Shown piece after piece: positions 1-64,000 of a stretch of DNA of 64,000 nt; positions within the stretch are counted from its first letter, which is position 1; every line of letters begins with the position of its first letter. The notes beneath the pieces were generated by a model. The model saw only the letters and a program-made list of their open reading frames with translations, did no database searches and was not told the DNA's origin. The DNA comes from Macrophomina tecta (Eukaryota > Ascomycota > Dothideomycetes > Botryosphaeriales > Botryosphaeriaceae), in assembly GCA_024180945.1 (NCBI GenBank), contig JAKSGN010000005.1, positions 1,860,001 through 1,924,000 of the forward strand, written 5' to 3'. Both the position numbers and the translations under genes were made by a program.

Positions 1-495
1 CGCGAGGCCGGCGCCGCCGCGACCGAAACTATCTACCGCGACGCAAGCGGGCGCATCATCAACGTGGCGATGAAGCGCGCGGAGGCGCGGCGCGCGGCGG
101 AGGAGGAGGAGGCGAAGAAGCGGCGCGAGGAGGAAGAGGCCAAGGGCGACGTGCAGCGCGCGGAGAAGGAGGCGCGCATGCGGGCGCTGAAGGAGGCGAA
201 GTATATGCCTGTCGCGCGCGGCGCCGACGATGCGGAGCTGAATGATGAGTTGAAGGAGAAGGAGCGGTGGAGCGATCCCGCGCTGGCCTTCCTTTCGTCC
301 AAGAAGGAGGGAAAGAGTCGCACGGGGAAGCCGCTGTATAAGGGCGCCTTTGAGCCGAATCGTTATGGTATCAGGCCAGGCCATAGATGGGATGGCGTGG
401 ATAGGAGTAATGGGTTTGAGCGGGAGTGGTTCAAGTCGAGGAACGCGAGGGCGAATCGCGCGAACTTGGAGTATGCCTGGCAAATGGACGAGTAA
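1..495 (+). CDS. BUD13: Pre-mRNA-splicing factor BUD13/CWC26, C-terminal part
   Basis: The frame is open from the window edge, so the 5' end is missing. BUD13 is a subunit of the RES (pre-mRNA retention and splicing) complex, acting in the nucleus on activated spliceosomes. What is seen: the fragment begins with the family signature [10 protein letters not shown], followed by a long Glu/Arg/Lys-rich helix (about residues 20-75). The diagnostic C-terminal block follows, with [20 protein letters not shown] and then NGFEREWF before the terminal YAWQMDE. This end is strongly conserved from yeast to man, so the identification is firm. The stop is TAA at 493-495. No intron is visible in the part shown. 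It converges on the minus-strand gene ending at 868. Confidence 0.93.
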
Positions 496-867
496 GCGCG
501 GCCGGAGGGTTCATTCGCCATTGGGAATTTGTGATATCCTTCAAAGGGTGTAAATGGGCAAAGGGCATTGGCATAGCGAGGCGTTCTGGTTCTTATGGGT
601 TGCTGCATGTCCGCAAGTTGTAGAGGCATCAAATTCGATTCTTGGTCACTCAGCAGCAAATGCAGAAGTACTTTCAAGATGAAAGTGAGAGAGCTCATTC
701 AGACTGGTGTGGACACTCTTGTTGATTTCTTCCGCGGCCCTTATTTCCACGACTCTACTGATGTGCAACAACGGTACGAAGTCTATCAAGTCAGCCGCAA
801 ATCTCTACCAAAAATCTCATAATATCGTACATAATCTTTCTTTTACATTCAAAAGCTCCTCACAACG
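496..867. other. Convergent intergenic spacer
   Basis: 3' flanks of BUD13 (+) and the minus-strand gene ending at 868. No conserved frame or RNA gene is seen. Confidence 0.5.
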
Positions 868-3437
868 CTACCACAACAATTCGGCCCTTGCCTGCGGCGG
901 ACCTTCTCCGTTCTCGTACACGCCGCCCACGCTCCACTTGAACGGCATGCGATGCCACCGCCTCACGAACCTTTGCGCCTCCGCCTTATTCTCAAACGTG
1001 ATCACATACCTCGGCGGCACCTTCCTGACCATCACGGCACCGAAGTCGTCGCCCACAGCCTCGTTACGCGAGTAATGCGTGGTGAGCCTGACGATGCCGT
1101 CACCGCCGTTGGTGCCGCCCACGATGGCCCAGGTAAGCCAGCGATCTTTTCCGTCGCGGGCAATGGTGTTGCGGACGTCACCGAGCGAGGGCTGCGCGCC
1201 TTCGACGTGGAAGAGGACCTTGGTGACGGTTGTTTCCGGGATGGCGGCGCCGGTAGTGGGGTCGATCGGGCTGGCGTGGTCGACGATGGGCTCGTAGCCG
1301 CCTGCGAGAAAGATCTGTCGCAGGTGTCTGGGATAGGGGCTGGGGACGACGCTGCAGTATATCGTGTTGCTGATCGGAGGGCCGATCGTGTAGGAGTTGA
1401 GGGCGGCGTCGAGGTCGACACCGTTGGCATCCGTGAATCCAGGGGGAGGGGGTAGGGCAGAGGACAGAGAACTCGGGGCATGGGATTTCACGAGTACGTG
1501 CAGCTTGCGGATGTTTTGTTGGAAGTCGCGGGCGGCTCGAACGTTGCGGAAGAGGATGTAGTACTGATCGAGGCGCTCGAGGGTTTGTTCGTCGCGGGCG
1601 GGGAATGCTACACCTCTAGTTAGCAGTCGTCCTCCGAAGAGCGGATGGTAGGGAGGCCCTGCTTACCTTTGATGAAATCCGGGTCCGTCCAGCCTTCGAT
1701 GTACTTACTGGACGAGGGGACAAGACGCTTGATATCTTCTTCGCTCAGGTACTTGCTCACTCCGGACAGCTTGATGACCACCAGTTCGTTCAGATACTTC
1801 ACCTGCATTTGCCTATCGATGAATTCTTTCCTTTGCAGATATTGTGGTCGGCGCTCTATCTTCTGATCTTGGAAGTCCAAACTCAATTTCGGCACCTCAC
1901 GCTCATCCTGAGGAGCTCGCTGATCTTGGCTTCTCTCAGCAAGCTCGGGGAACAGTTCACCCAGGAGCGAGGCTGACTGCTTGTGCTTAGTGTTTGAGCT
2001 AAAATTCGGCTTTTTCGAGAGGATTTCGTCAACCAAGCTCGGGTTTGTTGGATGAACTGCATCCTCGGATGTGTCCTCGTTACCTTGCGAGGCCTGACTC
2101 TCTGGAACCTCTCCATCCAATTGAGATCCAGGACGTGGCCCATGCTGTGATGTGATCCCCTCAGGGTCTGGACTTGTGCGAAGACCGAACATATCAGGCG
2201 GAATAGCCTGCCCAGTAGTGTGAGGCAGAGGTCGGGAGGGGTCTCGCGAGAGGTAACGGATGGGTCGAGAAACACCAGGAGAGGCATAGTCTGTATCCTC
2301 TGCGCCTTCTATTTCCGCAGTGGCATATGCTTCATCTTTACCTTTCTTTACAGGGGTAACGCCCTCTCCGAACTCCACAGGACGCGATTTCCGTGGTTTT
2401 ATTGATACATCCGCAAGCATATCAACATCTTCAGGCCCCTCTTGGGCGCCGAGGCCCTTCAGCTCCCGTAGCCGCTGTGATGCGTGGATCAAGAGGGCTT
2501 CTAACTCATCAAGCCTCTCCTCATGTACAGATCTTCGGGAAGGCCTGGCGTCCTGTCGATATCTGCTTGGTTGGGATTGGTCTTCCAGCTTCGCAGACAA
2601 ACTGCTCCGTATGTTACCGATTGCATCCCTCAGACGTTCCTTTACGCTCACTGGGTCGGGCTTGGGCTCGGGTTCCCTGACCTGAGCTTCTAATCCAGAT
2701 TCTTGCGCCTCTGGCTGAAGGTTGAGCCTCAACTTGACTCTTTTCCAGGTGACAGGGGACGAATCCGCCTCGGCCACTTCACTTAAGTCCTTCTTCATGC
2801 GCTTCCACGTCGAATCGTCCGAGATAGTATCCTTCGTGATAGCTCCGATCCGTTGGCCGTCTGACCGGCTGATGTCGGCCTCCAATGAGGAACCCATCCT
2901 GGCTAGCCTCTGCAGGCGATCCATTTCCCGCGCACTCTCTTGCGGAGCCCCACGTGCCTTCCTGTGCGGGTCCTTCACCATGGCGTGTTTCCGCAGGAGT
3001 TTTCCTCTTTGCGCTTTCCGAATCGCTGCGTTTCGCTTCCGGTCCAGTTTCGGATCGGCGGCCTTGAAGAAGTCCGCCTCTGCACTCCTCATCACATACA
3101 TCGGCCTGAGCAGCGGGTCGAGGTTCTCGCCTACCCGGGCACGACCTCGAGACTTCCCGCTATGCTGAGCGCCATCTCCCGCGGCGGGATCCGTGGGTGC
3201 AATACCGTTCTCAGATTCCTTGGATGCCCCATTTCCTCCTACGTCCTTCACCCCTTCATTGACACCATGGTCGGACGTGGACGCGAACGATCGAGTGTCG
3301 GGGGCGGCGGTGGCGCCGAGAAAGCTACGCGGGCGCGGCAGGCGAGCGGCGGCGGCGGCGGCGGGTCCTCTGCAAAACTGGCCGGCGCTCCATGCAGGGC
3401 GGAGGGTCTGCGATGGGAGCGGGCGCAGCGGCGGCAT
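868..3437 (-). CDS. Conserved fungal protein, probably mitochondrial (unknown function)
   Basis: Two exons, 3437-1667 and 1607-868. The 59-nt intron has donor GTAAGC, a CTAAC branch site (GCTAACTAG) and acceptor GTGTAG. Spliced length is 836 aa. I start at the first ATG (3437), because the frame upstream of it offers only TTG. The N-terminus (about residues 1-60) is rich in Arg, Ala and Ser with few acidic residues (RPAWSAGQF, then RSFLGATAAPDTRSFAST), which looks like a mitochondrial presequence. Residues about 60-480 are charged and low in complexity. The C-terminal third looks folded: LNELVVIKLSGVSKYLSEED, then across the splice LDQYYILFRNVRAARDF, and near the end RYVITFENKAEAQRFVRRWH. The last two stretches have the rhythm of an RRM-like fold, so an RNA-binding or mitoribosome-associated role is possible, but this is inference. 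It is divergent from AFG2, with a 299-bp shared upstream region. Confidence 0.75.
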
Positions 3438-3736
3438 CAATTGAGGTTGCGGGCGGCGCAGCAGACGGAGGTCGGGGGCATCGCACTCGGGGGAAAACGT
3501 GGGTGTGTGGCAGCGCGCGCGGTCTTAGAATGATGGCAGCAGATGCGACGTGAAGCTTTCCCGCGGGTTGAACGCGTATTTCGCTCTCCGCGGTTCTGCC
3601 GACAGCGTAGAAAAATTCCCTGCCGCTCATTGGTGACTCTTCTCGCAACTCCTCTCTTTTTGATCTTTTTTTCACTCGCCTGAGGAAGAGAGGGCGAGAT
3701 CTGGGACGCCGTGCAGGACAGGAGTTGATTCTCACC
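3438..3736. promoter_or_regulatory. Bidirectional upstream region
   Basis: 299 bp between the divergent starts at 3437 (-) and 3737 (+). The AFG2 start lies in a favourable context (CACCATGG). The CT-rich run near 3640-3680 (CTCTCTTTTTGATC...) resembles fungal core promoter pyrimidine tracts. No TATA box is evident. Confidence 0.4.
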
Positions 3737-6260
3737 ATGGACGTCTCGCCGTTCGGCCTCCGAAATGTCAACAACAAAGCCTCCGCTTTGCCGTCAAGGG
3801 CTCTGGACGGCGGACTGAGGGTTCACATTCCGTTGAAACACCTCAACTCTCAAGGCTTGAGGACGGGCGACTACTGTCTGCTCGATAAGTCTGACGGCGC
3901 GACAAAGGCCGTTGGAGTTGCTTGGCTAGCAAAAGACCCCGGCCAGAATGCCAAACGCCTGGCCTTCATCGAAGAGCCCATGAAGGAGTTATATGGCTTG
4001 AGTACTGAAGACAAGGTCACAATCACGAAGCTGGAGCCGCAGCAATTGAAGCAGGCGCAGAAGATTTACATCAAAGAGCTCGAGTCCGGCAGCAGCAAGG
4101 TATCCAAAGAGGAAATCGAATTCTTCGCCAAAGTTGCGCTCTGTAAGCTTTCCCTCACCCATTTGTGTTTGAGCTGGACATTCGCCAAAGCTCCTCCAAA
4201 ATTGCTTCTCGTTTAAATACTGCTTCTACTCCAATTTTGCTGATACAACTGTTCAGGCAGCGTTGACATGGTCGTCCCTGGAGGCACCTTTGCTGCTACT
4301 GTCACCGCAGGCCACAGAGCCATAAGCAAGCAACGATACGTTGTGGAAAAGGTTGAGCCTCATGCGGAAGTGCCACTGACTCCGTACGCCTGTACTGCCG
4401 CAACTATCGTCCAATTTCTTGCCAAAGACGACGCGATTGAGGCCCCGGAATCCGAGCCTACGGGAACGCCTATTTTCAAGGTAAATTCAGAGGGAATCGG
4501 TGGCCTGCACAAGCAAATTCTCGAACTCAACGAGCGTTTGGTCAACTTGACGGACGAGTTGCGCCGTCGGAAGTATCCTCATCTCCTAAAGCGCGCTACG
4601 GGTGTGCTTCTCTACGGACCAGAGGGCACGGGCAAGAGCCTGCTCCTCCGGAAGCTTACCGAAGCCCCGTGGCGCAAGGTCATCACTGTAGATGAACCAC
4701 TAGCGAGCACTTCTGAAAAGAGCCAAAGTGCTCTACGGAAGTTCTTCGAGGAAGCCAAGGCAGCGCAGCCGAGCTTGATCATCTTCGATAAGCTGGACGC
4801 GCTGGCTCCGCGAAACGACGAAAACGCGTCCAGGTCAAGCCTGGCAAGATGCATAGCCACGGAGGTCCAGAAGCTGGAGACAGCACGTGTCCTGGTAATT
4901 GGCGCCACCACTCGCTTGGTGGACGTGGATTCGACCCTGAGGACGCCTGAGCTGTTTGCGGATGAGATCGAAGTCCCGGTTCCCGATGCAAGGGCCCGGA
5001 TCGACATACTCAAGGTGCTGCAGGAGAGGGAATGGCCGATCTCCGATGAGACGGCGGAGAATATCGGTGGAAGGACCCATGGCTTTGTGGGCCGTGATCT
5101 CTCGGCTCTCTACAAGAAAGCTCTGAAGCGAGCATGTGACAGGTATTTTGAGCAAGAAGGACGGAACGAGCCACATGGGGCCGGAGATGCGATCACGTTA
5201 GCCGACACGGACACCCAACAGCACAGTGAACAGCAGAAGAATAACGGAAATGGGGAGGCGGTGTCCGGAGGCGGCAATCAAGTTGCAACGGCTGTATCGC
5301 TGGCGGACTTTGAAGACGCCCTGCTCCAAGTGCGCCCCACCGCAATGAACGAGGTATTCCTTGAGACGCCAAAAGTCAGGTGGTCCGACATTGGGGGTTC
5401 AGACAGCGTCAAAGAAGCGCTGCGCGAGGTCACAGAATGGCCCTTCAGGGTGAGTCTCACACTGGCAAATGTGGCAGGCTTCTAGAAGTGGGCATCTCTA
5501 ACGTTTGTTTTAGCATGCCGAAGATATGGAAGAGCTCGCTCTGCAACCACAGCGAGGAATACTCCTTTACGGGCCTCCTGGCTGCTCGAAAACACTATGT
5601 GCCAAGGCGGTTGCCACTGAATCAGACCTCAATTTCCTGGCGGTAAAGGGCGCGGAGCTGACTAGCATGTACGTCGGAGAAACCGAAAGAGCGGTTCGCG
5701 AGGTGTTCAGAAAGGCGCGGGCGGCAAGCCCGAGCATCATTTTCTTTGACGAAATTGATTCGATTGCGGCGTCGCGGGAGAGCGGCAAGCAGCTCAGCGG
5801 GCTCAACGTGCTCACGACGCTCCTGAACGAGATGGACGGCATCGAGTCGCTGAAGGGCGTGCTGGTCCTAGCTGCGACGAATCGGCCGGACGTCTTGGAT
5901 TCAGCGCTGATGCGCCCTGGGCGCTTCGACGCCATCTTGTACGTTGGGCCGCCAAACAGAGAAGCGCGGCTGGCGATTCTGCGGATCCGGCTGGTGGACA
6001 ACAAGCGGCCGTTGGCGGATGACGTGGATCTGGAGGAGCTGGCGACGGTTACGGAAGGCTACTCCGGCGCCGAGATCGTCGAAATCTGCTCGGAGGCGGC
6101 GCGGGCAGCTCTGCGAGATCGCCTCAGGCATGCGGACAAGCGGCACATCGGGATGGAGCACTTTCGAGGGGCGCTGGCCAAGGTGCCGCGGCGAATCACG
6201 CAGGAGATGACAGAGCGGTATGAAAACTGGAGCGTCGACGACGCCATCAAGAGGTTGTAA
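3737..6260 (+). CDS. AFG2: AAA+ ATPase AFG2/DRG1 (60S ribosome biogenesis; SPATA5 orthologue)
   Basis: Exons 3737-4142, 4257-5449 and 5514-6260. Introns are 114 and 64 nt, both GT-AG. The product is 781 aa, the same size as yeast Afg2. Known role of the family: a hexameric cytoplasmic AAA ATPase that strips Rlp24 and other shuttling factors from pre-60S particles. Architecture: N-domain about 1-200; first AAA domain with Walker A GPEGTGKS (about 256-263) and Walker B-like SLIIFDKLDAL (about 308); second AAA domain with GPPGCSKTLCAKA, Walker B SIIFFDEIDSIAASR, and the sensor/arginine-finger stretch ATNRPDVLDSALMRPGR. GPPGCSKT, with Cys-Ser in place of the usual Thr-Gly, is typical of the AFG2/SPATA5 subgroup and separates it from CDC48. 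Oddity: the first Walker B has Lys where the catalytic Glu is expected. A Gln/Asn-rich insert lies before D2 at about 5210-5275. Confidence 0.93.
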
Positions 6261-7727
6261 TCCGCAATACGAGAGCAGGCCATTCAGCCAGCTCCAGCGC
6301 AGCATTCAGCCGGAGCTAGATAGTGGTCGGGCGCGGAGTGGTGGCTGCAGCAAGTAATTAGCATGACCCTGTATATTCTCCGACAGCCAACAGGCACGAG
6401 TCAGGTGAAACGTCAGATAGCTGAGCCTTGTACACACAAGCATTTGCGGCGCGCCAATCATAGCACGCGAAATAAGGCAGGCCGTGGTGGTGGGAGGGGT
6501 GACGCAGCACGCGACAGTGAAACGGCTGCGTGTTGTTTGCTGGCGGGCGCCGTTGCTGACAGGCGGGCGGCGCCGCTGGTCTGGCCCGGCCAGATGCAGC
6601 GCGCGTTTGACGAGATGAGCTTGGGGAGTGGGAGTTGGCGGTTGGTGGAGCAGTGACAGGGGCGCTTGTCGCAAGGTCCCAGGGTGGGCGCTGCCTGCGC
6701 GCGCGATCTGCCAAAACTTCCGCCTCAGGCCAGACTCCACCCGCCCACCTGCCCACCTGCACCTGCACCTGCACCTGCACCTGCACCTGCACCTCCATGG
6801 ACCATGCTCCGCTCACCTCCATCCGTCGCCGCCCTCCTCCCGCCCGCCCTCGCCGCGCCGAGGCCCCCCGCGCCCGCTGCCGCCGACAATCCCACCGCCC
6901 GGGATGCGCGCTTCGCACCATCCACGCGCATCATCACCAGCGATGCCGCTGTGCATCCTCGCCCGCGGCCCGCCGCCCGCCGCCCAGGTCGCACACACCA
7001 CCCAGATTGCCTGATCTGCCCGCAAGCGCCGCCGGCGTCTTGTCCGCCCGTCATCTCGCAGCCGCTCACCGGTGCCCAGGATATGTGCTCGGCGCGCGGC
7101 CATTATTCGACGCAGGCAGCGTCTTCTAGCGAAATTGGCAGCGCCCGAATTTAAGAAAACCCCCCGTTCAAGATGAAACAGCTCCCGTAGCAACGGACAA
7201 TCCTGCGCTCGCACCCCCGGGCGCCACCGCCTGGCCACCGGTGCCGCAGGGTCCGGCTTCTCTTGCAGCCTCGGAGCCCGCTGCGAGGCTGATCCAGAAA
7301 ATCTACCCGGCGCACTGCGAGGCCTGTGGCGGACCCCGCCGTCCAATCCGCGACGACAAGGCCGCTTCACCGCAGCCCTGCCCGAGCTGGGGTGTCCCCG
7401 AGGAGCGTGGGTGCCCCTTCATTTGCGTGAGACTCGAAGCCGACAGGGCTGGCCCCGATGTCTCGTGCGCAATCTCTGCTGCTGCCACGCGCACGCCCAT
7501 ACAAGATGCCGACCCTATTCTCTCGGCCCGCGCGCCCATCTGCTGCTCTTCTACTCTGTTGCCCGTTTGCGTTTGGTGTCTATTCACAACAAACTTCTCT
7601 TCTTGCCTCCTCTTTTTTGCTGGCTCTCGGGAGAGCCGTCCTATCCTTACACTTTCCTTCTCTACGTCCCCGCCGCAGTCGAGCCGCCCAGTTTCACCAT
7701 CCCGAGCCACTATCTCAAATACCAACC
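6261..7727. other. Intergenic / 5' leader of the following gene
   Basis: About 1.5 kb, GC-rich and strongly C-rich on the + strand (6720-7730). No frame has coding character; the long open frames are products of base composition. It contains the CACCTG hexamer array at 6745-6796 and pyrimidine-rich sequence just upstream of the ATG at 7728, as expected of a fungal promoter or leader. Confidence 0.5.
6745..6796 (+). repeat. CACCTG hexanucleotide microsatellite
   Basis: Six to eight head-to-tail CACCTG units, the first ones slightly imperfect (CACCTGCC). Each unit contains an E-box-like CANNTG core. It lies about 930 bp upstream of the ATG at 7728. Confidence 0.85.
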
Positions 7728-10601
7728 ATGGCCAATGCAATAGCCCGCTCCAAGTCCATGACACTAAAGCGTTCCAAACGCTCTACTCGCTACATGGACA
7801 ATCCTCTCCCGGTGGCAAATCCCCAGTTCCTCGGTACTGACGTCGCCGCGTCCCATAACGACCTTCGCCTTCTCCAGAAGGCTCCCCCGAAGCGCGCCGA
7901 CAGTGGTACAGCGTCAGCGTCGGGTGACGAGATGCCGCGACCAAGGACTGCCAACAGCGCTATCGAGCGGAGCAGGGCTCTCCACACCACTGGCGCCCCC
8001 ATCGTTGTCCAGCACGAACACCAGACCTTTGACTTTCCCACCCCTTCGCCGGAGGCCGTCTACCAGTCCAGAGAGAAGCTTCACCGGGACCAAACCGTAC
8101 CCATTGGAATGGCCATAGGAAGTCCCACCCAGAACAACGCCACCGCGTGGAAGCAGTCACACCCCGCAACTCCCAAGCCCGAGGTCAACGCAAGCACCGC
8201 TAATGTAGACAATGCTTCCGAGACAGACGTGCCCCCATCAGCACGCCCTACCACCAATGACGGGAAGAAGGTCAAGATTAGCAGGTGGAAGTCCCTATTC
8301 GGTAGGCGTCCTGCCGACAAGCCACCTGCCACCCCCGCTCCCTTCTACCAGTTGCAGCAGCCTGCTCAGCCACCTGCCATGCCCTCGACGCCTGCAAGGA
8401 CGGGAGCCAATGAAGATGCCATGTTTAGCCGAGCCGACCTAGCGGACAACGAAAAGAGCAAGGGCGGGAAGGTTGAAGAGAAGAAATCCAAGGGCAGGCT
8501 GAGGAGTAAAAGCAGCGCCGCTGCTGATGCTCGCGCCGCAACATTACCACTGGATCCCCCCAAGATGCCGAATGCCTTCCCGGAACTAGGGAGCCCAAAG
8601 CCGCCTCCCAAGGATCATCCGTCGCCCGAAAGGGAGCCAAAGAAGAAGCCGTCTCGGTTTGGTTTCCACAAGCAAGAGTCGAAGCCCCAGCTGGTCAGGG
8701 CCGAGACAAGTCCCATGCTGAACGTCGACATTCCCACAATAGAAATGGAGCGCTACAGCGTCATGTTTGGCAGCCTGCTCAAGGGTGACAGGCAGTCAAA
8801 TCTTCTCATGAGGCGTCAGGGAACGGAGAGGCTGAAGCCGCTGAACTCTGATTCCTTGAGGGTACATCCCCTTTTCTCATGCTTCCGCGCTGGTCGCGTC
8901 ACTAACTCGGCGCAGATGGCCGATATGAGTTTGCAGGAACAGGACGAACAAGGCGGTAATGAGCAGCGACCAAAGCCGACTCGCCGTGCGACGTCCCCGG
9001 CGACACCAACTTTCCAGACCCCGACGATTGGACTTTCATTATTTCCTCGCGATTCCATGAGTGGCTCGCGCTCTAACTCGCCAGTACCTGTAAGGGGGCA
9101 GAGCCCTGCACCTTCCAAACACTTAAACGCTCCCAAGACCCACCATAGGCTCCAGCGTTCTTTCACGGCTCCTATTTCACCCAGTAGGAATGAGTTTGAC
9201 ACCCGGAACAATGAGACCCCGGCGCCCAAGGAGAAGCCAGTTGTTGCAAAACACATCACGGAGGAGCCCCAAGCCGACGCAGACCTTGACGCACTCCGGA
9301 AGGAGTTGATCTCCCCAGCTTTTAGCGTTTCCACTCGTGACAGCGAGGCCAGCTTCGAAAGTGCGGAGAGCAGTGAGACCGCAATCCAGCTAAGGGACAA
9401 CCGAATGAAGTCAAAGTACAACGGTGCTGCGGTAGACACGAGTGACTGGGAGATCGTTACGAAGAAGCAACCTAATTTGCAACTTCAAACCACCATGGCG
9501 CAGGGCAACGTTGTGAATTCAGGGTCTGGATCTGGCAGCACTCTCAGTCTGCAGAGCCAGAGCCCGTTGAGTAGTTTGAGTGGCCAGAGCTTTGCGCAAG
9601 CAAAGGAGACCGTTGCCAGGCAGAACTCGCTACGTGAAAGGCAACGGCAACAACAGCATCGCGAAAGAGAACAAGAACAATCTCCAACAACACTGTCTCA
9701 GGCACCCAGCACCGCCGGTTCCCCAAAGAGTGATCAACAAGGCCGCAAGCCCTCCTACGCCTCTTCTCACGGTTCAGAGAAGCATCAAGGAGAGCCGGCC
9801 CGCGACAAGGATGCTGAGATGATGCTTCAGCAGCAGCAGCAATTCCGGGAACGGAAGCAGAAGCAGAAGGGAGAGCAGCAACAGCCACAGCAACAAGCCT
9901 CCGGCGGCCCGAAACGCCAGCCGACGTTGAAGGAACGTGCTGAAGAAGTGCAGAATGCCGCTCGTGTTGCGATCGCTCGGCAAGTATCGATCAGCCGACA
10001 ACGCGCGCAGCAGGAGATGCTACGTGCACAGAAAGCCTCAGCCGCTACCCATAACAGCCACAACGTCACCAATGGTATCGGTAATATGACAATCAGCAGC
10101 AACCAGAAGCTCATGAAGACTTCGACTGAGCCTCCTGTCCCAAGCCCAGGCGGCAGCAGCATGAGCGGCTCCAACCCTTCCACTCCGCAGTCCGCCGGTC
10201 AACTTCCTACCCTCCTCATCCCTGAGGATGAGCCGAAGCCGAAGCTTGCCCGTCAGGAATCCTTGCGTCGGGCCGGTCGCAACGGTACGCCATCGACAAA
10301 GATTGTTCATAGCCCAACTGGTGAGCGCCTGGTCGAGAAGCGCACACTTACCCCGGTCCTTGTGGATATCCCGAACCGCAAGAGTGTCGTCGGGAACATT
10401 GTTGATGAGTGAGTTTTTTTTTTTTTTTTTTTTTTTCCCTCGAAATGCTTCTTCAATTATCTATCCCTATGAGCAAATGCACTGACAATAATTCATTACA
10501 GGGGTGATTTTGACGCACCACTGCTTCCGCCGAACAGACCATTTGCCTTTGCGGATCCCAACCGCGCCAGCACGGTGTCGTTCAGCCATCTCAACTGCTG
10601 A
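7728..10601 (+). CDS. Large intrinsically disordered Pezizomycotina protein (unknown function)
   Basis: Exons 7728-10408 and 10502-10601, 926 aa. The ATG at 7728 is chosen over an in-frame start 90 codons upstream because of its context (ACCAACCATGG) and because the upstream residues look non-coding. The intron (93 nt) begins GTGAGT, runs at once into about 20 T's, and ends TTACAG. Splicing replaces an early stop with GDFDAPLLPP...FSHLNC. The protein is low in complexity throughout: Pro/Ser/Thr- and Lys/Arg-rich blocks, a basic KISRWKSLFGRR segment (about residue 185), DTSDWEIVTKKQ (about 570), a Gln-rich coiled-coil-like stretch with MLQQQQQFRERKQKQK (about 700), and TLKERAEEVQNAARVAIARQ (about 735). 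It has no catalytic motif, signal peptide or membrane segment. A scaffold or signalling role can only be guessed. Confidence 0.75.
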
Positions 10602-11196
10602 TCTGTCATGATCTTGAGCGCTCGTCAATCTTTTGTATATGATTTGGCATGGAAGCACGCGATTAAGCAGGCTCAAAATTTTTGAATGGAGTAAATACAT
10701 AGACTGGAAAGCGGCGCCGTTGTTCCCGAAAGATTTGTCGGATGTTATCACAGATTGGAACGGATTCCTAGCCACGGACGGCGTTGGAGTCCTGTATCGT
10801 CTTTTCCTTTGTTTTGCGGTGCCACCTACTACATACGACCCCGGATGGATACGGACTTTCGAAAAGCTGGCGATTTTTTCATTGGTTTCATTTCTCTCCA
10901 CGTCAGGTCACTGGGCGTAGGAAATCCGACTGTCCTGCTGAACCACGACCAGTGCGTTTTTTCGCAGCTTTTCTTTTCCTTTTCTGAAACTGATTCAACG
11001 GCCTTCGGCAACTTTCTGTCGGTTGCACTTCAGATAGATACCCCGCATTTTGTCTCTTTTGATTTTGTCATCTCTCGAAGCGGCAGCGAGTCTTTGTTTC
11101 CTTTTCAACTGGCTATATGCGTTTCTCTGTCTGCACTTGCATCTTCAAACTGGCGTCGAGATTGGGTTTATCCTCATCGGCACACCGACTTTTCTT

Positions 11197-11222
11197 TTTT
11201 TTTTTTTTTTAAAAAAAAAAAA
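11197..11222. repeat. Oligo(T)-oligo(A) junction
   Basis: A run of T's (interrupted once by C) passes directly into a run of about 12 A's, then CCCCCC. The T/A blocks are self-complementary. Confidence 0.8.
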
Positions 11223-14200
11223 CCCCCCACAGCTTGCACAAAGGGGCTCTCAGAACTAGACGGATATCTGACCTCCGCTGGTCGGAAGTGCTTCAAGCCG
11301 CGTTACCTTTCAACTTTTAACCACCGTCTCTTCTCTCTAAGGAGTGTAGACAACAAATATCCATTCGACAACTCGCTTCCTCCCTCTCGACTCACGTGCC
11401 ATACGGTATCTATGATCGCTTCTGGAATATGCAAGGTGCTAATCAGACAGAGAGAGACGGCAGTGCGAGTCAACGAAAGACCAAAGGAACGACTTATGGA
11501 CAGCCACGTTACCGCTATTGTCGGACACGCCAATAAAGCGGGCTTTTGGCGTCTGATGTACGTGTGTGTGTGTGGAAACTGTGTTACAACATTGTGGGGG
11601 GAGTTTGCCCTTCAGGAACCGCGGCCAAGACCGAAAGTGCTACGTGCTACAGTTGCTAATGCGGCTGTGCCACACACGTACACAGTTCAGGAAGGGGGCA
11701 GGAAGGGCGAAGTGGGTGCGCGCATCTAAGGCATTAATTCGGCAGGACTCGAGCGCGTTTCACGATTCTGGCTCGGGGAATGGATGGGGGGACGCAACTC
11801 CACACTATTTAGTCGGCGGAACGGGGCCGGTCAATTTTTTAACGTCTCTCACTATTACCGGACTGGCTGTGTGGGTGGATGGTTGGCCACTTCGGCGTAT
11901 TCACTCCGTCGCCGCGTCCGTGTTGGCACTCCCAGTCGGCATTCGGACCGCGACGCCGGCACTTTGGCGCGGAGCGCGTACGTGCTTCCCCGTCTTTCAT
12001 TGATATTATGGTATTGTGGACTTTGTCTTCTGTTTTCTACCTTACTTTCCCCGAGTACAGGGAACTCTCTCATGGAGCGTTTGGGAAGGGGACATCACAC
12101 GACTACGCTACCCGGTCAGTTTCCCTTGCTCTACCACCGCCGCAGCCCGGTGTCTTCTTGGGAGGGTGGTTCTTGCCGAGGCACACGGATGGGGATTCCT
12201 CGAGTTGTACCTAGGCTGTATGATGGGCTCGGCATATGTACGCTAAGGAGGATGCTATGGGCTCTTGCGGAGGCGGGGGTTGGCGAGCCGGAAGTGCTCT
12301 GGGAATATCCCGTCCGCTTTGATCCTGGCGATGTCGTCGCCGATAACAGTCTGCCCGCTCAACCGCCACTTTCCTGTAGTGGGAGTGTGACTTCACGTCG
12401 CCCTGCGTGGCGCCTCGCGTGAGGCCAGAGAGTTGGGCATTGTTCCACTCAGGCAAATTATAACGGTTGTATGTTATAGCTTTTAGGCGCCTGTGGGCTT
12501 GTCACGCTGAAGTGAAGACCCCTTGAAGCCGGTTCAGGGAACGTCACTCGAGATTTGCACGAGGGCGGGGCAATGGCTGGCGACCAGGGACACTGGCGCA
12601 AAAGATCAACGTTGCAAGTGGCCGGCCGCAACAATCAGGAGCAGGCACTGACAGACGACAGATGGCAGGGACAAGGTGTTGGATAGGCGGTATCTGAATG
12701 GATATCGGTTCCTCCAATAAGGGAATTGCATCTGCCAATTTTCTCCGGTCAGAGCTTACCACCCTTGTCCGCGCGCTGCATTGAGAAGCTGAGTGTGTGC
12801 GGATTCATGCATTATCAATCACGTAACGTCTCGTTGGACGGTTCGCTTGTCGCAACACCAAAACAATGGGATGGGCCATCCAATGAACTGCTGGGAATTT
12901 TCCTAACTTGTGGCGGTATGGACGCCAGTCAGCATGCAAATGCGAGTGGCTCGTTCCTTTGCAATCCTCCAGCCGACGTTTGCTGCGACGTCGTCCGAAG
13001 CTTAAATGGCGGGAAGTCGACTTTTCTGGAACGGAGCTCATAGTCTCACTAGCAAGCTCGCTGCTCGCCCACCCATCCCGCCCCAGCTCGTGTCGCAGAA
13101 ACACGTGAAGGCGCCACTGCTGCCGTGCGGTGGGCAGCTTTAAGGTGTGGGTGGCGTGTGGAAAGCTATGACACGCGACATGTTGGAGGCGGATCGGGCC
13201 AGGAAGAAGCATTTAGCTAGTCACTGGAGCCGAGCGCTGGAGGGGAAGAGAGAGAGAGAGAGAGATGATACATGATGGATCACGCACTGACTATGGCTCG
13301 TGGCAAGTGGTATGGGCTTGGCAAGGCGGGGCGGGTAGATCAAACAGGCGCACTTCATGGGCCGCGGGTGTCTGTGGGCTGGATCGTTCTGCTGCAGGTG
13401 CGACGTGGTTGTCAGGATCGGTCTGGAATTTTTCACTTGCATATTCAGGCTGGACGTGATCGTGCGGGATACTTGCCGAACGGAAAGATTAAGCGGAACG
13501 AGTGCTCATGGTTAAAACAGTCTTTGTGACAAGCGGATCATTGTCGCAGCAATGGGAGTGAAGACCGTTCCGGCAAAACTAACATCACCCGAAGAGGCAA
13601 ATGGAGGTGCTGATTGCTTGGATTATTGTGCTTTCGAGCCAATCATGATGACTGAATTATTCTTTCCTACCACTTTGCTCCCCCGTCTGCCTTCATCTTT
13701 CTTGTGTCGACTTCTTTCCTCTGTAGTTATGTCTTGGCACAGCAATTATTCTTCACTCCTTCACCCACTAGTGCAAGTCCGCATGTGGCACCCAGCCGTC
13801 TGATACGTCTGGGCCAGGGGACGTGCCGCGTAGGCAGCCATGTGCGCATTGTCCGGCAGCTATAGCAACCTCAGTAACGCACCTTTTCCTCCTGTGACAG
13901 GCCATGTTGTCCTCATGTTCACTAACTATTGATGCACATACATTCCAACACAAGCTGTCTGTGGCTTGAGCATTAAGAGCAGAGTTTTTGAGGACAAAAA
14001 AAATTTAATCCTTCAATGCCTACTGGCTTTACTACTAGTTGTACTCCGTTTGTGGCTCCCACTTCGCGAGAGATTAAGCAAGACCGACATCATCCGGTGG
14101 CGGACAAAGGACGGTTTACTTTTTCATCACAGGTCCATAGTTCAAAGGATTATCAGTGGCCCACGTGCAATGCACGCATAGCGAAACGAGGTCCTCCCCC

Positions 14201-14776
14201 CCATGCCTGTGTTTACAAGGGCCAATGCAGTCTCGTGCATAACATGATCTCTCTTTAGTCACGAGAATACTAGAAAACGTCTTTCGCTTGCCCGAGAGTA
14301 CGAAAGTCTCTACGGTCCAGTCTACACTCCCAGCCACCTATAGGTCACGCCTATCCTACACTCCCAGCCAAGTCTCACTCCGTCCGTCCTTGCTTTCTCG
14401 GTCCGAAGGCACAGCAAAGCCGCCATCGCCCACCACCAGAGCGCAAACAAACCCCTGCCTACTCACAACCACAGAATGCACTCGCGCAAGACACATAGAC
14501 CTCCCACTCTGGATCTCCCCGCCCGCTCCAGACCAGTCCACCAATATTTATAGCACACCCCCAACCCCAGCTCCACATGATCCCACTGTGTCCGCAGCGA
14601 TAAACTTTAACCTTCCCCACCACACATCCGACGCAACCTTACTTTTTTTTCGTTCGCCGCAAAAAAAGAAAAAGAAGGAAAAAAATAAAAAATAAAAAGC
14701 AGAGGCGCACAGTTACGTACCTTATTCACACTTCCTTCATCGCTTCCCCGGAGGAGTCGAGATGGATAATTAATTT

Positions 14777-14798
14777 AAAAAAAAAAAAAAAAAAAAAA
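14777..14798. repeat. A22 homopolymer
   Basis: 22 consecutive A residues, in an A-rich region without genes. Confidence 0.85.
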
Positions 14799-16124
14799 GG
14801 AAAGAAAAGAAGCAAGCCACATACGCGTCGAAACGCCGTCCCTCTTCATCGCACCACGCACAAACCTCACACTCAACAAGCGGCTGGCTGACCGACTGAC
14901 CGACTGCCGCGCACCCCTCCACGCCTGGATGCCAGCCAGACACCAGCGCGCACCACCAATGTTCGGCCGAAGGGGAGAGGGAGGGAGGGAGGTGCGTACC
15001 CGGTCACACAAGGAGGCCCCGTTCCCACGTACGTACATACGCCAGCCCCAGACGGACACGCTGATCGACGTCGTCGCCTCCTTCATGTACGTACGTTCAT
15101 GCCGGGAGGTAGGGAAGGGCAACGCATGCATATAAGCGCGGAAGATCAGTCTGGGTGTTTTGCCTGCTTATGGCCGACGGACCAGAGCAGCCCAGGCCGA
15201 CGGGAAGAGGCCTGCGCACGACGGCACTCGCAGATAGGGTGACCAGGGCTGACATCAGCGCTTGTCGTCGGCGGGGAGCGTCAGCAGTCCGACAGGTCAG
15301 GTCAGGCACCGCAACGCGGCACATCCTCAACGGGCCGGCAGCAGCGCATGGCGGGTGAGATCATGGTGATCGGGTGCCTGATGTCTCAGTATTTCTTTCT
15401 TAATTCATTGGTTTCAATTTTATCCTTTATGTATCTACGGGAGCACTGCCTAAAAGTCTGCCGTTAACCCAGGCAGAGGAGCAAATGGAAAATGGGGATG
15501 AAGCGGAGACCAAAAAAAAAAAAAAAAATTAAATGAATATTGACATCTGAAGCGAAAGTCCTCAATCCCTTTCCTATACGTTGTCCTCCACGTTCGACGC
15601 GGAAAAGAAAACCCCTCTAGACGATAGAGAAAAAAGAAACACGACCCAAGCCCCGGGTATAATACTAAGAAGTTCATATGTGTATCAAAGATTGCATCCA
15701 GATAAAAGAAGGCATCGCGCAGATAAAATTGTAAGAAAAGGCGTCCCGGGTATCTTAGCCGTAAACTCTTCAAAGAAGTCCAAAAGGAAAAGTGAACTCG
15801 GTCGTAAACATAGAAGAATAGGAAATCATGCGGCCGTTGATCATAGGATCTCCTGATGGAAGACGCGTGCCGGCAGCAGCAGCTCCGAAGCTTGGTTTGG
15901 TAGGCCGAACGATGAACCCGAGATCGAAGCGAAAAAGCTTCCGCACGTACCACTTCTCCGGAGGCGCGTGAACGAAGAAGCAGTGGTAGCTGGCAAAGCT
16001 AAATGAAGCTTAAAGTCTTCCCCCGCGTCCGCATCCGTAGACTCCGCAACGCTCCCGCCTTCATCCCTGTTCTCCGGGCCAGACAAGGAAAGCCTCGGGC
16101 TCCAAATATGGAAGCCAAGGAATC

Positions 16125-18270
16125 CTAGGCATCTGCGAACCAAACGTCCCATTCCTCGTCCTTTGCCGGTGCGCGGCCAACGACGCACTTCGTCCTTGCT
16201 TGAGCATCGGCGCTGAGTTGTCCGGCCACAACATGCGCCTCAGCCACGTGCCTGAACAAAGTTTCGGCGTTTCCATAAACGCTGCTGACCCGGCCTTCGG
16301 CGCAACAGAAGGAACAACCGTAGCTATAGCCGGGCTTGCTCAAGTACTTGTGTTCCTCGACGGAGCTCTTGTCCTTCGGGGCAACGGACAGGTCAGAGGA
16401 CGACTTGGGGGTGGTGCAGGCGTGATTGGCGAGGAAGCCGACGAGGTTGCCGCTGGTGGTGTCGTGCTCCGTAGCCGCTAGGCGGAGCAAAGAGCCGGAT
16501 TTGACTTTGACGTGGGACTTGGCGAGAAAGATCCACCTGTACTTCACGGTGACGTGTGTGTCGCCCATCACATGGACGTAGGTGTAAATGTTGGGATCTG
16601 TGAGGTAGGGCTTCTTTGCGCCAAAGGTGGGACCCTCGAAGTTGCAATCTTTGCATTGCCAGACGAGGCATGACGTGTACATGCCGACGGGCTTGTTGCG
16701 GACAACGAGGCTCTTTTTCATGTCTTCACGGAGGGACCACGCACCCTTGCAGAAGTTGTAGTAGTTGTTGGCTTTGCAAGGACGGCCAAGCATGGGCTGA
16801 GTAGAGGCGGAAGCAGTGGGTGGGAGCACAGGAGATGCGGTGACATGTGGAGGCTGTGGCGGGATGACAGTTACGGTTGGAGCACTGACGTTGCGGCTGT
16901 GCGACTGAGTAGTAGTTGCTGTGGACGGCGGTGAGCTGAGTTCGTTTGGCGGGGGCTCGGTGCTGAAAGGGCTGCTGTTCTGGATGGACGTGTAACTGTG
17001 GCGGGTGCCCGGTGGTGCCACGGAGGGAGCGACACAGTCGTCCCCGCTCATATTGGCTGAGGAAACGGTCATGCTGTCGCCCGTAGCATTCTCCGAGGCA
17101 GAGTAGTGGCTGCAGGAGGAAACAGAGGCACCGGAGCTGAGCCAAGACGTCGGCCGCAAGTCCTGGTCGAGGCTTAGAGAGCCCATGCACTGATTGAACG
17201 CGTCATTGAGCTCGGCTGAAGTCCTGACATTGCCTCTCGGCGACTCCATGGCGGCATCCAAGCTCATGGGCTCGATCTGCTGGTCCATGGACTCGCGCTC
17301 CAACGGATGGATTGGCCGGGGGCTCTCCGGGAAGTGGGCGGGAAGGACCTTCCTGTCCGACTCGAAGTGGCCTCGGTTGAAGCGGGTGGGCGAGTAGGCG
17401 GGCGGTTGCGGAGGGTCCATGGGAGGGCGCAGCCGCGGTGGAACTTCAGCGGGCAGCTCATGGGTTTGGGGGCTGATCAGGTCTTGATGCTCCTGGGACC
17501 CGTGGTTGGACATCCATGGCATGTTCGGGGCCAAGCCGTAGCCAGAGTTCCTCTTGTCCGAGTTGCTGGAGTTGCTGGAGTGCCCGGTCAGGGCCGAAGA
17601 GCTTCGCCTGTGCGAAAAGACCCGGTGGAGCACGCTCTTCGGCTTCTCCTCGTGACTCAGGATGGTGACTGCTGGAGGAAGGTGGTCGGAGAAATTGCTG
17701 GAGGACCTGGAGCGCTGGCTGTTGCTGAGAGAGGATCGGTGGGTGCCGCTGAAAGACGAGTGGTAGCCGGCGTCACTATCCAGCCGCTGGCGTTGCGGGG
17801 GAAGGTCCTCGACAATGCGCTGGCGCAATTCGGCAAGCACGGCAAGGGTGTCGCGCCTGAGCATCACCGAGGCCTCGTGGAGGGATGTCAGGTCGACGAC
17901 GGCAGACTCATTGCGCGTGGCAATCTGCAGGCTCCTGATCACGTCGGACTGGAGAGAGACGGCAATGTGCAGCAGGCGTTCACGGGCAATTGCTGGCTGG
18001 GTCAGTGGCAGTGCCGGGCTTTGGGGGGGGGCGGAGATGCTCACCGTCGCCCATCTTGACGCTGCGGCCCAGGTCCTTGCAGTCGGCAGCATAGCGCAGC
18101 TCGATCTGGGCCGCGCCGTTTTCCAGCGATTCCAGGAGGGCCTTTTCCTTGTAGGCCTCCTCGCCCTTTCTCTTCTTGCGCTGCTTCTTCAGCTGCTTGA
18201 GCAGCTCGGCCCCGCTGTGGAAGGCCGAGGCGACGGCGGCAACGGCAACGGAGACCTGCAGCGAGTCCAT
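16125..18270 (-). CDS. Conserved fungal protein with Cys/His C-terminal domain (unknown function)
   Basis: Exons 18270-18045 and 17992-16125, 697 aa. The 52-nt intron starts GTGAGC, has a CACTGAC branch and uses the second of two adjacent AGs; the first would hit a stop. The start is placed at MDSLQVSVAVAAVASAF; an in-frame ATG 33 codons upstream is possible. The N-terminus (about 1-125) is helical: a short hydrophobic segment, a very basic patch KQLKKQRKKRKGEE, then ESLENGAAQIELRYAADCKD. This resembles the N-terminal domain of many fungal signalling/NACHT-associated proteins. The middle (about 130-450) is Ser/Pro-rich and disordered. The C-terminal 220 residues look folded, with paired cysteines and histidines: TSCLVWQCKDCNFEGP, YGCSFCCAEGR, then LFRHVAEAHVVAG. 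These suit one or two zinc fingers. No enzyme motif is seen. Confidence 0.78.
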
Positions 18271-20995
18271 TGGGTCAGCATGAGCGGAGGGGGCGAGTGC
18301 GTGCGGGGCGGCGGGGATGAGAGCGCAGGCGGAGAGAGAGGTAATTAAGGGCTCTGAGCACGGAAGCATTGGTGGCGCGAAAGCATGCGGAACAGGCGGA
18401 CGGGGCTGCGGAGGGTCCAGGAGGGCTTACCTCGAGCGCGGCCATGGTGTCCAACGCTCGCCAGGCTCGGGCGGCGCTGCGCGGGGGACGAGGGGATCGC
18501 GGGTGCTCAGGACGAGGCAGCGCGGAGGGCGAGCAGCATTTCAGCCGACGACAACGGGCGGCGGGCGATAAGAATGGGCAGGTGGGTGTTTTGAACGCTA
18601 TGGCGGGCAGGGCGTGCAGGGATGGAGCCCCGCGAGCGCCTCCGGGCGGGCCTTGCAGTGCGCCTGGGCTCCGCACGCTGCCCCCGGCCGGTGCGCGCAG
18701 GCTACAGCCGTTCGAGAAGGTGGCCTGTCCATCGCGCTGTGCAATCAGCCGGCGCAGCCTGGCGGAGGCGAAGGCTGCGCGCGCGCCCGGCTCGTGCGAG
18801 AGAGCGAGAGAGCGAGAGGGAGGCAGCGAGAGCGGAATGCCGCGTGGCCCTCTGACATCAGATGCGCGCCGTCTCCGCGCAATGCCGCTGCGAGCACGAC
18901 GGTCGGGCTGTGGAAATGCTCCGAGTCAGCATGGGCGTCGGCCGGGAGGCAGCCAGCCGCACTCGAGGGTGCAGGCCGGGGCCGATCAGTCGCCGTGTTT
19001 CCGCCTTGCCTTCCCTGCTCCTCGCCTGCCCTCTTTTCCGGCCAATCGCAGCGCGCCGCGCCTGGCTCTTTGTGCCTCCGTCCCTCTCGCGCCATCTCCA
19101 CCATCTCGGTTTCTCCGTTGCCGGGCCTAGCTGCCGCCAGCCCTCCCTGCCGGCCTGCCTGCCTGCCTGCCCTCCTCCGCATAGCTTCTTCCAACCTCAC
19201 AGCTTCCACAAGCACTTGCGCTTCCGCTGGCCCAGAGACGCTGCCCATCCGACAGCTCCCACCCTGCCCCGCCGCTCACCGCCGCATTGATCGACTCCGA
19301 GAGCTCCGCACGGCTCTCGTTTCTCCGCGCCCACCAGAGCCCACCCCCGTCGGTCCGACTTGCTGGATGATGCGTCGGCAATGAAGTCATTCGGCAATCC
19401 GCGACCCTCCGCTCCGCAAGAGTGCGCGACCGCCGAGCTTGCCTGCTCGTACGGACCGCTCCATTGACTGCATCTGGATGCACGCGTCCGCTCCTACAGC
19501 GCCCCTGTCCGCGTCTTGCAGCTTGGCCGCCGTCGTCGACCACGTGGTCCTCCTCCGCCGTTTGCTCGGCAGCTTCCGCGCCCCGAGTCGCCGTGCGAGC
19601 CTCGCCGCCTCGCTTGATGAGTCGTCGCCTATTGTGACTTTCGCAACTGGCCCTTTCTGCACGCTGCGCCCCGGCACATGCCGTGCTTAAGGCTCGCCGT
19701 CCACTCCATAAGTCGAGTCACATGTGCTACCGCGCGCGACTTCCTTCCATCTGCCACCATCCGCGAAATCCCAATGCGGATGCAGATCCCTGCTGTGGTT
19801 CATTCCGATGGCATCTTGGAAAGTGGGCGTCCTGCTACCGTGAATAGTCAAGTGAAATGCTTCCACGAGCCAGATCAGGCTGCATGTCTCTGCGTTCGCC
19901 TTTCCTGGCTCAGGCGCTCTACTCCTGGTCCTTCCCGGGATTGGATCGGCAGGGTCAATTGACATCGCCAGTCCACTCGCCGCCAACTGGATGCTCAGGG
20001 GTTGACCGTAGACAGTCGGAGCCTGAAGTGGGAGAGCCTTTTTCTGATCTCAGATGCCGTGCGGCCCAAATCTCGCTAGAGGCTTCATCCATCCTTTCAG
20101 AATCACAGCATTAGGCCTGCTTCATCGGCCGCAAATCAAGGCAAGCCTGCGAAAGGCAGTTGAACAGCATAGTACGTATCTGAACGCGCGATCTCTCTCT
20201 CTCTCTCCAAAAAAAAAAAAAAGAAAAAAAAAGGTCCAAAGCACCCGGAGATGAGCCCGGTCGTATCAGAGATCTTCTGCATATTTTCCAAAATTCAAGC
20301 CTACACAAGCGCAACACATCTCTGCTCGGTCGGAGATGTCTCGATCATTATGCTCGCGGCGGCAAAATCATCCGCACACATGGCTACCTTCAGTGTCTCG
20401 TTCCGTGACCATTGGCAATTTTTTGATTTCACTGGCTCTGCTTCATCTGGCCCAGCCGTGCACTCGTCTGCGGGGCGGCGATCCCACCCCGCTGTATAAC
20501 GCTCGAAGCCCTCCCCGCTACGTGTGTTACGCTTCATTGTCAGCGCAAGTACCTCAGTTGACGTGGTATGATCTCCGGTCAATCCATCTTAGCCAGTGGT
20601 GCCCAGTCTCAAGAGGTTCAACCCTTCCAAAGCAGGTATTATACCGATGTTGTGAGGGCAGCCCCCACCCCAACAATAACGAAATTTAGGCGGGACTTTC
20701 TGCTGAGGTCCTCCGCTCATGTTTTTGTGGGAGGCTGCAACAAAACGTGCGGGGCTGTGATACTCGCTCGTCCAATGACGGGCCTTGCCGCCTGCAGGCA
20801 GAAAAAGGCCAGCTGACACAGCACTTCCCTTGAGCCTTGTCGTGGCGATGCGCTCGCGTTCGAGGCGCCGAGGCTCAATCGAGCTGTTGTTCAGCCTTGC
20901 GCCTAGGCACCCGACGCGTGCGCGCCATCCTTCGGAGCGCAATAAAGCGCACAGCTGTGGCTCCAACATACGCCTGCCCGCATGAGAAGGCGGCC
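18271..20995. other. Intergenic, GC-rich
   Basis: Upstream region of the minus-strand gene starting at 18270 and of the CorA-like gene starting at 20996. The first 1.4 kb is very GC-rich and has long spurious open frames on both strands. A short GCCT repeat lies at about 19150-19172 and an A-rich tract at 20208-20233. No gene is supported. Confidence 0.45.
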
Positions 20996-22664
20996 ATGCT
21001 CGATTCCCAGAGCCAGCACAATGATTACATACAAAGTACGGCGTTGGCCTGGAGGTTGCTGCAGATGTACTTCACGCTAACTTTTGCTACAGATGCGCCC
21101 GGTGTTCGCTTGAGAGAAGGGGCTGGAAGACGCAGCGGATTGCCGCGCCTGATGTAAGGTTCTTCTGCGCAGTTTCTTGAAGCAGGAGGTTGACTCCAGG
21201 CAGCTTCTGCGGCGCCGAAGAACTGAAGGATGACGATCCGCTCCTGGGCGGGTGCAATATCAACCACGGGTTTCTCCGCCTGGCGCGCCGCCACGTAAGG
21301 CGAGATTCGAATGGCCTCTTTGGGAGCCGAACGGTGCGGGAGAAAAACAGGGAATCGAACCACACTACGATTTTGAAGCACGGTAGGCCATCGCATCGTC
21401 TCTGCTTCGCAATGTCCTGATCGGTCTGCAGACTCCTGGTGCTGTTTCAAGATCAAGCAAGTCCACAAATCCATCGAGGATGACGATGCTGCGTGGAGCA
21501 TCAAGTACGAGTGGCAACAGCCCAGCGTCTACATATCTTGGAACGCACAGGACCTGGTGACCTTGGTTCTTTGCATGGATACACCCGAGGGACTGCAGAA
21601 AACCATACAGTGCGCCTGGGATGAAGGTTTCAACAAAGTTCAAGATCCTTACCAGTGGTATTGTCTCATTGTAGACAAGATCACGGATCTGTACGACGAA
21701 TCCGTATGGAAACTGAGGGACTTCGTCCGAGAAGACGTCGAAAAGGTACGTTCTCTCGAGACTCACAGTCATTCCAGGGCATGTGCCTGCAGATGCTTCG
21801 ATTGCTCAAAAATGGGTGGCGCCGGAAGCGTGCTATAGTCCTGGAGCCTTTCGCTCATCTGATTCTTGTATTGCCGATGCTGACGTGCTGGTTCAGAGAC
21901 GCTCCCCAGAATCCACCAACTTTGAACGTCTTCACGACATCGCAAGACACATAATCCATTCGAACGAGACTCTCGAAGTGGCTCTGAGCACCCTCGATGG
22001 AATGCAGCAGGCCCATCAACTCTTCAGCGAGGAAGTCTCCGCCAACGAAGCAACCACCCAGGACTTTTCCATGCGTCACACCCAGCTAGAGCTCTCACAT
22101 CTCACAAGAACGATCAAAGCGTCTTTTTTGCGATCCAAATCTCTGCACGATCGCATCCACAATGAGATCAATCTCGTGAGCACCCATGAGCGCACTGGTC
22201 GGACAGAACGGCTGCTCACCCGATGCAGGCATACAATCTCGTGAATCAAAGGGACAGTTTCTTGATGAAGACGATCGCAGTAATGACTCTCGTCTATCTT
22301 CCAGGGAGCTATCTGGCTGTAAGAATGCCTTCAACTTTTCCCTTTGCCCCGCCATTGACCACTTAGGCAGTCCATATTCGGCATGAACTTCTTCGACTTC
22401 TCAGAATCGAGTGGGCTCGTTCTGTCGAACAAGTTCTGGATTTACTGGGTGCTCACAGCAGTCATGACAGTAATCACCGTCGGAACGTGGATAATGTGGC
22501 AGAGCAAGAGCAGGCATTCGCGCCAGCCTGGTGCAACGGGACAGAACAGACAGACAGGTTCATCAACGCAATCCAATACAAGCGCATGCTATGTTCAGGC
22601 GACGGAGAAAGCAAGAGAAAGATGGCACACGAAGGCAAAAGGGGACATAGCCAGCCCGGTATGA
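20996..22664 (+). CDS. CorA-like Mg2+ transporter family protein (fungal-specific branch)
   Basis: Six exons: 20996-21153, 21204-21382, 21432-21745, 21897-22175, 22229-22318 and 22371-22664, giving 437 aa. All five introns (49-151 nt) are GT-AG and phase-consistent. Domain order: a divergent N-terminal region; SVYISWNAQDLVTLVLC; the family's YDESVWKLRDFVREDVEK (about 210); FERLHDIARHIIHSNETLEV; a long helix; and NLVNQRDSFLMKTIAVMTLV entering TM1. TM1 is followed by FGMN, equivalent to the CorA GMN selectivity motif; TM2 is FWIYWVLTAVMTVITVGTWI. The C-terminus is a short Gln/Ser/Lys-rich tail. In CorA these two helices form the pore of a pentamer. Many fungal members are of unknown substrate, so Mg2+ transport is inferred from the family only. 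The first two exons rest on splice consensus alone and are less certain than the last four. Confidence 0.75.
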
Positions 22665-23554
22665 CCTGCCTCCATCGTTGTCTTGGCACGTGTAAATATG
22701 GTGGAAGATCTTGGGTTTGAGGACAGCATTCGAGACCAATAGATTTCTCCTTTCCACCGGAACAGTATAGCCCGTTGTCCATATTATCAGCCTTGTAATC
22801 GCACCTAGGCTGCACTGTTCAAACCGTCAACACTAGAGCGCGAAGGCTGCTTGATGTTAGTGCAGATAAGACGCCCCGATCTTTAGAGTCTCTTCAAAGG
22901 CAGCGAGGACACCCGACACCAACACAGTATTAACTGTAGTGCGTCTCGACCGCAATGTTTGGTTTTCTCTCCCCGGCGGACGGGTGAGATAAGGTTCGGG
23001 CGTTTTGATCTTAAGCACTTGGCGGGCGGTGCCAGCCGTAGTGTTGTGCATGCGAGGAGAAAGATAAGCAGAGGCCTCGCCCGACCTCACGCAACTAGAT
23101 GCCTGTCCGGTTGTCCAAAGCGAGTCATGGCGCTACAGACTTTGACATTATCGTTGCACATGAATATCAGTTCCCGGTAATCCGGAGCGAGGGACTGGAA
23201 CCAGGCATCTTCTTGAGCGTACCGGATATCATTCTCCTTCTTTGCGCATCGCTGGACGAGGAAGTGCAGTCCGACGAGGGGTATTGGACGGTAACGTGGA
23301 CCAGTGAATAAGGTGTTTAACTCGGCAAGAAAATCGAGACCGTGATCCGCAGGACCGCTCGTCCCGAGTCAGCCGTTTTTAAACTTCCTGCCATGCGTTC
23401 GCTAACGGGACCGGCAGTTTGTGGTCGCCGGATGAAGCTTCGATGCATGCATTTATAGCGCGAGAAGCCCTACGGTAGAGGCGCTTTTCGTCCATTTCCG
23501 CGTGCTGTCAACGCGCATGTTTTCACCGCCACCATCTCAGGATCAATCGCCACC
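22665..23554. other. Intergenic
   Basis: 890 bp between two plus-strand genes. The small open frame at 23099-23311 shows no recognisable family and I do not call it. Confidence 0.4.
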
Positions 23555-24899
23555 ATGGGCGTCGAAAATGAGCCTTATGTCTGTTTTTCTCTACTCCGCT
23601 TTGGCTGAGCTGGTTAACGAGCGGTCCAGTTCCTACCGGCCATCTGGTTTATGTTCGCTGTCGGATCCCTATTCGTTGCGTTACGCTTTTTCGTTCGGCT
23701 GCGGACCGTGGGGTGTAGAGGCCTGCAGGGCGACGACTTCTTCGCGTTCATGTCGGAAATCTTCTTCACAATCGACTTGATCGTGATGCATTGCGCCTGT
23801 AAGACTGTATCAGCTCTCACCCAAGCACAGTACTGACCTTCAGCTTTGCAGACATTTGGGGCACAAACGCTGAATTCACAGAGGAAGAATTGTCCCGCAT
23901 GCCGAGTGAACGGCTCCATACTGTCTCGCGGGGCTCGAAAATATCGACAATCGGGATGTATACATACCCAATGATGCTGTGGTCTATGAAGTTTGTGATG
24001 GTGTTCTTTTACAGGAGGCTCACAAAGGGCCTTTGGGAGGAATGTTTAGTCAAGCCCGTGGCAGTTTTATGCGGCCTCACCTACCTCGGCGTCTTCCTGA
24101 CCTGCACTCTCAGTTGCCTGCCGTTTCCGAAGAATTGGCAGGTCTACCCTACGCCAGGGCCGGTATGTACTGGAAGCATCCAGAGAATCCTTACAATCTC
24201 CATCTGTAACATAGCGTAAGTGACCGCCGGGCGCAGGCGCGAGGATACGACGCTGAAATTTGTTTGCAGGACTGACATTGTGGTATGTGCCATGGAACAT
24301 AATGCCGGTTCTTGTGAGAAAGTGCACTGACCCTCGTCAAGCTCCTCTGCATCCCAGCCCCCATACTGTGGAAGCTGCGCATCCCGCTCAAGCAGAAGCT
24401 GATCACCGCAGTCTTTCTCTGCAGCGGAGTGTTCGTCATAGTTGCGGCCAGCATTCGCCTCGCCATGACGTACGGTAAGAACCCTTCCACCGTCACCATG
24501 AACATATGGGGAACCTTGGAGACCTCAAGCGCCATCATCGCAGTCAACACCACCATGCTGCGGCCGATCTTCACGCGGAATTTCTGGGGCAGGGGTGATG
24601 CTGGAAGGACGGGCCCGCGCCGCCTTTTCCCAAGCATCGGAAGGCAGAGGAGAGGGCTTTATTCCACGAAGGCGTTGGAAGGAGAAGGGCCAACTACAAC
24701 AGACACCGGCGGAAGCACAACACTGTGGTCGAAGGAGAAAGGTACAATGGCGGGGACCACGGTCGTGGAAACCGAAATCTGGAGGGAGGAGGGTCCAGCC
24801 CTGCCGATGGCTGGAGTGCCGGATTCTGATGAAATCTTCGGAGCTGTGGAAACTCCAGACGAAGGTACAAAGGTTTCAGACGTCGGAAAACTGGTTTAA
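23555..24899 (+). CDS. Rhodopsin-domain integral membrane protein (fungal 7-TM family), copy 1
   Basis: Model: exons 23555-23578, 23630-23798, 23852-24215, 24270-24282 and 24342-24899, 375 aa. The last four are firm. The first rests on an ideal start context (GCCACCATGG) and a 51-nt intron with a weak GTCTGT donor. Exon four is only 13 nt long and supplies part of the conserved NIATDI segment. Features: LPAIWFMFAVGSLFVALRFF (TM1) followed by GLQGDDFFAF, the family's G-x-DD motif; GSKISTIGMYTYPMMLWSMK; GLTYLGVFLTCTLSCLPF; CTGSIQRILTISICNIATDI; LLCIPAPILWKLRIPLKQK; and a final TM with GVFVIVAASIRLAM. The C-terminal tail (about 120 aa) is charged and Gly/Thr-rich. The family is widespread in filamentous fungi, often multi-copy and mostly uncharacterised; no retinal-binding Lys is claimed. 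A related gene follows at 27516. Confidence 0.8.
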
Positions 24900-25804
24900 G
24901 AACTTTATGTAACTGTTTCATTTTCCTTTTTTTTTTTTTTTTTTTTCAGTATTGATGGCCATGCGTTTATGGGACTGCATTGAGAGGTCAACATGTGAAG
25001 ATATTAATGGGTCGGAGAAAATTCCCAAGATTGACATAAAATACAATTAGGGCTCGATTCAGTGGAATCTTATTGAATTACACTTTTAGAACCACCCGCC
25101 GGCTAGCTGGTGGACCTCGGAGCCAATCAGATAATAAATGTTCTCAGTAGCCAACGATGACTTCCGAGTACTTTCAGGCCCATGGTCAGGATTGCTCTGC
25201 GGATCAAGGTTGGCCGACGAGCTCCCGATGGCTGCAAAAAATTTCCAACTTCGTCCTTTTCCCCAGGCGGATCTCGGTGGTTGATCCGGTGTGTCTCAGT
25301 CTGCGAAAGTCTATTTGCTGCACCTCAGAGCGGGAACTCTTGCTATAAGTGCCATCAAAAGGGAGTAGTATTAGCCGGCTATTCAAGTGGGAAGCTATCC
25401 CCTTGCTGCTGCACATACTTGGTCTGACAGTTCGTCAAACATCTGGTCGCACGCGATATATAGATCTAAGGACTCTTAGATAGTGCAGGTTCTCTGTTGC
25501 ACACGAAGTACATGAATGCCCGCTCTTTTTCTCTTGTGCCGTCAGCCCGATTCCAGTCCGACTCAACTAGCTGTTCGTATCAGCGCTTCTATCACGCCTT
25601 CAAGATCTCCTGGTACATGTTTTCCTAGTAACTCAGGCTTCCTCAAGCTTTCCTTTGACAAGTTTTGCGGGGCTTGTCGGCCTTATCTTTGACTCGCGAG
25701 CGTTGCTCTCACGGCGATCCCGACTCTGTCCCACATAGGACAAAAGAAAAACGCTGTCTGCAACGCTCTCCTACCACGAACTTGCTCAAAGACTCAAAAA
25801 AAGA
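24900..25804. other. Intergenic
   Basis: 3' flank of the rhodopsin-domain gene, with a T20 run at 24927-24946. Nothing else is recognised before the tRNA. Confidence 0.4.
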
Positions 25805-25941
25805 TGCGTCGGCCGGGAATCGAACCCGGGGCTCATCGATACACGATGTCGAGTTCTCTTCGAGAGACCTTTCAACGGATCACTCTATGAAGACTCAGCT
25901 TCTTTTGGCAACGATGAATTTTACCACTAAACCACCAACGC
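25805..25941 (-). tRNA. tRNA-Gly(GCC) with a 66-nt intron
   Basis: Read on the minus strand, 25941 to 25805. The acceptor 5' strand GCGTTGG pairs with CCGACGC (one G-U) before discriminator A. D-arm GGTTTAGTGGTAAAAT. Anticodon stem CATCG (25916-25912) pairs with CGATG (25838-25834). The anticodon loop is TTGCCA|T with anticodon GCC at 25909-25907. The T-arm is CCCGGGTTCGATTCCCGG (B box GGTTCGATTCC). The stretch 25905-25840 interrupts the loop exactly between positions 37 and 38, the canonical tRNA intron site; removing it leaves a 71-nt tRNA-Gly. The gene would be transcribed by Pol III and spliced by the tRNA endonuclease. Confidence 0.93.
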
Positions 25942-27438
25942 TGTAATGCTTGTTATGTAAGCATTGCTGTCAGGTTTCAAATATATAGAAAAATAAAATT
26001 TGATGGCATAGAAGAGAGTTGAAGTCTGGTGTCTCCCGGACACATCTCGAACAAAGCTTAGAGATAACTGCGAGAAAATACAGCATCTGCACTTATCGAA
26101 TCACCGTCGACATGAATTAGCGGCGCCGATCCTTTCATGTCGTACAACCGTATGTGTTTGGGAAGCAGGAGAAAGCGATGAAGCGTTGCATTGAATCCTG
26201 AACGTTTGTCTACTCCGCTTTCACAATGCATTCCGCTGTGCAGTCCGGCCGTAGCTATGCCTGTCAATCATCGATAGCGCGGACGCATGCAAAACATGAA
26301 AAGCGGGCGGTATCTTCGTTGCGATTCGCGTTAACGATTTCCAGTTACGGCCATGGTCCCCTCACAGCGCCATTCTGTGAGGTGGGCACCCGAGCAAGGG
26401 ACTGACCGTCGAAATTGGTGGCAACTCTGAATTATGAAGGCAAAAAAAAAAAAAGAAAAAAAAAAGATTCCAAGACGCTTTTCATGACGATGCATACCCC
26501 ATCGACTAGATTGAGTATATGCGAAACGGCTTTAACCCGGAACGCCTCATCAAGTGTCCAGGAATGATGCAATGCATTGCACGCAAGCGGTGCCATATGG
26601 TAGCCCGGCAAGCAAGGACTATCGAGATTGCTCATCGGTATGCCAAGTAGTACACGCCCTCACGAACTCCTTCTCTACCCGGCTCCCCTTGAAGCTTTCC
26701 TCGAAGCAGTTTACATCCGCGTGTCAGCCCTTGATCCGACGCCCACCCTGGCTTCTTCCACCCCTCGCGTTGTGGGCCGATGAATCCCGCCGATCCCCCT
26801 TCGTTGCCATTGGACGGATTCTAGCGCTAGCCGCCCGAACGCGGGGCTTTTTCATATTCCTGGCGGATTTCCTTCAGATTCACATGCGGAGCCTCTTCCG
26901 CCCCTGCAGCAACCGCGTAAACATCCAATCCCAACCCGGTCTTCGCCATCTTCAACGCAAAGTCACCCGATCATCTGCCACAAGGCACGAGGATCATTCA
27001 AACTCACTTGCCGCTTGCACACTCGGCTTTACATACTACAGGTCATTTTGCGTAGGCCTGCAGCAGTTCTTCTCTTTAAACTTTCCTACCCCAGTCACGC
27101 TAAGGCACCTCTCGTCGCACGAGCTGATTTCGAGATGATGAACGCCTCTGTAGTCTGTGGCGACCTGTACCAGAGATAGGCAGTACCAGCTCCAGTATGG
27201 GCATCTCTCGCTTCTGGCATGGTGCCTGCGGGTGCCCACTTCCCCCCGAGCGCCGTTAAACCAGGTTTGGTGCCTGACATCGCCCACGGCCCGCTCGCTT
27301 CAAGGGTCCCGATCGTTTCGAATGCGCCTCGTAGACCTAACCTGGGAGCCCTCACAGTATCTTCAAGGAGAATCCTGTGCACAGCCATGATGACGCCCCC
27401 CAGGCGAGCGGAAGTTGTTAAACATGCATCTCCCTGAA

Positions 27439-27476
<38 letters not shown>

Positions 27477-27515
27477 GTCCCTCATCGGTACATCCTCCAC
27501 CGCACCATTGCCGCA
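25942..27515. other. Intergenic, no supported gene
   Basis: About 1.6 kb. A minus-strand stretch at 26950-26831 reads as a short open segment (MAKTGLGLDVYAVAAGAEEA, ending SGG-stop) that looks protein-like, but I cannot extend or identify it. A TC dinucleotide array lies at the right end. Confidence 0.35.
27441..27473 (+). repeat. (TC)n microsatellite in a promoter/leader
   Basis: About 16 TC units ending 43 bp before the ATG at 27516. Pyrimidine tracts of this type mark transcription start regions in filamentous fungi, so it may serve as core promoter or 5' leader. Confidence 0.8.
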
Positions 27516-28938
27516 ATGGAAACCACGCCCGCTGCTCAGCGAGTAGTCACGGCCGCATATATTCTCAGCGTCCTTTCATTGTTCTTTTTGACATTGAAAC
27601 TCTTCACTCGTTACCGCATTGTTCGGAGTTTGGGGTGGGACGATGCTTTAGTGACTCTGTCTTTCGCAGTGTCGGTACCTCTCACTGTTGCTTTGCACCT
27701 CGGTCAGTATTTCGGTCCCTTTTTGATTCGGTTCCTGCACGCCAGACGCACGCGGCCCGCTGCAGGCTGATCTCACAGCCGAGAGCTGAGCTAAGTGAGA
27801 CAATATATAGAAGCGAAACACGGTATGGGATACAAGATTACTGAGATACCAACCACGGATCTTCTGATTCAAATTCAATGGTGGATCCCTCCAACGGCCC
27901 AAACCCGCAAAGCTGACGAAGGTACCAGGCTCTGGGCGTCCACCTGGATCTACGTTTTGTCGTTGGGCCTCTCGAAACTGTCAATCCTCGCACAGTATCT
28001 CCGCATCTTCATTGCAAGACGTACTGTGCAGGCCGTCTGGGCATGTATCGTTTTTGTCGGCGCGTACACATTTCAGAGCGTCATTGTGGGAATCCTTTCC
28101 TGCAACCCGCCCGCAAAGTACTGGAACCCCACCATCAGAGGAACATGCATCAACTACATTCTGTACTACTATGTCGCCGCCAGTCTCAACATCGTCACCG
28201 ACTTTGCCATCATTCTTCTCCCCGTCCCCGCGCTGCGCAATCTCAATGTTTCCCGCACGAAGCGGATCGGTGTCCTATTCCTCTTTTCCATAGGTGGCTT
28301 GTATGTATCCGTCCATGCCCACCCTTGACTTCCGCTCGCGCTGCTAATCCCTTATGCCGCGTAGTGGCTGCGTCGTCTCCATCATCCGCCTCTGGACTCT
28401 CTACCGCCTCGATCTTGCCGTCCGCGCGGGCGACCCTAGCTCCGCCAACACGCTGCCGGCCCTCTGGTCGGCAATTGAGATTCACGTCTGCATCATCTGC
28501 GCCTGCCTGCCCTCTTTATCTCCCGTCCTGGCGCTGATCCTGCGCACAATCGGCCTGCACGCCTCTACCCATGGAGCAAAGTCGCCGTCACCCATGCTGA
28601 GTCTCTCAGACTCCCCACACTCAAGGCATTGGCCGGGACAGCACCACCGGCGAGGCGCGTATCCTGGAAGGAGGTCGAGTGGAGGTGTATTCAGCACGAT
28701 AGTGACTGGCGGTGGACCCAGAACGGAAAATGGGAGTGAGACGGGCTTAGCACGGGACGAGGCGATGAGGATGGAGCTGAGGGACGGGGTGAGGCAGGGA
28801 ACGAAGATTCAAGTAGACTCAAGGATCGAAGTACAGTGTAAAGAAGATGATATCGAATTAAAGGCGGTGCGAACGGGTAGTTCTCCCTCTGAGAACAGGC
28901 GCAGCGACGAGGTTCCCATTTCGTATTTGGGAAGGTAG
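27516..28938 (+). CDS. Rhodopsin-domain integral membrane protein, copy 2
   Basis: Exons 27516-27702, 27811-28300 and 28365-28938, 416 aa. Introns are 108 and 64 nt, GT-AG, in phase. Start ATG at 27516 follows the (TC)n tract. Motifs of the family in order: VVTAAYILSVLSLFFLTLKL (TM1); SLGWDDALVTLS (G-WDD); EAKHGMGYKI joined across intron 1; STWIYVLSLGLSKLSILAQY; RTVQAVWACIVFVGAYTFQS; SCNPPAKYWNPTIRGTCINY, with the paired cysteines usual in the family; SLNIVTDFAIILLPVPALRN; and IGGFGCVVSIIRLWTLYRL joined across intron 2. The last TM is IEIHVCIICACLPSLSPVLA. The cytoplasmic tail (about 120 aa) is charged. Function is unknown; other members are plasma-membrane proteins, some linked to development or virulence. 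It is only distantly similar to the copy at 23555, so not a recent duplicate. Confidence 0.88.
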
Positions 28939-29815
28939 CGAGGCGCTTGGCACGGGTTGAGCCTTAGTTGTGGCGTGCTTGGTTCAAGCTCTTGCTGACT
29001 CTCGGCCGACTTATGCCGACGGCTAGGGATGGCCACGGTAGGAATTTTTGTACATAGGACTGATTGAACCTGGTCGTCCGAAGAAATGACGACCTGTATT
29101 AGCTCGTGTGATAGACGAGAGAATGGCGGTTTAGACGGAAAGATGACAAGACTGTAGCGATGAAATAGTGTAAGCATTATACTACGGGAATAGGCGCCTC
29201 GAATGGTCTACCTTGCGGGATCTCCGTTGCAGGACCCTTGTGATCGCGGTATGTTGGGCGCATTCTTGAAACAGGGCGAACAAAGCGGTGGAGCACTACA
29301 TGCGCCACGCCTATGAAGACAGCAATCCACCAGCATTCAGTACTCATATAAGCATCCTTGTAGGTGCCAAGAGATAGCGGGAGATCTCTTGGTGTTACAT
29401 GCGTTGCTCAGTGCACTACTTGTGCTTGATTCCTGATTACTGCGGCGACTTGCGGCGCAATTCCGTGGATTACTCACCCAGTGACGAGAAAGACTGTCAG
29501 TCTCAACCAAGCAAACCACGTTCGTGGAACTGAGATTCCCGTTTCGAAATCATTGTCCAGAGAAATTGCTAAGCCAAGAACATCTTCACCTCATTGTGAT
29601 GGCGCAATCGTCCCTCTTTCCAACCTCAGATATCCTGGCATTCCCTTCAGCTAATTGTCGTCCGAGCGCTCATTAACCTGGATATGAGGATTCAGTATGC
29701 TTGTATCCTTCGCCGTATTCGCCCTCTGGCACACCAACCTGAACCGGCAGCACGAGTGGAAATAGGGCCGCATCGGCGCCCAGTGTACGCTCAGTGCCCT
29801 TACTTGTACTAAAGG
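28939..29815. other. Intergenic
   Basis: 877 bp; nothing recognised on either strand. Confidence 0.4.
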
Positions 29816-31117
29816 ATGCCTATACTTTGTAGAACACAAGGAGCAAATATTGCAGAAGCACTTAGTCAAAATGGACTCGGCAAATCTCTCTTTATTTTAG
29901 CAGGCCCCACTGCCTCCCTTACTCAGGTCGAGGTTGAGACACGCGCGCTTGATGAGATCCACCAAGCTGCATTGAAGGAGTGGGGCGTGGTTTTATGCAG
30001 GCACTGAGTGTAATTAATCCCGCTGAACATTAAAAGTGCGCTTTCTGACCATATACAGGGACGAGAAGAATGATAGAGCTAACATTAAGCAAGCATTCGA
30101 GCTGCGTTTCCCTGGAATGACGCTCAATATCACGGTAGACCTTTCAAAATACCATGATGAAAATATAATTTTTTTCATCCTCTCTGTAGGTGACGAGCCA
30201 TAATCGATGAAAGAAAAAAAAAGGGCTTTTGGGGGGAGCGGAAATCTAGTTTGATCTACAAGAACAAGCGGAACACAGTCTACGTGGATAGTCTCATCCC
30301 CCAATCCCCTCACGACTATCACCGGTGGAAGGAACAAGAAGTCCTTCTGCAATACAAGCGCCTCGAATTCGACCAATTCCATGACTAATTAACGGCCCCG
30401 ATGGATACTACAGCGGGCTTTCCATTACCGCCTGTTCCAATCTTTGGAACACAGACAAGGTCGATACTTTGCCCAAGGAATACACCGACTACTTGAAGCC
30501 AGAATACAAGAACATGCTGGCAATAACCTACCCCAATGATTACTATGCCGCCCAGTTCGGATTTGATATGATGCATATCGCCCGGTTCTGAACCAACTTC
30601 CATACCTCAAGCTAACTTTTCCCAGCGTCCAGGTTCTTGTGACCAAGTGGCTCGATTGCTTCCACATGAGCAATCCGAGGTGGGTGAGGGGCACACGCAC
30701 ACCCAGCACCCTTACCCGAGACAACTAAACGCAATGGGCCGCCACATTCACGAGCTCCGGGCCTCGGGCCCCGCCACACCCATCAACGCATCTTTCCCGG
30801 CGTCCTCCGCCTCCTTCCTCTCATGTCCGCAGACCGGCGCCATCCCCAGGGACGCACCACACCCTGAAAGCGCGAACTTGCTGCACTAATACATCTTGTC
30901 GGATGAATGGCAAAAGGCCACTGGTGGATAGAGCGTTCAGAAGGATCTGTTGCCGCAGCTGAGCGGCTTTCCCGATATACTCAACATGCCGAACACCAAT
31001 GCCACCCGGGTCAGGGAGTGGATGAGTGAACGCGCGAATGTGGAAAGGGTCTGATGTTGGTTTGAGGATAAGCTCGGGACGGCGCAAGACTTGAGTCCAT
31101 CGGAGGACAGTTTGTGA
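29816..31117 (+). pseudogene. Pseudogene: secreted ABC/periplasmic-binding-protein-like (type II fold) protein
   Basis: Homologous pieces appear in order but in different frames. First come VETRALDEIHQAALKE (29936-29985) and a putative intron ending CATATACAG at 30058. Next are AFELRFPGMTLNITVDLSKY (about 30095), VYVDSLIPQSPHDYHRWKEQ (about 30280), a frame change, then GYYSGLSITACSNLWNTDKV (about 30403) and YLKPEYKNMLAITYPNDYYA. After a stop in IARF come NPRWVRGTRTPSTL (30673), a further shift to ATPINASFPASSASFLSCPQ (30777), and finally NYILSDEWQKATGG, a stop, then LLPQLSGFPDILNMPNTNAT (30946) with the end at 31117. These are hallmarks of fungal secreted solute-binding-like proteins that resemble bacterial iron(III) ABC binding proteins. 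Several frameshifts and at least three internal stops make a functional product very unlikely. A signal-peptide-like stretch (KSLFILAGPTASLTQ) precedes the first block. Confidence 0.75.
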
Positions 31118-31265
31118 TGTGGAGGCTTCTATGGTGTACAGTTTCACGACGAGCAATCATTTTCAATCAGAGTGAGATTGCTTTCACGGGTATCGCATAC
31201 ATACATGCTGAAAGATCACTACCGCTCATGTGAATGCCCGAAGCAGTTGCCTAGAAGCCTGAAGA

Positions 31266-32952
31266 CTATACTTCGGCAGGTTGGATCATCACATGCTCGG
31301 CCTTTGGTTTGATGAGAAAGAAGTTCTCAACCTCCATCGTCTGCCCCGACACAAGCTTGACTCCCCTGAATCGGCGAAAGAACATAGCTACTGCAATGCG
31401 CAGCTCCATCATAGCAAAGTGGATTCCCAGGCAAGTGCGTGATCCAGCTCCAAAAGGAGAGTAGGCCATCTTGGAAGCCTCGGCGGCAGAGGCATCTAGC
31501 CAACGATACGGATTAAATCTATCGGAATGGATATTTCCGTCAGCCGTTGAACGTTTCAATTGGTTTAAATGCAAAGGTCTGGAGAGAGGTGAACGTGTAA
31601 GGGTGCCGAGACTCACTTCTCTGGATCCGGCCAGAGTCTCTCATCTCTTTGCAGTGTCCAGCTCTGTGTGCTGACTGTGTAGCCTCCTGGGATGAGATAG
31701 CCAGCAAATTCTGCACCAGCTTTGGATACAAGTCGTGGTCGGCTACCAGAGGAAGCACCCCAGATCCTTATTGTCTCATTGATTACAGCAGTCAGGAATG
31801 GTAGTGTTTCCAAGTCCGAATCAGTGAAGCTTCCATTCAAACCTGAAAGTTCCTGCTCCAACTTCATTTGAACATCTGGATGGGCCAGGACGGACCAAGT
31901 GATGTAAGTGAGTGAGAATGCCGTGGTATCAGATCCTGCGAGGATGAGATTGCCTGCTTCGGTCTGGATGTCTAGCTCTGTGAGGGGGGAGTTCGTAGAG
32001 TGCCTTCCTTTCGTATCAGCAGCGGGGCTCAGGCGGCCGAAAATATTGCTGGAATCACTTTCTTTTGACTTGCTCATGATAACTGCACGCTTGCCATAGT
32101 TGACGAGGCAGTTGTGGCCGTGGAAGAGAGCGCGGAAAGTTGGATGAGGTATACGGCGGCCGATGAAGTCAATCAATGGTAACTCTACGGCAAGTCCACG
32201 CCCCTTGGCCGTAGACTCAAGGACTTGGATATATTCATTCTTCTACAGGCGTACTCAGTAATGCTTGTCCTCACCCACTACGCCACGAGAGGGATTATGC
32301 GTACCTTGCCAAGTTCGAGCATGCGAAAGGATTCACGAAACATCAGATGGCCGACCACATCTGTGGCCAGAAACGTCCACCATTTGAAAACATCACATTT
32401 GCCCCTTTTTCAATCTTCCCCATTGCCAGTTCTGTCTTCTCCCTGATCATGTCTTCCCACTTGGATCTGAGCTCAGTCTTGGTGAAAGCTCGAGCGAGCA
32501 ATTTCCTTCGGGCTGCGTGTTGCTTCACGTCTGACATCTCAAAAATGCCAGGAACATCGTGATTCACGAATCTAGAGCACCAGTCGCTCTTAAGGAAGCC
32601 GGATCCAGCACGGTGGATGGTATGACACGCCGTAGGGTCGGAGATGCTGACCTCCGTGGGAGAGATGCGAACGACGGAGCCGTAATTTTTGTGCAGTTCA
32701 TGAATGTATAGCGTGCGTCTGCCGGAGAGTAAGGCAATTTTGAGCGGTAGATTTGTGTATAGTGACGAGATGGGGCCGGGGATTGTCTTAAGAGGAGAGG
32801 ACGGGCCATCCATATTTTCTGTTCGCGGAAACCCACCTTTTTAGAGTTGAGAAGTATGGGCGGATGGGGATGAAACCTTTACTTGTAACAGCCAGGTGGC
32901 AGTCATGACAGCCAGTAGGAAGCAAGCTTGGGCTGCATGGAAGGGAGAAACA
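31266..32952 (-). pseudogene. Cytochrome P450 gene with a frameshift (probable pseudogene)
   Basis: Read right to left. A possible anchor exon (about 32952-32866) begins MILSAVSPFHAAQACFLLAV. The next block (from 32813) holds SPLKTIPGP and YGSVVRISPTEVSISDP. The frame breaks at about 32396-32406, within GAAAAAGGGG. Before it the reading is MGKIEKG; beyond it the expected DVFKWWTFLATDVVGHLMF continues one frame over, as if one base were lost. Intron 32309 to about 32243 (GTACGC...CTGTAG) leads to KNEYIQVLEST. The I-helix AGSDTT (with GNLILAGSDTTAFSLTY), the ExxR helix NETIRIW, intron 31616-31519, and the heme loop FGAGSRTCLGIHF all survive. The end is at 31266. P450s of this kind hydroxylate secondary metabolites or xenobiotics at the ER; the exact clan is not assigned. 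Joining the anchor exon in phase was not possible, a second hint of decay. If the single-base gap is an assembly error, the gene could be functional. Confidence 0.72.
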
Positions 32953-34003
32953 GCCGATAGTATCATGTTGTAGTACAAGACAACAAACAGATGGAACACT
33001 GAGTCTGAATCCTCTGAGATCTAATAGCTGTATGAGGATATATACTTCTGTTCATATAGTAGTCCATACGCCCTCGTGCTTGTATAACGCCCAGCCCGCT
33101 TCGGCATTTCAGAATTGCCGAAAAGGTTCTATGCCTTTGTTTAGGCACCCACTCCCTTGTTACTCGGCAGATATGCACGGGTGGAAGCGCCCGAGACAGG
33201 GTATAGAATGTTGGTGCCTGTCGTATTCGGCTTCGGCTTTGCGTTGATCGGCGATCGTCCCCAAGGGGGATGGGAGCAACGTGCTCGAAAAGCAGCGAAA
33301 CCGCACTCTTGCTCTTCGCAGCACTCAGTTCTTTCTTCTCCCTGTCACTACTTCAACCCCACGATTATTTCCAGGAACTTTCTCCGTCAACCACCCGCGA
33401 TAATAGGGATTTGTTCAAAGGTCCTCCGGTCCTGATATCCGAGGAATTGACTGGATTTACACATGCGTGACAAAAGATGTGGCCGCGTTAACCTCCGGAG
33501 AGAGCTATCCATTGGCTTCTTTTCTCTAAATAATCTTGGTTTATGCTCTGATCCTTTCATGACGAGCCCAAACTATCAGCAACGCATTCAGGCTTCAGGC
33601 AGTATTCTTTATGATTTGAGCCACCGCAGTGTCTGGAGAACGTACTTGATGGCATCCTCCTCCGCGGGCCACGTTTCCTTAGCCCAATTCTGAACCATTG
33701 TTTTGACATGCAGAAAAAAAAAATCTTGCGTAGCCTTTGATCTTATAAGACTGAGGAACGGACCAGACTGCTGCGGCTTTGTAGAAACGCAGGGGCAGAC
33801 ACTGCAAGTAGCTAGACTTCTGAAATGGGTTGGCGAAAGCCGCAAAGGCGATAAGAACATGATACTCTTGTGACATTGTAACTAAACGCCCTGGAGAACG
33901 ACTTGAATCTATATACACCCAAGAGGGGTACGTTACGAGGTCCGGAAACGGCTGTTCGCGGGAAGGTCGAGGGCATGCAAGTGCAAGTCCGCTCACACGC
34001 TGC
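32953..34003. other. Intergenic
   Basis: About 1.05 kb between the P450 and the esterase; nothing recognised. Confidence 0.4.
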
Positions 34004-35668
34004 TTAGAACTCGTGCAAAGTAGAAGTCCAGCTTTCGATGAACTTGATACGGTCTTCCGAGGGCGCAATATAGCTGGAGCCCCAAGAGTCTCCCAGCCAC
34101 ATGATCTTCTTAGACGCATTGGTGGTCGGAGGGAAATAGGTCAAATTGCCACCATTGGGATTTCCTGTCTTGATGAAGTTGGCCCAATACTCGCATGCGA
34201 TGCTCTCCACATGGTAATCCGCCGAGGTCCAGGTGACTTTGGAATAACTGGCGTACGGGATGTTGTTGAAAGTGTACCACAGCTCCGCGCCGTGGTAAGC
34301 ACCAGAATCTCTATTTTCAGCAGGGGCAGTGGTCCAATAGTACGTGTATACATTGCTTTTGGCGCCGCCAGCTGCCCAGTCAAGAGCCCATTGCCTGGTG
34401 CCAACGCGGGTCAGGTCTCGGAAGAACTCGTTGCTGTTTTCGCTGGCCTGAGTGTCGTTCTCGGCAGGGTATAGGCTGAAGAACTGACTCGAGTAGTTCT
34501 GGAACATCTGAGAGAACGTGGTCTTATAGGTAGAAACATCCAGTTCAGTGCTGGGAGATGCACCATTTTCATCCTTGTTGTTGCCGGTCAAAATAGGAAC
34601 GTCGGCGTGGTCATTCAAACGAAGAGCTTCACCGTAACCGTGCGTCAGGACGTAGCCATCAATGACTGGACGCCACAGAGGAGGGTCCATGAATGCCTGG
34701 GTGACATTTTCAAAGGCTGTTCCTTCGTAGACTGTATCGCTCTCGTTACCGTAGTCAATGAGTATTTCGGTGGAGACATTGCGCAGCTCATCGATAGACG
34801 TAACATTCATGGATGCAAGAAACTCAACACCCTCAGCTTCAGCCGCCGCTTTTGCTCGGTAGCTAGTAGCAGCGCCTCCAGTGGCAGGATTTTGCGGGCC
34901 CAACGCCCCGCTCTCCGCGATAACGCCGTTGATCAGCCCCTTCGTGAGCGGGCTCCACATGGTGTCGAGCGCGCTTGCAGAGCCCGCCGACTGGCCACCG
35001 ACAGTGACCTGATCCGGGTTGCCACCGAAGTTTGCGATGTTGTCGTGGACCCAGTGCAGGGCAAATTGCTGGTCCAGGATGCCATAGTTCCCAGAGCTGT
35101 TGTGTCCTGATTCAGCTGAGAGGTCGGGGTGAGCCAGGAAGCCAAAGGCACCCAGACGGTAATTCATGGTGACAACGACGATATCTTTGATCGCCAAACC
35201 GGAACCGTCGTACGTCTTGACGTCACCAGAGCCCCCTTCGAAGCGCCCGCCGTAGATCCAGACATAGACAGGAAGGTTCTTCGTAGTGATATTGGCGGTG
35301 TCATTGTAGGTTGGATGCCAAACGTTGAGATAAAGGCAGTCCTCGCTAGTGGTATTCTTGCCTGCAGAAAAGATACCGGTGGGCGAGTAAGATTGCGCGC
35401 ACTGAGGCCTGAAGCTGGTTGCACTGAGAACGTCAGACCATGACGATGGAGCGGTCGGGGCCTTCCATCGATTTGAACCCGTCGGTGGAGCGGCAAATGG
35501 TATCCCCTTGTATACGGTGACACCTGGTCGATAGTCGGAAGGGCCGCCCTGTACGTGGCCATAGGTGGTTTTGATGGCTGGATATGTCGAAGCTGCGCGG
35601 GAGGAGATGTCGGCGGCACTCAGGACAGGCCCAGAAGCAAGCCCGAGTAGAAGAGGGAGGGAACGCAT
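34004..35668 (-). CDS. Secreted type-B carboxylesterase/lipase
   Basis: Single exon, 554 aa, alpha/beta-hydrolase of the cholinesterase-like type B family; it hydrolyses carboxylic esters, here probably outside the cell. The start ATG (35668) opens an 18-residue signal peptide, MRSLPLLLGLASGPVLSA. Family signatures are complete: VYKGIPFAAPPTGSNRWK (about 55); EDCLYLNVWHP (type-B signature 2, about 110); WIYGGRFEGGS, the oxyanion-hole region, with Arg at a position usually Gly/Ala; VTVGGQSAGSASAL (nucleophile Ser, about 230); and GAYHGAELWYTFNN (catalytic His). The acid is probably within GNNKDENGAS. Several N-x-S/T sites suit secretion. Substrate is not predictable. It is the only intact gene within the 29.8-38.5 kb block of broken accessory genes. 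Confidence 0.92.
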   Translation of the reverse strand: MRSLPLLLGLASGPVLSAADISSRAASTYPAIKTTYGHVQGGPSDYRPGVTVYKGIPFAAPPTGSNRWKAPTAPSSWSDVLSATSFRPQCAQSYSPTGIFSAGKNTTSEDCLYLNVWHPTYNDTANITTKNLPVYVWIYGGRFEGGSGDVKTYDGSGLAIKDIVVVTMNYRLGAFGFLAHPDLSAESGHNSSGNYGILDQQFALHWVHDNIANFGGNPDQVTVGGQSAGSASALDTMWSPLTKGLINGVIAESGALGPQNPATGGAATSYRAKAAAEAEGVEFLASMNVTSIDELRNVSTEILIDYGNESDTVYEGTAFENVTQAFMDPPLWRPVIDGYVLTHGYGEALRLNDHADVPILTGNNKDENGASPSTELDVSTYKTTFSQMFQNYSSQFFSLYPAENDTQASENSNEFFRDLTRVGTRQWALDWAAGGAKSNVYTYYWTTAPAENRDSGAYHGAELWYTFNNIPYASYSKVTWTSADYHVESIACEYWANFIKTGNPNGGNLTYFPPTTNASKKIMWLGDSWGSSYIAPSEDRIKFIESWTSTLHEF

Positions 35669-36576
35669 GGCTCGGATACCGTATGCTTTGTCCTCCGAAC
35701 CGTAAGGGCTTGCCGTGCTGTGCTCGAGCTAATTGTGCATCTTAAATTTCTTTATAGAATGCCCGCCCCTTTTCCTGGGCACTTGCCATACGCAACTGAA
35801 GTACGCAACTACAACCTGGACGCCATGCCGCTGGGCGTGCTCCTCCAAGTCGAATAATACGATGAGGGAAGAATAGGCGGCGCGTCTCCTGGGCTTAGAA
35901 ACAAAACGCGTCATACCGCATGGAAGCCTTGATCATTATTCGATCATCAAAGGCCGAGGAACTTGCAGAAATAACGTACCGTAGGAATGCTTGGGCTCGG
36001 AGAATCGGCCGGAGAGTCGGCCTTAGTGAATTATATCCGCGAGGTCATTTACTGAGCGGTGGTAAGCTACTTCATTGTTTATTTCCTGCATACACCCCAG
36101 AATAGGGTCAGGTGTCATATGGAGAGGTATTTGCCTTTGTAGGTTTCCCCTCTTTTCCCTGTGCACTCTTCCCGTACAAGCAAGTGCAGAGTATCCGAGA
36201 GATATGCACTATCAATAGATATGCCTGCAAATTCGGCTTTAAGGCCGTCGGGTTCGGTACGAGGCAATGGTGCGACCCACTAGGAACCCGAAGGCGAACA
36301 GGCTAGGTTCGAACGCCGAAATGGCGACCAGCTGAAAAAGATTTACGCCAGCCCTTCTTCTGCATTCCGCGCCTGCTTCGTCTAAAAGTACATCGCCACT
36401 CTAGCATGGCTACTGTTTGAGAATCGGATACATTATTAAAGCGCGTCCATTTCATTTAAATACCCAGACTTACTATCATAAGCCAAAACCTTGTCGAAGA
36501 TGATATGGATAGGGTAGAAAAGGAACCAAGAAGTAGCTGATACACGATCGGCGGCTTTTGGGGTACAGCTGTGATG
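35669..36576. other. Intergenic
   Basis: 908 bp; no gene or repeat recognised. Confidence 0.4.
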
Positions 36577-38463
36577 TTATACTCGCCCTTTATTCCCGAC
36601 AAGGTGCTGGCGTCCAGTGATTGCCAACAGGCTGGTGAGCGCCAAAGTCAATGCTCCAGGCGTAATAATGAGAACATAACTCTTCGCCATGCTATGTACA
36701 ATGGCATGGATTACACGGTCCCGTACGTCCTTTTCCAGACTCCTGAGGTAATCTCGTCCAACACCGGACACAATGTTGAGAATAGGAGCATTCTCCGGCA
36801 GAATGTCGCCCAAAGCAATCTTAGCACGGTTCAAGAAAACAGTGTTGGCAATGCTCAAGGTGATGGCTGGGGCTGCGAGCTGTGCCCATGTGACGAGGCC
36901 GACAGCCGCTGGAATCATGGCGGGGCCGACAAACTCCTGAGCAGCATTAAATGGCATCTGAATGTATGCACCCGTACCTGTTCCCATGAGGACACTAAAG
37001 CCGTAGATCCTGGCCGTTGAGGTACGTTCATCCACGGTGAACATGGCGGAACCGCCGATGAGGACAAGAGCTCCACCATAGAAAAACCATGGTAGCTACT
37101 TGCCATTTGATGTTACTAACGTGCCACCGATAATGACCGTGCCGACCATCAGGGCAATAAAAGGTAAGTGATGGACTCCTGCCATCAGAGGGGACTCATC
37201 TAGGACATATTGGAAGCTTGGTTGCATGTTAGGCCCAGTAGATGTTTCCAAGGCTTTCAAACTTACTGGAGGGGGATGAAGTAGCATGGCAGGAAACAAG
37301 CTGTTGCGGAGCAAGCTTCGTTCAAAAATATGATCACAACATTGATGTTTTTCATCAACGCGAAAGGGAAAACCTTCTGGCGGATTCCAAACCCCGAAAG
37401 CTGTTGCCCAAGGAAAAGAGCGAACAGAACCCCACTGACCACGAAGAGCGCAATGACTCGACTGGAGCTCCACACGTAGGTGAGCCCACCAAAGCAAAGA
37501 GCCATAATGGATGCTGCGGTCGGACCAGCCAAAAGAGTGAGGCAGAGGAAGTCAATATCCTTAATGCGCTTATGAAACGCTTCGCCGGGACGGAGGTCCT
37601 TCGACGGGACGAGGAAGAGATAGACTGGAGCACACAGAGTCCCAATGAAGAGGTTGATGTAAAAGCCGAAACGCCAGCCGACACTGCTGATGGCAAATGC
37701 GCCCCCGATGACTGGCCCAAGCACAGTGCCTGCACCCCAAGTAAGACCGGGGACAGCCATGTAAAAAGGCCTCTCTTTCTCCGTCGTGGTGAGTGAGAGA
37801 AGGGTCAAGACACCCGTATACATCTGGAGGTAGAAGACCACGTTAGGTTCAGTCTCACCGCTGCATGAGGGAGGATTTACTCACGCCGCTGCCACCCACG
37901 CCACAGATAGCTCGGCCAGCTATGAGGGCATTAATGTTGGGTGCCCCTCCACAAAGAGCAGAACCAGCCTCGAAGATTATGATGCAAGTAATGAAGACAT
38001 ATTTGGCGTTAAACTCTCCGTACACCTGGCCCCTATGCCGCTGTCAGGGCTCTGAAGATCTGCGAGGTCTCCAACAAGGCAAAGATTACCAGGAGAGGAC
38101 AGTGGCTGCTGCACCGAGAAAAAAAAGCGACACTATTCCATGGCAGCTTTTCGATCGAGTGAAATTCTCTCACGAAGGTGGCATGGATATCGGCGACGAT
38201 TGTCCCGTCCAGCCCCTTCGTCTAATTAGTCCGCTGACTGGTGTCCACAGGAGCTTATGTACCACACTTACCCAGAGAAAAGTTACCGATATCAACGAAA
38301 GAACTACGAGTGCCCACTTCAAGCCATGAAAGTCTCTAGGCCGGTTGACAGGTCCCTCCGTGAGGCTTATGAACTCCTCAGAGGCATTTTCTGCGGCCTT
38401 GGCCTCAGAGTCCACGCCATCGGCGGACCGCATAGAAAAGCATTCAGACGTTTTCTTCTGCAT
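36577..38463 (-). pseudogene. MFS multidrug efflux transporter (DHA2-like), inactivated
   Basis: The coding order is recoverable from 38463 (MQKKTSECFSMRSADG) to 36577. TM1 is LKWALVVLSLISVTFLW, then an intron, then GLDGTIVADI. FHSIEKLPW is followed by a T8 run (38126-38119); with seven T's the frame would continue as LGAAATVLSW, but with eight it is broken. Next exons carry NALIAGRAICGVGGSG, YTGVLTLLSLTTTEKERPFY, PGLTWGAGTVLGPVIGGAF, which is the DHA family motif-C-like stretch, and GWRFGFYINL. After an intron at about 37270-37225 comes SPLMAGVHHLPFIALMVGTV. A TAG at 37098-37096 then interrupts NGK*LPWFFYGGALVLIGGS. The last block runs open to 36577. One frameshift plus one nonsense codon make it a pseudogene unless both are sequence errors. 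Relatives are plasma-membrane pumps, often exporting fungal secondary metabolites. Confidence 0.82.
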
Positions 38464-39715
38464 TTCCAAAGGCCAATTGGAAGGAAAGTGAACGAATAGG
38501 ATTTTTTTTTATCGAGTAAGAGGCTTTAGTGGCGCCTATCTTGAACCACAAGATGGAGAAATGAGGAGGAAATTGCGAAATAGCTGAGTAAATTGCTCTT
38601 CGCCGTCGTCTGGTCTTCGTGCGGTTGCCAAGATTGGGCGAGAGCAGCCGTAGATCAACCTAAGTAGATGAACCTCGTGTCCACAGAGCGGATCATGGCA
38701 GAATTGACAGAGTCCGGAGTGCGGGCCAATATTGGCGCCAGTAAGCAGGTCTGATCTGCAGTGCCAGATTAGAGAACCCATCTAGCTTTGCAAATGTATC
38801 GCTGGCAGTACGTTAAGTATTCAAACTCTTGCGAAGACTTGCTAGGCCGGAGCTTATCTGAACTAGCAAGGGCCATCGAGCCTGAAAGCCGTCCTATAAT
38901 CAGCCCGCAGGCCTTGCTCCAGGATCTAGCATGCGACACCCTGTGCGCTCTAGCGATCTTCACAGAAGCTGCAGTAATTCTATCATCAAAGTACAGAGCC
39001 AGCCGCATCATGCAAGGCCGGGGGGTTGTCCATATCTGCAGCAGCGGAAGGAATCTATTTTCCGTTTTCAGGTAGGGTTCGATGGGCTTAAACTCTCACA
39101 AGCCTTGCTCTTCCAGGTCTTGAAGCAATGCCAGAGCCAGTCCCGTGGCCCTCCCCCACAGACCGCCCCGCCCCCTGCTGCATAAGGTTGTATCCGTGGC
39201 CGAGGTTGCAATTGCCCGCCCAGAATAGCACATGCAATCTCGTAGCCAACCATCTTTTCGTTCAGTTGCCGACCATGAGCCCTCCCGCGTCTGAAGACCA
39301 CCTAGATGCGCCCGTGCGCTACATCTTGGATACGGTAGTCTGGGATCGCCCTCAATGTCTGATCACGTCCGTGGTATCTGCGATCGGGCTCATGCTTGCC
39401 GATTTACATTGGGCATCCACCAGGTATGAGGTAAAGCTTAGCCAATGAGCAGTGACGGAATATGTGTGCGAACACACAGCCGCGGCTCATGTATATTTAT
39501 ACTTTCCTTGGTTTCGTAAACTAGAGCTGTAATTACGGGGTGTCATCTACCCCTTCCTTCCAAACCTTCTGGGAAAACGCTCATGGACCAGGTCGGGTTG
39601 GAAGGAGAAAATAAAGTAAAATAAAACAGCATATTGCGCCCTCAAAGCCATGTCATTCGCTTCAAATTCCACAATGCAATGCAAAGAAGAATGATATTCC
39701 GCTATGGTATTTTGC
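38464..39715. other. Interval with an unassigned protein-like stretch
   Basis: 1.25 kb. On the plus strand 38788-38999 reads as a leucine-rich helical segment with LARAIEPESRPIISPQALLQ and LACDTLCALAIFTEAAVILS. It has the look of the C-terminal region of a fungal regulator, but I cannot place it or extend it. It may be another gene relic. Nothing else is seen. Confidence 0.3.
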
Positions 39716-42700
39716 TCAACCGGTTGGATCAAAAACCTCCTCAATGTATCTCTCGCCGAGCGCGTCTTTGATGTCTCTCCCCAAGACGGCAGAAAGATTG
39801 CGAGCAAAGTCTTTGGCGGCCTCGGGTGAGGCACATACAAACACACGCGCGTTCTCTTCCTTGATCTTGAAAGCAATCCGATGCCGAACGCCGTCGGCGA
39901 ACATATTGTCTTGTGAACGAACCTTGCTCACGTTGCTTGGGGTCAAGAAAAGCATGTCCACCAGCCCCAGCTCGCTCGCTCGGTCCAGTGTGCCCGCAGC
40001 AACGTTGGTATCGTAGCCTTTGAAGCCGATGAACAAACTGATCGGGCCATACCGTGATCGCGAAGCCTCTGTCCCTCGCTGCGTACTTTGCGCGTCGAGG
40101 ATGCGAGCTTGAAGAAGGCTCCTTATCGGAGCTATCCCTGACCCAGTAGCAAATGCAATCATCGGAGATTCGTCCTCGATCAGCTCCGTGCTCGCGGGCC
40201 TGAAACGTATTCTCAACGAAGTGCCGCGCGGGGAGAATGTGAGGAATCTCTCGCTGAACAAGCCCCGTGGATGAGTCTGCACTAGAAGTTCCAGGACGTT
40301 TCCTCGATCATTCGACCTCCAGAAACGCTGCGAGGAAGCTACTGAGAAGGTGCGAGGCCGGATGAGGGGCATTGCGGCAAAAACCTCGCTCAAGCTCGTT
40401 TGCTTCCGCCAACCGGGCGGCAGCACTTTCAGCGCCTGCGGAAACGGCGTGCTCTTTAACATTTGTTGCTGCTCGAGATCCAAGTTCATTCGTGAGGTCC
40501 ATTGGATGTCAGTAAACGGTGCTTCCAGGTCCACAAGCTCGGCGACGAATTCCTGCGTGGTCAAATCATCAGAGAGTTTCAGATTCCTTCCAGTCAGGTC
40601 CATATAGGCCAGGACCTGTTCTACTTTGATCCTTCGGTTGGGGATGTAGGCGTCCACATGGCTCATTTCTTCGTACTTGGCGTCGCCGACGTCGAGAGTG
40701 ACATGCTTGATGCCTTTGATGTTGCTTGAGGAAGAAACAAGTTTTGCGGAGGTCGTGCTGGCTGCGAGGATCTCGAATCGGTGAGGAGGGTTTCCCTCAT
40801 TATTAAGCAGTATACGTTGTGGCCTCGGAGAGATGCTGCCATCAACGGCAAAAAGGTCGGAATGGACTGCGGCCCACCATGTGTTCAGCTGCTTCCAAGG
40901 CGGGATCTCCTTGTCTGTGTCGCCTTCGAAAAGTTTGAGGAGCGGACGGGCACCGCAATCTCTCAAGACTTGCTCAACCGAATAAGCAGCTCCATTGTAA
41001 GAGGTATTGTAAGAGCTGCTTCCGTTGCCGTATACGGCGAACCTAACTCCACTGAGCACTTTGGGAGCTTTTAATTTTCTCAGACATGCCCGGCCGTTGT
41101 AAGGTACCTCCCCACGTCCACAACTGCTTGCAATGATCAGAATTACGTCCCCTTCCTGAATTTCGCTCAGCTTCAGCGCATTCAATGTATCAAAGGGCTC
41201 CACTTTGAACTCTGCCGCGCTGTCAACACACCCACTGGTTGCGTAGCCATGAAGACGCCGCGCCAGCTTCTTTGCGACCGTTCCAGAGCTGCAATAATGT
41301 ACTCGGATGCTTTTCAAAGCCCGGGATGTCTGAGGAGCTGCATTATCCAGCCAAGCTCGGGCGTCTCGACTTCGCTGTGTCTCGACACCTATCGATCCTG
41401 CCTTCCTTCTCCAAGCCTTTATCGGGTCCTGGACATGTCTGCAGATCAGCGGTTTAGGTTGGTAGTTGGGTGAGCCGCCCCTGTGCCACAGCGGAACTAG
41501 ACTGCCTTGGGGAGGAGCCAGCCAGTATGGATCCGCTGGGAGACGGAATCCGTTTTCGCGTAAATGCTCATCATCAAAATTGGAGTACATGGAAGAGGCT
41601 GTCAGGGTGTCCGACATCCTAACTCCAGCTTGCTCGAAGGACCAATAAACGGCGAAGTTGAGCTCCGTCTGTGCGCGAGACTGCGTGGTGTGTTAGCTAG
41701 GTACCGCCATCGCACAGAGGTATTCCACTTGCCAACAGGGCAAATCTCTCGTATTCGGGTATATCGTCAAGATCAGGAGCGGAGCGGCGGAGTCCTAGCA
41801 CGTCCACAACCTGGGGAAGCATGTTATATCTCTCCCGATCCACGAAGTTGCGCACGCCAATCTCCGCATCCATAAACCAGCCTTGCGCGTTTCAGTAGAG
41901 AACCAAAGTTTCGCGCACTGATTGGATCTTACCCATGAACGGAGCAGCTGTGTATTGCACTCCACCGATGTCGAAGCCAAGCCTGCTCAACGCCGGTGAC
42001 GGTACCCAACGAAGTCCCAGCTTCTCAAATTGAAGCCCATAGTGAGGATGTTTGATATGGACAATTGGGAACATATATTGAGGGATAGGAGTGATCACAG
42101 GATCATCACCCTCCGCCATGGTGACAAGGGGAAGAAGGTCCCACTGTGTCCGAAAGGATGGAGGCTTCCAGCCGAGTTCGATAATGGCGTCTGTCAGCTC
42201 AGCATTCAGCGGGTCGCCGAGGATGGAGCCATCATCAATGCGATACTAAATCGTCAGTCTTCCGCTTGGCTCTTGAATCATGCATAATCAACTTACACCT
42301 GCAAAAGCGAGTATCTGATGGTTCCAGATCATAGGTCCCGTTTGACCGGGCTTGCGTGGAGGGAACACAAAGACTAGATAAGCATCGTCAGTCACAGAGT
42401 CACCGACTTCCTAATCAAACCGCCGATCAATTTCTCCAGACTCACCAGTGGGAAGTATGTCACCGCCGTTGAAAGCTTCACGTGCTTTTTCGAGCAGACA
42501 GGTGCCCATCTCTGCGCTGCTTGTGATATGCCGCAAATCACATAATCTGGCCGTGTAAGTGGTGTGACTGCTGGGAAGGTGCCGCAAGACTTACCTCAAT
42601 GACTTCCATTCACTTCTCATGATGCATTTTTTCGAATGTTTCCAGGCTAGCCTGATGCCATGCTCGAGTTCTGTAGTATTCTGCTCCCATGTACCAGCTA

Positions 42701-43187
42701 CGACAGCGTCTGATTCTCTTTCTCTCTTCTCGTTGAACTGACCATTGCGACGAGCTTCGGCAGGCTTTGATGACTGCTGAATCTCGTGGGCAACCTCTCG
42801 TTTCCGTCTTTGCAGCGCTTCATCGGACGAGATGATGCCGTCACGGCGGAGTTGATGGAGGAAATCATCCGCTTCGGCCTGCACAATGTTGATGGCACGA
42901 TCTCGGCCCACGCGAGCTTCATCTGTGTGCACCATCCGTCCACTCTGGCAAAACTTTGGTGTGCATCCCGTTGATGAGAGTAGCGGGTAGCGTTCGTCGA
43001 TTCTCTGAAATTCTTCCGCCGCCGTCGGTTTCTCGAACGAACCCGGAGCGAACGGACATTGAGCTTGTACTACAGGCTTGGAGTGGAGAGTTGTATTTTT
43101 TCCGTATGTAGCACCCCCAGCACGATCTTCTGGGAGGTGGGTCCGCCTTACAGAGCGTCTGCCGGCGCTGAATCTGTCCAGATCCAT
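39716..43187 (-). CDS. Nitric oxide synthase (oxygenase + flavin reductase), fungal
   Basis: Six exons: 43187-42595, 42546-42446, 42373-42297, 42245-41933, 41881-41733 and 41680-39716; 1065 aa. NOS converts L-arginine, O2 and NADPH to NO and citrulline. Oxygenase half: zinc-tetrathiolate pair CTPKFC (C75, C80, spacing C-x4-C as in animal NOS); heme-ligand helix AWKHSKKCIMRSEW (C188); PMIWNHQILAFAGYRI; FEKLGLRWVPSPALSRLGFD with GGVQYTAAPFMGWFMDAEIG (E368, arginine-binding Glu); TELNFAVYWSF; ADPYWLAPPQGSLVPLWH. A basic linker (IKAWRRKAGS) could bind calmodulin (inference). Reductase half: flavodoxin IRVHYCSSGT (about 536) and FAVYGNGSSSYNTSYNG; FAD motif RTFSVASS; NADPH site FATGSGIAPIRSLL. The first ATG after open frame is used; an upstream exon is not excluded. 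Intron five is GC-AG (GCAAGT donor); others GT-AG, 48-72 nt. The pterin-site Trp region reads YW rather than VW. Confidence 0.92.
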
Positions 43188-44592
43188 TGCGCGTGGTCCG
43201 GGGGAGGCACAGGTCCGCAACTTCGTCTTTTTTTTTCTTTCTCCTTTTTTTCCGCGAAAGATACTGGGAGTCGAATAGAGCAGGGGTCTGCCACAGGAGG
43301 TACAAGGGAGCGTACTATATCAGCAGCTGCGGTAAGAGTCGGTAGCGAGATCAATATACGGATGGGCCCTTGCCCTCACCTGAGCGAGTCAGGCGCACTG
43401 GCCCTCCGTTGACAGGGCCATAGAGCTGAATCCAGAACAAGACTCGAGACAGCCGTTCTTGGGATACTTCAGGCTCAGGGAGCAGGGTTGTTTGGCCATG
43501 AGCTGTGGTGACGCCGCTGTCATGCCACGTGCGGGGGATGAGGACGAGGGCGGCAATAGGTACTGTTCGTAAAATTCTTCCGTAAGCGAGGGCAGAGATC
43601 AGAGGACGGCGGTCCGACTGCGGCGCTTCGCTCATCTATCTCAGAGAAACCAACTGTCACTCCCTGGCGGCTTGCAAAAGGACACCGATGACAGGGAAAA
43701 TCCCCGGAACTCCCCGCTCGCCAAGGGTGCAATTGACGCGCTGGCCGTTCTGTGACAACAGCTCGCAAAATGCCTGGGCACTCGTGCGTAGAGGCAGGCG
43801 ATTAGTCGTTGCGGCGGATCTGTAGTACGATCGGACGAATGAAAGTGCAGAGACATTTGGCGGCTCGAGGGAAAGTAAAAGCATGATGATGTTGGGGCGG
43901 CTTGGTCGAAGCGCGAACGCCTCATCTTTGGCGAAGAATCCCTGACAAGCTGTGGCGTGAGGCTCAGTTGTGCCTGGTTGCTTCGTAGGCTTCTAGCGTC
44001 GGGCTTTGCCGCCCCTCTCGCATGCTCTAACCAACTTCTTGCCCCAGCCGCCACTAAACTCTAAACCCGAAGAGACCCTGTCCTTGTTGGACTCCGGAGC
44101 CTCCATCTCCGCCGGTACGGCGTCTTTACGTGGCACTTATCTGGTAGCGTAGTTCGCCGTAGATTCAGCCTCATCCAATGCGGAGGACCGTCTGCCGTTG
44201 TCCATCACTCTCTCCCTCTCCTTCAAGACAGTCTAGAGGAAGCTGCATACACTTTTAACTCAGCCAATGGAGGCTACACAACAGCCCTCCCCCACCAGAT
44301 CAACGGCTGAGACATCGTTTCCCGATTCGAACAGGCGCGAACCACACCAGGAAGCGCCGCGTAGAAACACTGAACGCACCCGGATCAGTTGAAGTCAATT
44401 ATCATGCCGACGTTTAGACAGCTCAGACGCTGGTTCCTTCACTTCGCTTTCACCGCAGCCATTAGACTGAACGCAAAGGAACAAGTGGCTAGTTCCATGA
44501 GCTAGCAAAATCCTGTTATTCGAGCTATTTTCTATGTGGCAAGTTTTAACTTCAACTACCCAATTCCGTGCTCTGGCCTCGTATGGGACCTC
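43188..44592. other. Upstream region of the NOS gene
   Basis: 1.4 kb between the NOS start and the 3' end of the oxidase gene on the same strand. Pyrimidine-rich tract at about 43220-43250 (+ strand T-rich). No other gene is supported; open frames near 43641-44054 look spurious. Confidence 0.45.
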
Positions 44593-46545
44593 TCAGTCAA
44601 GGGGGCCGTATCGGAGTGGCGGCACAAAGTTCGCATGCGTCATTTTTTTGATGTACTCAGGAGGGCTTTGCATCACATCCTGCCCCTCCAAAAGGACTAT
44701 CTGTTGTCCAGCCTGTTTCAATCAGTGACCGTTTGTTTGGTGGCTAGATCACACACTTACCGCAAAGTGCTGAATACGATGGCAGTGCAGCATGCTCATG
44801 GCAGGAAAGGTGATGGTGTAACGGATCACCGTCCAGGATCCCTCTTCCGCTTCGAGCCGGGCACCATCTCGCAACGGCGGGTTGATCAGGTTGAAATTCT
44901 CTGGAGCTTCCGAGATGGCAGTAGCAACATCTGGCCAACGGAAGTAGCCCTTTCCTCTACCAATAATCCAGGCCTTGTGATTGTGTTTGTGGAAAGGGTG
45001 CATGGCGTATGCGCGGCTCTCGAAGATGATGTCTACGGTGGATCCATTCTTCATCCCCTGAATGGTTGTAGGGCCACGAGACTCTTCGTTCCACATAATA
45101 GGAGGCATCTGCTGGCGGAAGCCTTGGTGTGGCTCGCTCGACAGCATCCATGTGCTCGGGCCGGTGCGGTTTGATAAAAACCGAAACGTGTGATCAGACG
45201 TCGCTGGGGGTGAGCGCGGCGGAAAGGGGGCCAAATCGGTCATTTCATCCATCATGACACCTCCTTCAGTGATCATCCGCCCCAGCAGATCAATATGGGG
45301 TTTTGTTTCCGGTGCCAGCATAATACCGTCTTTGCGGCGTTCCTGCACACCGGGGTAGCGCAAGATGCTCAAGCCCGTAATCAATTGCTCCTCGGAAATG
45401 GACGACAGGCGGATGGCGTATTCCCCCGGCTTCTTGTCTAGCGGTACCAGGACACTGATCCTGTCGCCCATGTTGAGGTTTATTGCCTGCAGCCATAGGT
45501 CAGCACCGCTCAGTGCAAGTTCTCGCATTAACGTACCTGGACTTTTTTCGGCATGACAAAATCCCCGTCAGCTGCCACGATGATCATGTCGTGCTCGTCC
45601 ACCGCGATTCGCAGTTCATGGTGGGCTCCAGGGTGGATAAAGTTCATGTAGATATACTTCTCCCCTTCTTCGGCCTGAATGGTCTCGAAGTCGGTGGTAG
45701 TCTCGCGGCATTCTCTCTTGTTGGTGAACTCAGCGCCGACTGGAGGAGGAAGGCACCCAAGTGAATTCCTCCGACCCTCGGGATCGTATTTCTTGAAATC
45801 ATCTGGGCCAAGGCAAGTTGTCCTGCCCTTTCCATTCGTCGCGAGGGACGCAGAACATGCCGGAGCAATGCCTGCATCTCTGAAGCCCACAATCAGCACT
45901 TCCATTCCCTCATAGTTCCAGTCGGAAACCATGAGGTGTCTGGGATTGTCTTCGGCCGCGCGCATTGCTGCAACCTCTGCCGGGTCATCAGACGCAAGCT
46001 CATACGGACGGGGTCTCCAGGGGGCCGGTGCAATCCACAGCGGGCCTCGTTGGCCGTCCGCGAATGCGGGTCCAAAGTGGCCATGGTAGAAGTAGCTTCC
46101 AGTTTGGTTGGTGAGAGTAAACTCGTAAGTATACGAATCCCTGGGTTCAATGGGCCATTGAGTCACGCCAGGTACTCCGTCGTTCCAGTACTTGTCGACC
46201 TGATAGACACCGTGCCTGCTTTCCGTTAGTTGATTCTCCCAGTCCAGACAGACTTCACTCTGACCAATGCATAGTAGCCTCAATAAACATTTTATTGGTC
46301 ACAGTGACGCGAAGTGTGTCTCCTTCATATCCCCAGATCAATGGACCAGGTGTCTGGCCGTTGATAGTTAAGACACCGCGAGGGTTCCCGTCTGTCCATG
46401 TTAGCAGAGATACTATCACTTTGTTTCTTCGGGGACATCTACCTTGAGCCATCCAGCTTGCCTCAAGAGTCCAGTTATATTCACGTACCTGCCCGCCCAG
46501 CGCTGCCAGTACTTGAGGGAGGAGCAGCCATGATGCAAGCTTCAT
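44593..46545 (-). CDS. Secreted laccase-like multicopper oxidase
   Basis: Five exons: 46545-46443, 46391-46265, 46215-45537, 45486-44761 and 44712-44593; 584 aa. Introns 48-51 nt, all GT-AG. Signal peptide MKLASWLLLPQVLAALGG. Three cupredoxin domains with all copper motifs intact: MHWHGVYQ (about 75), FYHGHFG (H-x-H, about 122), HPFHKHNH (H-P-x-H-x-H, about 465) and LHCHRIQH (H-C-H-x3-H, about 533). Such enzymes oxidise phenols or metal ions at a type-1 copper and reduce O2 to water at the trinuclear centre. The C-terminus lacks a membrane anchor. Ascomycete relatives polymerise or couple polyketide and melanin-type phenols, or act on environmental phenolics; substrate is unknown here. It is divergent from a second oxidase-like gene at 47522, with 976 bp between starts. 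Confidence 0.92.
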
Positions 46546-47521
46546 TGTGGAGCGAGAAAAGAGTAGTCCAATCTGCAGAACTGCGAATGATCCAAAGAGT
46601 TGAGGGTTGAACAAATTGCAATCGCAGACTTCTTTGACATCGAAGCGGATTCTCTCATACCCCTACAAGAGGCGGGCGGCACAGCAGGTGCGAGCTCGGA
46701 CTGCGGAATGATGACAGCCCTCTTAGCGGGTCCAGAGCCTCCAGGCTAGGGCTGAAACCGCGACCAGGCTCCTGCGGGGGACGGAGCGGAAGCCGTCCAA
46801 ATATCCAGCCCGACAAGGAGCATCATCAAAAAAAAAAAAAAAAAAAAAAGAGCTTCGCTACTAGCACCCTTCAAATACGCTCAGGTAATTGGAGCAGTCT
46901 CCATAGCACACGGATGGTGTGACAGCAGTATACAAGATGCCAAGTTATTTAGTCAAGATTGACGGGGTTGGGCAAAGATGGTGAGGGTTAGCGTGAAGAA
47001 GGGACCAATTTACACCTGCCCTAGTCGGACCCAGAGTGCTCTGGAACCAGACTGTTTCCAAAAAGGGTGCAACGCAAAGCGGTCCAAGAAGCGGTAGGCA
47101 TCCGTGCGTTAGGCTCGGGCGGAGGCGGCGTTCACCTGTTAGCCCAGGGTCCCGTGCATCCTGGCCCGTGAGCCGCCTAAACACCGTCGCTCAACGCCAG
47201 ATCCGTTGTCCATCTGGACACGAATCATTACAGGGCTCTAGCCATGATACCGAGGCTAGATCTCCTGGCAGATAGTGTGTATCACCATGGCTTTCGAACT
47301 CAAAAATAGTATCGGTGGGTGGATTAGTGTGAAGACAAAAATAAGACCCAAAAAAAAGGGATATCGGTGATCAGTTCGTAATTCAGCATCACTAGCGGAA
47401 GGTCCCCGAAGACGGAATTGCTGGTCAACAGGAGCAAAGGCAAGCCCCCACATTTGCAGCTTTCTCCTCTTGCCAGCGGCACTTTGCAAACACCCTCAGC
47501 TTCTCATCGTTCAATTTCAGT
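46546..47521. promoter_or_regulatory. Shared upstream region of two divergent oxidase genes
   Basis: 976 bp between start codons at 46545 (-) and 47522 (+), a layout that could co-regulate the pair. It contains an A22 run at 46828-46849. No binding site is claimed. Confidence 0.45.
46828..46849. repeat. A22 homopolymer in the divergent promoter
   Basis: 22 A residues about 280 bp from the minus-strand start; possibly a nucleosome-excluding tract. Confidence 0.85.
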
Positions 47522-49872
47522 ATGGACTCCAAGTACGAAATCATTCCCTCTGCACCGGACATTACTCCAGATACGCCCAAGAAGAGGAACCTTCTCAAAG
47601 CCCTCTCATCCTTCTCTGCGGCCCTTCTCTGCGTTGGAGGAGTAGCCAAATACTATCTTCATCGGCCTGTTTTCGAATTTGACCGCGCTCCCAACAGTGC
47701 TGGCCATGCGCAGTTGAAGGGCCTCCCAGAGCGGGTCCAGGCCACCGTCAACTACAATTTGACAATATCACAAGCTTGGAGGAATCCAGGTATATTTCAG
47801 GCATTCCCCCTCACCTCCACGCCATTGACTAACGAGTGGACCAGATGGGGGACACTGGAGACCGCTGTTTGTGGGGAATTCGGAGTCTCCATTCCCGACC
47901 ATCAGTGCTCACGAAGGAGACATGGTGAATATCCACATCCACAACGATCTCGGTCTTCCAATTTCAGCACACTGGTACTCTTCCGGTCCCTGGAGTCTGT
48001 GGTTCCGTTTCTGCTAACTCCGCTGTAGGGTTGGCGTTCATCATAAAATGGGCGGCACTTGGAACGATGGAAGTTCCGGAGTTACCAGTTACCCGATTCT
48101 GCCAAGAGCCAACCGGACCAGCACCTTCAACACATCTGGTGACTGGGGCTTGAAGTGGTTCCTCGAACATACGTCAACGCCATCTGTAAGTATCAGTTCG
48201 CAGCTCGTCCAGCTTCACAAGAAGGTTGATTTACCAGTACTAATACACATGCAGGTGGACGGAATGTACGGGGCGATTTGGATCAGGCCGAGTGCGGAAA
48301 GAGAGCGGCCATACCACCTCATCTCAGAAGATCCACTCGACATTCAAGATATGATGGAAGCTGAAGAAAACCCTGCACATGTGACAGCTTACAATTACCA
48401 GCACCGGGAGATGCCGGGACTACTGGCTCAGCTGCAGACAGAAGGCTATGACCCATATTGTTTCCAGTCTATCCTTATCAATGGTAGGATTTTCTTTCTT
48501 TTTTTCGCGCGTAGGGAATGCGGTAGCTCACACTTGACAGGGAAGGGTCGCGTACACTGCAAACCGGACGATCTCAAGGACATTGACGGAAAACCCGTCG
48601 ACTCATATGGGTGTGTTGAGCAGCCCAGCGGTGCTGTTGCATATGATGAATGCAAACCTTCTGACGGGGATTACGAGGTATCTGCAAAGCAGGATGGCTA
48701 CGCAAAAGCGTCGGGATTAATTTATCGCAGATTATCGAGACATTGAATCGGCGGTGGATGATGATCAACATCGTTAACCCCGGCCTCGAGCATCCATTGA
48801 GGATTTCGATTGACAACCACCATTTCTGGATCGTGGCCAATGACGGTGGATTCATTGAGCCACAGAAGGTTCAGGTCAGCAGCAAATTTCCTTGCTCGAA
48901 CGTTGTTAGAGCTGTGAACAAAGTAGCTAACGGGATGTGTGCAGGTCGTGACATTGACAAATGCAGAGTGCGTGACGATCCTGATCAAACTGGACCAGGA
49001 ACCGCAGGACTACGCTATCAGGTTTCACGCGCTGAGCCGACTGCAATTTTTACAAGGCTATGCTATTCTGCGGTACCCGGTAAGTCGGCATTGCCTTCCA
49101 TTGTTGCCGCATCGAGCAAGAGTTAACAGGCCGTCTCAAGCATCGTCAAACAGGCCGCCAGCTTGGTAATCCAATGCCGCGTCCAAGCCAAGACCTGTCT
49201 GCAATGGAACTCGACGGTACGCCCAAGGAGGGCGTGGTGCTCCAAGATAAGTCCAAACAGCACCCGTATCCCCCGGTAAAGCCACAGAAAGATGCCGATA
49301 TCACTCTTCGTTTCCGTGCGACCGGCGCCCCAGACCCGTATAATCCGTATATCACGAACTGTTCCCTCAATGGATCTCCCTGGCAGATTTTCCGAGGATT
49401 GCGGGAGCCGCTCTCACTCCACCCCAATGATACGGTTGCGGAGCCCAATCCAATCGTGAAGGGGTTACCGATCGGCAGCGTTGTGGACATAGTCGTGGAA
49501 AACGACCTTCCGGTGGCCATTCCGATGTACAAACACAACAACCCTACCTTCCATCTTGGGTCCGGAGAGGACAAGTTCGAGTGGGAAAACGTCGCCGAAG
49601 CCAAAAAGGCGCAACCTAGTCTCATCAACCTCGAAAACCCACCGCTCGGCTATCTGCACGATCTGCCTGCCGGAGGGTGGCTCGCCCTGCGCTGGAAGAT
49701 CACAGAACCTGCCATGACCATGTTCCATGCGTTCCGGGTCCGCTACTTTGTCCTTGGTATGCAAGTTCCCATGTTCGAAGGTGATGATGCCTGGCCGGAG
49801 ATTCCGGATGCCGTCCGGGACCAGCCGCATGTGAACTTTGAGGTTCCCGAACATATGGGTATTTTCGACTAG
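47522..49872 (+). CDS. Copper-less multicopper-oxidase paralogue, type II membrane anchored
   Basis: Eight exons: 47522-47789, 47845-47974, 48029-48185, 48255-48483, 48541-48677, 48731-48874, 48945-49079 and 49162-49872; 636 aa, fully open. All introns GT-AG, 53-82 nt. N-terminus: about 20 polar residues, then KALSSFSAALLCVGGVAKYY, a single membrane anchor. The cupredoxin scaffold is clear: SPFPTISAHEGDMVNIHIHN, VDGMYGAIWIRP, NIVNPGLEHPLRISIDNHHF, PQDYAIRFHALSRLQFLQGY and LGYLHDLPAGGWLALRWK. Yet each copper motif is replaced: HWHG by HWVG (about 133), WYHSH by WFLEHTS (about 180), HPxHxH by IPMYKHN (about 520), and HCHxxxH by HAFRVRY (about 587). The parallel with the neighbour is direct (for example AIRFHALS against AIRLSSIS). 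I infer a structural or partner role rather than oxidase activity. Confidence 0.85.
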
Positions 49873-50151
49873 GGTGCCTGCTACGAAGGTTGATGTATCT
49901 GAAGGCGGAGGGAATATCAGCTGTGGGGTCTCCTCATTCAGCCGGTCCGGTATGAGCACGAATTTCCGGGTGCCTCGTTGGGCTCTGGCTCTGCATTAGT
50001 TCATATGTTCACTGTCTCGATTGAGATCTTGGGGCAATTGCAATCGGGATCCAGTGTTTTCCTGAGTTATAACGTAGCTTCGTAGTGGAACAAAAACATC
50101 ACACGGGAAGAATTACTGCGTTTATCTGTTGTCTTTATTCCTGTGAACACC

Positions 50152-51191
50152 TCAGTCAACGTCAGGAACAGGCAAACCGTTCCACAACTTCATCTTCCTG
50201 CCTTGCGCCTGCATAGCCTGCATAGCCTTCTCCTCTCGCAAATTCCTAGCCTCCTCGTCCGTTACCAAGACGAAATCATAGGTCATCAGCTTACCGCCCT
50301 CCCTGACGCCGTATTTCTTTGCCTGCTCCGCATTCACGGTGCCGAGGTCCACCAACAGAGTCTCTTTTACTCCGAAGACGGCATCCGACGTCTCGTAAGG
50401 GTCGTTCCGTAGATATAACGCACTGCGCCCACGTCAGCACACGTCCGACACCCACCTTGCGGGTGCACTTACGTGATGAGGTGGTCGAATCCCTGCTTCG
50501 CGAACATGAAATGCATATGGCTGGGACGGTAGGGATGTCTCTTCAGCTGCTTCAACAGCTTGCCCACCGGGCCGTCATGTGGAATGGGATACGGCACCGG
50601 CACGATGGCCTTGAACCAGAAAACGCCGTCCGCGTCGCTCGACAGCACCGCCCGGCCGTCCGGGAGCGTGCGGTTCGCGTACTGCACGTCGTAGAAGCCC
50701 TTGGAGTCGGTCTCCCACACATCGATCTTGACGTCCTCGAGCGGCCGGCCGGCGGTGTCCTTGACGGTGCACAGGACGAGGCAGGGCTCGCCGTCCGGGT
50801 CGTGGGAGATGACGGAGCCGTTGGCCTCGGCATGGGCGTCGTGGGTGTGGAAGGGGCCCAGCACGGTGCCCTCGGTGCTCGCGGGCGGCTTCGGGTGGTC
50901 GATGCTGTCGACGAGGAGCGAAAGGCCGATGATGTCGGAGAGCAGGATGAATTCCTGGCGCACGTCGCTGCAGATCTGGCCGACTTCTGTGAGGAACTTG
51001 ATGCCCGCCATCCACTCGTCGGTGCTCAGCCGCGTTTCGCGGGCGAAGTCGTGGGCGTGCACGACCAGCCGCTCCAGGACATACTTGAGGCGCGGGTCGG
51101 GGCAGCGCGAGTTGATCAGGTGGACGTTCTCGGTGATGTTGTCGATCGTGAGGTCCTTCAAGGGCGGAATGTCGACCTCAGAGGGATCCAT
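50152..51191 (-). CDS. Intradiol ring-cleavage dioxygenase (catechol/hydroxyquinol 1,2-dioxygenase type)
   Basis: Exons 51191-50473 and 50422-50152; 329 aa; 50-nt GT-AG intron. Start at MDPSEVDIPP; the frame upstream has no ATG. A non-heme Fe(III) enzyme that opens catechol-type rings between the hydroxyls to give cis,cis-muconate or maleylacetate. An N-terminal helical dimerisation domain comes first (LKYVLERLVVHAHDF; EFILLSDIIGLSLLVDSI). The catalytic beta-sandwich follows, with STEGTVLGPFHTHDA, DVWETDSKGFYDVQY (ligand Tyr), VPYPIPHDGPVGKLL (second ligand Tyr) and RPSHMHFMF (the two His ligands). The YPIPHDGPVG stretch is typical of catechol/hydroxyquinol rather than protocatechuate dioxygenases. 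No signal peptide, so intracellular. It adjoins the quinate genes and fits breakdown of aromatics derived from them. Confidence 0.9.
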
Positions 51192-51693
51192 CGTGCGCGC
51201 GGTCTTCGGCGGAGAGGGCAACTGGCACTGTCGAGGGCGGGCTGGAAGGGCGGCAACGGTGCGAGCGGCGGGGTGGAAAGGCTCGGATGGGCGTACGGCG
51301 GGCGGAGGGTGCGTACTAATAGGCGCGGTCCTACAGGTGCGGCGCGACCCCGCGATCGTCCAGCCCCCGCATCAAGGACGTCGGAGCTGGTGGTCGGTAG
51401 GTGGAAAAGCAGTGGGACAGAGTGATATCCGAGGCGGGCGGGCGCGCAGGGTGACGAGACCATGACCAATTGCTGATGAATCCAGCTCGATGTTTTTGCT
51501 ATACAAATAGGAGAGAGCGCTGCAGGCACCGCCCGGGCGAGAACCCCACCCCCGAGCGCCCGCCTTGCCCCGCCGGAAGCCTTCCGCCGTCCCACAGGCA
51601 AAGTCGTGGCCGGTACCCACCTTGCTCTGCACCATGCTATGCCATGCCATGCCATGCCATGCCCTGCCCTCCACTTCCCGAGTCCCGGTGAAA
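51192..51693. other. Intergenic with a pentamer repeat
   Basis: 502 bp upstream of the dioxygenase. Contains the CCATG array at 51635-51662. Nothing else recognised. Confidence 0.4.
51635..51662 (+). repeat. CCATG pentanucleotide array
   Basis: Four to five tandem CCATG units (ATGCCATGCCATG...), just 3' of the dehydroquinase gene. Confidence 0.8.
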
Positions 51694-52146
51694 TTACGCC
51701 TGGCTGCGCAGCTTGAGGTGCCTGGCCGCAAACTCAATTGCCGCCGTGTATCCGTACGTGCCCAGGCCGCAAACGACCGCCTCGGCCTTGTCGCTCAGGT
51801 AGCTGTGGTGGCGGAAGGGCTCGCGCTTGTGGATGTTGGTGACGTGCACCTCGACGAAGGGAATGTCCACTCCGAGCAGCGCATCGCGCAGCGCCACGCT
51901 GGTGTGTGTGAAGGCGCCGGGGTTGATGACAATGGCATCCACCTTGCCGCGCGCCTCGTGGATGCGGTCCAGGATGGCGCCCTCCCAGTTCGACTGGTAG
52001 GCTTCCAGCTCGATTCCCAGCGCTGCCGTCTGCTGCCTTGCCTGCTCCACCACCATTGGCAGCGTCGTCGATCCGTACAGATGGGGCTCGCGGGTGCCCA
52101 GCAGGTTGAGGTTGGCCCCGTTGATGAGGAGGATGCGCTTCGCCAT
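51694..52146 (-). CDS. Catabolic type II 3-dehydroquinase
   Basis: Single exon, 150 aa, the usual size for type II enzymes. It removes water from 3-dehydroquinate to give 3-dehydroshikimate, the second step of quinate breakdown (qa-2 in Neurospora, qutE in Aspergillus). Start at [17 protein letters not shown] (52146); an upstream in-frame ATG 11 codons away is less likely. Catalytic landmarks: GTREP with the conserved Arg, LYGS with the active-site Tyr, [33 protein letters not shown], and [19 protein letters not shown] containing the catalytic His. The usual GPNLNLLG reads GANLNLLG here. In fungi the shikimate-pathway dehydroquinase is type I, inside the AROM protein, so a free type II enzyme marks the catabolic route. 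Confidence 0.95.
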
Positions 52147-52687
52147 GGTGGATGCGTCGAGCCGGCCGTGGTACTGCAACGAGAGGAGCGCAGGGCGGAA
52201 TCTGGCGCAGAAACAGTGCTCGAGAGATGCTCCATAAAAGCCGGCAGCCCTGAGGCGCCCCCGCCGAGGATCGCTGCCCGAATTCTGCGGAGTGAGCGAC
52301 CGGCTAAATCCTCTTCCGCCGTGCCCATCCGCGTCCTCGGCTTAGCCGGGGCACACTCGCTGCGAGGGAGAAGCGGAACCCAGAGCTGTGTACCAGGAGA
52401 GCGAGGGCCGCCAGGTCCCCGGCGGCTCGGGAGAGGCACAATGACGAGGGCCCGCTCGAAAGGGCTGCGGGTGCTGGCATGGCAGGGCACGCAAGGGCTC
52501 TGGGGCGGATGATGGTCGGCCAGAGCAGCCCGGCTTTTAGCGGCACATGGACACCGGCGAGTCTGCCAGAGCCGCCGCCTTGTCTCGCGCAGATAACAGC
52601 TGCTTCTCGCATCATCCTCAACCGCCATACCACCACCCTGTTGCTACTCCGCCGCCTAACATCTAGACACGCTGAGCTGCCCCAATC
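52147..52687. promoter_or_regulatory. Divergent promoter, dehydroquinase / QA-X-like gene
   Basis: 541 bp between starts at 52146 (-) and 52688 (+). In Neurospora and Aspergillus such regions carry the GGRTAARYRYTTATCC activator site; I do not see an exact match by eye. Confidence 0.4.
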
Positions 52688-54613
52688 ATGCCCGCAGACC
52701 TCACAGAGCACGAGCTGGACGAGATCTACTCGTTCGCCGTCCAGCTCGGCAAAGACGCGGGCAAGATGCTGCTCGACGCCGCCATGCTGAGGTGTCAGGG
52801 CGGAGAGCAGAAGGAAGCAGCTCACGCGGAGAAAATGAACGCTGTTGACCTTGTTACCCAAACTGATGAAGGTAAGGTCCCTGCCGCCCACGGCGGCCAA
52901 GCGTCCTGGCGAGTCGGGCACGTGCAGCTTTGTCCGTCTTCCGGCGCCGCTGTCACTGCAATTTGCTTGCTTGTCATTGGTCCGGGCTCCAATCTGGGCT
53001 TGCTTTGGCTGCGCTGCACGGGTTATTGAATGACGGAAGACAATTGGCCAGCCTGATCCATATCTGCAATGACAATGCTCTGCTCTGTCGTCGTCCTCCA
53101 TCTCATCATTGCATTTTGAGCGTGCCGCAAAGTGCATTGGCTAAGGAGCATTGTATAGACGTCGAAGCCTTTGTCAAGAACAGTATCACCAAGAGATTTC
53201 CCTCCCATAAGTCAGTCCGCCAGCACCACCGCCCACTCCGATCAGCAAGTCGTAGTCATTGTTTCCCCCTGCTTACTCTTCAGCCAGGTTCATCGGCGAG
53301 GAAACGTATTCCAAGGGTTCTTCGAAGGACTATCTCGTGGATGAAGAGCCCACATGGATCGTGGACCCGCTGGATGGTAGCCTCCTCCTTCCATTATCCA
53401 GACCATCAGCCGGCTTATGATCCCCTGCAGGAACGGTGAACTACATCCATCTCTTCCCCATGTTCTGCGTCTCGATCGCCTTTGTCCATAAGCATCTCCC
53501 AACCATCGGTGTCATCTATGCTCCTTTCCTAAACCAGCTCTTCACCGCTTGTCGCGGTCGCGGCGCTTGGCTCAACGAAAGTCAACAGCTCCCGCTTATC
53601 CGCAACCCCATCGCCCCAATGCCTGCGCAGTCGCCTTCCGGTTGTGTGTTCAGCTGCGAATGGGGAAAGGACCGGCGGGACAGGCCGGAGGGCAACATGC
53701 ACCGAAAGGTGGAGAGTTTCGTGAACATGGCGGCCGAGGTCGGTGGGAGAGAGGGCAAAGGCGGTATGGTTCATGGAGTGCGTAGTTTGGGAAGGTGAGT
53801 GATGCCCCGCTACGCAGGCGCAGGCTTCTCACTGCTCCTCGCTTGTGCCTCTGCTACACAAGCGCAACTCCGGGCAGACTGGGGCAGTCTGACCACTGGT
53901 GAAAATGCGAGAAAGGAGGAGGAGGAGGAGGAGGAGGAGGAAAACGCAGAAGCGGAACACGACTTGCTGACCACGCCACATCAACGCAGCGCCACCCTGG
54001 ACCTCGCATACACGGCCATGGGCTCGTTCGATATCTGGTGGGAGGGCGGATGTTGGGAGTGGGATGTTGCAGCCGGCATTTGCATCTTGCAAGAAGCCGG
54101 TGGACTTGTCACGACGGCCAATCCGCCCAAGGATCCTGCTACTGCACCCATCGAAGATGTAAGGCTCGGTTCTCGGCTTTATCTTGCAATCCGGTAAGTT
54201 CTTCCACCTTATCCCAACAACACCCCTAAAGGGCTGGTTCCAGTCAGCCGTCGCGTCTCTCAAGCGGTGTGGAGATGAAGGGGGGCAAGGTGCAAGGGCG
54301 TGGGCGGCACGAGTGTCAAGTGTAAAGGTTTATCCGTTACGGATTGCCTTGCTCGCGTTGCCCTATCATCCCCCGCTCGGCGCCTCGTCATGGCCTCTTT
54401 GGCTGGTCCACCTGGGCCTTCGCTGCTGGGAGGAAATCACTTGTTGGGCCCGCGGATTTGCTTCCAGACGCCCATCTCGCTGACGCCTTGATTTCCATCA
54501 GACCTGCCGGACCATCCGAGACTGGCGAAAGCGGTAGGCAGGGACAAGAGCGTACTGTCAGGGAGGTTTGGCGGAGGGTCAGGCATCTCGACTACACCAG
54601 GCCTGGCGCATGA
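52688..54613 (+). CDS. Inositol-monophosphatase-like protein of the quinate cluster (QA-X/QUTG type)
   Basis: Six exons: 52688-52871, 53159-53210, 53288-53376, 53431-53794, 53990-54193 and 54502-54613; 334 aa. Introns are 54-308 nt, three of them long for this genome (287, 195, 308). Metal-site motifs of the IMPase superfamily are present: TQTDE joined to [18 protein letters not shown] (E-E metal ligands); [14 protein letters not shown] (DPxDGTxN); and late [18 protein letters not shown] (WDxAAG). Qa-x/qutG are standing members of fungal quinate clusters whose substrate is not established, so phosphatase activity is inferred. The sixth exon ([11 protein letters not shown]...HLDYTRPGA) depends on the acceptor at 54501. 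A GGA trinucleotide run lies in intron 4 (about 53917-53940). Confidence 0.9.
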
Positions 54614-55015
54614 GGACTCTGCCAGGGCTCTCTCCACATGTATACATGGTGCTAGAAAGCAGTGAATGATACTTGCATGATCTCTACCTCTATTTAATGG
54701 CTTTGCCGTTACGGCGTGATTCGTGATGCACTCCGCTCCATCAGTCTGCCAATTTGCCCTGGACTGTTGCTCTCCCTTTCTCCAAGGTGTTGGTCTGGGC
54801 TTTTTTCCAGACTGACCAATCTCCGACGGTGATGGTTCCGACATCCATCATGCCCCATCGCTGCAGCTAATACCGCCGGCCCTAATGGCTCAGATTGGTC
54901 TCGGCTCACGTCTGCTTCGCCCCTTCGGCGCCCCTTGCCAGCCAGAACTGACCAAAAGCTGCATTAACTAGCTCGAATCCGCCCTATTCCCCGCTTTTCC
55001 AAGCACCGCGATGAA
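54614..55015. other. Convergent intergenic spacer
   Basis: 402 bp between the 3' ends of the QA-X-like gene and quinate dehydrogenase. Nothing recognised. Confidence 0.4.
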
Positions 55016-56326
55016 CTAGTGGGCGTGGCCATGCACTCCATTGGCCCCATTTGTGCCGTTGGGTCGGCCATTGGTCGGATGACCGTTCGCCAACTTGTTC
55101 GTCTCGGCCAACTTGGCGGCGATAACCGCCTTGACCTTCTCCACCGGTAACTCTGATACGTTCTTACCGGTCCAGTACTTATCCTGCGACGAAGGTGGCA
55201 AGTCAGCCGTCTGTGGCGTCTGGGGGGAAAAGTGCAGATCCGAGGGCAAGATTAGAGGTGGAGATATTCGGAGATAAAGACACCTCCAAACTCCCTGTGG
55301 GAAAGCATCTCCGGCCACGAGCACGTGAGGGTGATGTGGTGATGTTTTTTTTTTTTTTTTTTTAGGACAGGGGAATTGTGGAAGAGAGGAATCGTAACGT
55401 ACCTGTTCCAACCCCTGATAAATCATCGCCTCGGTCCCGAGAATAACCTCCCAGCCAGCCTTCTCCGCAATCTCCGCAATCTCGGTCCAGGGAGAAGGGT
55501 GGTAGCACATCTCGAGCAGAGCACCCCTGTGCTCCTTGTTGAGCAGCGTCTCCAGGACCGCACGCGCCTGGATCTCCTTATCTGTCTTCGGCGGAAAGTT
55601 GGGCACACAAGCGACCACCGCTCCAGGACCCTCCAGCACTTGCGCCTGCTCAACAGTCTTCACGTGGATGAGACCTTCACCAAAGCCGCGCGCCCTGCAT
55701 TCGTTGATTACCGCTTCGACTTCGGCATCGTCGCGGTTCACAATGTAGATTGAGGTAGCCTTCATCCACTTGCGCAGCGCGTAGACGGCAGAGCGCGCTG
55801 CACCACCGCCTCCCACGACAACGCCGGGGCGGTTGTGGAAGCTCGCGTCGGCGTCTGAAATGTTTTGGTAAAAGGCGTCGCGGATGCCAACGACGTCGGT
55901 GTTTGTGCCGGTGAAAATGCGCTTGCCGGTCTCGGGATCGGTACGGATGAAGAGGGTGTTGCAGGCGCCGACTTCGCGGCCTTCTTCCGTGATGTCATCG
56001 AGGTGTTTTAGGATAGCTATTTTGTGTGGCATGGTCACGGAGGCGCCTGCTTGGTGTCAATCAAACAACTCTCCTCTGCACCGTTGGCCGCCGGGCTCGC
56101 ACAGCCGGGAGCGGTCCGGAGGTGCGGACTCACCGTAAAATCTGGGGTCTTTTATCCTCTCAAGGAAATCGAGCATATCTGTTGAGTCGAGGGGAAGTTG
56201 TTCCCAGTTCAAGCCAATGCCGTCGTATACGGTCTGGTGAAGTAACGGGGACATTGAGTGGGCAATCGGATGGCCAAACAGATATCCGATGCGCTCGCGG
56301 TCGGGAGAGGGAACGGTGATCGTCAT
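55016..56326 (-). CDS. Quinate (shikimate) dehydrogenase, catabolic
   Basis: Exons 56326-56134, 56046-55403 and 55183-55016; 334 aa. Introns 87 and 219 nt; the second contains an A-rich tract. It oxidises quinate to 3-dehydroquinate with NAD (qa-3/qutB role). The shikimate-dehydrogenase fold is clear: [18 protein letters not shown] with the substrate Ser pair in [14 protein letters not shown] with the catalytic Lys; [15 protein letters not shown] with the catalytic Asp; and the Rossmann loop [17 protein letters not shown]. The second strand ends NRDD, fitting NAD over NADP, as inferred. [13 protein letters not shown] joins [18 protein letters not shown]. The tail is Asn/Gly-rich ([14 protein letters not shown]) and probably disordered. 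Divergent from the permease at 57194. Confidence 0.94.
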
Positions 56327-57193
56327 AATGAAGGATAGGGTTTCACAGGGAGAGGATGCCTGCGGGATGCGATGTGGTGATCACAGAGTAGGTGTATAGC
56401 GTAGGTTCAGCTCCGAAATGATTGAAAGAAGATAGAGCGGATTGAAATCCAGAGTCAGTGGAAGAGAGAAGAGCCGGGCATTTGAGGGTGCGGAAAGTCG
56501 AGTTCGCGCGGTGACAGTGCTTCTCCACAGATCCGAGAAGATGCGCAGGCCGCCCGCTGCTGTCACGAAAGGCAAATCGGCTTACGCTATGGTCGCAACT
56601 CCGAGCGCTGGAAATGCACGTCGAGGGCAGGCAGTGGCGTTGGCGTTGGGCTGGCGGCGTGGGGGATGCGTAAAGATTCATCCATCGGCAGTTTCCAGCC
56701 AGTGTGGAGCGGCGCAATGATTCTTTCAGCAACCGAAGCCGACCAGACGCCTGCCAACAGGGGCGCCAGTCGACGCGGGCCTGATTGGCCTTGCAGCCAG
56801 GCCCGTCTAGTGCCAAACGCCCCGAGGAAGTTTTCTCTTCCCCACAACCCAACGCCCCGGATAGCCTGTCAGTCCCCAGATCCGGGGACGCGTCCCTGTC
56901 ATCCACCATGCATCTTGGCCTCCCGGCGCCCACTGCGCCCGCACACTGATAAATAGTCCTCCCTCATCGGCCATCACTCCCCTGTTCCATCTCTGTCCTC
57001 CTCGCCATTTCCTCCCCTCCTCCTCCTCCTCCTCCTCCTCCTCCTCCTCCTCCCCCTCTCAACCCATTGCCCAAAGCGGTTGAAGGGTTTTCTCCTGTCC
57101 TGGCCCCTCTCCGATTGCCACTCCGTCTCCTCGCGTTCCCCCGACGCAGTCGCATTCATCCCTCTGCGGGTTAGGGCCATCACTCCGGCCGCA
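56327..57193. promoter_or_regulatory. Divergent promoter, quinate dehydrogenase / quinate permease
   Basis: 867 bp between starts at 56326 (-) and 57194 (+), including the TCC array at 57015-57052 close to the permease start. Co-induction by quinate is expected from family knowledge; no activator site was found by eye. Confidence 0.45.
57015..57052 (+). repeat. (TCC)n trinucleotide array
   Basis: About 12 CTC/TCC units, 140 bp upstream of the permease ATG, in a pyrimidine-rich leader. Confidence 0.85.
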
Positions 57194-59230
57194 ATGGGTG
57201 TCCTTGCGCTTGTCGAGGATAGGCCGACGCCGAAGGCTGTCTACAACTGGCGCGTCTATGCCTGCGCCACCATCGCCTCGTTCGCATCCTGCACCATTGG
57301 CTATGACAGTGCTTTCATCGGCACAACCCTATCCCTGCCGTCCTTCGTGGACGAGTTCAAGTTCGAGGAGATGAGTGCCTCGCATCTGGCTCTCGTCAAG
57401 GCCAACATTGTCTCCGTCTACCAAGCCGGCGCTTTCTTCGGCTCTCTCTTCGCCTACGTCAGCAGTTACTTCTGGGGTCGTCGCATTTCTCTGCAGCTTT
57501 TCTCATTAATCTTCATCCTGGGTGCTGGTATGATGCTGGGCGCAAATGGCGACCGTGGCCTCGGTCTCATCATCGGTGGCCGTGTCCTCGCCGGCATCGG
57601 CGTTGGCGGCGCCTCCAACATGACTCCCATCTACATCTCCGAGTTGGCTCCTCCCGCAGTGCGCGGTCGCCTTGTCGGTATCTACGAGGCAGGCTGGCAG
57701 ATTGGCGGTCTCGTCGGCTTCTGGATTAACTACGGTCTTGATGAGACTATGGCCCCGAGCCACACTCAGTGGCTCATCCCCTTCGCCGTTCAACTCATCC
57801 CCGCCGGCCTCTTGATGATTGGCGCGCTCTGGCTGCGCGAATCTCCCCGCTGGCTGTTCCAGAAGGGCAGGCGCGAGGAGGCCATGAAGAACTTGTGTTG
57901 GATAAGGAAATTGCCGGCTGATGATCTCTACATCGTCGAGGAGGTTGCTTTCATCGATGCAGCCCTTGAAGAGCAAAAGGCCACTATTGGTCTCGGCTTC
58001 TGGAAGCCTTTTCAGGTAAGCGTTTCACCGTCAGTCATGCGTTAGGTGGAGGGGTGTGTTGGAAGTTCAATGCCACTGTTGGGTAAAACTTCGGCAATGC
58101 CGATGATGAACTTCCGGGACACCTCCACCCATAAACGGCCAGCAGAATAAAATGCGCCTGCGGAATGCATTCTTCCTATGCTTCGGCCCTTGCTAAATAT
58201 ACATGAATCTTGGAACTTTTACTAATTATACATAAAAGGCCGTCGGGCGCTCGCGCAAGGTGCAGTGGCGCTTTTTCCTCGGTGGCATGCTTTTCCTGTA
58301 AGGACGTCTTCTTAATTATTGATGAATTGAATGCTAAAAGAGGCCTTAGTCTTCAGAACGGGTCCGGAATTAATGCCATTAACTACTATTCACCAACGGT
58401 ATTCAAGTCCATCGGCCTCAACGGTACCAACGCCTCCTTCCTTACCACTGGAATTTTCGGCGTGGTTAAGACCGTTGTTACCTTCCTCTGGCTGTTCTTC
58501 CTCGTTGAACAAGTTGGCCGTCGCCTCATGCTGATGATTGGCTCCATCGGTGGCTCGGCCTGCATGTGGTTCATCGGAGCTTATATCAAGCTCGCCGGAG
58601 TCTCTTCCAGCACTGCATCCACAAACTCTGGAAAAGGCCTCAGCGGGGGAGGAATTGCGGCTATGTTTTTCTTTTATCTGTGGACTGCCTTCTACACTCC
58701 TTCTTGGGTGAGTTTCCATGCTCCGCACCTTCCCGCAACAGAACATCCACCCCCCTGAAATCCAACCACCACAACACCTCAACCTTCCGCACCCTATTAT
58801 ATATTATTCCATGCTGATTTCCTCGCAGAACGGGACGCCCTGGATATATAATAGTGAAATGTTCGATACGAATACCCGTTCTCTGGGCCAGGCATCCGCT
58901 GCAGCCAATAACTGGTTCTGGAATTTCATCATTAGCCGGTTCACGCCCCAGATGTTCCTAAAGATGGAGTACGGTGTATACTTTTTCTTCGCATCTCTCA
59001 TGATTCTCTCTGCAGTCTTTGTTTACTTCCTCCTTCCAGAAACGAAGGGAGTTCCCTTGGAGGCGATGGATCGCCTCTTCGAGATCAAGCCCTCCGGCAA
59101 GGCCCACGCTATCATTATGAAAGAACTTAGGGAGCAGGAAGAAAACTTCAGACAGGATGCCGAGGGTGCTGGCCTCACTGCACAGAAGACCAAGGAGGAA
59201 TTCATCGAGAAGGTGGACAGCAATGTGTAA
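57194..59230 (+). CDS. Quinate permease (MFS sugar/quinate transporter)
   Basis: Exons 57194-58015, 58239-58297, 58350-58707 and 58829-59230; 546 aa, similar to Neurospora QA-Y. A 12-TM plasma-membrane H+ symporter that imports quinate. Motifs: IGYDSAFIGTTLSLPSF (TM1); YFWGRRISLQLFS, the loop 2-3 motif; GGRVLAGIGVGGASNMTPIY; ISELAPPAVRGRLVGIYEAG; RESPRWLFQKGR; the conserved QNGSGINAINYYSPT; and LLPETKGVPLEAMDRLFE near the end. The second-third exon joint gives LFLLQNGSG where relatives have a Trp before QNG; the acceptor at 58349 is the only phase-correct choice I found. Start at MGVLALVEDRPTPKAVYNWR, which matches the family N-terminus. Induction with the neighbouring genes is expected. Confidence 0.94.
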
Positions 59231-60009
59231 GGGGGGTTAAAGGGTAGGGCGTAGTGAACCGCGGAGGGAATGGACGAGATCAGCGTTTAGGGCGCACCTA
59301 CTTTTGTTTAATTGTTTTGATTACGATTGTGAATGCTACGGAGGATATTCCATAGCATAACGATAGAGATACCTCCTCAAACCACAACCAATGTGGCAAC
59401 GATGATATCAATGACTACTTCAACACCAAGATACAGTCGTTTTCTTAATCCGGTGCTTTCCCACCCCCGCAGTACCTCTTTCCCGAAGATGAGAATCACG
59501 GAGCCGGTCACCCCACCGAATCTACATCGGGTTGAGAATTCATCGAGGTGAACGTCAAGTTGCACAAAATGTTGCTGGTTCATCCCTACTCGGACGCACT
59601 CGGAACTAGAAACCTTGATGTGTCAGCACACGATTCACTCTCTGAGACGTTTTTAGCTCCATGCCCTTCCGTTAAGAGCGTTTCTCATCTGGCCTCTTTC
59701 CGGATTTCTACACCAAGTTCACGCTATCTCACTTATTTCACTCGTTTCATCGAATCAATTCGCCGGTTCTCTACCCTTCATTCAAGGATCATTCTGTCGT
59801 TGTTACGCTATTCACCGTGACGAAACACCTGCCTCCGATTCCGCCTCTTACCAAAGTAAGCTTTTACTTCTCCCGTATGTTTGACTGGCTTGGGATGTTG
59901 TTTGTGTTCCGTCCTATGGAAGGATTCGGGTCCTGTTTGATGCTCGCCTGCGCTACCATCACTGACTTGATATGGATGATGTGTTATTCTCTTATGATTC
60001 CGCACAGCT
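59231..60009. other. Intergenic / transposon boundary
   Basis: 3' flank of the permease and DNA bordering the copia element. Nothing recognised. Confidence 0.4.
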
Positions 60010-60252
60010 GAACCTTTGAAATTGTGTTGAATTTGGGTGAGTGAAGAGTAGTGAGGTCAGAAAGAGAGTAGATTCTGCCTGTCTCCTGAGAGGGAGGTAG
60101 GTATGCTTTGCTTATATACATAAATGAGTGCTTGAATAACCGAGGAGAATAGAAGCCGATATTGCTATCCGAAGCTTGTGAAGATGAGGAGTAGTGAGGA
60201 GGTGGCAAAGAGTAGATGCTGATCTGTAGCAATAAGGCAAAATAGTCTGACA
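60010..60252 (-). repeat. Putative 3' LTR of the copia element
   Basis: Just downstream of pol a purine tract (GTGAAGGGGGTG, 60264-60253 on the minus strand) precedes TGTCAGAC at 60252, a normal PPT-to-LTR junction starting TG. Inside is a TATA-like TATATAAG near 60118-60111. The other end (a CA) is uncertain, near 60010-60018. Confidence 0.5.
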
Positions 60253-60338
60253 CACCCCCTTCACGACGTGTACGCTTGGGAGGGTCGTGATAGTAGAAGC
60301 AGCGTCGAGTGTACAATAAAAGCAGTAGAGAATAGTGG

Positions 60339-63300
60339 TTAGTTATCTTGCAATTTAGTAGTGATGTCTTCGAGTCCAATTTGTTGAAGAAAGTATTGAT
60401 GTTTCTGTTTGTTGAGAGGTTTAGTGAGTCCATCTGCAATTGTCTCTGCAGTGGGAGTCCAAGAGATTGAAATGTTGCCTTCTTGTACTTCCTGGCGTAG
60501 CCAGTGGCTGTGGATTTGAACATGACGAAGTTTTGTGATGAGCTTATAAGTTTCCTCGTCAAGTAGGCGAATTGTCTGAGTGTTGTCACACTGAATCTTT
60601 GTCTGATGTCCAGTAGAGAAATCGATTGCTTTGAAGAGGTTTTCCCACCAAATAGTTTCCTTGGCGGTGGCTGAGAGTGCGAGTAATTCGGCTTCAGTGC
60701 TGCTCGTAGTGACAGTGCGTTGCTTAGCTGCTTTCCAGTCGATAGGTCCTCCAAAGAGTCGAAAGAGAAAACCTTGAATGCTCTTTCTGGTGTCAATATC
60801 TGAAGCAAATGAGGCATCGCTGGAGGCAATAAAGAGATCTTTGGTAGACTGAGTAAAGCCTGAGAAAGTAAGAGCGTAGTTTCGAGTACTTGCCAGATAC
60901 TCGAGAACTCGTTGAGCCAGATGAAGGTGCTGAGCTGATGGGTTCTGCAAGTGTTCAGAGAGTCGTGATGCTGCGTGAGCGATATCAGGTCTAGTGTGGA
61001 CTGCAGCGTAGTTGATTGATCCGACTTTCTGTTGGTAGACGTAGATATCTTGCTCTGTAGCTTGTTCAGGATTCTGAGTGATAGGTTCGTCAGGTGGGAG
61101 AGGAACTGAGCGCTTCGAGTCTTCTTTGACATTGAATTTGGCAGTAAGTTTCGAGATGTATGAGTCTTGGCAAAGCCAGAGTTTGCGTTCGTTCCGGTTG
61201 CGGATAATCCTAATGGCTAGAAACCACTGAATTTCCCCGAGATATCTCATCTCGTAGATTTCGAAGAGCTTGCGCTGAAAGTCGTCGACATAGGCGGTGT
61301 GATCCTTATGATAGATGATGACGATATCGTCTACAAAGAAGAATAGGATCATATGTTCGTTCGTGAAGAGGCAGGGAGCTTCTGGCACTTCAGTAAGGCC
61401 GAGATTTTGAAGTGTCGTTGACAAGTGCTTTTGCCAGAGAGCTGGCGACTGCTTAAGTCCATAGAGTGCTCGTAAGAGTAAGAGAACGAGTCCGTCCTTA
61501 ATTTTCATGCCGGGTGGTGGTTTACAGTAGGTTTCTTCATCGATTGGCACGTGTGGATACGCATTGATGACATCGTATTGCCTTGATTCAAGATCGAAAG
61601 CGGCCATGATTGCCATAAGTCCTCTGAAGATACGTGCAGCGAGTGTGGCAGCGTAGGTATCCTGAGCAGTCGATTGAAGGTCTCCTCGTACGCAGAGTCG
61701 CGCTTTGAACTTGATAAGATAGCCTTCTTCGTCGAACTTGTATTTGAATACCCAGGTGAGTGGAAGAATCTGTTTCTTCGCTGCGTGTGCCTGAGTAGCT
61801 AGAGCTTGTTTCCAGGTTCGGATTTGCTCAAGTTTCTTGATTTCTTCGAGAAGTGCGTCCATAAATCTGTCTCCGAATGGGTGATTGAGGAGTTCCTCAA
61901 AATTCTTTGGTTCTGGTGGCAGATTATCTCGATGGAGTGTAGTTGTCGGCCTTGGAGTGTGAATTGCAGCTGAAAAGGCGTTGTAGAAGGTTGACTTTGG
62001 ATATACTTGAGTTTGAGCAAGAGTTGCAGCGTATGCTTCCTTCCGTGGTTTTCGAGGCTTCTTAAAAGGATCATTGCTGTAATTTGGATTCTGGTTTCTT
62101 GAACTTCTTGAGCTTTTCTCAGGAATGATCGTTTCTTCAGTGATATCGGCTGCAATATCTGCTCCTCTTGGTGCTCTGTTGCCTGGAGCAGCTCCTGGTT
62201 GTGGTGGAGTATCATACTGAGCTGGTAGCAGAGGTCCAAGTCGTTGCTCAGTTTGTTCTTGTGCTTGTTCTTGTTGCTCCATAGCTTCTTGTGGCACGAG
62301 AGCTTGTATTTGGGGTTCCACTGATTCTGAAGGTGTTGGTAATTGACGGGTAGACGAGTCTTTCTCAGCTTGAGATTGAATGGTTGCTTGAGCGTCGTTT
62401 GTTCCTTCGTAGTGGGATGAGGATTCGGATTCTTCCTGAGGCATGAGACCGTAGATTGATGGTAGATTAGGAGTATTGAGGGTCTCAATTACTTCTTTTT
62501 CAAGAATTTTGCCGATATCAGTTTCGGTAGGGTCGTAGAAGCTCGTTTCGTCAAAGGTGACGTCTCTGGTCCTTATTACCTTATCCTGGCTTGGAATCCA
62601 GATGCGGAAGATGTTGGTTGAGTCGTATCCAACGAGATATCCAATAAAAGCTCGTTCAGCAAGCTTGTGCGTGCGTGGGAGGTCCTTGCGTAGAGAGTAG
62701 GCTTTGCATCCATAGGCCTTAAGGTGAGAGAGATTTGGTTTATTGCCAGTGACTCTCTCGAAAGGAGTGATCCAGCTGAGTTTCTTGAGTGGAGTCCTGT
62801 TGTGGATATAGGCGGCGGCTCTGATGGTTTCAGGCCAAAGTCGTTCTGGGAGGTTGGCTCCAATTCGCATGGCTCGTGCTTTGGTGAGAAGTACACCTCC
62901 TGAGCGTTCAGAGTGTCCGTTTTGCTCGGGTGTTGCTGGAGCTGAAGTTTCAAGTGTGATTCCATGGTCCATAAGATAAGAGAGAAAGGTATTTCCGAGT
63001 GTTGTTTCTCCATCAGTTCTGAAGAAGATAACTTTGCCATGGTAGCGTATCTTGATGATTTTGAGTCCGTAGATGGCCAGTTCAGCGGTGTCTGATTTGT
63101 GTCGATACGTGAATGGGAGGATGAAATTTGATGAAGAGCAGGCTAAATGGGCTGTCCATCTATCTCCGTTGTAAGCTGGCGTAAGTTGGAGAAGGTCGAA
63201 CGTGACGCGCGAGAAGGGTTGTGACGGTTCTTCTTCCTTGTCTGGTAATCGCGAGATAAGACGGTGAGCCTTTGATAGAGCGCAGGTCTCACAGTGCTGA

Positions 63301-64000
63301 AGTGGTTGATCAGATGGAGTGATGCTGGTGCCTTTGGTGGATTCTTCGAGGTGTTGAAGAGTTTCCTGGCTAGCGTGGCCAAGGATTTGGTGCCAGTTGG
63401 TGATCTGTGCGGCTTTAGTTGCGAAAGCAGTTGGTTGTAAGGCAATAAGTGAAGAGTGAGCTTGGAGAGTTGCTACGTTGCGCTCGAGATAAAAATGACC
63501 ATTGTGTCGTTCAGTGAAGCAAAAGGTGTTGTTGTTTTTGCTGAGAGTGCCAGTCCTTGGATTCCAGTCAATTCCTGCTTCGAGAGCTTTGTCGAGTGAT
63601 ATAAGATTGGCCATGAAAGATGGGGACATTGCAACGTCTTGGAGAGTAATATGGCCCTTTCCAGATGGTGTCTTGACATTCACGGTAACTGTTCCGTAGG
63701 CCGTGATTGGTGCAGTGGTTTCTCCGCAGGTGAGGTATTCATCTGGTTCAGCAGCTCTGGTTTGTGTGAATCTGTCTTGCATAAAGCTGTTGCAGATGTG
63801 ATGATCGGTTCCAGAGTCTAGAATCCAGGATGATTGGAGAGAGGTATTGGCTCTTCTTGTAGAGTGACTAATGACTGAGAATGAGGCGACTTCGATTGAA
63901 GGAGATTTGCTTTGACTGTTGGCAGTAGTAGTGGATTGGAATCCAGGTTGTCTTTCTCTTTCTCGATTTAGTGCATAGTCAACTTTTGCTTTGATTTTTG
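60339..64000 (-). CDS. Copia gag-pol polyprotein (partial, C-terminal about 1,220 codons)
   Basis: The frame is open from the right edge to the stop at 60339. In order: a basic Ser-rich gag/protease linker; aspartic protease WILDSGTDHHICNSF; integrase zinc module NWHQILGHASQETLQHL ... HCETCALSKAHR and its catalytic core with TPEQNGHSERSGG; a long Gln/Glu/Pro-rich spacer (about 62,500-62,100); reverse transcriptase LTWVFKYKFDEEGYLIKFKA, QYDVINAYPHVPIDEETYC and the catalytic FFFVDDIVIIYH; RNase H with SSDASFASDIDTRKSIQGFL and TVTTSSTEAELLALSATAKE. The last residues are LEDITTKLQDN. No stop or frameshift is seen in the part available, and it shows no obvious C-to-T (RIP-type) nonsense mutations. 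Confidence 0.94.
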   Translation of the reverse strand, partial: KIKAKVDYALNRERERQPGFQSTTTANSQSKSPSIEVASFSVISHSTRRANTSLQSSWILDSGTDHHICNSFMQDRFTQTRAAEPDEYLTCGETTAPITAYGTVTVNVKTPSGKGHITLQDVAMSPSFMANLISLDKALEAGIDWNPRTGTLSKNNNTFCFTERHNGHFYLERNVATLQAHSSLIALQPTAFATKAAQITNWHQILGHASQETLQHLEESTKGTSITPSDQPLQHCETCALSKAHRLISRLPDKEEEPSQPFSRVTFDLLQLTPAYNGDRWTAHLACSSSNFILPFTYRHKSDTAELAIYGLKIIKIRYHGKVIFFRTDGETTLGNTFLSYLMDHGITLETSAPATPEQNGHSERSGGVLLTKARAMRIGANLPERLWPETIRAAAYIHNRTPLKKLSWITPFERVTGNKPNLSHLKAYGCKAYSLRKDLPRTHKLAERAFIGYLVGYDSTNIFRIWIPSQDKVIRTRDVTFDETSFYDPTETDIGKILEKEVIETLNTPNLPSIYGLMPQEESESSSHYEGTNDAQATIQSQAEKDSSTRQLPTPSESVEPQIQALVPQEAMEQQEQAQEQTEQRLGPLLPAQYDTPPQPGAAPGNRAPRGADIAADITEETIIPEKSSRSSRNQNPNYSNDPFKKPRKPRKEAYAATLAQTQVYPKSTFYNAFSAAIHTPRPTTTLHRDNLPPEPKNFEELLNHPFGDRFMDALLEEIKKLEQIRTWKQALATQAHAAKKQILPLTWVFKYKFDEEGYLIKFKARLCVRGDLQSTAQDTYAATLAARIFRGLMAIMAAFDLESRQYDVINAYPHVPIDEETYCKPPPGMKIKDGLVLLLLRALYGLKQSPALWQKHLSTTLQNLGLTEVPEAPCLFTNEHMILFFFVDDIVIIYHKDHTAYVDDFQRKLFEIYEMRYLGEIQWFLAIRIIRNRNERKLWLCQDSYISKLTAKFNVKEDSKRSVPLPPDEPITQNPEQATEQDIYVYQQKVGSINYAAVHTRPDIAHAASRLSEHLQNPSAQHLHLAQRVLEYLASTRNYALTFSGFTQSTKDLFIASSDASFASDIDTRKSIQGFLFRLFGGPIDWKAAKQRTVTTSSTEAELLALSATAKETIWWENLFKAIDFSTGHQTKIQCDNTQTIRLLDEETYKLITKLRHVQIHSHWLRQEVQEGNISISWTPTAETIADGLTKPLNKQKHQYFLQQIGLEDITTKLQDN

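Follow-up and report, generated by a model that had tools for sequence, protein, structure and literature searches.

The nitric oxide synthase locus and its surroundings

The window, the 64-kb stretch of DNA analyzed here, comes from a genome of 54.1 Mb (37 contigs) and carries on its minus strand a nitric oxide synthase (NOS) gene that extends from an ATG codon at position 43187 to a stop codon ending at position 39716 (Table 1). Its six exons add up to 1065 codons plus a stop, without an internal stop or a frame break, and the predicted protein has a mass of about 119 kDa. A complete six-exon gene had been proposed at 39716..43187 in the first-pass annotation; these coordinates proved to be exact, and the splice sites are those predicted from the DNA. 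Ahead of its 3' end, intron 5 contains a branch-like CTAAC sequence, which we take to be its branch motif. Matches to the NO_synthase profile, found exon by exon, occur at a single place in the genome, inside the NOS gene.

Among the neighboring genes are a carboxylesterase gene recognized by Pfam and a cytochrome P450 gene. The description of this neighborhood as containing several decayed accessory genes held for the MFS-like gene with its apparent stop and for one oxidase-like gene in which no copper motif was seen; it did not hold for the nearer multicopper oxidase and the P450, which keep their copper and heme motifs, respectively.

Table 1. Exons and introns of the NOS gene and other features of the window
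Feature	Positions	Strand	Remarks
NOS exon 1	42595..43187	-	start codon, zinc pair Cys75/Cys80, heme ligand Cys188
Intron 1	42547..42594	-	GT-AG, 48 nt
NOS exon 2	42446..42546	-	oxygenase
Intron 2	42374..42445	-	GT-AG, 72 nt
NOS exon 3	42297..42373	-	oxygenase
Intron 3	42246..42296	-	GT-AG, 51 nt
NOS exon 4	41933..42245	-	oxygenase
Intron 4	41882..41932	-	GT-AG, 51 nt
NOS exon 5	41733..41881	-	substrate Glu368 in GWFMDAEIG
Intron 5	41681..41732	-	GC-AG (GCAAGT...GCAG), 52 nt
NOS exon 6	39716..41680	-	oxygenase end, variable linker, FMN domain, FAD/NADPH domain, stop
MFS-like gene	~36570-38020	-	seems to have an in-frame stop; Pfam matches only the piece 37264-37880, the rest read from translation
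Multicopper oxidase	44749-46662	-	HGH, HKH and HCH motifs; nearer to NOS
Multicopper-oxidase-like gene	47396-49872	+	no H-x-H copper motif in the three open frames viewed
Aromatic-acid or quinate catabolism-like group	50469-58045		catechol-type dioxygenase, dehydroquinase II, shikimate dehydrogenase-like, sugar-type transporter
Two long open frames	59984-62488	-	no Pfam match; odd, S/T/N/Q/K-rich; perhaps AT-rich repeat

Domain organization and active-site residues

Residues 159-480 of the window protein match the NO_synthase domain (PF02898) with 304.4 bits (E 1.3e-90; cut-off 22.7), and a Flavodoxin_1 match (43.8 bits, E 3.7e-11; cut-off 25) follows the oxygenase in the same open frame. Pfam returned no FAD or NAD domain for this protein; an FAD/NADPH module is nevertheless present as judged from fold and motifs, the computed model of the C-terminal half having a predicted diflavin reductase fold. 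The zinc pair lies in GCTPKFC, the heme ligand in KKCIMR and the substrate Glu in the motif given in Table 1, residues that also characterize the mammalian NOS family. Both the proposal of a eukaryotic-type NOS oxygenase and that of its fusion to a complete reductase are borne out by these data.

The nNOS, eNOS and iNOS enzymes of mammals match in the folds of both the oxygenase and the reductase. By sequence and by fold, the best full-length solved match is syNOS of Synechococcus (PDB 9q05), which likewise combines an oxygenase with an FMN-FAD-NADP reductase; its chain comprises 1468 residues, and the match begins at residue 477. Scores computed over whole models are low (TM about 0.4 for exon 6; TM 0.30 and rmsd 33 for the stand-in model against syNOS).

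Relatives of the window NOS

When 7992 candidates were scored in a protein search with the window NOS, 288 matched at E<=0.001, and 120 of these matches were listed. The best of these is a 1056-aa protein of Neofusicoccum parvum (P0001; 71% identity over 100% of the query), and a Botryosphaeria dothidea protein (P0004; 792 aa as listed) is 74% identical over 75% of the query. Named rows among the matches listed come from Dothideomycetes, Sordariomycetes, Eurotiomycetes, lichen fungi and the mushroom Collybia, the class names being assigned by us from general knowledge. This spread makes it outdated to say that such genes have been recorded in only some ascomycetes.

We calculated a tree by a quick method from 57 rows, the window NOS and 56 of 240 proteins; 21 of its 54 inner branches remained open. 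The window NOS joins Botryosphaeria and Neofusicoccum (support 98), its nearest rows, from which it showed no difference in kind, and then Zasmidium (98), a placement that looks like ordinary descent. A long branch sets the fungal rows off from the bacterial ones, which do not fall on one side of a single branch. In the oxygenase tree, two mushroom sequences of Collybia (P0061, P0082) are placed among rows mostly from lichen fungi, with support values of 93 and 83, and a transfer between phyla is possible. The NOS of Hirsutella minnesotensis (P0050) is 1581 aa long and has two extra Pfam domains (PF27041, PF27039); it may be a true fusion or an error of the gene model.

A conserved oxygenase and an altered reductase

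We counted motifs in the window NOS and the best 120 of the 288 matches. Cys188, Glu368 and the Cys75/Cys80 pair are conserved, and the oxygenase active site is kept in nearly all rows; the residue following the conserved Arg372 is Asn in the window NOS and is divided evenly between Asn and Asp over the rows compared (59 of 118 each). The claim that all heme, arginine and flavin motifs are intact therefore stands for the heme, arginine and zinc residues and fails for FMN, whose phosphate loop and outer aromatic are both changed.

The FMN phosphate loop of the window NOS reads YCSSGT, a non-standard form, and the outer aromatic is missing; syNOS, in contrast, has SETGT and the aromatic F in STFGNG. 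Among the 119 rows in which this loop is present, its third residue (Cys541 in the window NOS) is Cys in 114, its Gly is retained in 104, and 57 have C-S-[SA]-G-T, the commonest form; only seven (P0019, P0024, P0103, P0107, P0112, P0114 and P0117) keep T-G-T. At the position of the outer aromatic, 85 of 120 rows have T, 22 have A, six have C and seven have other residues, none of them aromatic. A plain decay of the loop in the window gene was dropped as an explanation, since the change is common to most fungal rows. A scan of both strands found the standard G-[ST]-x-[TS]-G loop in six of the nine other flavodoxin-domain loci of the genome; because the motif demands the standard loop, these six are positive finds only, with L005, L011 and L013 left unmatched.

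The linker between oxygenase and FMN domain comprises 56 residues in the window NOS and 46-115 over the rows compared; across 119 rows, both its length and its sequence are hypervariable. The long regulatory C-terminal tail of animal NOSs is absent: four residues follow the terminal aromatic in the window NOS, and 0-11 do so in 117 of the 118 rows assessed. In comparison with mammalian NOSs, the fungal rows show no conserved linker helix for calmodulin and no long tail, and differ in the FMN loop. The variable linker and the short tail would disfavor an animal-type calmodulin switch. Against a calmodulin-free enzyme stand a strong calmodulin site predicted in the oxygenase ORF, as stated in the accessible part of PMC4160249, and, for fungi in general, one NOS-like activity that involves calcium according to the accessible text of PMC4778047.

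Cofactor supply and a proposed mode of action

Two models of the PTPS family found no match in the genome in an exon-by-exon search that could miss an intron-cut gene and whose controls were prokaryotes (9 of 14 positive). GTP cyclohydrolase I was found in two pieces by genome profile search, and a Pterin_bind domain, which in fungi we take to be dihydropteroate synthase, in one. The canonical biopterin route hence looks absent beside the NOS gene as far as these profiles can tell, and the combination of hits and misses fits the synthesis of folate but not of biopterin. Some ascomycetes are reported to contain tetrahydrobiopterin (PMC4778047, in part), which speaks against the folate idea in general. 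A globin domain was matched in a 423-aa open frame of the genome that may be the usual NO-removing flavohemoglobin. In the open-licence PMC literature, we found nothing on the cofactors or regulation of the M. phaseolina NOS beyond PMC4160249.

The NOS family oxidizes arginine to citrulline and NO by established chemistry. We consider it highly probable that a single gene encodes a single 1065-aa NOS working by electron transfer from reductase to heme. In the cell, the GC-AG intron 5 would be spliced out and the protein would dimerize via its zinc pair. Hydride from NADPH would pass to FAD and on to FMN in the C-terminal half, and electrons would then reach the Cys188-ligated heme in the oxygenase half, where L-arginine held by Glu368 would be converted into citrulline and NO. 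With less weight, we suggest that electron flow might proceed without gating by calmodulin or an animal-type tail, so that control would be exerted by expression or splicing, and that the pterin site might be served by tetrahydrofolate instead of tetrahydrobiopterin. From this model comes a clear prediction that can be put to the test: NO would be made on folate, with no need for calmodulin.

Given the non-standard loop, it is uncertain whether the protein binds FMN. An intact-looking enzyme that is uncoupled, with a poor supply of FMN or pterin turning it into a source of leaking superoxide or into a slow NADPH oxidase instead of a producer of NO, would accord with the changed loop, the missing outer aromatic and the failure to find PTPS in the genome. 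We regard it as unlikely, since the oxygenase active site has been retained and bacterial NOSs can use folate. Furthermore, M. phaseolina makes NO, the production of which is lowered or blocked by L-NAME (PMC4160249, in part). This fungus is listed as NOS dependent in the accessible text of PMC10889981. In Magnaporthe, NOS-like candidates are reported not to be the NO source (PMC4778047, in part), so that a fungus may produce NO by a route other than a NOS.

One gene or two: the junction of exons 5 and 6

The same gene is known from M. phaseolina MS6, and we take the genome analyzed here to be, almost certainly, that of this charcoal-rot fungus of crops or else of a very close relative. For MS6 the gene was published as two ORFs, the flavin domains being assigned to EKG20706.1 and the oxygenase to K2S718, which adjoins it upstream (PMC4160249, PLoS One 2014, in part). 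That paper makes the case that the enzyme can be reconstituted from two separate domains, and a review repeats the separate-ORF account (PMC4778047; both in the parts accessible). Across intron 5, the spliced product of the window gene reads PEYERFALLSRAQTELNFAV and aligns without a gap to PEYERLALLSRAQTELNFAV of Neofusicoccum; in the 40 of 121 alignment rows viewed, the junction is LALLSRAQTELNFAV in P0001, P0002 and P0004 and FALLSRAQTELNFAV in the window NOS. We scanned joins between exon 5 and the reductase (donors 41790-41691, introns of at least 40 nt, exon start no further than 41641), and all nine that are open and in frame use a GC donor, none a GT donor. Two alternative GC joins, with local alignment scores of 431 and 421 against 431 for the GCAAGT join, were rejected since they lose 16 and 3 residues kept by relatives, whereas the GCAAGT join loses none.

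The MS6 reductase entry (P0003, 624 aa), taken to be EKG20706.1, is identical to the window NOS in 615 of 624 residues. Its first residue corresponds to Met442, which lies 30 residues into exon 6, so that the entry includes the terminal portion of the oxygenase domain; the Pfam match to this domain extends as far as residue 480. K2S718 was absent from the 120 matches listed for candidates of about 243-772 aa and from the 120 listed for about 117-372 aa.

Two separate genes, whose oxygenase and reductase proteins would meet in the cell, are what the MS6 annotation depicts, and retention of intron 5 would indeed end the frame after 422 residues; GC-AG introns may splice less well than others. 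They are also a known splice type. Moreover, a reductase protein that begins at Met442 would carry the oxygenase end, and relatives span the same junction within one protein. With this junction ungapped and every open in-frame join tried using a GC donor, we rejected the two-gene reading, which we judge improbable. A gene finder restricted to GT donors would have to break the NOS gene at intron 5, and we infer such a break in the MS6 annotation. Our comparison indicates a single NOS gene in M. phaseolina that contains an unusual intron, not two pieces. At the level of titles and abstract openings, the open-licence PMC literature yielded neither a single-gene model nor a rebuttal of FAD loss.

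Other readings of the locus

By analogy with bacterial NOSs that serve P450 nitration, the window NOS might supply NO to a secondary-metabolite cluster. A P450 with its heme motif about 7 kb away, esterase and MFS-like genes in between, oxidase genes on the other side and the published NOS-guided mining of bacterial clusters (PMC10831120, in part) are compatible with this; a Pfam scan of a selection of 20 ORFs of the window found no PKS, NRPS or terpene core, and we hold out little prospect for it. That the NOS gene is itself decaying, as the apparent stop and the missing copper motif suggest for some of its neighbors, is scarcely credible in view of its unbroken frame, the whole-length identity to Neofusicoccum, only nine changes relative to MS6 and the retained active-site residues.

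Implications for fungal NO synthesis

The NOS gene is real, complete and already reported; the two corrections to the published record rest on computation. As a tentative proposal that we think has a minor chance of being right as a whole, fungal NOSs might form a class of their own: single polypeptides whose reductase is complete but disguised, lacking calmodulin switch and regulatory tail, with a folate-run pterin site and an FMN loop remodeled to center on a nearly invariant cysteine (Cys541 in the window NOS), modification of which by NO might slow the enzyme. In M. phaseolina, splicing of the GC-AG intron between oxygenase and reductase might provide a further level of control. On sequence grounds, the M. 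phaseolina NOS would be one enzyme and not two proteins that have to find each other, and the result counts against the claim that fungal NOSs have lost their FAD domain. These two points bear on how fungal NO synthesis is studied.
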